64,000 nucleotides of DNA, taken from positions 62,001 to 126,000 of the forward strand of contig JBBHKE010003401.1 in the NCBI GenBank assembly GCA_037447655.1, read 5' to 3'. The notes under the pieces are model-generated. The model was given only the letters and a program-made list of their open reading frames with translations, did no database searches and was not told the DNA's origin. Both the position numbers and the translations under genes were made by a program. The first letter of the stretch is position 1. Every line of letters begins with the position of its first letter. Source of the stretch: Zygnema cylindricum (taxonomy: Eukaryota > Streptophyta > Zygnematophyceae > Zygnematales > Zygnemataceae). Of the stretch, positions 1-64,000 are shown one piece after another.

Positions 1-47
1 CTTGGAAGTTGTCCACTCTAAGGACATATGGAGGTCTCAGAGTTTCA
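1..47 (+). mobile_element. Tail of a Copia-type LTR (fragment)
   Basis: The first 47 bases match the last bases of the Copia LTRs at 6435-7482 and 12257-13306 (reverse strand there) and the fragment ending at 62692. All end around the motif GGTCTCAGAGTTTCA. The rest of this LTR lies outside the window. It abuts Gypsy gag sequence at position 48. Confidence 0.6.
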
Positions 48-495
48 CCTCGTACTTGCAAGTGTAGAGTGTGAGGGCCGTACCACGGAGGTATTGACTG
101 AAAAAGGAATTAGCGACACGGTGGTCAAACCTATCCTGATATCTAAATGCAAAATCCCTCATTTCAGTATCGTATTTTATACGGAAATGTGATAAGAACA
201 TGGTGTCTTTTAATCCGGAAAAGCAGAATTGCATCTTTCCCATGGATCCCTCTAAAGAGGAAGCCATGTTGTAAAAGGGAGCATGGGCAGGTAATGCCAA
301 AGCTGGGCTGGCAAAGAACCTACGAGTGTGAGGAGTAGGAAAGGTTTCCTCTGGGAAGTCTTCTTCGGTCCCCTCTATGTATGACCTAGAAGAAACCGAG
401 GACAGCGATGACGTAGATGTGAGACCAGACCACACTGACGGCGATCTGCGATCTGCAATTGGATCGGATGTGGTCAACGATTCGGGAAAATCCAA
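48..495 (-). pseudogene. Gypsy-type gag fragment
   Basis: The open frame (about 150 codons, no ATG start) begins with a Ser/Thr/Pro-rich stretch. It ends in a segment typical of the matrix-capsid region of Ty3/Gypsy Gag: FSGLKDTMFLSHFRIKY, then a helical stretch ending YLRGTALTLY. That pattern (a small patch, a line of bulky hydrophobics, then a YL-x-G-x-A motif) is known for plant Gypsy Gags. The downstream end is cut by the LTR tail at 1-47, so nucleocapsid and pol are missing. I infer a broken Gypsy copy; the family call rests on one motif region. Confidence 0.45.
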
Positions 496-2740
496 AGGAT
501 TTAACTATGGAGGACGATACAATGTACCACCTTAAGTGGACCCGGATAAATAATGATGGTTATCCCAATCTGTAGGCATAAACAAAGGGGAAAACCCTGA
601 CTACATTAATGAAATGTTTCGCACAACCTAACCGAGATGCAACACGTGTCAGACCAATCCACTCGTCCAGTCATCACACTCAGTCACTATAAAGACCGAT
701 GGTCATATCTAGCAAAAAATCAGTTTACAAAAACCTCTACCTTGCAAAAAGTTGGCAAGGCCAAAGGGCCTGATCTATAAAAACAAGAAAATTGCTATCT
801 AGGCACCCTAAGGTGCAGATCTACAACAACACAGCCGAGAAAAGGTCTACACAGTGCCACCCACGGCAAGATCTAGCAAAAAATCCCACTCCAGATAGTC
901 ACACAAAAATCCAAGGCCACTTAGGGCCAGATACCATGCAGGGAAAGCAGGAAAATGCAAATACTCAACAACAAAGGTTCACGATGGAACTCCTCCACAC
1001 TGATCCCCTACACGAGTATCCACACTAAATCAGAACACTCTTGCACCCGCAAGGCATCGGCTACTTACAAACACCTTTAGTGCTCTGGTGAGCACTAAGG
1101 GTGATCCAAACTTGTTCGAAGCAAGTCGGGTTTTGCAGAGCTCAGTGGGATAAAATTCGCTCCATGAAATGCACTCCGAGCAACGTCTCCAAAATAACCC
1201 TCCGCAAGACCCGTTCGTACCGTGAAGATGTACGCCGTGGAATGTTAGGGTACCAATGGAAAGAAGGGAAGAAAGCGTTCGGTGGAAGAAAAATAAACAA
1301 TAAGACACACAAATACGATACATAGGAAAAGTGTGTTAGAATATAGTAAGAGGCCGCTGAAACTCCAGGTATACAGCCAAACTTGTGACAACAATAATCC
1401 AAAGCCAGCAGCCAACCCTAATTCCACTTGGAAAACCCTAATTCTAGACGGCCGAGACTCCAAATCTGCAGCCAACGAATAGAAGGATAGCGACCAACGG
1501 ACTAGAATAAAAATGAATAAACCCTAAATCTGCTGCAAACCTAATTCTGCAGCCAAAACCGTAATTCTGTCTCCAAACTCTAATTCTGCAGTATAACCCT
1601 AAATTTGATACAAAATTTAGGTTTAACACTAAAGCCAAGAAATATAGTGGCAGCAGAATAAGAGACAAAGGTTGAAAGAAAGAAATAGCGGAAAACAAAA
1701 ACAATTTTTTTTTTTTATATATAATAAAATTTATATTTTTAATAGATTTTTTTTTCTATATAGCTTTTGGACAAGAATACTCAGCCACAAGGTAGCCACT
1801 AGGCTCTTGGGTCTTCTACGTATTCTTTACAAGAGTTATCTCATATGAAAGCAACGAAGCAAAATAAATAATTCTAACCAAAAACAAGGAAAACTCTAAA
1901 TTCCGCCAAAATTCACCCTTCCATTCCCAACCGAAAATACAAACAACACAAATACAAACACCCAAACCGTTCAGCTGTCCGAGGGAAGGGCAGGAGGATC
2001 CGGATGCTTCTCCACACGAACTCTAATCCACCACTTCCCAAAAATGACACAAGTTGGAGAGAAACCTTCCGGACTTGGCTTTGAGCCGCGTGGATTAAAA
2101 GCGTGGGCAGAATTACAAGGGAGAATGTAAGTAAACTATCTAGCCTCTACAGCTAGCTAGCAAAAGAAAAGAAGAAACTTGAGCAATCGGTGAGAGAGAG
2201 AGCAAGAGAAAAGCTCCGCCGCCTAGAGAAAATTCTTGTCCAAAAGCTAGAAATTCTAAGTCTGAAAATAGACTAAGTATTAGCTACGCTACGCCTACGC
2301 AAACCCTAACCTAAGTCTAAGCTAGTTCACATGAACGAACTACTTAAGATGTTTGGCCAATAGGCGACCAACATCGTCTGCCGTACGCTTAACAAAACCC
2401 ACCGTCCGAGGGTAAAAACCCTCCCTAACTACATGTACGCACGAACCTACATGGGTTCGCGACTTAAATATATAATGGTATATCGAAGCGTCTATGGTAC
2501 TCCCGGATATCGCGCTGCGTCACTAAACGATACTTCACGTATTTACTCCAAAATTGTGTACCTGCGCACGAAACGAAACAATAATACGCACGCAATTAGT
2601 ACATATACAAATAGAGGTGTACGTGAATCGCGTACACGTCAAAGATAAGTAAACCGATGTGCCTTTGCACGTGCAAAAAGAAATCATGCACGCGCGGAAA
2701 AATAATTGTGCGTGATGTATGAATTCGTTCCAGCATGTTT
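496..2740. other. Non-coding, probably Gypsy LTR/leader or other repeat DNA
   Basis: I see no convincing gene here. The short open frames show no domain and occur on both strands. The stretch around 1380-1640 has degenerate repeats built from CCTAATTCTGCAGCC-like words. The segment TTTTGGACAAGAAT near 1766 recurs inverted near 2233. Because it lies between the probable polypurine tract at 3097 and the gag fragment at 495 on the same strand, part of it could be a long LTR; I could not find matching ends. Confidence 0.4.
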
Positions 2741-2880
2741 AATATCGCGTGCGCGTGCACAATATCGTGTGTGTGTGCGAAATATCGTGCACACATGCAA
2801 AATATCGCTCGCGCATGCACAATATCATGCGTGCGTGCGCAACATATCGTGCGCGCATGCAAAATATCGTGCATGCCCGC
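2741..2880. repeat. 20-bp tandem repeat, seven units, alternating purine-pyrimidine
   Basis: Seven head-to-tail units start at 2741, 2761, 2781, 2801, 2821, 2841 and 2863. Each begins AATATC (or a close variant) and continues with a GTGCGCGCATGCA-like alternating purine-pyrimidine half. Unit length is 20 bp, with one of 22 and a shortened last one. The CG/CA alternation explains the long open frames on both strands; neither strand looks like a real protein. Such tracts are prone to Z-DNA and hairpins. Confidence 0.85.
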
Positions 2881-3096
2881 GACCGACACCATGCGGCATG
2901 ACAGCTGTCGTGCATGAGGGAAAAGCAAGAGCGAACATGCATCCCAACCAGCAAAGTCATGCTCTAGACATATATACAAACGAAAATGAATGAGAAGAGA
3001 AAAATGTATATACAACATGCAAAAGAATAAAGGTGAAGATGACCAAAGGAATAAAAAGGAAGAATACTCCCCTAGCGTAAAGTGACCCCTATAATT

Positions 3097-3105
3097 CCCC
3101 CCCCC
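3097..3105 (-). other. Candidate polypurine tract of the Gypsy element
   Basis: Nine C on the plus strand are nine G on the coding strand of the Gypsy element, just after the stop of the PHD-bearing frame at 3112. A purine run there is where the plus-strand primer of an LTR retrotransposon is expected, next to the 3' LTR. The LTR itself was not delimited. Confidence 0.4.
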
Positions 3106-3111
3106 AGCTCC

Positions 3112-3486
3112 TTAGCCTGCGAATGAGCTGGTCAAAACGGCCGGCAGCTCACGACAGCCATGGCAAAACCAATGGCCAGCTGGCACGGCTGTCAATGGAG
3201 GAACTAAGCACTCCATGTGGAACCCTTGGTTACAATAGTCGCACAGGAGCATGGAAGTCTCGCCGTCTGCTCGCGTGCAAATGGTACATTCCGTCGCCTT
3301 TGTGATTGGCATTCTCATCGGATCCATATTCTGTGACAAATCCGGTAAGTAACAAGGTGCAAAATTCTTCGAATTCTCTCGAATTATCCTTATATCCGCA
3401 CCTTGAAAACCCAACATCCCGTTAGCATCCATTTCCACCACACAAAAAATGTGTGGTGAAACATTTGTGTCCAAAGTATCGAACAA
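3112..3486 (-). pseudogene. PHD finger at the C-terminus of a Gypsy integrase
   Basis: This 124-codon segment continues the integrase frame after one in-frame TGA. Its first 60 residues are the integrase C-terminal tail, with the PCYLPDL motif common in Gypsy integrases. Then comes a complete Cys4-His-Cys3 PHD finger: Cys 67, 70, 82, 85, His 90, Cys 93, 108, 111, with the usual CDYCNQGFHMEC core and a Trp two residues before the seventh metal ligand. PHD fingers commonly bind histone H3 tails. I infer that here the domain helps direct integration to chromatin, a role played by chromodomains in chromoviruses. The element is dead (stops in the integrase), but every zinc ligand of the finger is kept. 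Confidence 0.75.
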
Positions 3487-4425
3487 CTGGCGTCAGAGGT
3501 ACACGTAATCGCCGAACCGGTAGGATTTCTGTTGTGGCTTGTAAGTGCCACTCCGCATGGTGGCGAACCTTAAAGTATCGTGATGTTGGGCAATTTGCAA
3601 ATTATCAAAAGCCATGGGCATCTCACGGGCGAAAAGCAAAGCACGGCGAGTTAGTTTTTCCAAAAATATGGTGTCACACATTTGAGGCAAAGGTAAATTT
3701 GTCGCTTTCTGAATATTCCGACGGAGCAAGGGTGCCCGACCGAAGACAATATAGTACGGGCTGAAATTAGCCAAGCTAGCCAATATGCACATCCAGTTGC
3801 CTATGGTGATATAACCCAAGGATTCGTCCCAAACGTAGATGTGTTTCTCCAAACAATGCTTTCAAAGAGCCTGCTTGAAAGTTTGGACAGCTCGTTCCCC
3901 CAAGCTATCGGCTTGTGGGTGATCACGACTCGTCCAGAAATGATCAATTAAAGCTTCATCCAACATCTCTTGAAATTCCCCGCGGAACTCCGTACCCTGG
4001 TCCATGAGAACCTCCGCAGTAGCTCCTAACACATGGGAACGTGCTCTTTAAAAGCAGCGGTGGTCAATTTAGCGGTCTTGTGGGGAAGAGCGACCATCTC
4101 TACTCACTTGCTAAAATTTTCAATCATTATCATAATGTTTTGTTTCCCCTTTCGAGATAAGGGAAACGGTCGAGCAAGATCGACGGACCAGCGATAAAAC
4201 AATCCTCTGATATGCAATGGCTGTAGAGACACCAGTCAATTAGAGAAAGAGGTGCGTAGCCGGTCGCATGTGGCGCATTTGTGGAGAATGGCCACCACAT
4301 CCGCTTGCATTCCGGACCACCAATAGTGTGCCTGTACAAGTCTCAAAGTACGCTAGGTCCCATAATGGCCAAGCTCGGTATGTATTTGCTCAATCAAAGA
4401 CAAGCGCTCGGTTGGTCGGGGGACA
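3487..4425 (-). pseudogene. Ty3/Gypsy integrase, degraded
   Basis: Reading down the minus strand, the order is: a zinc-binding H2C2 region (HYGT, then CATCDR), the catalytic core with WSVDLARPFP (first Asp) and later a region equivalent to LTDQGTQF (second Asp), then a SLGERAVQTFK stretch carrying the Glu, then FSPYYIVFGRAPLLRRN and a C-terminal FGDYVYL motif. Several stops and at least one frameshift break it. It runs straight into the PHD finger. Its upstream end is cut near 4425, where Copia LTR sequence begins, so RT and RNase H are missing. A second copy of the same integrase lies at 11596-12256. Confidence 0.75.
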
Positions 4426-5127
4426 TGTCGTTGTACTTTATGTACGAATACTGTACGACATGGCCTAAATGTCGACACGTGGTATGTCCGGATTCGCTCC
4501 CGTAATCCTCGAAGATGCCGCGATCCAATGTAATTCTGCCACGTGTCATCCGATGTGGCGATGACCACAAACCGCCGAAATCCTCTTCCGCGATCTCTGC
4601 GTTAATTCCGACCGTCCGATTAAATTCATATTTAATCGTAGCCGTAATAAATACATGTGCCGTAATCTTTTCTTTAAACAAACAAATGCGCGGTATTGGT
4701 TTCTTATCCGTACCGCAATCAGTACTTTTACAATTATGGATCTATGTCTCGCGTAAACAGTTATAGTTAAATGAATTTTCCTACTTGTTAATATTTAATT
4801 AAATATCAAACCCTACATTACGTAACACTCGATAAAGACTTAACGGCTAAGGCTACTGGCTATCGGCTGTCTGCCGGCCGGTAGGTACCAGGATTAAATC
4901 CTGTAGCCGACACTTTCCTTTTAGTAAATAAACCCCTAACTAATATATAATCCCCGTAAACTTCTAGATAGCCTAGGTAGCCATGGCTCTAGCTCCCTCT
5001 CCAATTTCTCAGAAACTGCGACAAGTTTGAGAGTTGGAGAAAGAAGTTAGAGGTAGATTGCCTCGGCTTCTTTTTATATTTCTATTTAGACGTAGAAAAT
5101 ACTTAAAATGGACCATTAATTTCTACA
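4426..5127 (-). mobile_element. Copia LTR, truncated
   Basis: On the minus strand it begins TGTAGAAATTAATGG at 5127, right after a purine-rich AAGGGGAG tract, as expected for a 3' LTR of the Copia body at 5200-6434. It matches the LTRs at 6435-7482 and 12257-13306 but lacks their last 300 bp or so, ending around 4426 against Gypsy integrase. The plus strand carries the LTR's internal tRNA-like box near 4890. Confidence 0.75.
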
Positions 5128-5199
5128 CTCCCCTTATTTTCTAGTCAATCTTTAATTTTAGACCACACTTCTCCCTGCAGAAAATTAGCTTAGGGGAAG

Positions 5200-6434
5200 G
5201 CACAGGTTTGGTCATCATATTTGCTACTATCTCACTGTGTGGTCTGTACTCTAAACTGATTATTTTGTTTTCTACTTTCTCTCTAACAAAGCTGAGTGTG
5301 ATGTCTATGTGTTTGGCTTTAAAATGATGTTTAGGATTGGCAGAAATAGCGATTGCTGCCTGATTATCACAAAAAAATTATGCACACCACTCTTAAGGTG
5401 ACCAAGCTCACCAAGCAAAGACTTGACCCACATAAATTCTTTTACAGCAGAGCTAGAGGCCATATACTCATCCTCCATGGTGGACTGAGCAATAAATTTT
5501 TGTTGTTTGCTACTCCAACAGCAACACCCATCACCCACATATAATACATATCCAGAAGTGCATCTCCACATCGAAGCATCACTATAACAAGCATCACTCC
5601 AAGTGGTGATGTCAGTCATCTCCCCACCCAAATGCAACCATAGATCCCTAGTTCCTATCAAATATCTAAGGACTCTCTAAACTACCTCCCAATCCCTCTT
5701 AGTGGGAGCATTTAGACTTCTACTCAGCACTCCTAAAGCTGCAGCTAAAGCCGGTCGGGTACAATTTATAGAATAGATTAGACTTCCCACTACTTGCTTG
5801 TAAGGAATAGTCTGCATGAACTTCTATTCTTCAGGAGATACTTTCTTGTCTAAGACTATGACTCCTTCTACCTCACTCCCCTCACTTTCCTTCTTCAACT
5901 CCATTGGAGTTGTACAACTATTAGCTTTATCAATTTGAAATTTTTCAATCATGTTCCCTATTGCTTCTTTTTGAGTCAATCTTATAATTTTTCTTTTTTG
6001 GTCTCTCTCTACTTGAATTCCCAAAATATATTTTGCTTCCCCCATATCCTTCATTTCAAATCTCATTTTAAGATCGGTTTTCAGTTTATTAATTTTTTCC
6101 ATTGATTTACTTAAAACAAGCTAATCATCAACATAAATTGCAATAAATATAAAACCTTCCTCATCTTCAAAAACATAGATTGAGTGATATGAGCTGATCC
6201 GGATATATCCTAGACCAATAGGAAACTCATCAAGCTTCTTATTCCACTGTCGAGGCACCTGTTTCAAACCATAAAGAGATTTAATCAGCCGGCATACCTT
6301 ACTCTCCTCTCCTTCCTCCACAAACCATTCGGGTTGTTGCATGAAGATCTCTTCTTCGAATTCTCTATGCAAAAAGGATGTCTTGATGTCCATTTGGTGC
6401 ACTTCCATGTCTTCCGCTGCTGCCAGGCTGAGAA
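5200..6434 (-). pseudogene. Copia pol fragment: reverse transcriptase and RNase H
   Basis: Translated pieces carry Copia RT motifs (VHQMDIKTSFLH, KSLYGLKQVPRQWNKK, FIAIYVDD) and RNase H motifs (TWSDACYSDASMWRCTSGY, STMEDEYMAS). The upstream end is lost: the frame starts inside RT just after the position of FPAVRILLS in the other copies, and LTR sequence precedes it. Frameshifts and stops separate the pieces. It is about 80-90% identical by eye to the body at 7483-11595. Gag, protease and integrase are absent. Confidence 0.85.
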
Positions 6435-7482
6435 TGATACTCTGAGACCTCCATAAGTCCTCAGAGTGGACAGCTTCCAAGAAGCCTCTAGGATAATCTT
6501 GACCCCTTTGTGTTTAAGCAAAAATAACTGCCGCCCTGGCAGGTAAAAACACTGACCACCTTCACGCCTGTGAAGACAAGAATCCCGTGAGTCGATAGCA
6601 AAAAGAATCTCTGAATTTGCTCCCCTGAGCAGTAAGTTATGAAGGGTCAAAGTTGACCTTTTGTACAGAAGCTCTCTGGGAGAGAGGGTCCTATCTCCTA
6701 ATTTTTCTAAGTCCATCTCTCTCACAGACTCTATCTACTGATGTACGGAACCAATCAGAATACAGTTCCGTACGCAAAAGTACATCTGCCGGTGTACTTT
6801 ATGTAGGAACATTGTACGACATGTCCCAAATGTCGACACAAGTAATATTCGGATTCGGTGCCATAACCTCCGGAGATTCCACGATCTAATGTAATTTCGC
6901 CAAGCGTCATCCGATGTGGAGATGACCACAAACCGCCGAAATCTTCTTCCGCGATCTCGGCGCTAATTCCGGCCGTCCGATTAGAATCTAATTTAATCGT
7001 AGCCGTAATAAATACATGCGCGGTATTCGTTTCACATCCGAAATAAAATGCGCGGTATTGATTTTGTGCATGTACCGTATTCCGTACTTATACATTACCG
7101 GATCTATGTATACCGTACACAGTTACAGTTAAATGATTTAACCTACGTATTAATATTTAAATTAATATCGTACTATATATTACATAAGACTACTTCTAGA
7201 CCTAACGGCTAAGGCTACCGGCTATGTACTATCTATCGGCCGGCAGGTACTAGGATCAAATCGTGTGGCCGGCATATTCCTTTTAGTAAATAATCCCTAA
7301 ACTAGTATAAATTTCCCGTAAACCTCAGGATAGCCTAGGTAGCCATGGCTCTAGCTTCCTCTCCAATTTCTCAGTGACTGCGACAAGTTTGAGAGTTGGA
7401 GAGAGAAGTTAGAGGTAGACTGCCTCGGCTTCTTTATTTCTATTCAGACCTAGAAAATACTTTAAAACCATTAGTTTCTACA
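6435..7482 (-). mobile_element. Copia LTR between two Copia bodies
   Basis: About 1,048 bp, starting TGTAGAAACTAATGG at 7482 and ending CAGAGTATCA at 6435 on the minus strand. A purine tract (AAGGGGAG) lies just upstream, so it is the 3' LTR of the body at 7483-11595. It also directly precedes the truncated body at 5200-6434 in the same orientation, so it may serve as that element's 5' LTR. No target duplication is seen at either end. It matches the LTR at 12257-13306 along its length. Confidence 0.8.
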
Positions 7483-10400
7483 CTCCCCTTATTTTCTAGT
7501 CAATCTTTAATTTCAGACCACACTTCTCCTTGCAGAAAATTAGCTTTGGGGAAGGCACAGGTTTGGTCATCATATCTGCTACCATCTCACTATCTGGTCG
7601 GTACTCTAAACTAATTATTTTATTTTCTACTTTCTCTCTAACAAAGCTGAGTCAATGTCCATGTGTTTAGCTTTAAAATGATGATTAGGATTGGCAGAAA
7701 TAGCGATTGTTAGTTGATTATCACAAAATATTTTCTGCACACCACTCTTAAGATGACCAAGTTCACCAAGTAAAGACTTGACACACATCAATTCTTTTAC
7801 AGCAGAGCAAGAGTCCATATACTCAGCCTCCATGGTGGACTGAGCAATAACCTTTTGTTGTTTGCTACTCCAACAGCAAGCCCCGTCACCCACATATAAT
7901 ACATATCCAGAAGTGCATCTCCTCATCGGAGCATCACCATAACTAGCATCACTCCAAGTAGTGATGTCAGTATTCTCCCCACCCAAATGCAACCATAGAT
8001 CCCTAGTTCCTATCAAGTATCTAAGAACTCTCTTAGCTGCCCCCCAATCATTCTTAGTGGGAGCATTTAGACTTCTACTCAGCACTCCTACACTGCAGCT
8101 AAATCCGGCCCGGTATAATTCAAAAAATAGATTAGACTTCCCACTACTTGCCTGTAACGAATAGTCTGCATGAACTTCTGTTCTTCATGAGATAATTCCT
8201 CGTCTAAGACTATGACTCCTTCTTCCTCACTCCCCTCACTTCCCTTCTTCAATTCCATTGGAGTTGTACAACAATTAGCTTTATCCATTTGAAATTTTTC
8301 AAGCATGTTCCCTATTGCTTCTTTTGAGTCAATCTTATAATTTTTCTTTTTCGGTCTCTCTCTACTTGAATTCCCAAAATATAGTTTGCTTCCCCCATAT
8401 CCTTCATTTCAAATCTCCTCTTAAGATCGGTTTTCAGTTTATTAATTTTTTCCATTGATTAACTTAAAACAAGCAAATCATCAACATAAATTGCAATAAA
8501 TATAAAACCTTCCTCATCTTCGAAAACATAGATTGAGTGATCTGAGCTGATCCGGATATATCCCAGACCAGTAAGAAACTCATGAAGCTTCTTATTCCAC
8601 TGTCGAGGCGCCTGTTTCAAACCATAAAGAGATTTAATCAGCCGACATACCTTACTCTCCTCTCCTTCTTCCACAAACCCTTCGGGTTGTCGCATGAAGA
8701 TCTCCTCTTCCAATTCTCCATGCAAAAAGGTTGTTTTGATGTCCATCTAGTGCACTTCCATGTCTTCCGCTGCTGCCAAGCTGAGAAGTATGCGGACGGC
8801 GGGAAATCTGACCACCGGGGCAAAGGTTTCTTGGTAGTCAATTCCTTCCTTTTGTGTAAATCCCTTTGCCACTAGTCGGGCCTTGTAGCGCTCGATTGTG
8901 ATATCTGGGTTCAGTTTTAGTTTGAAAACCCACTTACAACCGATTGGTTTTCGGTTAGGTGGAGAGTCCACCAGCTCCCAAGTATCGGCTGCCATGATTG
9001 AAGCCATCTCCTCATTGATGGCTGTCTTCCACCGGTTTCTTTCTGGAAAAGTCATCGCCTCTCGATAAGTTTGAGGTTCATCTTGATGAGATAGTTTAGT
9101 TACCTTGTTATTAACCTGTTTTTCTTGCAGTCTTTTGCTACTTCTCCTCCCTCCCTCAAAATCTGAGGCCGGAATAGATGGTTCTCGTGGATTCTTTCAA
9201 ACAAACTCGGCTTCTCCCCTATCCCTTGATTCCGAATCAATTTCCACCACGTCTTCCGCTTCGAGTAGAGTTGTCACTGGAGTTTCCACAGCCGAGTCCT
9301 TTTCGGTCTGATTTGTTCCTGCAAGAATGTCATCGTCCCTAAAACGTGGATAGTTAGGAAGCTCAAAGTTATCAGAATTTTCTGACTCAAATCTGATTTT
9401 TACTGACTTTGTATATTTGAAGGGATCCACAGACTTTCCTTCATCCATAACTACTAGATGCTTTACTAAGATTATATCTTCTCTTTTTAGATCATAAACT
9501 CTATATCCTTTAACATCCTCATCATATCCTAATAAGTATCCCGGTTTTCCTTTAGGATCTAGCTTCCAATTGGACCGATCAGTATCTAGACTGAATACTT
9601 GACTGCCGAAACCTCTAAATGAGATAAGTCTGGTTTCCGGCCTGTCCATCTCTCATAAGGTGTTTGATCTTTTATAGCTGAAGTAAGAACTCTATTTTTG
9701 AGGTAATTAGCACAGTTCATTGCTTCTGCCCAAATCCTTTTTCCTATCTTCTTATCCGACAACATACTTCTAGCACTATCACTTAGTGTTCTATTTAACC
9801 TTTCAGCTACCCCATTCTGTTCAGGATTTTCTGGCACTGTCTTTTGGTGTTGAACCCCATCTTCCCTCAAAAAATCCTCAAACTGGTTAGAAGTATACTC
9901 TCCACCATTGTCACTCCTTACTCTCTTGATTGGAGTTTCATGGAGTTTTTCGCTCCATGCTTTATATTGTCTAAAACAGTCCTCAGCTTGTGACTTGTTT
10001 TTCAAAAAATATACTCGGGAATACCGAGACCAATCATCAGTTATAGTCATCATAAATCTCTTCCCCCCCGGTGAGGGCACTCTAGCCGGTCCCCAAATAT
10101 CTGTGTGTACTAGATCTAGAAGTTTTTCTCCCTTGTAGGTGGCTGTTTTTGGAAAGGGTAATCTGTGTGCTTTACCTTGAGCACACCCACTACAATCACT
10201 TATATCATCACTCTCACTGAACTGAATCCCTTCCACCACTCCCATCTTTTTCATCTCTCTTAACTTATCTAGATTCACATGCCCAAGCCTCTTATGCCAC
10301 ATCATAATATCATGAACACCAGCATAATAAAGTTTCTTCGTTTCATTACTTAAGATCAGCCTAAACATCCCATGGCTACCTTTCTCAGCAATGAAATAGA

Positions 10401-11595
10401 CATCCTCCTCAAAACTAGCAGTAAAAACTCCTTCCCTAGTGCTAGTGAAAAAACCCTTATCATCTAATACTGATGTAGAGATAAGGTTTTTGTTCAGCTC
10501 CGGAATAAAAAATACATCGGAGAATGTTAATATGGATGTCTTTCCTTCAACTAACACTTTCAGATCTACCGATCCTACAAGAGTAGTGGTGACTATCCTC
10601 CCATCCCCGTACTCTATCTCTACGGTGGGAATCTTTCTTATCTTAGTGAACAGGTGTCTATCCTTACACATGTGCATTGAGGCACCTGAATCTATAATCC
10701 AGCCTGCTTCACCTTTCAATCCACCGTAAGCACATTTCTGCCTTCGTGGAATTTCAACCTCAGTTTTCGCCTCCAACTCCTCATCCAAAAGGAGCTCATC
10801 GTCCTCGTCCTCGGATTCCGCCTCAAGTACCTGTGTGACAAGGGCCTTTTTCTTTCCTCTCGGGGTACCACCGGTCTGCCCCTCCTTTAACCGAAGCTCG
10901 GTTAGCTTGGTGCACTCTGCCATATAGTGCCCAGGTTTCTTACAAAAATGACATAAACCTTTGGGAGCCCTTGGTTCGAACTCGCCAACCTGTTTTTCCT
11001 GCTCCCTACCCCCATAGTTTCCGACTGGTTTCCGGGAATCCTTGTTCCTCCAATCGGTCGCTGTTGCCAAGGCTTGGCCACTCTTTCCTCCCCTTCGGAT
11101 CTCAATCGTATTCTCTCGAACGAGAATCATCCCTACCACTGAGTTCCATACCCACCTTGAGTCCGGCAAGTCCTGCACACGGTTGACTATGTTCTCGAAC
11201 TCATCAGGTAACTTCATTAGTAAACAGTTAACTTTTTCTTTTTCACTAAAAACTTTACCCGCACTCTCTAGCTCCATGAAGAGTGTAGCAAGCTCATTGC
11301 AAAAATCCAACATATTTCCCCCTTTGTATACATACTCCTTAACTTTCTGATCAGCCAACTGTTGTTGCTGAATCGTACCACTTCGGATCATCTCTATGAG
11401 AGCCATCCAAAGATCGGATGCCCTCTCTACCTGCAAATGAGGACATGCAAGTCCTTGAGTGAGATGGCGTAGGATGAAGTGCTTTGCCGCCATATTGTTG
11501 AAGTCCCAGGTTTCAGTATCATTCTCCTCGTTCCTCGGAATAGGTGACATGAATGCTAAACCAGTTGCTATTGGTGTGGTCGCCTCCTTTTTATT
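7483..11595 (-). pseudogene. Copia retrotransposon Gag-Pol, nearly complete
   Basis: Order on the minus strand: Gag with a CCHC knuckle (CHFCKKPGHYMAEC, about 10910-10950), protease (WIIDSGASMHMC), GAG-pre-integrase (MMWHKRLGHVN), integrase with VHTDIWGPA, SDNGGEYTS and PENPEQNGVAERLNR giving the D,D-35-E triad, RT (ETFAPVVRFPAVR, MDIKTTFLHGELEEE, FIAIYVDDLLVLS) and RNase H (TWSDASYGDAPMRRCTSGY, STMEAEYM, AKHMDID). The first part, Gag to integrase, is one long open frame from 11595 to 9586. RT and RNase H sit in other frames separated by shifts and stops. The Gag N-terminus is replaced by Gypsy integrase sequence in frame. Confidence 0.9.
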
Positions 11596-12256
11596 GGCAA
11601 TCTGCAAGTTTTCAAAAGCCATGGGCATTTCACGGGCAAAAAGCAAAGCACGACGAGTGAGTTCTTCCAAAAAAATAGTGTCAGACATCAGCGGAAGTGG
11701 GAAGCTTGCGGCCTTCTGAATATTGCGACCGAGCAACGGTTGTCGCCCAAATAAAACATAATACGGGCTGAAATTAGCCAGACTAGCCTGAACCGACATG
11801 CAATATCCCATGGTAATGTAACCGAGGGACTCGTCCCAAACTGAAATGTGTTTTTCTAAGCAATGCTTACGCAAGGCACGCTTAAATGTCTGGACTGCTC
11901 GTTCAGCCAGGCCATCGGCCTAGGGGTGATCCCGACTAGTACGACGATGATCGATGAGAGCCTCATCAAGCATCTCTTGAAATTCTCCCCGAAATTGTGT
12001 ACCTTGATCCGTAAGGACCTCGGCTGGGGCACCGTATCTCATAAGGACATGTTCCTTAAAAGCTGTGGTGGTTAACTTAGCGGTCTTGTGAGGCAGGGCT
12101 ACGACTTCTACCCACTTACTGAAATTTTCAATCATAATCATGATATATTGTTTACCCCTACGCGAGATAGGAAAAGGTCCGGCCAGATCGACCGACCATC
12201 GATAGAATAAACCTCTAATAGGTAGAGGTTGGAGCGTAGTCTGCCGGTTAGAGAAA
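11596..12256 (-). pseudogene. Gypsy integrase fragment fused to Copia Gag
   Basis: The minus-strand sequence encodes the same Gypsy integrase as 3487-4425. It includes LYRWSVDLAGPFPISRRGK with the first Asp, LTDQGTQFRGEFQEML with the second, then YYVLFGRQPLLGRNIQKA and the helix ending MPMAFENLQIA. At residue 93-94 of the 762-codon frame (about 11595) it passes without a stop into Copia Gag. At its upstream end, 12256, it abuts the Copia LTR tail, whose ATG opens a frame into it (MEVSEF, then FHFSNRQ). A frameshift separates the D,D part from the C-terminal part. It may be a template-switch product or an old nested insertion. Confidence 0.8.
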
Positions 12257-13306
12257 TGAAACTCTGAGACCTCCATAAGTCCTCAGAGTGGACAGCTTCC
12301 AAGAAGCCTCTAGGATAATCCTGACCCCTTTGTGTTTAAGCAAAAATAACTGCCACCCTGGCAAACAAAAACTCTGACCACCTTCACCCCTGTGAAGACA
12401 AGACTCCCCTGAGTCGATAGCAAAAAGAATCTCTGAATTTGCTCCCCTGAGCAGTAAGTTATGGAGGGTCAAAGTTGACCTTTTGTACAGAAGCTCTCTG
12501 GGAGAGGGGGTCCTATCTTCTAATTTTTCTAAGTCCTATCTCTCTCACAGACTCTATCTACTGATGTACGGAACCAATCAGAATTGAGTTCCGTACGTAA
12601 AAGTACAGCTGCCGGTGTACTTTATGTACGGACATTGTACGACATGGCCAAAATGTCGACACATGTCAAATCCGGATTCGGTGCCATAATCTCCGGAGAT
12701 TCCACAATCCAACGGAATTTCGCCACGCGTCATCCGATGTGGCGATGGCCACAAACCGCCGAAATCTTCCTCCGCGATCTCGGCGCTAATCCCGACCGTC
12801 CGATTAAATTCGGCTTTAATCGTAGCCGTAATAAATACATGCGCGGTATTTGTTTCATTTACGAAACAAATGCGCGGTACTGATTTTTGTCCGTACCGTA
12901 AGTCGTACATTATATATTACTGGATCTATGTATCCCATAATTCATTTCAGTTAAATGGTTTATCGCACGTATACATATTTAAATAAATATCAAACTATAT
13001 GCTATGTAACACTACAGCTAGATTAAACGGCTAAGGCTACCCGCTATTTCCTGTCTGCCGACCGGTAGGTTCAAGGATCAAGTCCTGCCGCCGGCACATA
13101 CCTTTTAATTAAATAAAATAAACCCTAATATAAAATTCCCGTAAACCTCAGAATAGCCAAGGTAGCCATGGCTCTAGCTTCCTCTCCAATTTCTCAGTGA
13201 CTGCGACAAGTTTGAGAGTTGGAGAGAGAAGTTAGAGATAGACTGCATCGACTTCTATATTTCTTTTCAGACCTAGAAAATACTAATAAAACCATTAGTT
13301 TCTACA
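12257..13306 (-). mobile_element. Copia LTR, full length
   Basis: About 1,050 bp from TGTAGAAACTAATGG (13306, minus strand) to TTTCA (12257), so it has TG...CA ends. It matches 6435-7482. It lies where the 5' LTR of the body at 7483-11595 should be, with Gypsy integrase between. On its right it touches the decapitated Gag of the plus-strand Copia at 13307. Internally it holds the tRNA-like box near 13030-13100 and the CATGGCTCTAGC word shared by all LTR copies here. Confidence 0.8.
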
Positions 13307-16300
13307 TGTGTCCGAAAAGGGGAAAGAGAAGGAGACACCCCTCACTCATATTGCCACAGTATCGGGAGCGGCGACCATGAAGACCGTGGAGAACGATACT
13401 CAAATGTGGGAGGATGTAAACATGGCTTCCAAGAACTTCATTCTAAGGCACCTCACTCAAGATTTGGCTACTCCTCGTCTTCACATATACAAGGCCGAGG
13501 AGTTGTGGGTGAGTTTGGTGGAGATTTATAGAGCTGGAACTATTCAGGAGCTCCAGTTGGCTGAGCAAGAGCTAGTGAGTTACACTTACAAATGAGGAAA
13601 GATGTTAGATTACTGTAATGATCTTTCTTGTTTGTATATGGAAATGGAAAGTGTCGAGTGGACAGGTATAATGAAAATGAAAGTTAACACCCTTATCATG
13701 AAATTACCAGATGAGTTCGAAAACATACTGTACCGAGTACAGGGAATGCGTGATAGTTCATGGAAATGGAACACAGTAGTCAGGATGATACTTGTGCAGG
13801 AAAACACAATGGAGATTAGGAGAGGAGGAAAGAGCATTCAAGCTCTAGCAGTAGGAGGGGACCGATGGGGGAAGGACACGAAGAAACCTTATAGAGGGGA
13901 AAAAGATCATTCTGGGGGACAGAGGCCCCCAAAGGGTCTTTGTCATTATTGCAAAAAGCCGGAATACTTTATCGCAGATTGTGTCAAGCTATCAGAGCTG
14001 AGGCTCCAAGAGAACCGTGGAGGGGGTTCTACCGGAGGGAAGAAAAAGGCACTCGTGGTTACAAAAGTGTCAGGAGAAACCGAGGATGAGTCCTCTCAGG
14101 AGGATGGGGAGCTTCTTCTTGACGAGAGTCTGGAGGAGAAGGAGATTCCTTGGAGGTAGAAGTGTGCCCTTGGAGCAATCGGGGAAGCTCCACAGGAGGG
14201 ATGGATCATCGACTCAGGTGCATCCATGCATATGTGTCGTGATAAAGAACTCTTCACTAAGTTAAGATAGATTCCTACTGTAGAGATACAGTATGGGGAT
14301 GGGAGAGTGGTAACTACAAATCTAGTGGGATCAGTAGATCTGAAAGTCTTAGTGGAGGGTAAGACTTCTATACTTACATTCTCAGATGTACTTTACATTC
14401 CTCAGCTGAGTAAAAATCTTGTCTCTACGTCTGTGTTGGATGACAAAGAGTTTGATACCTTCACTAGAAAGGCAGTCTTTACAGCTAAGTATGTGGATGA
14501 AGTTTACTTCACAGCAGATAAGGGTAGCCAAGGAATGTTTAGGCTTAACCTGAGTAATGAAAAGAAGAATGCTTACTATGTTGGTGTTCCTAAGGTGATG
14601 ATTTGGCATAAGCGGTTAGGGAATGTGCATTTTGATAGGTTAAGGGAAATGAAAAAGCTTAGGGTAGTAGATGGCATTCAGTATGGGGATAATGAAATGA
14701 TGGATGATTGTAGTGGTTGTGCTCAAGGTAAGGCTCACAGACTTCCCTTTTCCAAAGCCGCCACATATAGAGGTGAGAATGTGTTAGATTTAGTCCACAC
14801 AGATATTTGGGGACTTGCAAAAGTACCTTCGGTTGGAGGAAAGAGGTTTATGATGATAATAACTGATGACTGGTCTAGATACTCTAGAGTCTACTTTCTG
14901 AAAACAAAGTCTAAGCATCAACTTACTTCAAAGAATATAAAGCTTAGGGTGAGAAGTTGCATGAAACCCCCATTAAGAGGATAAGGAGTGATAATGGGGG
15001 GGAATATACTTCTAACGAGTTTGAGGAATATCTGAGAGATGAGGGATTCCAGCACTAGAAAACTATACCATATAACCCGGCACAAAATCGGGTAGCTGAG
15101 AGGTTGAATCGAACACTAGGAGATAGTGTACGCAGTATGTTGGCCGACAAGAAAATAGGAAAGAGATTTTGGGCAGAAGCAATGAATTGTGCCAACTACA
15201 TTAAGAATAGAGTCCTCAACTCAGCTGTAAAGGGAGTCACACCTTATGAGAGATGGGTTGGAAGGAAACCAGATATCTCACACCTTAAAGTATTTTGTAG
15301 CCAAGTTTACAGTCTTGACACAGATAGGAAAAACTGGAAACTAGATGCTAAGGGAAAACCTAGATACTTTGTGGGATATGATGAGGATGTTAAGGGATAT
15401 AGAGTCTATGACTTAGCAAAGAAAGATATCATTCTGGTCAAACACTTAGTTGTCATGGATGAAGGGAAGTCATTTGACCCTTTCAAATATACAAAGAATA
15501 TAAGGATCAGATTTGAGTCCGAAAGTGAGGAGAACTCGGTCGTTCCCGAAAGGGACATGGGTGAAACCGTGATTACAAATTCAGTGGAGATCCAAGATAC
15601 AGGAGACTCACCGGAAACCTCACATACTCATATAGACTTCGAGGAGATAGAAGAAGCAGGACAAGAACCGGTTTCCATGGACAGGGGAGCCGATAAGACT
15701 GTGAGAAGAAATCCAAGACTTCCATCCATTCTTGCTTCGCAGTTTGAGGGAGGAAGGAGGAGCAACAAAAATATTACAGGAAAAACAAGCCGCTCATAAG
15801 GTAACAAAGCTATCTCACCCTGATGAGCCTCAGTCTTACTTAGAGGCAGTGAATAGTCCTAAGAAAGAAAGATGGATTAGAGCTATAAATGATGAGATGG
15901 CTTCAATCATGGAAGCGAATACTTGGGAACTAGCAGATTGTCCTCCAGACAGAAAACCTATTGGGTGTAAAGGGGTATTTAAACTAAAACTGAACCCTGA
16001 TAATACCATTGAAAGATATAAGGCTCGATTGGTAGCGAAGGGGTTCACTCAAAAGGAGGGGATTGACTATGAGGAGACCTTTGCTCCGGTTGTTCGGTTC
16101 CCATCAGTAAGGATTCTCCTCAGCCAGGCAGCAGCGGCAGACATGGAAATCCACCAGATAGACATTAAGACTGCGTTTCTAAATGGTGAGTTAGAGGAAG
16201 TAATTTTCATGAGACAACCCGAGGGGTTACTGGAAGAAAGAGAAGAGAGCAAAGTCTGCAGGCTCATAAAGTCCTTATATGGACTGAAGCAGGCTCCCCG

Positions 16301-17429
16301 ACAGTGGAATAAGAAACTAGATGAGTTTCTTACCAGTCTGGGATATATCCGTATCAGTTCTGACCATTCTATCTATATGTTTGAAGATGAGAATGGTGTC
16401 ATTTTTATTGCAATTTATGTGGATGATCTGCTTGTGTTGAGTAAATCCTTGGAAAAGATCAATAAGTTTAAAACAGATCTTAGAAGCATATTTGATATGA
16501 AAGATTTAAGGGAGGCAAAATATATTTTGGGGATTCAAATGGAGAGAGATAGGGGGAAGAAGATTATCAGACTTACTCAGAAAGAAGCAATAGGTTATAT
16601 GCTTGAGAAATTCCAGATGGAAAATGCTAACAGTTGTACCACTCCCATAGACTTGAAAAAAGTAAGTGATGGGAGTGTAGAAGGAGGAATGATGATCTTA
16701 GATGATCAAATGAGTACACAAGAGAGAGAGTTTATGAAGACTATCCTTTATAGACACGTTGTAGGAAGTTTAATCTATTTTATGAATTGTACCAGGCCGA
16801 ACATAGCGGCAGCAGTTGGAGTACTCAGTAGGAGTCTTAATGATCCTAGGAAGAGGGATTGGGAGGCAGCCAAGAGAGTCATGAGATATTTGGTAGGAAC
16901 CAGGAGTTATGGTTACATTTGGGAGGGGAGCACACTGACATCACTACTTGGAGTGATGCCAGTTATGGGGACGCACCTATGAGACGATGCACTTCTGGGT
17001 ATGTGTTGTATGTTGGGGAAGGTGCATGCTGTAGGAGCAATAAGCGACAAAAGGTGGTTGCTCAGTCCACTATGGAGGCTGAATACATGGCCTCTTGTTC
17101 TGCTGTGAAAGAGTTGATGTGGGTCAAGTCTTTGCTGCAAGAACTGGGGTATATGAAGGAGGGAGTGCATGAAGTGTTTTGTGATAATCAAGCTGCCATA
17201 GCAATTGCAGCCAATCGAAAACATCATTTTAAGGCTAAACATATGGACATAAGATTAAGTTTTGTAAGAGAAAAAGTTGAGAATAAAATAGTGAATCTTG
17301 TATATAGATCTGATGAGGAAATGGTAGCGGACATGATGAACAAACCTGTGCCCTCACCGAAGTTAAAATACTGTAGGAAAAATTGTGGATTAAAAGAAAA
17401 ATTAAAAAAAGACTAGAAAATAACGGGAG
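13307..17429 (+). pseudogene. Copia retrotransposon Gag-Pol, plus strand
   Basis: Order: Gag (13308-14159, one internal stop near 13593; CCHC region CHYCKKPEYFIADC has Tyr-Phe in place of the usual Gly-His, so the knuckle is impaired), protease (WIIDSGASMHMC, about 14200-14235), GAG-pre-integrase (MIWHKRLGNVH), integrase (LVHTDIWGL, RSDNGGEYTSN), RT and RNase H (15732-17416: ETFAPVVRFPSVR, IDIKTAFLNGELEE, FIAIYVDDLLVLS, TWSDASYGDAPMRRCTSGY, STMEAEYMAS, AKHMDIRLS). Stops and shifts occur near 14270, 14985 and 16980. The first codons of Gag and the 5' LTR are missing. It ends in a purine tract (AACGGGAG) directly before the LTR at 17430. Confidence 0.9.
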
Positions 17430-18427
17430 TGTTGAAATAAGTAGTTTTTGTATTTTCTAGGTCTAAACTAAATTAGCGGAAACATTTATAGAAAATGATG
17501 GCAGCCTGCCTCCATCTCTTCTCTCTTTCCCCCATACTTGTTGTAGTCAATGAAGGAGAGAGAGAGCGATGGAGCAATGGTTGCATCAGCTCCATAGGAA
17601 GGACTAAAGAGTGACTTAAGTCACTCTCAACAAAAGGTTGAGTCCGGCAGGACTCGAACCCCCGACCGGTAGAGAGCGGCGTAGCCGTTAACTCTAACCA
17701 GTCTGTCGTAGAAGTCCTTTAGATGATACAGGGTTTCATTCATATTTAAACTATTCTATTATATTGAAATGATTTAACTGTAATATGGACAAAACGAACA
17801 TAGAAGTTGTTAAGGTTTAGTGCGAACGTCATTTCGCACGAAACAAATGAAACGGACATTTGTTTGAAACGGTCGACATTTAATTTCGAATTTAATATGA
17901 CGGCGCACGTCATCGCCGAGATCGCGGAATGGTCACTTTGGATTTTATGGACGTGGCATGACGTGGCGCCGCGTGGAAGGATGACATTCAGTCGCGAGAA
18001 TTCGGGAGAATATACCAACGAGTGGAAAAATGACACACGTCCACTGAGTAGCCTTGTCGTACACCGACCGTACAGAAAGGACATCGGCCGTAGTACCTTT
18101 CTATACTTTACAGTAATATGATTGGTTCGTACTTTAGTAGATAGGGGTTGTGAGAGAGATTTAGGACTTAGGAAATTCTGACACCTCTCTCTCTAAGAGA
18201 GCTTTGTATAAATTGGCATTTTTGCCGGCTCATAACTTATCGGCTGGTTGGCCGTTTTCAGTGATTCGTTTTGCTACGGACTCAGGGGAGTCCATGCTAC
18301 ACAGGGGTGCTGTCAAATTTTCAGTTTGCCTTCTTGGACAGCAGTGGTTGTGGCTTCAAGTGGGTTAGTTAAATACTATCTAGAGGCTTCCTGTATTTTG
18401 TGGTCCAATGGAGGACACAGAATTGCA
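17430..18427 (+). mobile_element. 3' LTR of the plus-strand Copia
   Basis: Begins TGTTGAAATAAGTAG right after the purine tract AACGGGAG and ends near AATTGCA at 18427. It has the same layout as the minus-strand LTRs (head with TATTTTCTAGGTC, tRNA-like box, CGAGATCGCGG block, tail with GGAG..CACAGA) but is clearly diverged. It runs directly into another LTR in the opposite orientation. Confidence 0.8.
17645..17715 (-). other. tRNA-like segment (A and B boxes) inside the LTR
   Basis: On the minus strand a perfect internal B box, GGTTCGAGTCC, lies about 45 bases after an A-box-like TGGTTAGAGTT. The spacing suits a tRNA-derived pol III promoter. The 5' and 3' acceptor sequences do not pair and the T stem is imperfect, so it is not a working tRNA. 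Decayed counterparts occur at the same place in each related LTR (near 4890, 7245, 13075, 18740 and 63075). Confidence 0.4.
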
Positions 18428-19417
18428 TCCACGTGTCATCCGGAGTGGCGGCGTCTGCAAACCGCCAAATTGTCCTTTTGGCGATACCGGCGCTAACCAC
18501 GGCCGTCCGATTTATATCGTCATTTAATACGGACCGCCGAAACAAATGTTCGTACTATTTGTTTCGTCCGGTACTATTAGTACAATTGTTTCTATGTCCT
18601 ATACACCGTAATCCAGTTAAAAGAAAGTCCCTACATGTAACTATTTATATACCTAGCAAACCCTATATGCCTTAGCACTAGTTCTAGACTATTGGATAAG
18701 GCTAACGACTACGGGTTATTCGACAGACTGTAGGTACCAAGATCAACTTCTAGGTCCGTCAAAACACTTTTTTGGTAAGTCTACGAAATCTACACCCTGT
18801 CTCCATAGAGAGCTTAGGCAACCATGCCTCTAGCTCCCTCTCCAGCCTTTAGTGACTACAAAAACACCTTTTTGGTAAGTCTACCAAATCTACACCCTGT
18901 CTCCATAGAGAGCCTAGGCAGCCATGCCTCTAGCTCCCTGTCCAGCCTTCAGTGACTACAACAAGTGTGGGGGCTTGGTGAGGGGAGTTAGAGGCAGACC
19001 GCCTCATAAGTCTACCAAATCTACACCCTGTCTCCATAGAGAGCCTAGGCAGCCATGCCTCTAGCTCCTTGTCTAGCCTTCAGTGACTACAAAAACACAT
19101 TTTTGGTAAGTCTACCAAATCTACACCCTGTCTCCATAGAGAGTTTAGGGAGCCATGCCAGTAGCTCCTTGTCCAGCCTTTATTGACTACAACAAGTGTG
19201 GGGGCTTGGTGAGGGGAATATGAGGCAAACCGCCTCATAAGTCTACTAAATCTACACCCTGTCTTCATAGAGAGCCTAGGCAGCCATGCCTCTTGCCCCG
19301 TGTCTAGCCTTCAATGACTACAACAACTGTGGGGGCTTGGTGACGGGAGTTAGAGGCAGACCGCCTTAGTTTTTTAACTATCCTAATATAGACCTAGAAA
19401 ATACTCAAATATCAACA
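18428..19417 (-). mobile_element. Copia-type LTR in opposite orientation, tail missing
   Basis: On the minus strand it begins TGTTGATATTTGAG at 19417 and follows the shared LTR layout up to the block that reads GCCGCCACTCCGG. It stops there, about 470 bp short of a full LTR tail, at the junction with the LTR ending at 18427. Its head part has been expanded into tandem copies (18774-19375). Confidence 0.65.
18774..19375. repeat. Five tandem units inside an LTR, alternating about 100 and 133 bp
   Basis: Each unit starts AAGTCTACCAAATCTACACC and includes CTCCATAGAGAGCCTAGGCA. Starts are near 18774, 18876, 19009, 19106 and 19238. Short units stop after AGTGACTACAAAAACAC, while long ones continue through GTGTGGGGGCTTGGTGA to GACCGCCTCAT. 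Other LTR copies here have this block once. Confidence 0.75.
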
Positions 19418-21049
19418 GGATGATATGAACACTACACCACGAATCGTAATTAGAGTAAAGAAAAAATTAGAGTAGAAAAAGAAAAATAAATAGAGTTATT
19501 ACCTCTATTTTGTGTGATATAACATTTTCATAAAGGATTTTTACTCTAATTTATCAATAACGGTATGTCTCCATGTGCATAAGTACGGGTTTTTTTTTGT
19601 CGTTTTCCTGTAAAACTTATCGATGTACTACCTAAGTTGCAACCGTACTACGGAATTGCAAATTTGTAGAGTACAATTTGCGTCATCGTTGAATTTATGA
19701 TGTATGAAAAAAAATTGTCTTGTATTCTTTGACCCACCTCCACGACAAAAAACGTCATCTTTAACCTTACGTTTAAAACACATGCGCGATGTGTTTTCAA
19801 ACTAGGTATTTCGATAAACAAATAGGAACGTATAGTCGCACGTGCCATAATTTTTGAAAATTTTCATACAATTTCAAAAGACAAAAAAAAGTACAAAATT
19901 CGCTTTGTTTTGTCTGTTTGCGTTCTGATTCGACGAAAAAAAAAACCCAATTTGTTTAGTTTTGTCTGTTTTTGTCCTGTACGGATTACTTTTTTGCAGG
20001 GGTCTTCAAATTCCTATGCCATTTCACGCCGGCCGGATAGGAGACACAAAGGCAAAACGCCTCGTCTTCAACCCTCAAACGACATAAGCTAGAAGGCAAT
20101 ACGTCTACAATGTCACTGTAAGATATGCGACGTCACAAGCAGTTTCAAAAAAAAACGTGTGACCACAGATTGTAGACGTTGACAACCGTCACAGGTACTG
20201 TCGACATATACAATCGTCACTAGCGTAAGTTACAATTTTGTCCTTAGTGTATGTCCCCATGTACTTGTAACTTAGCGAACTTACTTTGTATTTTAGCGCG
20301 GATCCGTCAGACCCGGTTTTGAAGTGTCCTTATGTCTATAAGGACGAAATCGTAAATACGCTTGTGACAATTGTATACGTTGTCAATACTTATGACAGTT
20401 GTCAACGTCTACAATCTGTGGTCGCACGTTACCTTTTGGAACCGCTTGTGACGTCGCATGTCTTACTATGACATTGTAGACGTACCGTCTTCTAGCCTAT
20501 GCCGTTTCACGATTGAAAACGAGGCGCTTTTCCTTGGCGTCTCCTATCCGGTCGACGTGAAATGGCATCGATATTTGAAGACCCTTGCAAAAAAGAAATC
20601 GGTACTGCACGAAAACTGACAAAACCAAACAAATTGTGTAATTTTCTTAGTCGTATTCGAACGCAAACGGACAAAACATAGCAAATTTTGTACTTTATTT
20701 GTCCTTGGAAATCCTAATAAAATTTTCGAAACTTAGGCACGTGCAAATATATGTTCCTATTTGTTTATCGAATATATTGTCGAACGTGCCCAAGAAACAT
20801 GAGAGAAGGGCCCACTACCCGAAGTAGTCGGCATCGGAGTCCTATAAATAACCCCCAAAATGCGAATGCTTCCCATAATAATGATTATGCCCACTGCTGC
20901 CCGCATCGCGCCCATCGACATGCATGCAAAATAGGGTGGATGATCGGACAGGTAATATGAATGAGTGCATGGGAGGGCAAAAAGATATCTCCTCCCCCTT
21001 CCTTTCCCCACCTAGCCGGGGAAAGGGATTGGGTTATTAGTCTTTGAGA

Positions 21050-22855
21050 TGGTCTCTCTTCTTCTCCTAATCCACCATCACCACCTCACGCCCCTTATCT
21101 TTCGCCATCCCTATCTACCGCTGCAGCCATCCGTCGGTCCCCGGACCCACTTGTTGTACCCTACAAATACGACGTCCCCGCCTATTCACCTTCTTACGGA
21201 CGTTCTCCTTTTTCCAGCTCAAGAACTAAACCTCCCCAGGCATCTAGGAGGCGAACCAGGAGACATACGCCTTTTCCTACAGGGCCCCAGCAGTCTACGT
21301 CTCCATCTCCGCCACCGTCCATTCCACAAAGGACCTCCTTTGAACAAACCTCGTCTTCACATCCTATCGGTGAAGAGTTCTCAGAGAGGAACGAGCCTCT
21401 CATAGGTATAGAGGAGCAGACAAGCGGACATCTGATTCTAGCGAAACACCAGCTAGAAAAACAGACCCTTATGCTATATATCCAGTAGCGGGAACTTCCT
21501 CAGCGAGGGGGAAGTCCACCTCTCATCGGGCAGCTCCTTGTACTGGAGGAGGAGGCTGGTCCGATCAAGAATACGCAGATCCAAGGGTCATTTCACCCCC
21601 TCAATTTGTTAGTCCCACTCGGCCTTCCTCACCCCATTTCACCAACCTTGCGGAGGAGGAGAAAATGGGTGACATAAGGATTTTTATAGGGGATAATTTG
21701 GGGATCGTGTTCTTGGATTTGGAATTGTTGTGGAAATCTGTCACACAATCCGAGATAAATAAGTATAGGGGGGGGAGAAATCCTAGATGACTTCGAAACT
21801 ACCCTCTTCTCAATGATGGTCAATTATCTCGTTGGGGGCGCTATAGCAGATTACAAACAGCGACAACCTCTCTGATGGCTCCCACCATCAAGATTTCAGA
21901 CCCGATACTCGATGCGGCAGTCTTGCAAGCGGAAGCCGACTTTGCTGCAATTGCAACCGCTCTTGTCACACCCACCTTCAAAGATGACATGAAACAGCAG
22001 GCACAGGGTCAACCCTATGTGAACCAAATGACAATAAACTGCAGGCACAAGGTTAGGCCTATGTCAACCACCTACATACCATACAGGCCGCCGAATCCGC
22101 CACCCGAATGGTCGCAAATCCTTTACCCTATACCACTTTTTTGAACACCTGGAGACTCCTTTACACAGAAAAGAATGAATCGGCAATCAAGGAATTTACG
22201 AAATTCCGTTGTACGAAGAGTCAAACCCCCCAGGCAATTTTCAACAGAGTATCAAGCCCTTGTCAAAAGACCAAACTATCAACCATCAATCTCCCGGCTA
22301 TAGAAACCAAATACTTTATCGCAGTTTGGAATTCGTTTGGGCCCACGGGGCAGACTGCCCTCGACTATTCGATCGCAGGACAGGCCATCCAGGACAACAA
22401 TCCATCCACTAAAGAAATCTCGCTAGTCGCAATGAAGCTCTACGACCACTTCTTTTATAGGGAGGCCCAAGAGAAGGCGGTAACAGGCAAAACCAGGGGA
22501 AACTTTGCAGGGTTTGCCGGAGAAATGCCTCCTAAAAATGAGGAATCAGCAAAAATTCTAGCTTTGCGGAAGATTAAGGGGAAACAAGTGGTGGATAGCA
22601 GATTTGAACCAGCCATGGGGGCCGATGACCGAGTCTTTTTGTACAACTATCTAAACTGTCAACAAACTGGTCATGGATGGAAGCGCTGCCGCTGGAAGTT
22701 CAAACCAGAATTGGCCCTCGACCAGAAAGAATGGGAAAAGGAAATAGCAGAAAGGACGAAGAAACACCAAGATAGGAGACCAAGGTGGGGAGTGCTTGGC
22801 CTGGAAATCTTTGTTTGTTGCACCAGAAGAACAAAAAGCGGTATATTTTTGTAAT
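21050..22855 (+). pseudogene. Gag-like region of the innermost retroelement
   Basis: The first part, to about 21860, is Pro/Ser/Arg-rich in changing frames. From 21875 two overlapping frames (21875-22144, then 22108-22854) give a helical capsid-like region and then a zinc-knuckle-like motif, LNCQQTGHGWKRC. That matches CX4HX4C, with the first Cys of CCHC replaced by Tyr. A Lys/Glu-rich tail follows. No Pol domain follows on this strand. Gag is inferred from the knuckle and position; the family is not clear. Confidence 0.5.
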
Positions 22856-22879
22856 GTGTGTTGTGGTCCTACTTTCTCT

Positions 22880-23640
22880 TAGGATCTACTGCACAAAGTT
22901 TCAGGATTCTAGGATCTGTTGTTTCAAAAATTTATGGATGACGGGGAGCGGAATCAAATTGGTCCAATAAGCCCTAAGTCTGGTGCCCCGGATCTCATTT
23001 GCGCCGCGTTGAAAACTATTGGACTTCCTAAAATCTAGGTCACCTGATTCCAAGTGTCGGCAACCTGTTTTTGTGAGTCGTCCCCCTGGTGGACATTCTC
23101 CAAAACATACCCAGAGGTGTATCCTGAAGCTGGTGTATCCATGAGATGACTAAAATCATTTGAAAAAATGTTGCACTCTTGCTCTCCCTACGCCCCCTTC
23201 CTTGTCCTGTTAAGGAGTATCCATGACAAGGCCATCCAGCCACTACCACATCCACCCTTCCCAGACTGGATATATGAGGTGTCATTATGTTTTCCACATT
23301 CTGGGGAAGATTCCGGTGGGCTTTGGATAAAGTGTGCACATCGAGCTGCTGAGGGTATAGATGGTGGAGCTGTTGCAAGCGATGCTCGCTGACTGCTCGT
23401 GCTTCGGGCGATATCTCCACGGCTATATAGGATTCTACCTCATATCCTGCCTTCAAAACGACTTCTGGGTCAATACTGGTTCCAAAAAATAGAGATAAAA
23501 TCTGGAGGCTTGAATCGGGAACCGTCAATGACACCACTTGTCCGTTGAATTTTTCGTGTTCGGATATGGTCCCTGAAACATCAGAACGAAGGTTTGAAAA
23601 TTTATCGTTTAGTAATAAAGCTAAGAATGTCTGATCCACT
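22880..23640 (-). pseudogene. Cytosine-C5 DNA methyltransferase domain in a retroelement
   Basis: The minus strand encodes a C5-methyltransferase catalytic domain. LSLFFGTSIDPEVVLKAGY is the SAM-binding motif I region (with FFG where many enzymes have F-x-G-x-G). YIAVEISPEA is motif II (acidic residue after a beta strand). VDVVVAGWPCHGYS is motif IV with the Pro-Cys nucleophile, followed by a GQGRG loop. In a shifted frame come ENV (motif VI, near 23090) and RLRAYWTNL (near 22930). One or more frameshifts after motif IV and a stop near 23040 inactivate it. It follows the protease in the same orientation, so it was probably part of one polyprotein. Retrotransposons with captured methyltransferases have been described in charophytes and dinoflagellates. 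Which DNMT class it belongs to is open. Confidence 0.75.
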
Positions 23641-23879
23641 CCCCGCCGGAGTTTGGCAACCTGTAATAATATGTCATTGTATTCCTCTTCCCACCGCTTG
23701 GAAATAAGGAATTGCTAGATTTCCTCAGCTATATCTTTAGAGTTGGCAAAAAGTTCAGTCGGAGAGGATGTAGCATACACCGGGAAGTAGCCACACACTA
23801 GGACATTGGTCTTCCTCTGGTTCTATAAGTCTAAAAGAACCACCACTTTAGTCCCTTTCGGATTTCCGGGGTCTCGAAC

Positions 23880-24480
23880 AGTACATTGTTATTTCCACAC
23901 GCTTAACCCAATATTCAGCCGAGTCCAGATGGCCATTCCCAACAGAATTTCAAATTAAGCTCCTTCAACCACTAACAATGGGAGCTCAATTTTCACACGT
24001 TGTCCTGCGTCATCGGAGAATTCAATTTTCATGGCCTTGATAATCCCATGAACTGGCTCACTGCTGCTGCTTACCGTGCTCAGACAGATGTTGCTTGGGC
24101 AGATTTCTGGTTGGAGTTCCTTGGGCATTTTTTGTAAAGCGGAGGTGGTGAAGAGGTTGGGGAGCGCTCTAGTGTCGACCACGACGTCGTGATATCCTCC
24201 GTATTCATTGAGTTTGAAATTTCCCGTCCGGTTGAGGATCAGCGCCAAAGATAACGTTTTATAATCCCTATCCATCATAGAGGACTTTGGGTCTGCTAAC
24301 CAAAAAGCTGACCTGGGATAATCTGCACGGTCTCTTTTCTCCTCTCCTAAGTGAATCTTCTCCCCGAGGGGCTGTATGAGAGTTTTTTTCGGTAGGTTGT
24401 GGGAAGAGGCCAGTGTTTTCACGTGATCAGATGCCTTACTAACATCACTGTTGGTTTGGAGGAAGGAGGTTGAGTTTTTG
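23880..24480 (-). pseudogene. Retroviral-type aspartic protease upstream of the methyltransferase
   Basis: The minus-strand frame 24422-23955 contains YHDVVVDTRALPNLFTTSAL, the position of the catalytic Asp-Thr-Gly-Ala. Gly is replaced by Arg, so this copy is inactive. The frame runs to LPLLVVEG, and after a stop the second conserved motif follows, FEILLGMAIWTRL (the ILG-x-D/W-x-L signature). The stretch from here to 23640 continues with short frames (VLVCGYFPVYATSSPTELF, RWEEEYNDILLQVAKL) into the methyltransferase, so I infer protease, linker and methyltransferase in that order. Confidence 0.6.
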
Positions 24481-24803
24481 ACGACGAAATGGGGGAACCT
24501 GGCTCCTCCGGTTTTTCCTTCTCCCCCCCCTCTCCTTCCTCACTTTCATTGTTGGATTTCGGCTCAGGGGCGTTTCTGGTGTGTTATCTTCCGAGCGTTC
24601 CGCTTAATATAGTTCGAACCAGTCTTGGTTTTTCTGTTTTTCCTCCTCTTCTTCCTGTTTTCCCATCTCCCTTTGTTTAGTTGTCTTGTAATTCTCAAAT
24701 CTAGGAGGCAATTTCTTCACAGCAAGGGGAGGCGGATTTATCGGTTTGATTTCGAGACCAATTTTGTCGTTCAGAATAACTGCCCTAGGAGAGAAGAGAC
24801 AAA

Positions 24804-25265
24804 GGGAAGCGGTCCTTGGTCACCCTTCGAGGTCTGGCGCTATACCAGTCTTTCGCAATTGTTTTTGCCAAAGAGAAAAAGCCTCGGCTGAAATCTTCAG
24901 AGGTTCCGCCCAAAAATCAAAAATTCCATCGACAAGTGGTGTCATTAACAATTTTGGATTCCGAGATTTGGATATTATCACTATTCTTTGGAATTAGCTT
25001 GGACCTAAAAGTTGTCTTGAAAGCAGGATATAAAGTAAAGTCCTATGTGGCCGTGGAAATCTCACCTGATGCTCGAGCACTCGGTGAACACTGACTACAA
25101 CAGCTTCACCAATTGTATCCTCAGCAACTCCCCATATCCGTCATCTGCAGATCTCACCAAAGCCATCCCCAGAATGAGAATATCTTGGAACCCCATTTTG
25201 CTATGCTGGAGCGAGTAGATCTAGTATAGCGCCCGACCTCGAAAGGTGACCAAGGACCGCTTCCC
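24804..25265. repeat. 41-bp inverted repeat around the methyltransferase fragment
   Basis: The left arm begins GGGAAGCGGTCCTTGGTCAC and ends GGCGCTATA at 24844. The right arm, 25225-25265, is its reverse complement with two mismatches. The arms themselves encode a peptide seen twice (REAVLGH-x-SRSGAI), so they derive from coding sequence of the element. The pattern fits a local inversion or foldback. Confidence 0.8.
24886..25216 (+). pseudogene. Second, inverted methyltransferase fragment
   Basis: Plus-strand translation gives HRQVVSLTILDSEIWILSLF, then VVLKAGYKVKSYVAVEISPD, then after a stop LQQLHQLYPQQLPISVI, ending at LERVDLV. This is the N-terminal half of the same methyltransferase as 22880-23640, through motifs I and II, stopping just before the Pro-Cys motif. 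It is flanked by 41-bp inverted arms (24804-24844 and 25225-25265) with two mismatches. Confidence 0.75.
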
Positions 25266-26930
25266 TATGGGCCAACCCCTTTCTACGTGATTTAGGCGAT
25301 AATGTCGGTCTCTCCACCTTCTCCGAGGTCTTAGCTCTGGCAGCCTCAGACAAAGTTGGGAAGTTCTCAAGAGAAAAGACAGGTGGAGGTGGAGGAGAGA
25401 ATTACCTCACTGGCTGTTCTGGAGGAGTGTCTCAGATGTAACAGCCGGAGGCATCATTCCCTTAAAAAACCACTCTGTGTTTGAAGGTGAGGCAAAGGGG
25501 ACTGATTCTTCGAGCACCAGTGACTCTTCCTCCGGTGAAAACGTAACGTGACTACCGTGCTCCTTAGATCCGATTTCCGGAGCCCCTTTTACTGAGCTTC
25601 TCCCCCTCCTATCGAGTGATGGCTAACGGACACAACTATCAGAACTATCGGTAACGAGAACCCTAACTCCTCCCAAGAATTGAGGGTCCCAAAATATGAA
25701 GCTCCTATCCCCACTAATCCGAAAGAGACAGGTTGATGTTTTCAGTACTGTCGTGATCCGCTGGAAGTCGGCTAAATGCGTCCTCAAAACCCACAGTTAT
25801 TGTACAAAATATTATACCATTCTATTCCGGCGGGACCGCCGCCGAAGCAAAAGGACTAGCAAGGAGGATCAAATAAACTTCCACGCATAAATAATAAAAA
25901 TAAAAAGAATTGGTTGTTTTAGATTTTAACAATATCACCTTTCCCAAAAAAATGGAATAAAAGAGAATTAATAATGATAGCAAAGCAAGCTCAACAAACA
26001 CCTAAAAGAAACGCTGACAACAAGAGGAGACGAAATCTCTCTCGAAGACACCGAAACAGATAAAGCCTCCTTAACTCCTCATGTTCCGCAAACCGGAACC
26101 GGCAAGACCCTTCTCGGTATCCAACAAACACCAGTCCCAAATCGCCCAAACAGGAAAGATAGTGCCAACTACCCAACCAGACTACGACTTCCACAAGGAC
26201 GGATGCAAACCAAGATGACAAAAAGGTCAAAATCACATACAAAACAAAAGTTTTCCAAAAGAAAGTTTGCTGAAATTTCTAAGGTTTTTCTCAAGTGACA
26301 GTATTGAAAACAATAACTTGTCTTCTTCGGCCCTAAGCGCCTTATAAAACAGAATTTGTCCGATTTCAGATCCAAAAGGTCAACGCAATGCAAGGAGCCA
26401 ATGAGCGGAGAGCAATTGCTATCGAAATGACATAGGAAAAATAAATCCGTTTACACTCAAGGCAAAAAGTTTAACTTCAGACTCCGGCTGAATGTGGAAT
26501 TGAGAGTCGAAATTGGAACCACTTATTTACCAAAAAGGTCTGGAACTGGTGTTGGGATCCCATACTTTGACCTAGTGTAATTAATGGACCAGAAGCCAGT
26601 TGAACCTAAACTGAATCCCTACTGACATCTAACAACAAAATCTCAATGACAATCCGAAAAGTTACGTGGCAATCAATAATGTACCCCCCACTAGGGTAAG
26701 CGGGAGCTAGTCCCATGTAACAGAATTGGAATCTGTGAGACAAAATAACTTGGTCGTCCGGCCTCCGTTAGGCGCGAAATAAAGTGCGTTGAGCTTAGTT
26801 TAGAAAATAGAAGAATATCATCGCGCTAGGTACAGTCCTTCCTCCGTAATCAGATGACAGTACAGGGGAGAAATGGCCCGGAAATCCTTGGTAAAATAAA
26901 GGGGTGCCTGTAAAGCACACGAGCTTGACA
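25266..26930. other. Remainder of the innermost retroelement, no clear gene
   Basis: The minus strand from 25600 to 25266 keeps a fairly open, Ser/Pro/Glu-rich frame ending LGHLSRSGAI that resembles polyprotein linker. From 25900 to 26930 I see only short frames without domains. The last 400 bases could be LTR, because the insertion border is at 26930, but I could not match it to the left end. Confidence 0.35.
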
Positions 26931-27609
26931 ATACCTAGTTTTAAAACACATCGCGCATGTGTTTTAAACGTAAGGTTGAAGAAGACGCTTTTTGTTGTGG
27001 AAGTGGGTCAAAAAACACAAGACAACAAATTTTCATACATCTTAAATTCGAGGATGATGCAAATTGTACTCTACAAATTTGCGATTCCTTCGTATGGTTG
27101 CAAATTAGGTAGTACGCCGCTAAGTTTTACAGGAAAACGACTGAAAAAAACCCTTACTTATGCGCATGGGGACATACCCTTAGAAAGATAGGGACACTTG
27201 AAAACCGGGTCAGGCGGATCCGCGCTAAAATACAAAGTAAGTTCGCTAAGTCACAAGTACATGGAGACATACCCTAACTCTGATTTGGGCGTAAATTTGG
27301 GCGTTGAATATATACACCATAAATTGAGTACAAGTACAGAATGTGACAAAGCGTACAGTTTCACGTCATTATGACGTTTGCATTACACGATTTGTTAGAA
27401 CACAGCTACATGAAAACGGCATGTACTAAATGATATATGTGATTTTTTTACTTTTTGCGCCGTCAGACACTGATTGTACGCCACACTATTTAAAACAACA
27501 ATGTGTTAGAGTTATTAACGCTCATTCATATACTCTATTTATAGAGATAGAGTCAAAATTTGGGGCGACGGAATTAGTGTACATAACTCTAATTACGATT
27601 CGCGTTGTA

Positions 27610-28443
27610 CAATGTCGACTCCCAAATTTTGGCACCCTAATTCGTTTCGGATTCGACGTGGCCGGCTGGGTACGAGCCGGGTACAGATTCTGGAAACCGA
27701 ATGCGACCTCAGACTTGTGGTGGCGGTCAGTCCTTGTCGGTATGACGATATTCGAGTAGCGCGATATACAGTCTTCGATTTCGATTGCTACACCGCGAAT
27801 CGCTATTAGCGTTAACAAATATTTAGTGCTAAAGGACAACTAGTGTAATTAGCGCTATTTTGGAATTTGGGGATTTTGATGGAAATTAGTCATTCTAATT
27901 TGTTTGTTAGGATTTTATGTTAACTTCCGTATTATGTCAGTTTCAGTTTACAGTGGACGTTTTTTTGCGTATTTTTCAAAAGTCACGTACAATACGTAGA
28001 AACTGGAAAAAATGGAAAAAATCCACGTATTGAACAACTAGGGTCAAGAGCATGCCTTTAGCGCAGTTCGACGTACGGAAAGCTCTCTCGCACAACCAAA
28101 ACTACGTACGCGAATATCAAATCCCCATGTGACTCGTTAATGACTTTCTCCTGCCACACATGAAACTACAGTAGTGTGTACCTGTAGCTAAATTCAGCAA
28201 GGTACCGATTCAGCTCTTATAAAGACAGGGACTATCCTTTCCAGGGGATATTCCTAGATGTAGGTGCTTCCAGAAGAATTGAAGTTGCCCACGGCTTTCT
28301 ATTCGTCACCCTTCTATTACTGTTCCTCTCAAAGCGTCTCCTCGTAAACTTTCAGTCCAAGACACGACGAGCAAATTTGTCTCTGTCGGAAATCGACCTT
28401 CAATTCATCGGAAGTCTCCCTCTTACTTTCAAAGCCAGCAGCC
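27610..28443. other. Intergenic region upstream of the CX9C gene
   Basis: A TA-flanked inverted-repeat element end (TACACCGCGAATCGCTATTAG) starts at 27789, but its right end was not found, so it is probably truncated. The segment near 27960-28050 shares AAAAGTCACG..GGAAAAAATGG..TTGAACAACTA with the repeat near 33475-33545. The last 230 bases hold the probable core promoter. Confidence 0.45.
28217..28224 (+). promoter_or_regulatory. Candidate TATA box
   Basis: TTATAAAG lies 220 bases upstream of the ATG at 28444, the only good TATA-like word in the region between the inverted-repeat remnant and the start codon. No transcript data support it. Confidence 0.35.
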
Positions 28444-31074
28444 ATGCCTCGCAGCAGTAGCCGTCGTTCTGGTACTTAACCCTAATCCTTTCTGTTTATA
28501 TGTTGAGACGTGCTTTAGGGTTTCTGCACTGCAGTATATGATCCGTGGGGCTAGTTTTGCAATTGGAGGAGATTGTTTTTTCCCTAACTACCTTCGTTTG
28601 TTTCGACAGATAACAGTCATTGCAATTATGCACTGGTTGTATACCGTTTATTTCTGAATATTTGTGAGAGAAAGCTGTTGACAAATGTTTGAGAATGTGA
28701 AACCCTATTACACTAAGTACCTCAGCAATATCCAAATTTCTTCATTGAAGACGCTGATGACCTGTTTTGTTTTTTCTAAATTAATATTCTAACTTTCGGC
28801 ATACTTTCTTGACTGTAAATTCTGGCACCGGCCAGTCCCACTCTCCCTCCCTCCTCTCTATCTCTCTCCCTCGCTTGGAGACCCAGGTCATTTTTCACTG
28901 TGTCAAATTTCGTGGCGTGTTAGTGTAAATGAGGAACAGATCCTGCGGTAGGTAGGCATAAATACATTTGGCGCCAAAGCTTAAAATTTGGAGGAAATGA
29001 TTATAACCATTGGAGACACGTGTCACACCTGCAGCTCCTGCTCCTCGGGCTGCTCCTCGCCCAGTTTCTCGGCCCGTACAGTCTGCGCCCCCCCCAATGC
29101 AAAGTGAGCCTTCTGGGTTCTTTCTGCTGCTCTTAAACTTTTGTATGTGTCTTACAAGTGTTTTTTTTCTCTTAATTTTTCTTTTTGGTTTAAGAACTCA
29201 ATCTTTTCTTCTGTGGTGTTTGTTTGTCTTCTACCGCTTGATGTCGTACGATAAGCCACTTGCAGGGTTCAGTCCTGTGTTAATGTGAACAATCTCTTTT
29301 GTTTACAGTTCGCAGGATGTTTAACTGTCTCTGTACCCTAGGGGTCTCTTTTGCTTTGTCTCAGGTGTCTTTCCAGTCACGCAGTTGTGTGAGTTTTACT
29401 TGCAGGCCAGTCCGCCCATCCTCCAGCTCAGTCACAGCCCTCTGGCCCGGGCATTGTTGGAGGCATGATGGGCATGATTGGACAGGGTAAGTTCAAGCTG
29501 ACTTTCTACTTACGATCCTCCTTGATTCAGTACCAGTCTGCTTGATTTAGTAGGATTCTGCAGTTTTAGGATATGGGAATAACTAGGCTTTTCTTTAGTT
29601 TTCGTATGTTGCTACTTCGTATGTTTTCGGTTAGACCCCATTCAATAGCTTGTTGCTTTGTTTTGAGTATTTTCAAGAAAGCTTTGTTAGAGTGGTGTTT
29701 CAAATTGTTGTTTCTGGTAACAACAGTTGTAAACTTGTTTTCAGCATGTTCAGGCAGAAGATGCCTGGTGTAATTTCCTTGTAGATATCTCCTAAAGTCT
29801 ATTGCTGAAGATTATTTGTTAGCATAATCGGTCATAGGCATTCTCGTCCCTTGTTGTTTCCCCACCATTTAAGATTTTCTCTCCAGCTTGATTTTTTTCA
29901 CCTTGATTCTGCCGATGCATCCTCTGCTTATCTGAAGTTCGCCTGAGTTTTTTTTCTTGCAGGTTTGGCTTTTGGAACCGGCAGTGCTGTCGCCCACAGG
30001 GCTGTGGATGCTGTGATGGGGCCTCGAACTGTGACACATGAGCACAATGGGGCTCCGGAAGCTCCAGCTCCCGCTTCGGCACCTTCTGCTGCTTCTCCGG
30101 GTCAGGACTCATGCGGCTGGCAATCAAAGGCTTTCCAAGACGTAAGTGTGATGTCTTGTCACATCTGCGGGTTGACATTACAGGAGTTATTCATGCTGTG
30201 GTAGTGGACTTTTGTGAAGGCTGTTTTTTTTGTGTTTTTTGAAGTATTGTGGTAGAAGAATCCGATGCAGGTTATTGCACTAACCTGAAAAGGTTGAGGT
30301 GACATTTGTTGTGGTCCCTTGTATTTCTGAAAGGTTTGAGGAGCTCGACCTTGCCTTTAATCCCTGAGGAGAGCATCCTATTGCTAGTAGATGCATGCCA
30401 CACCGTGATTCATTTTTCACCGTTTTTAACACTAATTGGGTGCCAGTTTTTTTGGCACCCTGAACCCAAAGTTGTGTTGATAACACTTTACTTTTTTTGT
30501 TCTGAACATCTATTCTTTAAATGGTCCAAGAACAGCTATGTTAACTGAATCGGAAATATAACACTAATATACCCTCATCGCTAATTAGTTTTCACCAATA
30601 ATGATTTACGGTATAGGTTTCTCTGTGATACTGACCTGTCTGATGCTTCTAATTCAGTCACGGTGGTACATCTTCTCACATTATGGGATGAAGTTCACAC
30701 ATGTATTTTGGATATAGTTGACATACGTATTTTAATTAAAGTTCAAATGTGTTTTTTAGGTGTACTTCACATGTGTATTTTGGTCTTGGGAGGATGCAGT
30801 GTGTCCAGCAAAACACTAGTGAAATCTCCAAATGTCAGTTTTACCTCGACATGCTGAGCGAATGCAAAAAAAACTCAGCTACAGGTATGGAAAGTCTTCC
30901 ATCTGTACCTTTATGGATTTGTAGGCATGTATAGTGCCAGAGATCAAGGTCGTGCAAATTTTTAACCTTTTTTTCTTGTAGTGATTTAATAACAGATTAG
31001 TTTTACGCATTTTTTGTATTTCATGCCCAACTGAGCGAACTTATACTGTCTTGTATGCAGCTTCAACTCTGTAA
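28444..31074 (+). CDS. CHCHD2: Twin CX9C mitochondrial protein, CHCHD2/Mix17/At12Cys type
   Basis: Six exons: 28444-28471, 29035-29103, 29406-29486, 29963-30141, 30800-30884 and 31061-31074, all with GT-AG introns, giving 151 residues (human CHCHD2 is 151). The N-terminus MPRSSSRR is basic, followed by an Ala/Pro-rich stretch that can act in mitochondrial import. A central Gly-rich hydrophobic segment (residues about 46-75, GIVGGMMGMIGQG then GTGSAVAHRAVDAVMG) follows. The CHCH domain has Cys 110-X9-Cys 120 and Cys 131-X9-Cys 141, the two disulfide-forming pairs oxidised by MIA40 in the intermembrane space. The Cys 120 codon begins exon 5, so the reading frame across that intron is confirmed by the motif spacing. 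Animal relatives act in MICOS/respiratory-chain regulation; the plant role is less defined. Confidence 0.9.
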
Positions 31075-32246
31075 GTAAGTTATTTGAGACTACAATTATC
31101 TAGAGGAGTGTGGAAACCATTCCGGGGGAAATGTCTCCTTTATCGACTTACAAAAGATTTCGTGCGGCTGGCATCCATTTATGCCTATTCGTTCTGTGTT
31201 GCCCTCTGGGACTAGTTCCGTAGTTACTGAACCCTGCAATGTATTGAGCATTCATTGAGATTTGGAGACCACCTAGTGTAGAGACTCCTATCCTCTGTAA
31301 CTAAACTGATGCATTAATTCTCATGGACTGACGTAATATGTGTTTTGAGAGTAAAAAATGGTTCTTATGTTATGGTGTTTTGGACAATTGGTGTAAAGGT
31401 GTTTTTACCTGTGAAGACTATTGGTTTCTGTTGGTTCGCTTTTTTCGGCTGTGTTACGTCTCAAATGTGCCTTATGTTATTATCAAAGGAATAAAATACT
31501 AGAGAGTTTGTAAACATACTCGAACGCGTATTGAGATTGACAACCTCATCACAAATTATCTTTTGGAATTGGGATTCTGTTCAGATAGAGAAGGTGGGTT
31601 TTACGAGAAGGTGAAGTTCTCTTTTACACGTGCTGTGTTCTTTTTGGGGGATTATACGCATGACTGCGTTAGAAGTATGGGGACATAACTTAGGAGGATA
31701 AGTGTGATTAGTTCTATGGTTTACCGACTGGCTGTTGAGAGGAAGATAATTTGGGTGTCTGTGATTAGTTTAAAGAGGACTTCATTCTTCTGCTATATAC
31801 GGTTTGGTCCGATGTTGGCATTTTCTAAAACTTTTTTGCCCTGCCCGATCAAGCTGAAGGAGTTTTGCAAACCCTATTCTGGTGGAGTCCAAACAACTGC
31901 CACGTGGCGCTGTTTAATATTGTTTCTAGATGACAGTTCAATTTCACTGATAATACAGAAAATGATGTTCACTTATCGTAAACCTAGTTTGAGAGGGTGA
32001 CAGTGGCAGGAGTTGGCAATGTACCCGTTATGTACAATATATAAAGCACTCTGGAAACAGGCCCTTGCTTGCCCACATTAAAGCTATTGTAGCATCTCAA
32101 TTACATGTCAGAGGATGTGGTGAATTGCTTTTAGTGTTAAGAGTTGTGTTTCTTAGTACTTGTGATTCAACATTTGGTCCCCAATATGGTTGTGGACCTC
32201 GTAACAAAGTAGAATTATATTCTCACTGAAAGTTTATGGAGGGAAC

Positions 32247-32439
32247 TCCACTCCTCGTTGTCATTAGAGTTGAAGTTTATCTGGACACCTAAAACATCTT
32301 TTAGTGCACACTTGTCGGATTGTTTATCCAATTGTTGTTATTGGAAAGCAAGATTCTCATCTATCTATAGAGTTATGGGCAGGGAAAAGATGTTTTAAAC
32401 TGGCGAAAAAAAGTAACACTAATAATGATGAGCGGTGTA
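32247..32439. mobile_element. Inverted-repeat element, about 195-bp family
   Basis: The ends pair imperfectly: CTCCTCGTTGTCATTAGAGTT on the left against TACACCGCTCATCATTATTAG read from the right. Inner words CACTTGTCGGATT and AAGATGTTTTAAACTGGCGAAA recur in the elements at 54491-54690 and 60913-61126. No coding capacity. Confidence 0.6.
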
Positions 32440-33540
32440 GTTCTTGACGAAGCTAATGATTGATGATGTAGTCTTCATTAACAATTGCGTATGCAGTTAC
32501 TCGCGTGGATCAGTTTTGTATGATCTTTGCTTGGCACAAGTTCAAGTCCTGTCACTTTTGTCAACTGCAAGTTCGACCTAAATACATTCATAGGACCGAT
32601 TATGCGCTTGTCAGGCTGATTTTCATGGGATATAAAGGCATGTGTGAACAAAAGTAGCAGTACAAATGTGAAACTTCCGTTTTTGCGTGGTGCTGAAAGA
32701 CTTTGGGTGATGACATATCCCTCGGGAACCATTGATCTTCACGCGCACCATAGCATATTGACGCTGCGTTGCAGTAACTTGCGGCAGCGTCTTAAGAAAC
32801 CCCACACAACGAGAGCCTACTTGGGATTTCATACCATTTGCTTTGGAGATTACCGAGACCTTGAATGCTTCTCTTTCACTCTTGAATGAGTTTGTTTGAT
32901 ATATATATATTTTTTTTCAATCATGCTTTGTATTCTGATAGTTTATTCAAGGTCGGTAATTTCATCTTCCTTTAGTTTTTGTTTGTCAGCAAAAATTTTA
33001 ACAAGTAGAAACTGTCCATGAAAACAGCCGTCCGGAAAATCCTGGTAGTAGCTTTTAATGCTTGCTCACGGTTTCCGGTAACCAGATGATGTTTTGCTAT
33101 TAAAAAAAAAATCGAAATCCTGGCAAAGTTGTACACTGTACGATTGTGTACGTAGTGACGTAGATGCTTGCGCGCAGCCAAAACTTAGTGCAATTATCAA
33201 TTTCCTTAGATTTCTCTACAATGTTATCGGCGCTTTATCAACCGTTTTACGGGACTATACTCATGAAATTGGAAGCTACAATTCCGTAAGTTTCTCGTTA
33301 AATTTCTGTTCAGTTTACCGGACAGAAAGTACTACGAAGTGCAACGTATCTTTTAGTCAAATTCCGTACTTTTTGGTACAATACCGTACAGTTACTGTAG
33401 ATACCGTACAGTTTATGTAAATTATCCGTTCAGTTTACCGGACAGAAAGTACATCGCGCTTTTTTCCGATTTATTCAAAAGTCACGAATTATACGCTTTA
33501 ATCGGAAAAAAGGAAAAAATAGCGCGATTTGAACAACTAT

Positions 33541-33900
33541 GCTTAAGACCCATATTTATTGGTCGCAAAATGAAAAATAATAGTAACAGGGTTGAGTTGC
33601 ACATCGATCGATAGAGAATTAAACGTCATGTCTAAATTTTGAAAAACATTCGGACAAAAAAATATTTTTTAGTGAGTTTTGAGGTAATTTTTGTTTAAAC
33701 CGTCAGATTCGGACGATCGGACGATCTCTGATAAAAGTAGCGATTTAAGAAGATCACATGAAAAGCCCATAACATAACTTACGATAGGACTTACGTTCGC
33801 GTTTTTTTTTTTTTCCAGGTTTTTTTTCCCGCGGAATGTCATCCTACGCCGTGTCAGTTCGCTTAAAATTTTGTCCGGCGGCGGCGCTGTACTCATGATT
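33541..33900. repeat. Dispersed repeat, copy 1
   Basis: Matches 46478-46776 in the same orientation: CTTAAGACCCATAT, TAACAGGGTTGAGTTGC, TTAAACGTCATGTCTAA, AAACATTCGGACAAAAAA, then GCCGTGTCAGTTCGC and TCCGGCGGCG in the same order. No open frame is shared, so it is probably a non-autonomous transposon or solo LTR fragment. Confidence 0.7.
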
Positions 33901-34227
33901 CGGTATTGCCAATCCCAACGCCCCACACACCCTACTCCCAAGTTTTGTCCCTACCATACCATTCACCTCGGGAACTATGGTTCACATGCCCAATTCCTGT
34001 ACCGTAACCTCTTCTCGTCTTTCTCCTCTGTCACCCTTTGTCACCTATATTCATATGTCACGGGCTACATTTGACGCCATTTGTCACTTTCCTAACTGTT
34101 GACGACAGCTTCCCGTTGAAGGATGCGTTCTGTTCTTGCGCCATAGCTTGTCGCCTCGTGTTTCAGCCAGGATCATCTTCAGTCGACACGTGTCTTCATC
34201 CATCGTAATCGCCCTAAAGGAAAAATC

Positions 34228-37200
34228 ATGTCACAACATACCTCCCAATCAGATATTGATGAGATTGAAAACCTATTCCATGTTAGTGTTCAGCCAGCCA
34301 CTCTGGAAGTTCCTCCATCGTCCAATCAGGCTCCTATAAAGCCTGCTCCTCAACAGCAAAAGGCATCACAGTCGGTGCCTCTCCTTCCGGCAGGTGGCAA
34401 CTCCTCAAGCTCAGGAGGAGCTTCTGGAGGAGGTGGAGGTGGAACACAAGCAAGGCAAGAAGCATTTGGTTCGCCACCGAACACTTTAAACGGTAAGCAT
34501 TAAAAAATCGGTCTTGAAGATAAGCAAGAACTGAAGGTTGGAGCAGAACCATTTCATGGCTTTCAATAGTTATTTTTCGCAACACGTGTGTCCGTTTGGG
34601 ACAGTTAGTGTTTTAGTTTAGAGAAACAAAAGCAAGATTTTTTGTTTTTTTTTTTTTGTGTAAACGAAAGCAAGATTTTTTTTTATGTCTCCTGGATCGG
34701 TCCTTGCAACGCTGCTGTTGAAAATCGAGTTATTGCATATTTCTGAGTGCTTTCGTGTTCGTTTTTTGAGTTTTTGAACCTTACTGTGAATTATCTGCAC
34801 TCACTCAATCTTGTTTAGTTTAGTATATCCCCTCTAGTATCCTTTATGTCACGTGACAGCATAAACACCTCCATTTTAGGGATGTTTTCGATTTTCTTTC
34901 CCACCTGTCAAGTAAGAAAACTTAGAGAAGGCAGTGGTTTATTTGGTTCAGAAAACAAAGAGGACCGCTGCATTCCCCTCCATTCTCCCTATCATTAAAT
35001 TTACTAAGTTTTTTTCCTAAAAGAAAGGGTAATAGGTTCTAATTTTGTCTAATGCTCTATGTGGTCAAAAAACTGTCAATAATGTCTCTTTAGCATATGT
35101 AAAGAGTCTGACCTATGTAAGTGATGGATGCCATCTGTAGTCAGCATGACCTCTATCTTGACTTTAAACTGGATGTTCATTTCCTAATTGTTCGTTGGTG
35201 CCCAAACTTGCGTTCTGTATTTCTGAACCAACAATTATTGCGCAGAACCTGTAGCTGTGACATTGAAGAGAGATTTCTATCGAATTGTCAACAACTTGCG
35301 GCTAGTGGTCTTTCCAAATCCTTATCGAGAGGATGTCGGCCGAGCATTGAGAGACTGGGATCTGTGGGGACCATTCTTCTTTATCATTTTCCTGGCATTG
35401 ACGCTTTCTTGGACTTCTCCTGACAAGGTTCTGCTACTTTTTTTTTCCTCTGCTCCTAGTGAAGCAAAACATGTTTTTTTCTGCCGTCCAGATTGAGTCT
35501 GTGGGCTTCAAAGTGGGTCTTTGTGACATGTTCTACAAACTCTTTATTGTGAAATAGGTGTTTTTTCAGTTTTACAACTGGGAAAAATTTCTTTGGTTCA
35601 GGCTGTTACATTTTTTCCTGTTGAAACATCATAAAAGTCAGTGCGGCATTACATAGAGGTCGGAATGGTAAATATAAATATCAACCTTAGAAAATGTGAA
35701 CAATAAGTTTTATATCATTGATTTGCTTACTCGAGCACTTTTTTTGAAGAAAGACTTTGGTTGAACTCGTTGCTCTCTCCCTCCCCCCTCCGCTGCATCT
35801 TCCTATCAGTCCTTTATTCCTGCTGCATTCTTTTATCTTTTCTTACTCACTGAACTGGCCAAGGTAAATTTTACCTTGTTTACCTCTTTTGATTTCTCCA
35901 TAATTGTTTGCAACTATTTACATTCAAGTTGACAATTTGGCTTTTTTTGCAACTTAATTTGTACAAGTTCATTGTCCTTTTTTTTCTGTGCAGTCTGCGG
36001 TTTTCGGTATAGTTTTTGGTGTTCTCTCCTCGGGAGCTATTGTACTTACCCTCAACGTCCTTCTCCTGGTGAGTTAAATCCTCCTGGAAAAAGGGGCAAC
36101 AGGCAAAATTTGGTCTTTCTTCACCTTATACTCGGCTCAATCTCATTTGTTGATAATTTTTTATGTTCTTTAGTGTGCAAAACATCTAAGTTTCTGCCTT
36201 AGTGTTGCCAAAAAGGCTCATTTTCTGGATTTTTCCCATTCCTTGGTGTAAATAAAAATATGCTGTTGAATTTGCATGTTTTAACTAAAACATTTGTGCG
36301 ATTTTAGTGGGCCATGTACTTTTTATCATTAAGTGTACAATTTTTTGGTGTTGATTGCGGACGATCTGGATCTCAGATAGTCAGACACGTAAAGGTTAAC
36401 TATTTTATCATATTGGAAATTGTTTTTAATATGTACATAATCAAGACAAGGACGTTTGTCAATGCATAACATGAGTCCACAGTGCAATTCCGCTATCTTT
36501 CCATCCTCTATCCTCCATCCTGCATCCTCCATCCCCATCCCCCATCCTCCATCCTGCATCCTCCATCCCCCATCCCCCATCCTCCATCCTCCATCCTCCA
36601 TCCTCCATCCTCAGTCCTCTCTCCTGTATCCTCTATCCTCTATCCTCCATCCGCTATCCTCCATCCTTTATCCTACTCCTCCTTGGCTATCCCCTCTATC
36701 CTGTATCTATTGTGTTTATAAAGAGACAGGATGTTTTTGTCTATCAAGAGCTTACGTCCTCCTGACCCCATCCACACCTGCTCTCTATTGTTAAAGCCAT
36801 TATAAACTTCTGTCGATGAGTTGCATCTGATTCATTTTTGTCACACACAATTTGTTAGCCACATAAGTTTTTGAGAAACCACTTAATTTGTGATGCCAAA
36901 CTCTCTTCAACAAAATTATCTATAACTTTCCAAATCTGAACTCTATAGCTATTTGATAAAGCAAGAAACTAATAAAGAAGCCTTATTAAGTGGTTCTTGT
37001 CGGACCTTAGTCGTGACGGAGATCAGATTTCGTTTTCATTTCCACTCAAACTTTTTCTGATTCCTCGATGTTTAAAAACTTCAACTAAAACTCCTACTCT
37101 TCAAACATATAAACTTAAAAAAAACGTAAAAACCTAAAAATAGGAGGCTGTTTCGTGTCATTATTTGTTTTTTCAGGGCGGTAGGATCATCTTCTTCCAA

Positions 37201-37437
37201 AGTCTGAGTGTTTTGGGATATTGCCTCTTCCCTCTGGACGTGGGAGCCATTGCCTGTTCCTTCATAGAAAGTCGTTTTATCCGTACAATTGTTGTATTTG
37301 GAGCTCTGGCCTGGAGCTCGTGGTCGGCTTACCCCTTTGTTTCCGGAGCAGTTCCGGCTCCCAGAAGGGCTCTCGCAGTATATCCTGTATTTCTTCTCTT
37401 CATTTCAGTCGGGTTCCTCGTTTTAGCGAATGACTAA
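34228..37437 (+). CDS. YIPF6: Yip1-family Golgi membrane protein (YIPF6/YIP4 type)
   Basis: Four exons: 34228-34492, 35246-35427, 35994-36068 and 37177-37437, all with GT-AG introns, giving 260 residues. The first 90 residues are cytosolic and low in order (Gln/Ser/Gly-rich, a [10 protein letters not shown] run). Then come the conserved [19 protein letters not shown] segment, DWDLWGP, and five hydrophobic spans: about 136-152, 150-174, 178-202, 209-228 and 240-258. The [11 protein letters not shown] and [12 protein letters not shown] segments match the YIPF6 subgroup. Yip1 proteins bind Rab GTPases and help shape Golgi/TGN membranes; Arabidopsis YIP4a/b of this group act in secretion. Intron 3 carries a minisatellite. 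The next gene upstream on the same strand is over 3 kb away. Confidence 0.92.
36490..36690. repeat. CATCCTC-type heptamer minisatellite in intron 3
   Basis: About 28 tandem 7-bp units of CCATCCT and close variants (CCATCCC, GCATCCT, CTATCCT) fill the pyrimidine strand. It creates long open frames of Pro-Ser-Ile-Leu-His repeats that are not genes. Confidence 0.85.
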
Positions 37438-38879
37438 AGACGGTAAAAATCATTTCTTTTCTTTGTTTTTTGAAGCTCGGGCATAGGGCTCATTTTTCTC
37501 TTTAGATGTTGACATCTTGTCGTGGTTTTAGGGTTTTTCTTTATCCGTCCGAAGGTCGATAACGTAATGTAGGTGGCCGTACTTTGGAGGGTAGAGGTAT
37601 GGCAACTTTAGGAAACATATTGCAGAGACATTTTACATGTGGTTTTGTGTTTTCTACGTTTTCACGGCCCTGAAATTGTAGTCGTCGGTTTGTCGGTTTC
37701 TTGTTAAGCCTTTTGTTCAGAACATGATTCTTTGTATTCTGGGGAAATTTTTAGCTCCGCAAATTTTTAGAACAGAAAATTTTCAGAAGTTTTGGAGCTC
37801 TTATGTCATTTTTTATCCTTGCGATGTAAAGTTTCTGCATTTAAGTTTTAATTGTTGCTTAACAGCACTTTTGTACTATTTCCTGGCATAGAAATACTTA
37901 GGTTCTTTTACTATGCCTAAAAATGAGGTTTTCTTTTGTTGAGCAAATCTTTTCGGCAAAGATTTTTTTTTGACGTCTTTAGTTTGTTTTGGAAAGACAT
38001 CCCATTGGATGGATATGTGAATTTGGACATTCTGAGATGGTTCTTAGATGTTTATGTAACAAGGCAATCCTCTGTATATTAGAGATTCTTATTTCTTATA
38101 TAGGTACAAATACTTTAGTTTTCGTATTTGTTCTTTGACACTAAACAATGTTGTTCAATCAACAAAAAAGGACAAGATTTTGTCGACTAAGGGTGCTTGT
38201 TCAATAAAAGCCTTTCGTTTCGGGAAAACGTTAACAGACCTACAAGCTCGTTTCCCCCAAAAAAAGATTCAACCAATGGAATTCACTTCTACATTGCCAT
38301 AGCTACAAATGAGAGTGAAACGTATTGTTCTCTATGTGTGGGTTTCTTTCGCAGTGTTTTTCATGTCAGTTTGTTTCTCCTGGGTTCATTTTTTCAGTCG
38401 TGTATCGGCTTTTCGCTGCTTTTATTTCCATGTAAAAAGATGGTTTAGTGTTGTGTTATTTTGACGAGCTCTGATGATTCATGTTGATGCTGGAACCATA
38501 GGTCAATAAAAGCTGCCTCGTGGTTTTCAGACCCCTCTCCTTGCGCTGATATGCACATTTTCTCCACAATTCGTACAAAGACTTTTTGATAAGGTTGCCG
38601 CTCCCATTCAATCGGACCTTCTTGAGGAGCTTCACTCTGATTCATCGCTTGCCCGTTTTCTCTCCTACAGAAGCCTTAGTGTTGGAGCTTGGCTCTTGGC
38701 TACACATATTCTGTGCACTCTTATGTTTCAAGCCTCGTCAATTGTACACCGCCTGCAGGGGCCTTGCCTCCCTCATCCACCTCTAGTTGGCTCCCTCGTT
38801 TGCTTGAAGACTTGCACTATTTCTTGACTTTTTGTCCAGCAGTTTAACGCCTCACAAATGGCTCCATACACTTATTTGA
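37438..38879. other. 3' UTR of the Yip1 gene and intergenic DNA
   Basis: AATAAA at 38203-38208 is a possible polyadenylation signal, though it is 766 bases beyond the stop. I see no domain in the short frames around 38200-38790. No repeat was recognised. Confidence 0.4.
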
Positions 38880-39186
38880 GCACTTGCACCAAGAAGATGA
38901 CACGTACCAGGAGGAAGACCCGCACAAGGAAGCAGACTCGCACCAGGAGGAGGACTCGCACAAGGAGGAATCGTACCAAGAGAAGGACTCGCAAAGAGAG
39001 GAGGACTCGCATTAGGAGGAGTCCTCGCTCTAAGAGGAGGACTAGAACCAAGAGGAGGACTCTCACCAGAAAGCAGACTCGCACCAGGAGGAGGACTCGC
39101 ACCAGGAGGACTCCTTGAACCAAGAGGAGGACTACAACCAAAAACAGGACTCGCACCAGGAGGAGGAGTTGCACTAAGAGGAGGAC
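38880..39186. repeat. 18-bp minisatellite (Arg/Thr-coding in one frame)
   Basis: Tandem units of about 18 bp built from GACTCGCACCAGGAGGAG, with 12- and 15-bp variants, run for some 300 bp up to the border of the inverted-repeat element at 39192. One frame reads Thr-Arg-Thr-Arg-Arg-Arg. Another reads Asp-Ser-His-Gln-Glu-Glu but with stops. Flanking sequence gives no gene context, so I treat it as a minisatellite. Confidence 0.75.
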
Positions 39187-39191
39187 TGAGC

Positions 39192-39695
39192 TACACCGCG
39201 AATCGTAATTAGAGTAAAGGAATAATTAGAGTAAAAAAACGAAAAAAAAAAATAGAGTTATTAACTCTATTTTGGGTAATCAACCCTTATCAAAAAAAAA
39301 AATGTACTCTAATTTATCAATAACTCTAATTTGGGCGCTGAATATATCTACTGTAAATTAGGTACACGTACAAAATCTGACAAAACGTACAGTTTCACGT
39401 CATTATGACGTTTGCACAACGCGGTTTGTTAAAACGCGGTTACATGATAACGGCCTGTATTAAATCATTATTTGTACTTTTTTACTTAATAAAGTACAAT
39501 TTTGCACGGTTAGACACCGACCGTACGCCACACTATTTAAAACGGCACTGTATTAGAGTGATTAACGCTCATTCAAAAAGTGCCTTAAATAATGCAAAGA
39601 ATAATTTAGAATAATGTACTCTATTTATGGTGATAGGGTCAAAATTTGGGGTGACGGAATTAGCGTACATAACTCTAATTACGATTCGCGGTGTA
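39192..39695 (+). mobile_element. Intact 504-bp TA-flanked inverted-repeat element
   Basis: Ends TACACCGCGAATCGTAATTAG and its mirror at 39695, with a TA at each border. The interior has TAACTCTAATTTGGGCG, CAGTTTCACGTCATTATGACG and GTACGCCACACTATTTAAAA. It is the reference copy for the split element at 19433-27609, and 47374-47877 is the same element reversed and also 504 bp. No transposase frame. Confidence 0.85.
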
Positions 39696-41204
39696 CTGTA
39701 CGACGCGTTTTTTCTTACTCTTACGTTTTTCTGATCGTTCCGTTACAAGCTTGAAAACAATCGACTTCCACTTCTGCACTTTGACTATAAAGCATGGACA
39801 AAAGTCATGTTTGACGTGTTTACATGGGGGTTCGGGTTTTCAAGATCCGTTACGAGATTGTGGCCATAGAACAGGAATAAGATGGCACAGTCCAAACATT
39901 GTACAAACTTTTCTTCCGTACGTGCAGCACTCTGGATTTACAAGGTCTCGAACTGAGTAGATTAATGTTGTAAGCAGTTAAACGATTCCATGTCTTTGTT
40001 AGCTATTTACAATTCCATGCTTGGACAGAGTTTTCAACATTGTCACCGGTAATCGCGGAGTTTTGGAATGTTGGCGTAGACTCGGCCGGCCTCCCTTATC
40101 AGTATCTATAAATTATAAACCTTCAGTGGCCTTCGTGGAAAGCTTTATATAGGCGGTGTGTCTGTCATCGTTTTTTCCTGTCCGTCCGGAGTACGCCGTA
40201 CAGCTGGCACAATGTAGCGTTGCCGTCCGTCCGCAGTACGGACCACCGTACCGCTGGCACAATGTAGCGTTGCCGTCAACTGACTCTACGAACGACTACA
40301 GGAAAAGGTACGGGACCATCTAGGGAAAAGGTACGGGTGTTCGTTTTTTCTAACGGGCATGAAAAATGGGCATGATAAACTGGACAGGGTACATTCCCGT
40401 GTAACGGGCGTTGATTTAATTGTTCGTGAAAACAGGCGAAAACATCCTGTAACTTTAGGGTTGCATCCTTTTGCTCAGTACGTACTGAACGGCTAGACGG
40501 GTTCAGTATACTGTGAATCGCTGTTTAGTGTTAAGAACACTATATCGGTGCCCCTAAATTACGACCGGTGAGCCTAAAATAGAATAAATAACACTATTTT
40601 TTCTAGTGTTGGGTATCAGGTAAATTCATATCGCGATTAATTTCGATATTCGATATATCGAATATCGATCGAGCAGAATCCTCGATATATCGTACCGGGG
40701 CCAATATAAATTATAGTGATATATCGCGATCTGTAGTATTTTTTAAATTTAATATTTTATTTTTTTTATATAGCATGTTATTTTAGGGAAAAAGACAAAT
40801 TGTCTGATACGCCACGTACGACGTGATTTCGTTCCGTGACTTAAAGGTAGACGCCGCAAAATATAACCGACAAAAAAGTACTAATACTGTAATTCAAATA
40901 ATTACTTATTTAGGGTATGGTTACATCAGGAGGTCTTTGTAATAGTACGGACAGCAAAATTTATGTATTACAGAGGCCTCGGTTACATCGCGTATCGCCT
41001 GTAAATAAGTTTTTACATACGTGTTCTGATTTGAGTAGTTACACGTAAGTTGACGATCAAATCTCTAAAATCGTCAAAGATTTAGAAACCGACCATTTTC
41101 GTATGGAAATCCAACCTTGCGTATTATGTACGTGTACTTCACAAGTGTACCGCGTCAATGTACCTTAGCGATATCCTTCACTCTGTTGAGTTTGAAGTAG
41201 TGTA
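39696..41204. other. Intergenic, repeat remnants only
   Basis: Holds a direct repeat (40183-40277), a truncated inverted-repeat element around 40508-40615 (CTGTGAATCGCTGTTTAGTG, then CCTAAAATAGAATAAATAACA, as in 56460-56680) and a perfect 24-bp palindrome at 40644-40667. No gene. Confidence 0.5.
40183..40277. repeat. Two direct copies of a 46-50-bp unit
   Basis: Both copies share CCGTCCG, AGTACG, CCGTAC and then GCTGGCACAATGTAGCGTTG. They are adjacent (about 40183-40228 and 40229-40277). Confidence 0.75.
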
Positions 41205-44200
41205 CTTTATTACATTATGAGCGATGGAAAAACCATCAAAGTACAAAGGGGGTGAAAAAGAGAAATTGAACATTTAAAGAGTACAAGAGCCAGCAGCTAT
41301 GAAAACAAAACAAAGCAAAACAAAACAAACAAATGAGGAAAAACAAAAACAGCTAGGCTAACTAGCAAGACTAAACAAAAAACCAAAGATGAATAGACAA
41401 AAAAGGAAAAAAACCACTCTATATGATGCCCCACAACCCCAGCAAACTAAATTCCACACCCCCGAAGATCGTGGATGTGGACTGGATCTCGTGGAGGAAG
41501 GTCTGGGAGGCTTCGCCTATCACCCGCCACCGTGCTTCAACGGAGAAGGGCCACAGCTTGCGCTCATTGAAGGGCGATCGATACACGTTGCCGATAAAAA
41601 GCAACCAGAAGGCTTGGGGGAGGGCTCCCTGGACCCCTAGAATCAAAAGCTCTCTTAGCACAGTTGCGAAGAAAATCATCGAAAGACTTGTCCAAAGAAC
41701 CAAAAATCTCTGCGGCAAATGGGACAAACTGGTCCGCCGGGTCTCGGTGAGCGTAATCCCTCTCCTTGGAAGCCGATGCGTCCCTAGTCGCCACACCTGT
41801 ATGCACTGCCGCGCGAGAAAAAATGTGGGTCCCAATCGGATCAGTAAGGACCACATCACCCAAAGTCCGCCCAGTCCCATGAAGGAAAACCAAGTCAACC
41901 CGAGGGCTTCGGATACCACTAGATTGGGGACGAGGAGGTAAGATATGAGAAACCTCCGCTTCACAATGTAGCCTGCTTCAACACCAATCGCAGCAACCGC
42001 ATCACGAACCAAATCATGCGCGACGGTACGTTCACCCCCCCGCGAACAACGAAGTAAATGGATGCCGTTGGAGTCAATAGGCTGGTTGCAAATACAGTTG
42101 GGGCGCCCAAGAAGCGGAGGGTGAGGCAAACCCAAACGAAGGCGGATAGCAGAGGTGAACTGGTCAGACGTCATACGAAAGCGTCGAAAAATTCGGTGTT
42201 GCCTGTAACCACGCATCGGCTCTCGGCCCAGAACACGAACGTAAGCGAGCACGCGATTGAGCGGAAGGTAGCGCGTTTAATAGATCATAAAATTCAGCGA
42301 CTGCCAACTGCTCGGATATGCGTTGTTGCACATGGTAGTTATTGTCAGCAATAAGGGACGGGAAAGGTGGCGCTTGGTTTCGGGCATCACACGGAAGAAG
42401 TGCACGAGCGGAGAGAAGAGCTTGATGAAACGGAAAAAGATTATCCTCCACTTTAGGGACGACTTTGGCTAGAATGGGAACATCATTTGCAATAAAACGG
42501 GAAGCGATGGAAGGCGCCACTAAAGCCCAACTACCCAAAAAAGCTGCTGGAGCAACTCGAGCCACTAGAATCAAACCTAAACCCCCGTTGGAAATTGGAA
42601 GGCTAGCTTGACGGCGTGCAAATAAACCCTCTGGGCGATCGAAAATCCCATGCCCAACGAGGTGATGGAGAACACTAAAAAGTTGATCGTCGAACCCTTT
42701 TAGTGAGGACAAAAATGGATCTGTTGGTGGTACCGTCCGAGCGAGATAAGAGGACGTTGAGCAAAGCAACGAGTGAGGATTTGAAATGCCACTTGGGAGT
42801 CGGAGAGCTTAAGAATTTCATCAGAGTGAGAGAGGTCCTCCAACAATGCATCAGTGACAACTTGGTTCACAAAAGATGGGGCACCAATAGGAGAGCCTAA
42901 AGCTTTAATACCGTCGGTCGGAGATGCAATACGAAAACCCACAGGAACAAGGAAGTCTGAAGGTAAGGCTTGCGGGCACCAAGCCACGCATTTAGACGGC
43001 TTGACTGACAAACCAATCCGACGAAGTTGCTCCGCAAAATGAGAAAAGGCAGATAAAACTTGGTCACGAGGGCCCACAATATGAGTATCATCCGCGATAG
43101 AAGGGAATAAACAACCAGGAAAAGTCATAGCAGAGTCGCGTAAAGCTTGAAGGTGAGCTAAAGCAAAAAGGGGGCCCCCCAAAGAATCACCTTGACAGGT
43201 GCCAGTCGCAGACTCCAATGTGGCAACCTCACGAAAGGGACCGCCAAGAGGAAAGATGAGGGAGCTCGGGCGAGAATAAAATGCACGAACAAAAGGGAAA
43301 ATGTGGCTGATGGGAGATGGAGCATGCCTCAATTCTCGAAAGATAGCATTACGGTTGACAGTGTTAAAGGCGTTTGCAACATCTACCTGGAGGAATACCC
43401 AATCCGGATGGAGATCCAAAACAGCCCGAAGACCATGAACAACCCGCCTCACAACCCCCTTTTGTAGCAACTCCGAACTGGTGCGGTGAAAAATGGTCAT
43501 GGAAAGCCCATTGGAGTTGAATACATATTGAGCGAGCAACCTAACGGTACAACACCTCACCGATAGCAATTGGGCGAATTCCCCCTGCAGGTTTACTAAC
43601 AGCCACAAGGCGAGCCGCAGAGCGAAGGGGTACAACATTGTGAGGAACGTGTCCTCGAGCCACCTCTAAAGCCACCTTAAAAAGGAGATCAAAACCTTGA
43701 GAGGATATGTCTGGAGGAAATATGTCCCTGAGGAGTTCGTACACCATCCCAGATGGGCCATCTGAAGAAAGATGAGGCGACCGAAGCAAAGATGTAGTAA
43801 ATGCTTCCCGCTCCAAGTCGAACGATTCAAGAGGATCATGGACTTCCACGAATGGGAGGATCTTTTCAGGGGCAGGAGGATGTAATAAACGTAAGGCCTC
43901 AACCGCCGCCTCGGAAGACGGAGATGGTTGGAAAGGTCGAAGAGCACGAGCAGCCCGAGAATACTCGCCAGAACGACCAAGGTGGACCGCCCGATGCAAC
44001 CTAGCCGTGGAGCTTGGGAGTGGGGCACGACGTTGAGGGGGGGACATAGAAAGACTGATGACACGATCTGTATGCTCTTGTTGCAAGGACTCCCAATCCC
44101 CTCTCAAAAACCGTTGACACCGCGCTTTAGTCTCACGGGCCCCGCTCGCCCCTCCTCTCGGTGGCAAAACTAGAACCCAAAGTGGGAATAAGAAAAGTAA

Positions 44201-44770
44201 ATGCCAAGCCGCGTCGTTGGTGATGTCGGCTGCCAATAAAGCCAAAGGGAGTCGAAGAGCCGCTTGGACAGATTCACGAAGATGGTTCGGAATACGAGTG
44301 TAGAGCCTAGGCCGAGGATAACCTAGGTGGTAACACCCAAGGACGTCTAAGCGTCGAACATAGTCCCAATCAGTAGAAGACGGTTGTTGGCGGACACTTG
44401 AGGGAGGAGGATGGCCTTTAGTGGGGGGTGGAATTCCTTTAGGAGTGAGAGGACATGACTTCAAAAGTCGCAACAAACCCCCTCCCGCAACATACAACTT
44501 CCCACACTGAGGGCACGACACCCTAAGAGGACTATGATTTAATGGGGGAGTCAAAGCAGGCTCGGTGAGTGAAGGAGCCGGAGGAGTAACAATAGGGACG
44601 ATCAGGTGGACATGCAAGTGCGGATGCGAAGGTTGAGAATGCTCCTCTCGCACGCCAAATTTGGCGCCAGATTCACGAAGGGAAGTAAGACAAACCCTAG
44701 AAGGAAGAAATGGCCGAGATGGCTTCTTTATCTACCTTGGCACAGACCGGATATGGGTGAAAAAGAAAGA
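41205..44770 (-). pseudogene. Non-LTR retrotransposon with restriction-like endonuclease
   Basis: Read down the minus strand. N-terminal zinc-finger-like VSCPQCGKLYV; a basic/Pro-rich linker; RT fingers with KPAGGIRPIAIGEVLYR (about 43550); RT motif A FLQVDVANAFNTVNR; motif B TGTCQGDSLGGPLFA; motif C SIADDTHIVG (the Asp-Asp pair present); motif D GLSVKPSKCVAW; a thumb-like region; then a Cys-rich CICNQPIDSNGIHLLRC motif with downstream His. Last comes, in a shifted frame, a PD-(D/E)XK-like domain (TLGDVVLTDPIG, later SASKERDYAHRD and FAAEIFGSLD). That architecture, with no AP endonuclease, is the older R2-like plan. Three frameshifts break it. An AATAAA word on the minus strand near 41212 marks the 3' end. 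Confidence 0.8.
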
Positions 44771-44827
44771 GTGAAAAGAGGTGATTTGAGTATTTGTAGA
44801 AAGGTCTTCGAAAATCCTTTCTTTTGA

Positions 44828-45866
44828 CTATCTGCACGCTTTAATCGGTGGCAGATAAGGAAAAAGAAAGTTGAAAAACGATATCAGGCAACCATGGCCG
44901 AAGGTTTTAGAAATGGACGAAAAAATTTCAGTTGTCTCATGAGCGGTTTTTGCAAGTTGAGCTGCTGCCTTTTCACCCTGTATCCTCAGTTCCTCTGCTG
45001 CTCTCTCTGCTTCTGCTATTACATGTGCTGCAGTTTTATCAGTCTCTTCCTTCAGTTGCTCGGCTGTGAGGCATGCTTGCTTTCCTGCGGACTCCACAAA
45101 CTGCTCAGTTGCAATGCTGGCTTGACTCCTAAGTGCACCTGCTTGCTCCTTCAGCTGCTGTGCGGCAATCAGAAGCAAGTCTTTAGCCTTTTCAGGTCCA
45201 TCCGGATCGCCATTGGTTGTATCAGCAGCAGTAGATTTGACATCTTCCACAGCTTCCTCCAACACTTTCTTGGCCTCCTCTGTAACTTGTTCCACCTGTG
45301 GAGCCTGGTCCAATACACTCGTATCATACTTAGTATGGAAAAAAGGGACAAAAAAAAAAAACATCCAATGGAAACCATTTACTTTCCTCAAAACAGCAAA
45401 AAGTTAACTCTTAGAAACTCTGATTAACAACAATGACCTCACAGTTCACAATGCGTGAGACTGAAAAAAGAGAAACAAAATTGTTGAAGTGGTGTGAAAA
45501 AACAAGCAGAGTGCTAAAAACTAAGCAAAAAACAAGGCGCATCACAAAATGACAATGAAATAGGACTGTGCATAGCATCGGCCATAAACTACTAACCTTC
45601 TCGCCTTCAGAAGTAGCCCTAAGAACGTCCACCAATTGATGACAATGACCTTTACTCCAACTACGACTTCCATTAACGAATAAACTCGAAGTTATTTTTT
45701 TTTGTAAAGTTGAGCGAGCTTTCACATACGGACCTCCTCTACTTTCCAGCAAGCCTTCGGGAGGCAAAACCCTGCATTTACATCCAGCGGCAATGAAAGA
45801 TTCTGACAGATTTCTTTGAGATACCACACTGTAATTCCCGACCACACTACGCGTTAGAGAAGCCAT
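44828..45866 (-). CDS. Ala-rich helical, LEA-like protein with likely organelle presequence
   Basis: Two exons on the minus strand: 45866-45597 (90 codons) and 45295-44828, joined in phase with GT-AG ends, about 245 residues. Residues 1-60 are rich in Ser, Arg and Val with few acids (MASLTRSVVGNYSVVSQRN), as in a plastid or mitochondrial transit peptide. From residue 91 on the chain is a long charged amphipathic helix rich in Ala, Glu, Lys and Gln (EEAKKVLEEAVEDVKSTAA, EQLKEETDKTAAHVIAEAER). Late-embryogenesis-abundant and related stress proteins look like this, but I recognise no specific family. The last 25 residues (FFNFLFPYLPPIKACR) are unlike the rest and may be read-through into an intron or the retrotransposon border. 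Confidence 0.6.
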
Positions 45867-45988
45867 GGCGGTTCCACAACTGATTACAAAATATGCACGT
45901 GCAAGATTTGTTTACCCTCGTAGTATAGAACTACAATTGAAGATCTTGGGCAAAGGCTGTACGATCCTACATACACTTGCATGTGAAC

Positions 45989-45998
45989 GCATATAAAT
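45989..45998 (-). promoter_or_regulatory. Candidate TATA box of the LEA-like gene
   Basis: ATTTATATG on the minus strand lies about 125 bases upstream of the ATG at 45866. No other signal was recognised. Confidence 0.3.
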
Positions 45999-45999
45999 T

Positions 46000-47169
46000 G
46001 GTCACATCATTTGACATTTGTCCATAATACCCTAAACCTCCGCCTCAAATATTTTTGGACGCAGTACTGAAAGTGGGGAGCAATCTGAATCTAGCTACGT
46101 GGCAAGGGAAGGCCCGGAGCTGAAGGAAGGCCAATCATGACGGGGTGAGGGGTCTGACGTGGCGACAAGAAGATTCTGGAGGCTTCCTCGAGTTGGTGGG
46201 TGTTGAGTGTTCTCTTTGATATGTTGTCAGACGCTTTCCACCGTCCGAGGGTTAACATCCAGGCGTCCATTTGACAGAGACAAGGGTACCGAAGTACTGC
46301 GTATCGTCACACATCGGACAAGTATCTGAAGTTCTGAACATCTTGTCAAACGATGTTTACGAAGCTATAACCTTTTCAAAAAAATGTTCAGAATCCCGAT
46401 GCTCGAAATCATAGTTCAAAAGTAGGTGAAAGTAGGCGCATACAATATGCCTATTGTATGTAAAACATACAATATGACCTTAAGACCCATATTGTATTGG
46501 TCGCAAAATGAAAAAAAATAGTAACAGGGTTGAGTTGCTTATAGATCGATAAAGAATTAAACGTCATGTCTAATTTTTGAAAAACATTCGGACAAAAAAA
46601 AATCTGTGAGTTTTGAGTTTTTTTTTTATTTAAACCGTCAGATATAGACGATCGGACGGTCGTTGATCAAATTAGCGATCTAAGACCATCACATGAAAAG
46701 CTAATAAGAGAACTCATCCTGCGCCGTGTCAGTTCGCAAAAAAAAATCGTCCGGCGGCGCGCGCTGTATTATGATCCTACGTCAGATTCGTACGTTCGTA
46801 CAAGAGTGTGCACAACGCACACACATACAGTATGCCTACTCTACGCGAGTTTTGTGCCAAGTTTTGTGCGCCTACCAAAGGCCTACCACAAAAACGCCTA
46901 CTTTTGATCTATGCTCGAAATTTTGAACCTGCAGATGTTTAATTTTCTCGTTGATTGCCGTTGCAGGAGACAGAGGTCACAAAAGTCAAAATTTCAACAA
47001 TCCGAATCCGACATTTTTTTTTTACCCGGCCGTACCCGAATGCTTTTTTTTCTTTTTTAATCACCCGGCCGAATCCGGCCGGCCCCCAAATTTGGCACAC
47101 GTATTCGTTCCGGATCACAAAGTACAATAATGTTATAAACTTGGAATAGTATGGACACTAAAGTAAAGT
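46000..47169. other. Intergenic with dispersed repeat copy 2
   Basis: 46478-46776 is the second copy of the repeat at 33541-33900. Before it, 46420-46480 has short repeats of ACAATATG. No gene was recognised between the LEA-like gene and the element cluster. Confidence 0.5.
46478..46776. repeat. Dispersed repeat, copy 2
   Basis: Same orientation as 33541-33900, about 85% identical by eye in the shared words. It is shorter because copy 1 has extra A/T-rich stretches. Confidence 0.7.
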
Positions 47170-47370
47170 ACACCTTGAATCGTTATTAGCGTATAGAAAT
47201 TATTAGTGTAAAGAAAAATTTAGCGTCATTCATTCTAATTTAGTGTCAGGAGCGTGGCAGATTATGGTCCACGTACTTAAATAGTGTAATTTATTATATT
47301 TAAGGTATCAATGTCAAAATTTTAGGGTGCCGATACAGCGTACATAAGGCTAATAACGATTCACAGTGTA
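47170..47370 (+). mobile_element. 201-bp inverted-repeat element
   Basis: Ends TACACCTTGAATCGTTATTAG and, from the right, TACACTGTGAATCG. Internal words TTAGCGTCATTCATTCTAA, ATTATGGTCCACGT and CAAAATTTTAGGGTGCCGATA are shared with the copies at 47886, 48510, 49380 and 54918. Only CTG separates it from the next element. Confidence 0.8.
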
Positions 47371-47373
47371 CTG

Positions 47374-47877
47374 TACACCGCGAATCGTAATTAAAGTAAA
47401 TTACTCTAATTCGGTCGCTCGAAATTTCGACTGTATCACAGGAAATAGAGTAAATGATTATAATTTTTTCATTATTCTATTTAAGGTAAATTTTAATTAG
47501 CGTTTTTTATTCTAATATAGGTTCGTTTTAAATAGTGTGGAGTACGGATGACCTCTGACCGTGCAAAATTGTACTTTATTAAGTAAAAAAGTACAAATGA
47601 TGATTTAATACAGGCCGTTATCATGTAACTGCGTTTTAACAAACCGCGTAGTGCAAACGTCATAGTGACAGTAAACTGTATGTTTTGCCAAATTTTGTAC
47701 CAATAACTTATTTAAAGTAGAGGATATTAGCGTGCCAAATTAGAGTACTTAAATAAATTAGAGTAAACTTCATATTTGAAAAAGCTCTATCACATAAATT
47801 AGCGTTAATTACTCTAATTGTTTTTTTAGTTTTTGTGCTATAATTTATTCATTACTCTTATTACGATTCGCGGTGTA
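47374..47877 (-). mobile_element. 504-bp TA-flanked inverted-repeat element, reversed
   Basis: Same length as 39192-39695 and collinear with it on the opposite strand (TTTTAAATAGTGTGGAGTACG, AAAATTGTACTTTATTAAGT, CAGGCCGTTATCATGTAACTG). The ends read TACACCGCGAATCG. Confidence 0.8.
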
Positions 47878-47885
47878 CTGTACAA

Positions 47886-48087
47886 TACACCTTTAATCGT
47901 TATTAGCGTATAGAAAGTATTAGTGTAAAGAAAAAAGTAGCGTCATTCATTCTAGTTTAGTGCTAAGAGACGTGGAAAAATATGGTCCACGTCCTTAAAT
48001 AGTATAATTTATTATATTTAAGGTACCAATGTCAAAATTTTGGGGTGCCGATATAGCGTACATAAGGCTAATAACGATTCAAGGTGA
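47886..48087 (+). mobile_element. 202-bp inverted-repeat element
   Basis: Close copy of 47170-47370, with ends TACACCTTTAATCGTTATTAG and, from the right, TTCACCTTGAATCG. Confidence 0.8.
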
Positions 48088-48091
48088 ACTG

Positions 48092-48825
48092 TACACCGCG
48101 AATCGTAATTAGAGTAAATAACGCTAATTCGGTCGCTCTAAATCTCCACTCTATCACCTTAAATAGAGTAAATGATTTTAAATTTTTCATTATTATATTT
48201 AAAGTAAGGTTTAATTATCGTAAAAAATTACAATATAGGTTCCTTTTAAATAGTGTGGAGTACGGACGACGTGCGACCGTGCAAAATTGTACTTTTATAA
48301 GTAAAAAGGTACAAATATTGATTTAACAGAATCGACGCACTAAACAAAAAAATCAATCACATCGAAAAAAGTCGTTCGCATAACTCTCGTCCGTCGACAA
48401 CATCGTCGCCAGTGTGAACATTAACTGACATTCACCGCGACAAATAGTACTAGCGACATAATGACGTCAAACCTATACGGACTGACAGATTTTGTACGTT
48501 TACGTAAGTTACACTGCGAATCGTTATTAGACTATATAAATTATTAGAGTAAAGAAAAAATTAGCGTCATTCATTCTAAGTTAGTGCCAGGAGACGTGGC
48601 AGATTATGGTCCACGTCCTTAAATAATGTAATTTGTTCTATTTAAGGTATCAATGTCAAAATTTTAAGGTGCCAATATAGAGTACATAAGGCTAATAACG
48701 ATTCACGGTGTAGTGTTTATAGTTTCATCGCGGATAATTATTGGCGACATAACCCAATATAGAGTACTTAAATAAATTAGAGTAAACTTCCTCTGTGAAA
48801 AAGTTATATTACACAAACTACACTA
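48092..48825 (-). mobile_element. Another copy of the 504-bp element, interrupted
   Basis: The left part (48092-48330) follows 47374-47610 closely, then the match is lost. It resumes near 48760 (GAGTACTTAAATAAATTAGAG), matching 47740-47800. In between are unrelated sequence and the short element at 48510-48712. Confidence 0.55.
48510..48712 (+). mobile_element. 203-bp inverted-repeat element, nested
   Basis: Ends TACACTGCGAATCGTTATTAG and TACACCGTGAATCG (from the right); interior as in 47170-47370. It lies within the interrupted copy at 48092-48825. Confidence 0.75.
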
Positions 48826-48833
48826 CACCGTCA

Positions 48834-49376
48834 ATCGTTATTGGAGTAAGGAATAAATAGCGTAAAAAAAAAATTAGTGTTATTAACACTAATCGGGATT
48901 TTTGTTTTTTTTAAAGAAATATATATACTAATTAATCCCTAACTGTAATTTGGGTTGTCCTGAATAATAAATACCCGACCTTTCGATGTTTACAGTAATC
49001 TGTGTAGCCGTACAAAATCTGACAATTCGTACGCCGTCGCGCTGTTCACAGGGTCGACGGACGAACATACGATAATATGATTTTTGTCGGCGAGTTTTCG
49101 TCTCTTTATTCCAGTGCACGTTCACATGTGTGCGCAATAATGTTAAGTGTCTTTTTATGCTTTCCTAATTCAAAAAGTACCATTTCGTACGAATATTTCC
49201 TGTCCGTACGCCACAATATTTTCATCGCATTGTACTTTCCTTATTAACGCTAATTGAAAAAAAAACCTAATTAGAATAATGGAAAAAATAAAATCATGGA
49301 TTGTATTTCGGGTTTTTTTGTTTTTTTAAAAGGCACCGAATTGGCGTTATATACTCTAATAGCGATTGACGGTGTA
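48834..49376. mobile_element. 543-bp inverted-repeat element
   Basis: Ends TACACCGTCAATCGTTATTGG (48834) and, from the right, TACACCGTCAATCGCTATTAG (49376). The interior includes TTAGTGTTATTAACACTAAT and ACAATTCGTACGCCGTCGCG. It is a relative of the elements at 49815 and 50504 (540-590 bp). Confidence 0.75.
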
Positions 49377-49379
49377 CTG

Positions 49380-49582
49380 TACACCTTGAATCGTTATTAG
49401 TGTATAGAAATTATTAGTGTAAAGAAAAAATTAGCGTCATTCATTCTAATTTAGTTATAGGAGACGTGGCATATTATGGTCAACATCCTTAAATAGTGTA
49501 GTTTATCATATTTGAGGTATCAATGTCAAAATTTTGGGGTGCCGATATAGCGTACATAAGGCTAATAACGATTCACGGTGTA
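49380..49582 (+). mobile_element. 203-bp inverted-repeat element
   Basis: Copy of 47170-47370, separated from the preceding element by CTG. It is followed to 49659 by the right-hand end of a 504-type element (CTACTTACGATTCGCGGCGTA), so it inserted into or beside one. Confidence 0.8.
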
Positions 49583-49814
49583 GCGTTCATAACTCTAATT
49601 GTTTTTTTTTTCTTTTTTTACTCTAACTTTTATTTACTCTACTTACGATTCGCGGCGTACTGAACTTGTACAGTTAATGAATAGTTGCCCTAATTAGTGT
49701 CACTGACACTAATTAAATCGTAACCTGTATTAGCGTAATGGAAAAAACATAATTGTTTATCCTGTTTTAGGTTTGAGGGTCAAGATTCAGGAGCACCAAA
49801 CTACAGTAGAACAC

Positions 49815-50401
49815 TACACCGTGAATCGTTAATAGAATTGATAAATTATTAGTGTTAAAAAATAATTAGCGTTATTAACACTATTTGCGATTTTCGTTTT
49901 TTTTTTTAAATGTTTAATACTAATTGATCATTAATTATAATTTTGGTACAACAGATATGCCATCAGGATTTTCACAGTAAAATAGGTAAAAGTACAAAAT
50001 TTGACAAATCGTACATTGTCGCGTCCTTTAACTCTAATTTTTTCATAACTCTAATTTGGGTGTTCGCGTGAATAATTATTACGCCACACATATCTTTACA
50101 CTAAAATAGGTACGGTCTTATTATGTCTATTATTTTGAGCATACATTTACATGCGATCGCGATTATTTTAATCCATGTTCCGTATTTTTTTACTTAATAA
50201 AGTACCATTCTGTACGGACTGGCACGTCGGTACACCACACTATTCAATAATATCACAAATTAGAATTATGAAAGGTAATTCTCTATAACCGTAATTAACG
50301 TAAAGGAAAATTTAGTATTATCAATTCTATTTTAGGTTTTGGAATAAAAATTTGGGGGCGCCGATATAGAGTTCATAACGCTAATAACGATTCGCGGTGT
50401 A
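49815..50401. mobile_element. 587-bp inverted-repeat element
   Basis: Ends TACACCGTGAATCGTTAATAG and, from the right, TACACCGCGAATCGTTATTAG. Another orphan right end (AGCGATTCACGGTGTA) follows at 50419-50434. Confidence 0.7.
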
Positions 50402-50503
50402 CTGTACAGTACAGTAATAGCGATTCACGGTGTATTGTAGTAAAAAAGTCCTGTACGGAAGCGCGCACAAAACGAAACGAAATAAATCGTGTTTATTGTA
50501 CAC

Positions 50504-51043
50504 TACTCCGTGAATCGTTATTAGACCATAGAAATTATTAGTATCAATAATAAATTAGTGTCATTGATTATAATTTGTGTATCAATACCATTATGAAAAA
50601 AATGTTTAATTGTAATTTCTCTATAACGCTGATTAAGGTAAACAGATACGTTAAAATAGGTAGAAGTACAAAATATGACAATCCGTACCACGTCGCGTCC
50701 TTTCAGTGTAATTAATCCATATTTATAATTTGGGTTTGCGAACGCGTTTGTCGCAAACTCGACTCCACGTTTATTCTAAGCGCAGTTCTGTATGCAACCA
50801 ACACAAGTTTACTACAATTTTTGTACGATTTTCGGTAATCAAGTACATTTTTGTACCAGCAAATACATTCATTACACCACACTATTCATGAAATAAGTAC
50901 GGAAATTCCATTGACGCTATTTCACAAAAACCGTAATTAACGTCACGGATAAATTAGAATCAATCACTGTATTTCGAGTATCAATGTCAAAATTTTGGGG
51001 CGCCGATATAGAGTACATTAGTCTAATAACGATTCACGGTGTA
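50504..51043. mobile_element. 540-bp inverted-repeat element
   Basis: Ends TACTCCGTGAATCGTTATTAG and, from the right, TACACCGTGAATCGTTATTAG. The interior includes GACAATCCGTACCACGTCGCG, comparable with 48834-49376. Confidence 0.7.
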
Positions 51044-51179
51044 CTGTACAGTAAATGAAACGTACAAGAGTAAAAGTTAAAAAGAAATGAAAACGAAAAT
51101 TGCGCTATGTGACGCGCAACAATATGAAACCACACTAACTTCGAACCAACATCACATTGATTCATACATCTAAAAATCA

Positions 51180-51480
51180 GTAAATAGAACATCTTTATTA
51201 CAAAAAGTGCGAAGGTACAAAGGTGGTAAAAAAAAGAAAAAGAACATTTAAAGACTACAAGAAATCTAAATCCTTACAGTTGGAAAGGTTTATCTTTCGA
51301 TGTCTCCATGATGCTTGTGCAACGACATTTCTAAAGAAACAGCGCAGATTTCAAATTGGAGTTTGCTACCATTTGATAAAAATATCATCTTCTAGCAATA
51401 GTCTCTGTTACACGTGAAAGATGTCACTTCCAAGCTTCCCTTTCACCACATCGGCCATAAGTAGCAACCAGAACACAGTC
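51180..51480 (-). mobile_element. 3' end fragment related to the non-LTR retrotransposon
   Basis: The words GTACAAAGGTGGT, GAACATTTAAAGACTACAAGA and AAGTAGCAACCAGAACAC match 41250-41285 and 41590-41612 of the element at 41205-44770 in the same order and orientation. A minus-strand AATAAA sits at the same relative place (51198). RT is absent, so this is a heavily 5'-truncated or diverged copy. Confidence 0.45.
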
Positions 51481-52778
51481 AAACACCAAAGTGGAGAACT
51501 GTATTTAATGACAAAACAGCGTGCATGCTGCCAGTCAATCAGGCATCGTCAGAAGAACCAGAAAATAAATGGCAAGTGAGAAGTTTATAAGTGAATTGAG
51601 TTTCTTTAAATCCTCTCAAATTTGAAAGTTCATAGCCATTTATTATTTCTTTGAACTTGTCTGTTTGTGCCTCTTGGGAAACTTCTACATTAGAGTGTTT
51701 TGTATTTGTCACCATGTCTTCCCCCAATTCATTCTACACTTTAAGTTCAAGTCATTGCAAGATGCTGGGTTTCTTAGATTCCTATTTTCTCATGCTTCAA
51801 TTTCCTAATAGAAACGACAAAATAAAAAGGGGAAGCAAAAAGCTTAGAATTAGAACAAGTGCATAATTACATTTATAGAGAGTTCAACAACATAATATAA
51901 AATCTCAAACACTGACATCAAAATAAGTTAACAATAAATTAATGATTCCAACTCATACTCCACACTCATGAAAGTATCAAAAGTATTCTTCCTAGAATTT
52001 ACGACGAAAACTCTCAAAAACTACCAGTTTTTACATGCAAATAATCCAAACTCAAACGAAGCCCAGTCAACGCCCGCCACCATGGATTGTGACTCCAATC
52101 CTCTAAGGGAAGACCAAAAAGTGTGACAATTTTTTTTTTAAAATTCTCATCATTTTACGGAAGTAAAAGTTGTAATATGTGGAGCCAAAAGAGAGGTAAT
52201 ATAGAATCCACTATTGAGCTTTTAAGGAAATTATCCAGTCCGAATGACTATACATACTACTTATACTGATACAAATGACTATACATTTCTATCTTCTACT
52301 ATATTCATATTCACCTCCAGCTAGACAGACCGCTACAAATTCTAAGTGGCATTAAAAAGACAAAAGCGAATAAATTACAAGACCTTGTTTTGATTACTAC
52401 GAAATAATGCCTACGGCATAAAATGTAAATAAATCATATAGAATTAAAAGACCATCTATGATCTCATTAAGATAGACAAGGCCAAATTAAAAAGGACTTA
52501 ATAATTTATGACTAACATTATATTTCCAATGTAATTCAGTGTTACATATTATTTCAAGTTACTGCACTTCCACATTACCCCAGATTAAAAAACTGCGCTT
52601 GCAGAAGTATTATTTGCATTCCACAATCGTTGGATGAGTACCGAAAAAGTACGCAAACAATGTATGAACGCTCATTCTGTAATTTAAAAAAAAACGCGTT
52701 TGTTTCCCATAAACCGATGTCAGAGGCACGATAATATCCACAGATTTTAAGATTGCCTTTTTTGGGAGTTCTAGCGCT
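51481..52778. other. AT-rich DNA downstream of the duplicated-domain gene
   Basis: The minus-strand frame 51727-51539 (62 codons, ending LTCHLFSGSSDDA) could be a terminal exon of something, but no upstream exon was found. Otherwise AT-rich with no recognisable feature; part is presumably the 3' UTR of the gene ending at 52779. Confidence 0.35.
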
Positions 52779-54215
52779 CTATTTGAAACAGACCGGTTTA
52801 TTCATCCAGCTCTCAGCGCGTCCGTTGTACAACATTCTCACTTCATTCCATTGTTTAAAGAGACTCGGTTTGAAATCATAGTATGTTGCTTTCACTTCAC
52901 TCATACCCTTTCTAAAATCCCATTCGGCTACCAAGCCCTGGAAATCGTCTCGAAGGGCAAAGAACATAAGCCCAACAAGGTCTCTAATCGTCATACAAGC
53001 ACACATGTTTTGCACATTTCCCTTTACAAGTTCATAATCCTTCAGTTTTTCCATAAAAGTGGACTCTCCAGATTCGCATTCACTCAATTCAAAGTTCTCA
53101 GGAATCATCCAGTGGTCCCCGGGAAAGATATCATACATTTCGCTCCATGCAACAGTCCCGAGGTTTCTAAAAATCTGTAATCTTTTCTTTTCAATTTTCA
53201 GCGTAAAATCAGTTTCGTTGTCCAAGCGAATTTTAAAAGTTTTAGGTTTCTGTTCATGCTGTTCGGCCGCCCGCTTAAAAGACATAGAACATGCACTTTT
53301 CTCGTCCCACTCCGGACTGCCACCTGCCGTCTGAAACGTCATTGGTGGAAAAATAGGACTGTGTTGTGTGGGTGAAGGGGGTGGTACTATGGAGGAAGGC
53401 CACTTTAGTATAGGCGACATCGCTGAGCCCCCAGAACTTCCTTCCCCTTGACACCATAAAGAACGTGATCGCTCCCATATTCTTGAAAACTCTTCTGTTC
53501 CTTGGTAAGTTGAGGAGTTTCCCACTGATTTTGAACCTCCAATAAAGCTCGCAGAATATGCATTTCTTAGGGTTGGCACGTCATCGACAGGAGGCGACGT
53601 ATTCCAACCTCCCAATGACCTAAAATTTGGTGTCAGAGGATCAGACAGTGCTCGGACATTGCGAGGACGTTGTTTACACGTCACATTGACGACCTTTTGT
53701 AGGAGAGAACCAAAATACCTAATTGTCACCTGCCCTTGAAACATTTTGTCTATGTTATAATGATCCGGATGGCATGTTATTTCCATGAAGTCGTCGGGTG
53801 GTAACCTCCTTACTGCCACTTCTCCAGTGAAGGAAGATTCTAGGGAACAGGCCATTAAACCCACAAGGTCTATAATTTTAATATGTGCACCTTCGTTTAC
53901 CTTTTCCTGTACTAAACCCTTTTCATGTAATCGATCCATAAAATGGGACAGTTGACCATCGCACCGTGCCGTTTTGAACTTCTCACAGGTCCAAATAGTT
54001 TCCGTAGCCAGTTTGTGAAGGAACAATTTCTCTTTCGGAAGCTTTTGAAGAACTATTTCCTGTACATTTTTCTTCAACCGAAAAGTCATTTTATGTTGCA
54101 CTCCATTGTCGTTGTAAGCCACATATATGAGACTTAATTCTCTCGTGAAAGGCTTCGATGACAAATCTAAAGCCATAGCGGCCAAGTTCAGAGCTGGAGA
54201 AACCATATCTGCCAT
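52779..54215 (-). CDS. Unknown single-exon protein with an internally duplicated domain
   Basis: I chose the ATG at 54215 (MADMVSPALNLAAMALDLSS), giving 478 residues. The frame stays open 52 codons further upstream, but that part is hydrophobic and unlike the rest. Two similar halves flank a Ser/Pro-rich linker. Half 1 (about 20-180) has HKMTFRLKKNVQEIVLQKL, HFMDRLHEKGLVQEKV and IKIIDLVGLMACSLESSFTG. Half 2 (about 325-470) has KTFKIRLDNETDFTLKIEKK, TFMEKLKDYELVKGNV and MTIRDLVGLMFFALRDDFQG. The shared core is DLVGLM-x2-[SA]L-x3-F-x-G. No signal peptide or membrane span. I do not recognise the family. A long clean frame amid broken transposons suggests a real gene. It is divergent from the OTU gene. 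Confidence 0.65.
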   Translation of the reverse strand: MADMVSPALNLAAMALDLSSKPFTRELSLIYVAYNDNGVQHKMTFRLKKNVQEIVLQKLPKEKLFLHKLATETIWTCEKFKTARCDGQLSHFMDRLHEKGLVQEKVNEGAHIKIIDLVGLMACSLESSFTGEVAVRRLPPDDFMEITCHPDHYNIDKMFQGQVTIRYFGSLLQKVVNVTCKQRPRNVRALSDPLTPNFRSLGGWNTSPPVDDVPTLRNAYSASFIGGSKSVGNSSTYQGTEEFSRIWERSRSLWCQGEGSSGGSAMSPILKWPSSIVPPPSPTQHSPIFPPMTFQTAGGSPEWDEKSACSMSFKRAAEQHEQKPKTFKIRLDNETDFTLKIEKKRLQIFRNLGTVAWSEMYDIFPGDHWMIPENFELSECESGESTFMEKLKDYELVKGNVQNMCACMTIRDLVGLMFFALRDDFQGLVAEWDFRKGMSEVKATYYDFKPSLFKQWNEVRMLYNGRAESWMNKPVCFK

Positions 54216-54490
54216 GTGTAAAAAGCAACTCCAGAAGTGACGGAAAAGAAGAACATGAAACAGCTGCCAAATAGTGAGAGGCAAAATTTTAGGGCAAGGG
54301 ATTGTAGAGACTAGAGAGGGACTGTTGAACACCAGCGTCCTAATTCCTAAAGGCCAATTGTCGCATTGCAACGGAGAGCCCTTCGATAAAAGTCAACGGA
54401 TCAGCGTGCACATGTACTCCAGTTAAACATATGTCCAGCGCTTCGTTGTAAATACTGCGACATTTGCCATTTTGCTCCCTTACAACCCAT

Positions 54491-54690
54491 GCCTTGTATC
54501 GCTATTAGTGTTGATGCTTTTTTAGCCACTTAAAAACATCTTTTCTCCGTACATGTTTGTCAGATTATGGATCTGACGGTTGCGATTGAAATCTAAGATT
54601 CTCATCTTTCGATTGGCGGTCTCCATGTGAAAATCGGACAAATGTGTACGGAGAAATGATGTTTTAAGTGGTGAAAAAATTATACTACAG
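54491..54690. mobile_element. Inverted-repeat element, about 200-bp family
   Basis: Begins CTTGTATCGCTATTAGTGTTG and ends TTATACTACAG, with inner words CATGTTTGTCAGATTATGGAT and AATGATGTTTTAAGTGGTGAAA. Same family as 32247-32439 and 60913-61126. It lies about 275 bases upstream of the chosen start of the duplicated-domain gene, so it is in its promoter region. Confidence 0.6.
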
Positions 54691-54909
54691 TACACCGCCA
54701 ATCGTTATTAGCGTGTAAGTTCTTTTAGCGTATAAGAATAATTAGCGTGGTTTACGCTAATTGGGAATTTGAAAATTTTCGAAGAAATCGTCTATTCTAA
54801 TTAGGAATTAGGGTATTTTTTAAATAGTGTGGATAATTCTATTTGAGAATTAAAAAAAAAAATCGGGACGGAATTAGCGTACACAACGCTAATAACGATT
54901 GGTGGTGTA
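54691..54909. mobile_element. 219-bp inverted-repeat element
   Basis: Ends TACACCGCCAATCGTTATTAG and, from the right, TACACCACCAATCGTTATTAG. It directly abuts the previous element and is separated from the next by eight bases. Confidence 0.75.
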
Positions 54910-54917
54910 CTGTACTG

Positions 54918-55120
54918 TACACCGCGAATCGTTATTAGCGTTGAGAAATTATTAGTGTAAAGAAAAAATTAGCGTCATTCATTCTAATTTAGTGCCAGGA
55001 GACGTGGCAGATTATGGTCCACTTCCTTAAATAGTGTAGTTTATTCTATTTAAGGTATTAATGTCAAAATTTTGGGGTGCCGATATAGAGTTCATAACGC
55101 TAATAACGATTCGCGGTGTA
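54918..55120 (+). mobile_element. 203-bp inverted-repeat element
   Basis: Ends TACACCGCGAATCGTTATTAG and its mirror. The interior matches 47170-47370. An orphan end (AGCGAAACACGGTGTA) follows to 55138. Confidence 0.8.
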
Positions 55121-55138
55121 ATAGCGAAACACGGTGTA

Positions 55139-55700
55139 ATGTACGGTATGGTTAAGGCCTGTCCGCATTTTGTTGAAAATCCAGTAGGAATTCTTGAGCT
55201 GGCTACAGGAATCCGTCAGCATTATTAGTTTATTACAGTTTCGCATTTCATTAATCGTACGGTATATCGATTATCGGCAAAACCTTTGCGATATGCAGCA
55301 CTAAAATTATGATACTGTTTTTTAACAGTAAATTCTGTACGTCTCTATGAAAATTACAAACAGCCTGTACGGTCCTTTGTCGTGTGTTAAGAAAATCGGT
55401 GTTAAAAGCATTCCCGTCGATATAGCAGGTCAGCCCCCTTTGATATAGCTTTCAATTTTTAAGTCGGCCAGGGTGGCTTTTACGTTTGGATCAAATGTGC
55501 GGAAGGAGGCGCTATAGTGCTGTATGCCTGTATCTCATACTATAGGCGTTACTTACTTACAGTATAATACTCGTATAGTACAGCCGCATATTGCGTTTCC
55601 AGTTTCCACATTGATTTCGCACGTTTCAACTATGGTTTGCTTCTCTTATTCCCTCGTCTCGATGTTGATGCGCGGCAGCCAATTTTGCATTTAATCCAAC
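55139..55700. other. Intergenic region upstream of the OTU gene
   Basis: No gene or clear TATA box. It is the shared upstream region of two divergent genes, largely filled on the left by inverted-repeat elements. Confidence 0.4.
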
Positions 55701-58700
55701 ATGCCAAAGAAGAAGCCAGGTGCGTCCAAGAGCAAGCCGTTAGTGCGGATTTCGACCTCTTCTGCTCAAAATGAAAGCAGTGAGGGAAAGGCGAAAGGCA
55801 GAGCGAGTAGCAAGCATCCGATCAAGGTACTTTAAACTCTTTCCACTACTTCGAACCTTTTTTTCCGCTGATTATCAGGCTCTTTCCTGAACATGGTATA
55901 TTTTTGTTCTGAACCTGTGAATGATTCATTGTCAGTCTTGTTTTGTTTCCACAGAAGGGTAAGTTGTACAGCGGAAAAGTGCAATGGGAACAGTTATCGA
56001 CACTCGGTTTAAAAATCCGTGAAGTGATTGCCGACGGAAACTGCTTTTTCCGGTGCGTTACTGTCTTCTTACTCTGGCTGCGTGGACATTCTTGCAAAAT
56101 TTAAAATAGGAACCTTCTTGTTTGAAATACTTTTTGTTTCTATCTTGAAAATCTGGAGAAACAAGCTGTAAAGGTCTGTCTTTTAAGACTTTATTTTATA
56201 TATGTGCGAGACAAGCTTGTCTCACATGTTGCCAGAGTCACTCTACTGCTGTGAGTTTAACTGAGAGTTCTTTAGCCACTTGTATTATTGGAGGTTGTTC
56301 GTTGTTTCTGTTAATGTGTATCGAAGCGCATAAAAAACAGATGTATATCAAATTTCTGAATGGGGGCCTGTGGACCAGGGCAGTCGCAGATCAGCTGGAA
56401 GGGTCACAAGCATCCCATGGGTTGCTTCGGAGAAAGACAGTCGATTACATTGAGGTCTGTACACCGTGTATCATTATTAGTGTCAATAACACCATGTCAG
56501 TGGCCCTAAATTTTACCCCTCGAACCTAAAATAGTGTCGATGACACTTTTTTTTCCCCTTAACGCTATTTATTTAAACGGTTTAAAGCCATACACGTCAT
56601 TCAGAACTGAATTATAATTAATAATGCTAATATAAATCGCACGTTAATGCTTAAAGATGATAAAAACGATACACGGTGTAGGTTGGAGAGAGGAGGGGAG
56701 TTTTTTTTCGGCAAAATGTTGACCTTTCCTATAATTATATGACAGAAGAAGTTTGCATAGATGTAGATTGATGAGCCGGAGTTGAGTTGGGCTAAAGTGG
56801 AGGTGTCAAAATTTGCAATTGTATGGATAAGAATTTGGGTTCTTGTTATTATTGAAAATTTCCAGACGTTACATAGAAGGGTGTGACACCCTCAGACCTA
56901 CCTCAGAGGCACATCGGTTAAGAACCATAACTCCCATTTTTTTTTTAGCCCATTCGCTTTAGCTCTTTAGTAAGAAGGTCCTATAACTTGAGGACATGCA
57001 CCATTGTCATGTCACCATTCTGTGGAAAACTTTATGATATGCCCCATTTTTGTTGAATGTGTTTTGTTGAATATGCCAGAAAAAATTTGCCAGGTCTTTT
57101 TAGGGTCGTCTTTTAATTGTCATTGTTTATATTATCAGTTACCAGTGCGAAACGCAAGAGCAGCAAATCCACTGCTTTTGTGAAAGTTTTGGGAAAGTTT
57201 TGGGAAAGAGGTCCTGAAGTTTCTTATCTTGTCGCTTCTTGCATGTTCTTCTAGTCAAAACCCTTCCTGTTAATCTCCTTTTTTGTCATAGTCAGTCCTC
57301 GTGTTGTTTCCTGTAGAGCAAGGTTCTTACAGATCTTTCAAATGTTGGCTTTTCATTCAACAAGAACATTACGCTGTTACACTATTGGTTGGCTATAATT
57401 TAAGTGCTTACCAAGGTAGTACAAAGAATGACTCATGCGACAGGAATAGTTAAATAGTCTAATTTGTTTTTTGTTCTCTCGTCTGTGACCCACCCACTCT
57501 GTGTGCAATGTGTCAGAGTCACGAGGAGGACTTCAAGCCGTTTGTCGAGGACGACCTGTCTTTTAAAGAGTACTGCCAGAGCATGCGGCAGGATGGCACA
57601 TGGGCAGGCCATATGGAACTGCAGGCCATTTCCTTACTTACTCGCTGCAACATATGCATCCACCGGGTATGATTGCAATAACAGGGATTAGCTGTCGCTC
57701 TGCCTGTTTTGGTTTCATTTTAATCCAGGTGTGAAACTGTAATCCTCTTTGTTGATTTTTGTCTGAACCTTTTGGGTTCTTTTAGCCGCGTCGCGCTTCA
57801 GCCTTTATGAAATATGGGTGAGCAGAACTTTCGAGTAAGTTACTGCCTCTGTAAGCTGTTTTTGGTGCTGTTAGTAACAACAGCAGGGATATTTGGCTGT
57901 TCAAGTAAGAGATCTAGATGTTTCATGATCGTGGGCATCTTTTCTTTTGTTGTCTTTACTCCTTTCCCCCCCTGGAAGTCTATCAGCAGCATCTAAGCGC
58001 AATTAGATTGGACCATGTTAATGACAGGTGTTGATTTCTTGAGAGCCCTCCAAAACTAGCAGGACCTTAGTATTTTGAAAGAAAAGTGTTTTTACCACAA
58101 GTGTCTTTATAAGCCAGTTTTTCTTTACATTTGTTTCTTCAGGTGGTATATCTGTCTTGCTCTATTCCTATGCATGTTCTGGAATGTGGTTCAAAAAACA
58201 TTTTTCTGACAGCCTCATCAACGTTTTGAGTTTTTTTTTTTTTTTTTTTGTCTTTGTTCTTTATCTCACTGGCTCATGTTTGCCCGATAAACAGAAAATT
58301 TCCAGTATGTGAAATATTTTATGAATTTCCATGTAGGCATCAGGGCGAGTGCATCCGGATAATCCTATAACCGAGTGTGTTTATTTTTTAAACCACAAGG
58401 TTGTGACCTGTCCAGGGTGTGGCTCAAAAGATTTTTTTTCTCCCTTGAATATGTGAGTGATGACTATTCAATGTTGTGCAGTACCAGTCTCCACGTTGGC
58501 ACATCCGCAATTTCGGAGACTCTCGTGCACGTGCCATACACATGTAAGTGTTTTTTTGTGCTTGTTTACCTTTCAGTTTTGGACAGTTAAAGGGATACTG
58601 GTGCGAAAAGCTATTCAGTCCTAAAATGCGAGTTGTCCTTAAATACATAATTGAAGCTTGAGGGTTAATGTCCTGGAATGGAATTTCTCGTGGATTTTTT

Positions 58701-61700
58701 TCTGGACCGACCCAGCATAAAGTTTGCATAAAGGTGGCGCACATCTTTATGGCTTTCTGGTTGCTCATTGGTTATTTAGATAATTCAGGCTTGTTTCGTT
58801 GCTTCATCATTAACGCAAGCTACAACGACACAAAAATGCAGGTGGTATAGTTGCAGTTTTTTGCTATTCTCAGGTTCATTTAGCCCTTCTTGGACTAATG
58901 GACAGTTTTTATTTGGACACAATGGTGTAAATTGTAATGCAGTTCATATCATGATGGAGAGCACTATAACAGTGTGCGTCTCACAGACGACGAAACCTGG
59001 GAGCCTGCTAAGCCAATTTTTATTCAGGTGTGTAAACACATCGTTTTTTCAGCATTTTTGGTAGAAAATTTTGCAGATGTGAAGATCATTGTTTCATCGT
59101 TGCAGTGGTTTGTGTTAGGCTATCGTCTAAACTGACGCTGTCGTACAATTGAAGACTCTTGGTGTGAGTAGGTTTCTGCCAGAAACTTTTCTGAGTCTTT
59201 TCCATTTGTTTACAGGCAGCCAGTGTTCTCTGAGCTAATCCCTGAGCTGATTTATTTTCAGCATCCATAGGCTAAACTATAGGTTTATTGCAAGGTGGAA
59301 TTTTTTGTAGGCTAACCTACTTATTGCGGATTTTGCAATAAGGTTTAACGCCCTTTTTCTGATGATGCAGAGTGATGAGCAACTTGCCAGCAAGCCGGTT
59401 CCTCAAAAGGATCGAACATCATCTGCATCAAGAAATGTCAAAGTTGACAGAGTAGCTGGAACCATTTCGCATGAAGCAAAAAATCAGACAGACACTGTAG
59501 CCCGTAAAAAGGTATTTACGAATAGTTAACCGCTGATCATTTGTTATGTCAGAAGAATTTCAATCTGTGTGAAGAGCAGTTTATTTTTTCCTAGTTTTAA
59601 GGTTTTTTTGGTGTTAGAGTCATCTTGCTATTTTTATCACTTGACTGTATTTGACATTTACTTAGTGACTTTAGCACTATTGGCCAAGACTGTTGCACAC
59701 CAAAGTTTCATGAGTTGATGTCTGTTAGGATGATTTCCCTTGGAATCTTGTTATTTTTTTTATTTTGACATCCTTGTGCTCAACATCTGTACAATAGTGA
59801 CTGTGACAGACGTATTTTCCCTTTTTAACTGTCTTCTCTGTTAAGTAAGGTTTCCTGTTACACCAAGCTATTTTCTTTACAGAGAGGTAGCTGAATTATT
59901 CGACCTTGTTGTCCTTTTGATTTTGACATCCTCGTGCATAACATGTGTGCAATTTTGATAGAGCGATTCCCCTTTTAAACTGTCTTCGGCCGTCATGTTA
60001 AGAAATTTTCTCTTAGTAAGCTAATTTTTTAACAGAGATTTTGTTGAACTGCATGCAGGTTGTCGTGGACACAGAGGAAGGTGAAATTACTGCAGACAAA
60101 GGCAGCAGTGAGAAAAAAAATGAAAATTTGGCAGAGGTGTGTGCAATAGAAATGGTGGGGGAGGGGATGAATGTTGTTCCATTCCTTCACCATTTAGAAC
60201 TTCACACTGAGATGTCCTTGCAGGGATGATAGACTGACTAATAAGAATCCAAAAGTGGACTCTTACCGAGGCATACTTTCTTGGATGGGCAAACAATGGA
60301 TAACCATTTGCCTTTTTGTGATATTTTCTCACTCACATTACAACAAACCTTTTTTTTGTGCACTTCTTCTGATCAGAAAACATTTTGCCACAAGGACAAA
60401 GCCAGAGACGCAGCGACTGTTTCTGATTCAAAGGATGATCAATCGATCCCCTCTGAGGGGGAAACAAAAGCTAAAACTACTTCTGAGAATTCATCATCGT
60501 CGGGCCGATTGAAAAAAAGCTTGAAAGGGGATCAGGTATGACCACATACACTTTCTATTGTAGTGTCGTGCTTTTCTGGTTGAAAAGTACGATCTGGATG
60601 TTCCAGATCTAGCTGCATCAAGAATGATTGATTCGGTTATTTATTATTTCCCATTCACTTGCATCTGGTTTTTTCATGGTGTGCTGTGTTTGACTACAGA
60701 CAACTGGGAGGAATCAACCATGTCCCTGTGGTTCAAAAAAGAAATACAAAGTTTGTTGTGATGTAGTCGTTAACTCATCGGCTGTACCTGATCGCTGGTA
60801 TGTTTTCTCTCGATGAGATCCTGTCCTCCTCATGTTTGTTGTCGGTTGCCGAGGTAGTGCATCAATATTATTTCATATTTAATTAGATTTATTGCTGGTG
60901 TAATCGGAAGAATACGCTGTGCATCGCTATTATCGTTAACGTGTTTTCCAGCCTTTAAAGTCAATTTTTCTCCATGCATACTTGTCGGATTATCAATCAG
61001 AGTTGCGATGAGAAGCCAAAGTCCTTCCCTTTTGATTGGCAGTCCCCAAATGACAATTGGCACAGAGAAAAAATGATTTAAATGGCGAAAAAAACTTCAA
61101 CACTAATAGCAATGGTACACGACGTAGTTTTTCTCGCTGATCCACATAGTAGCAAGAGCCATGGACAACTCTCAGTCTTTGTTGGCTTATGAGTTTGATA
61201 GAGAGAATTTATTTCTGACAGTAACAAAAGAGGCATGAGTTCCTTGACATCTGTGATAGAGTTGACGGGTCAGCTATTCCGCTCATCGTTATTTGCGTTA
61301 AAGATTTATTAGTGTTAATGTGAAATTCGATTCAATAATACTAATTTAGTGCAAGGAGACGTGGCAGATTGTAGTCCACGTCCTTAAATAATGTTTAAAC
61401 TCTATGTTGTGATTTTTGGCCAAAAAAAGTTGCGTTCGAATTAGTGTTATTAACACTAATAACGATGAGCAGTGTAGTAATCAACCATCAAAAAGTGGAA
61501 ACAGTGGCCAGGGTATTTCATGAAGATGAAAATGCTAACCGATGCTAAGTTTTTTTGTGTATGTGATACAGGGTAAGTGAGAAGCTGAGCAACAAAGAGA
61601 GGAAGGTGCTAGTGAAAGACGAAGTAATGTTGTATAATCGGAGGAGGCCCATACGACTATCCACCTGTCAAGTAGAAGAACCACCAGATGTGGCGGATAT

Positions 61701-61719
61701 GGGGGCTTTATGTATTTGA
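55701..61719 (+). CDS. OTU-family deubiquitinase with C-terminal SEC-C zinc motif
   Basis: Eleven exons: 55701-55826, 55955-56052, 56379-56454, 57517-57666, 58482-58543, 58943-59027, 59371-59511, 60059-60136, 60377-60535, 60700-60797 and 61572-61719. All introns are GT-AG and the phases agree, giving 406 residues. The basic N-terminus MPKKKPGASKSK may be nuclear-directing. The OTU cysteine-protease fold spans about 55-190: IADGNCFFRAVADQLEG (Asp 69, nucleophile Cys 72), MRQDGTWAGHMELQAISLL, and HDGEHYNSVR with catalytic His 178. A low-complexity acidic/Ser/Lys linker (200-325) leads to NQPCPCGSKKKYKVCC, the SEC-C motif (Cys 333, 335, 344, 345). Land plants have OTU proteins with the same pairing. 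It should cleave ubiquitin from substrates; the target is unknown. Three inverted-repeat elements sit in its introns. Confidence 0.93.
56460..56680. mobile_element. 221-bp inverted-repeat element in intron 3 of the OTU gene
   Basis: Ends TACACCGTGTATCATTATTAG and, from the right, TACACCGTGTATCGTTTTTAT. It starts five bases after the exon 3 border at 56454. A partial relative lies at 40508-40615. Confidence 0.75.
60913..61126. mobile_element. Inverted-repeat element in intron 10 of the OTU gene
   Basis: Ends TACGCTGTGCATCGCTATTAT and, from the right, TACGTCGTGTACCATTGCTA. It shares CATACTTGTCGGATTATCAAT and AAATGGCGAAAAAAAC with 32247-32439 and 54491-54690. Confidence 0.65.
61275..61476. mobile_element. 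202-bp inverted-repeat element in intron 10 of the OTU gene
   Basis: Ends TATTCCGCTCATCGTTATTTG and, from the right, TACACTGCTCATCGTTATTAG. Inner words GGAGACGTGGCAGATTGTAG and CCACGTCCTTAAATAATGTT link it to the 203-bp family (47170 and others). Confidence 0.7.
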
Positions 61720-62566
61720 ATTAGTACGAGCTGTCTACATTGACAGCGGCAATTATGGTCTCTAAATTTCCATAAAAAATAAGCAACAGGATCCACACCT
61801 TGATGGCTGGTTAACTTTTTTTTTTTAGACACTTTGTCACTTGTGGCGGTTTGAATTACTTAGGCAAGTTGTACCACTGTTACGTAGTTAAGTTTAGCCT
61901 GTCTCGAAGTTTTGACTTAGAGAGCACAACTTTTTGTAGTTCTGTGTGTAGAAGTTTAATTTTTTTATTTGTTTTTCATGTATATTTTATTAATATTAAA
62001 CGTCCAGTTTGGATAGCTGGTGTTTCTGTGATGGAGCGATCAGGTTGTGTCAAAACAATCTCTGGAGTTTATGTTTGTTTTGCTTTCGACTTTGAAAGGT
62101 TCCCATTTTTTTGTTTATGGAGTTGGGATTGCAAGATTAGATTGGCTTTCTTTACCGTCAGGCAGCAGTTTGTCCCCCGTATGATGTTAATTTATCTGAA
62201 GAAGGGCACATTTAGGTTTTCCGTAGTTCCAGGGTATTAAGACACTGGCCATATTCCTGGAGAATTATAATATGTTGATATAAGATGCGGTAAGCGCAGT
62301 CACTGCTTTCCTTGCTCTAATTAAGCTGCTTTCATTAATTTGTGAAACTGTTGTCTGATGAGTTGAATGTAACCAAGCTCTACACGTAGTCTGCCACTAA
62401 CTTTGCAACGGAGAAAGGAGTTGTTGTTTGCAGGAACATGAACCTTTTGGGCAGTATTGGTTCTGCTGTTTATGGCTGCTGTCTAACTTGAAAAAGAGGC
62501 ATCCATATTGCTGTCTGCAGCCGTTGCCACAATTATGAAACCTTGCTATTGTATAGAAATGAGTGA
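61720..62566. other. 3' UTR of the OTU gene and intergenic DNA
   Basis: The frame at 61851-62240 (129 codons) is Phe/Val-rich with no recognisable domain and lies directly after the OTU gene, so I take it as chance. No repeat was recognised. Confidence 0.4.
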
Positions 62567-62692
62567 CACGGTCAGAGTTTTTGTCTGCCAGGGTGGCAGT
62601 TATTTTTGCTTAAACACAAAGGGGTCAGGATTATCCTAGAGGCTTCTTGGAAGCTGTCCACTCTGAGGACTTATGGAGGTCTCAGAGTTTCA
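62567..62692 (+). mobile_element. Tail of a Copia-type LTR
   Basis: Matches the reverse complement of 12257-12380 (GTCAGAGTTTTTGTCTGCCA, CTTAAACACAAAGGGGTCAGG, GAGGTCTCAGAGTTTCA). The head half of this LTR is missing on the left. Confidence 0.75.
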
Positions 62693-63299
62693 CGATATGG
62701 CCAGAAAGACGACGCCTGCCATATCCGGGTTCGCCATAATATGTCCCGGAGATGCTGTCATCCAATGTCATGCTGCCACGTGTCACCCATTATGGTTGTG
62801 ACCGAAAACCGCCAAATCGACCATTCCGCGATGCCGGCTTCTTTCGCCGTCGTTAGATTAATGTCGGCCTTAATTTATAGCCGTTAAAAATACAAGTAGC
62901 ACATTTCCGGTGTAATTCTATTTTTAACTGTGTCTGTGTGATTGTGGTCCGTTTGTCAGTAAATCAAACTTCTCTTTTTCGTCATCTTTAAGTAGCTATC
63001 GTACCCTATATACTTCAGCACTGGTCTTAGACTACACGGTAAGACTAACGACTACTTTTTCGGATGGTAGGTACCAGGATCTAATCCTGGGTCCGTCAAT
63101 CCTTTTGGTAAGTTTACCAAAGAAATTTCTAAACTCTAGAAGGAGCATAGGCAGCCATGGCTCTAGCTTCCTCTCCAACCTTCAGTGACTACGACAAGTA
63201 TGGGGGCTAGAGAGAGAAGCTAGAAGCAGACTGCCTCTGCTTTTTCCTGCTCTTATTTAAATCTTTTAACTAACCTAGAAAATACCTTTTATTTCAACA
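62693..63299 (-). mobile_element. Copia-type LTR in opposite orientation, tail missing
   Basis: On the minus strand begins TGTTGAAATAAAAGG at 63299 and follows the shared LTR layout up to the GGCCATATCG block, where the opposite-strand LTR tail begins. It includes the decayed tRNA-like box near 63075 and the CATGGCTCTAGC word. No purine tract precedes its head, so 63300 is outside the element body. Confidence 0.7.
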
Positions 63300-63966
63300 A
63301 ATCCGCGATCGGAGATTTTAGACATCCCCCCGGATGTTCCCGCTCATCCGACGTGGCTCTTCATCGACGGTGAAGACCGAGGCTCGACGTTTGCCCATAT
63401 ACGGCAATTCGATTCGGCGAATCCACGGCATTCATAGATTCTTCACGATGATCGTGGGTATCGCGTGAATGTTCCCCACCTATTGCGGCTTTACCATCCG
63501 TGGGACCCTCGTCTAAACGTCGTCCTAAAGTATTGTCGAAGAACTCCCAAGGTAATAGCTTTGTGTGTGGCTCGTACCTTGGTTCTACATAAGTTCCGAA
63601 ATATTCGTGTCAGGCGACCCCGTTTATGCGAAATCCCACGGGTTCGGTGTCTGGTGACACAACCTCCACCACCGACAGAAGAGGAATGTCGACGAACAAT
63701 CGAGGCACTCACTAACTAATTGGCCGCCCATCAAGAACAAATAGCGACGCTCACTCGGGAGTTATCTCAAAAAAAAATGTAGTAATCAGTATGTATGTTA
63801 CTTGCTAAATAATTATAATTTATTTACTCTCTTCTCTTGTCGTCGCTAACCCACATACTCACAATGTTTTTTTTTTTAATTAGTCAGGCAAGTTCAACAT
63901 AGCGACGACAGAGGTTCATCCGTAAGCAGCGACGAATTTCAGTCATCGATGAACCATGAATCTTAG
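63300..63966 (+). CDS. Possible spliced gene fragment of unknown function (or gag)
   Basis: One frame runs from 63300 to about 63778 with two stops (near 63436 and 63718). It encodes PTWLFIDGEDRGSTFAHIRQ, then NVPHLLRLYHPWDPRLNVVL, an Arg-rich segment, and a coiled-coil-like tail (EEECRRTIEALTN, then LAAHQEQIATLTRELSQ). A GT at 63779 and an AG at 63886-63887 would join it in phase to QVQHSDDRGSSVSSDEFQSS and a stop at 63964-63966. It could be a decayed transposon gag or transposase rather than a host gene. I do not recognise it. Confidence 0.3.
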
Positions 63967-64000
63967 GGTAGTTAGGTTATACGCCATTCAACCACAATAG

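Follow-up and report, generated by a model that had tools for sequence, protein, structure and literature searches.

Retrotransposons that carry cytosine methyltransferases (MTases) have been described from two host lineages, and the initial annotation of this locus was right that such elements are known: KnitGypsy-Dnmt3, a Dnmt3-bearing gypsy element of Klebsormidium, and SymbioDIRS-Dnmt3 of Symbiodinium have both been published (PMC5890265). The catalytic domain of SymbioDIRS establishes de novo CG methylation in yeast (de Mendoza et al. 2018, PMC5890265), and the KnitGypsy domain displayed no activity in the yeast assay, a result called inconclusive by the authors (PMC5890265). The main text of that paper, where KnitGypsy-Dnmt3 is described, nowhere uses the word protease (PMC5890265). 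According to a 2025 paper, DNMT3 is found within streptophyte and dinoflagellate retrotransposons, there termed LTR Copia and DIRS (PMC12344493).

The window analysed here comprises 64,000 nucleotides of the Zygnema cylindricum genome. We consider it very probable that the locus under study is a dead, rearranged copy of a large family of Ty3/gypsy type, whose Pol starts with a DNMT3-like MTase located behind a leaky UAG.

Anatomy of the window copy

The rearranged retroelement as a whole occupies 20778..26930, with no strand assigned and with ends placed by eye, both of which display TGTC reading inward. On the minus strand, a DNMT3-like C5-methyltransferase domain (22904..23714) carries motifs I (ILSLFFG), II (VEIS) and IV (GWPCHGYS), followed by motif VI (ENV) in another frame and motif VIII (RLRAYWTNL) in a third; two frameshifts lie near its end, and motifs IX and X are missing. 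Translation of 22880-24540 recovered each motif of the initial annotation in its place on the minus strand, and the C5-methyltransferase proposed there from motifs I, II, IV, VI and a late RLRAYWTNL is real, as attested by the PF00145 and DNMT3C matches, with VI and VIII shifted in frame. On its own, the MTase ORF (224 aa) scores 20.7 bits against Pfam PF00145, under the cut-off of 22; with its frame-shifted C-terminal pieces joined through X, it reaches 28.7 bits.

A retropepsin-like domain (23892..24272, minus strand) precedes the MTase in frame, with DTRALPNLF at about 24176 and ILLGMAIW at about 23945. Hence, the protease proposed upstream of the MTase is present by its motifs, but its active site reads DTR, mutated from DTG, and the window copy of this domain matched nothing in either Pfam or PDB. 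Protease and linker together hold four in-frame stops, three of which represent damage, the fourth being the conserved TAG discussed below. A gag-protease linker lies at 24399..24819 (minus strand), homologous to positions 410-3 of a sampled genomic stretch, L005. AlphaFold models of the MTase and the protease had mean pLDDT values (30.5 and 38.9, respectively) too low to be of use. The CpG observed/expected ratio of the MTase part (0.64; whole window 0.83) is uninformative, since a copia stretch gave 0.37.

The 5' leader of the element (25318..26930, minus strand) is homologous to L005 7964-6440. The gag-like region (21093..22851) lies on the plus strand, and its longest ORF (22057-22851, 265 aa) converges on the MTase. 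L005 has its leader, gag and linker in a single orientation, interspersed with copia LTR pieces, which shows that the gag of the window is inverted with respect to the other three parts of the element, namely leader, protease and MTase. When the 7.7-kb stretch was Markov-shuffled 300 times, open frames of at least 224 codons appeared 3 times, and one of 265 codons, the length of the gag ORF, 0 times. The first Cys of a zinc-knuckle-like motif in gag is Tyr in the window, Ser in the relative L023 and Cys in L005, and none of the Pfam gag families gave a match. Protein searches returned no match under the limit for gag (4,179 candidates), the MTase (781) or the protease-MTase read-through (2,923), IMG/VR scans with the window MTase and gag queries found no relatives, and the protein searches with these three queries brought up no K. 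nitens sequence.

A second, diverged MTase fragment (24849..25223, plus strand) extends from motif I to just before motif IV, inverted with respect to the first, with which it shares 55% identity over 130 residues. It is flanked by 49-bp inverted repeats (92%) at 24800-24848 and 25221-25269. Six-frame Pfam analysis of 20772-26929 revealed neither RT nor integrase; PF00145 scored 18.0 bits there, beside a single match at the level of chance (FSIP1, E 0.15). No LTR pair was seen within the element. The window copy is dead: it carries extra stops, frameshifts and the DTG to DTR change, its MTase is cut off after motif VIII, and its gag is inverted.

The retroelement is nested in a TIR transposon (19562..27274, no strand assigned) with termini GGTATGTCTCCATG and CATGGAGACATACC, flanked by duplicated TAAC at 19558-19561 and 27275-27278; the terminal motif occurs 4 times in the window, where 0.11 occurrences would be expected. 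No transposase was recognised among the ORF pieces inspected in this transposon. Its terminal repeats enclose gag, protease and MTase, as they would if the MTase were a passenger of a DNA transposon with captured gene pieces. In another sampled stretch, L009, however, the TIR sequence is uninterrupted and its two flanks are contiguous where the window holds the retroelement, while L005 carries leader and gag without TIR, its homology stopping at window position 26930. The empty site and L005 rule out the capture, to which we attach a very small probability, in favour of an independent retroelement inserted into the transposon. The duplicated target in L009 is imperfect (ATAT/ATAC, by eye).

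The TIR transposon, with terminal GGTATGTCYCCATG, occurs also in L008, L009 and L015, and has a second copy of its terminus enclosed by a 437-nt inverted repeat (19810-20246 / 20339-20772). The inverted repeats A, X and B might be read as DIRS-like, but this reading was discarded because the repeats recur in L008, L009 and L015. The transposon sits in turn inside a MITE (19432-27611) of a family with ends near GTACACCGCGAATCGTAATTAGAG, represented also at 39191-39696 (uninterrupted), 47163-51050 and 54835-55120, several of them nested or in tandem. An 18-bp tandem repeat of 17 copies (38878-39187) adjoins a MITE. Elsewhere, the window holds several copia elements at 4426-18427; one of their ORFs (9586-11919, 777 aa) encodes the domains copia gag, zinc knuckle, GAG-pre-integrase and integrase. 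Overlapping minus-strand ORFs at 41419-44731 resemble a non-LTR element by eye, ORF 43541-44731 being without a Pfam match, and an open frame of 537 aa on the minus strand (52779-54392) has no confident Pfam family.

The family in the genome

The genome (352,776,454 bases, 352.8 Mb, in 2,689 contigs), in which the window corresponds to C2547:62001-126000, was searched with the MTase as query; of 1,304 first-look candidates, 150 were scored, with 151 matches reported. The copy number is 150 or more, the weakest among the matches listed having an E value of 3.2e-66. Over 201 aa, two copies share 96% identity with L023, which suggests that the family spread recently. Among 18 stretches of 10 kb sampled regardless of content (13 + 5), one, L005, contains a relative.

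The possibility that a host DNMT3 pseudogene came to adjoin retrotransposon debris by chance would fit the degenerate state of the window MTase and its closeness to DNMT3 in PDB. It is, however, at odds with the scoring of 150 matches in a single genome, the majority of which run for ~200 residues without intron breaks, with a protease-MTase junction common to 150 scored places, and with the RT and integrase that share a frame with the MTase in L023. Copy number and linkage thus rule out the host pseudogene, whose probability we regard as negligible, and the proposal that the MTase is element-borne is supported: 150 or more genome matches, the junction in 150/150, and RT and integrase in L023.

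L023, the copy on contig C1374, lies in an open frame of 1,520 aa, and it is the single relative read end to end and the one that looks intact. Its order is gag, protease, TAG, MTase, RT, RNase H, integrase and PHD finger. The gag ORF (335-2482, 716 aa) contains one perfect CCHC; the L005 translation displays two by eye, in different frames. The protease ORF (3176-4012) carries DTGALPNL, with intact DTGA, and ILLGM, and scores below both cut-offs in Pfam (PF13650, 22.3 bits, cut-off 24.3; PF13975, 18.7, cut-off 28.2). About 700 bases between gag and protease lack a single open frame, so that L023 may be damaged there or use a shift. A TAG at 4013-4015 separates the protease from the Pol frame (4016-8575), which is open after the TAG for 1,520 aa and scores 48.9 bits for PF00145, 100.6 for RVT_1 (with YIDD), 123.1 for RT_RNaseH, 55.4 for Integrase_H2C2 and 46.1 for rve. 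The PHD, seen in this one copy, has a complete C4HC3 pattern and 17.5 bits, under the cut-off of 24. RT and integrase are hence found in one frame with the MTase, one TAG after the protease, as the initial annotation had suggested looking for; RT beside the MTase was seen in L023 alone. No direct repeat of the LTR-pair kind was seen within L023, whose 5' leader lies outside the stretch examined.

The Ty3/gypsy Pol order (protease, RT, RNase H, integrase, with integrase last) is found in L023, and on this domain order we assign it as a Ty3/gypsy-type Pol starting with a DNMT3-like domain. The DIRS class was rejected on the rve integrase of L023 and on there being no recombinase family among its Pfam matches. 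The MTase motifs of L023 run by eye in the order I, II, IV (PC), VI (ENV), VIII, IX and X. DRM enzymes have a rearranged motif order; as that of L023 runs from I to X without rearrangement, the DRM class was rejected as well.

For the X-joined window MTase, the best of 41 PDB rows is DNMT3C (E 3.4e-7), followed by DNMT3B/3A, M.HhaI (0.006) and DNMT1 (1.6). Phage C5-methyltransferases match it with E values down to 9e-9, among the 15 listed of 302 records, and in local blastp (four of the 302 phage records compared) three phage MTases score 62-69 bits and a fourth 55.5, next to 55.8 for a 165-aa piece of mouse DNMT3C. Together with a PHROG 116 match (E 3.6e-14) and a motif IV-V loop that looks phage-like by eye, the three phage MTases that outscore the DNMT3C piece would agree with descent from a bacterium, phage or virus instead of a host Dnmt3, as published for the orphan MTase of SymbioLINE. 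The L023 MTase, in contrast, matches DNMT3A at 5.7e-14, the next class, M.HhaI, following at 1e-4, DRM2 at 0.004 and DNMT2 at 0.23 to 1.2, and with phmmer the second MTase copy of the window scores higher against DNMT3C (15.2 bits) than against its best phage match (13.9), in comparisons that included no plant or algal Dnmt3. We consider the foreign origin doubtful, albeit worth keeping in mind, and use DNMT3-like as a provisional label.

The two MTase copies of the window, compared over 125 codons, have a dN/dS of 0.22 (bootstrap 0.10-0.40, with 913 usable replicates out of 1,000 and 0 at 1 or above). Against L023, the first copy gives dN 0.32 and dS 1.54 over 201 codons at 58% amino acid identity (dN/dS 0.21), and the second dN 0.33 and dS 1.64 over 124 codons. 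The window protease is 69% identical to that of L023 over 155 codons, with dN 0.20, dS saturated and differences at codon positions 1/2/3 of 39/19/83. For gag, 245 codons compared with L023 give 66% identity, dN 0.22 and dS 1.33, and 230 codons compared with L005 differ at the three positions by 41/27/132, with dS too high to compute. These values, to be read with the caveat that dS is near saturation, indicate that MTase, protease and gag have been under purifying selection.

The stop codon between protease and methyltransferase

In the window, an in-frame TAG (23715..23717, minus strand) stands between protease and MTase and represents a probable readthrough site. Its context, ATC TAG CAA TTC, is identical in the window and L023. 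The sequence CARYYA after UAG has been described as essential for readthrough in TMV, and the same source refers to candidate cases among rice gypsy elements (PMC2754532). UAG CAA UUC departs from the leaky-stop motif of TMV at a single base, the last, which is C and not A.

We queried the genome with 201 aa that run from the end of the protease into the MTase, the stop being represented by X to avoid favouring any residue. The query gave 937 candidates, of which 150 were scored, the window's own copy not being among them, and all 150 matches reach across the junction. At least one TAG is present in 147/150, and one TAG with no other stop in 49/150; TGA occurs in 49/150, TAA in 35/150, and stop-free matches amount to 0/150. 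The TAG occupies the same position in the window and L023, and presumably does so in the remaining matches. With stops inside the match read through, frames of at least 1,000 aa surround 9 of the 150 matches and frames of at least 1,500 aa, long enough for a complete Pol, surround five (C1374, C544, C1156, C1527 and C549), the domain content having been read for C1374.

The stop thus looks conserved across copies, and from this conservation we infer that the MTase-Pol is probably made by readthrough. The TAG might instead not be leaky, Pol arising from separate initiation, a spliced RNA or an altered genetic code; readthrough is argued from conservation, which leaves room for these routes, but the TAG context shared by the window and L023 is a single base away from a known leaky motif. 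We regard a non-leaky stop as unlikely and proceed with readthrough as the preferred reading.

Proposed mechanism and comparison with known elements

We hypothesize that gag and protease would form the ordinary translation product, and that at the leaky UAG directly 3' of the protease a minority of ribosomes would add MTase, RT, RNase H, integrase and PHD. Made as such an extension of Pol, the MTase-Pol would therefore be packaged with the element RNA. Before integration, or as it takes place, the MTase could methylate the double-stranded cDNA of its own element, self-methylation being its putative function, and the PHD that ends the integrase side of Pol could anchor the integration complex to a histone state. 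More tentatively, the family may consist of reader-writer elements, with a readthrough Pol that has a de novo MTase at its start and a histone-reading PHD at its end, which choose their chromatin, arrive methylated and are able to shape the host methylome; we hold this broader scenario to be possible, with the balance of probability against it.

The occurrence of 150 or more copies, some nearly identical, together with a leaky-looking stop and a chromatin-reader domain, makes it testable whether the element gains by methylating its own cDNA and whether the host methylome changes. A natural comparison is offered by the copies that retain an intact MTase and those that lack one within the same genome.

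Among the open-licence papers listed, no title or abstract opening described an element of this layout, be it the readthrough or the PHD. The stop resembles the UAG-CARYYA signal of TMV in that UAG is followed by CAA UU, but differs in its last base, C, and in separating a protease from an MTase-RT (PMC2754532). SymbioDIRS-Dnmt3 of Symbiodinium likewise has a Dnmt3-type MTase in a retrotransposon Pol, but employs a tyrosine recombinase, whereas L023 has an rve integrase with an H2C2 zinc domain (PMC5890265).

The nearest published relative, and an element of the same kind, is KnitGypsy-Dnmt3 of Klebsormidium nitens, likewise of Gypsy type and from a streptophyte, with a Dnmt3-related, non-rearranged MTase inside the Pol ORF and purifying selection on that MTase (PMC5890265). 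The Zygnema family differs in its 150 or more copies, in the succession of protease, TAG and MTase, and in the PHD that ends Pol in L023; the repeats of KnitGypsy-Dnmt3 are described as DIRS-like (PMC5890265). With Ty3/gypsy elements in general the family shares the order of gag, protease, RT, RNase H and integrase, but in L023 an MTase is inserted between protease and RT. Chromoviruses are Ty3/gypsy elements with a chromodomain at the integrase end, the position at which L023 has a PHD.
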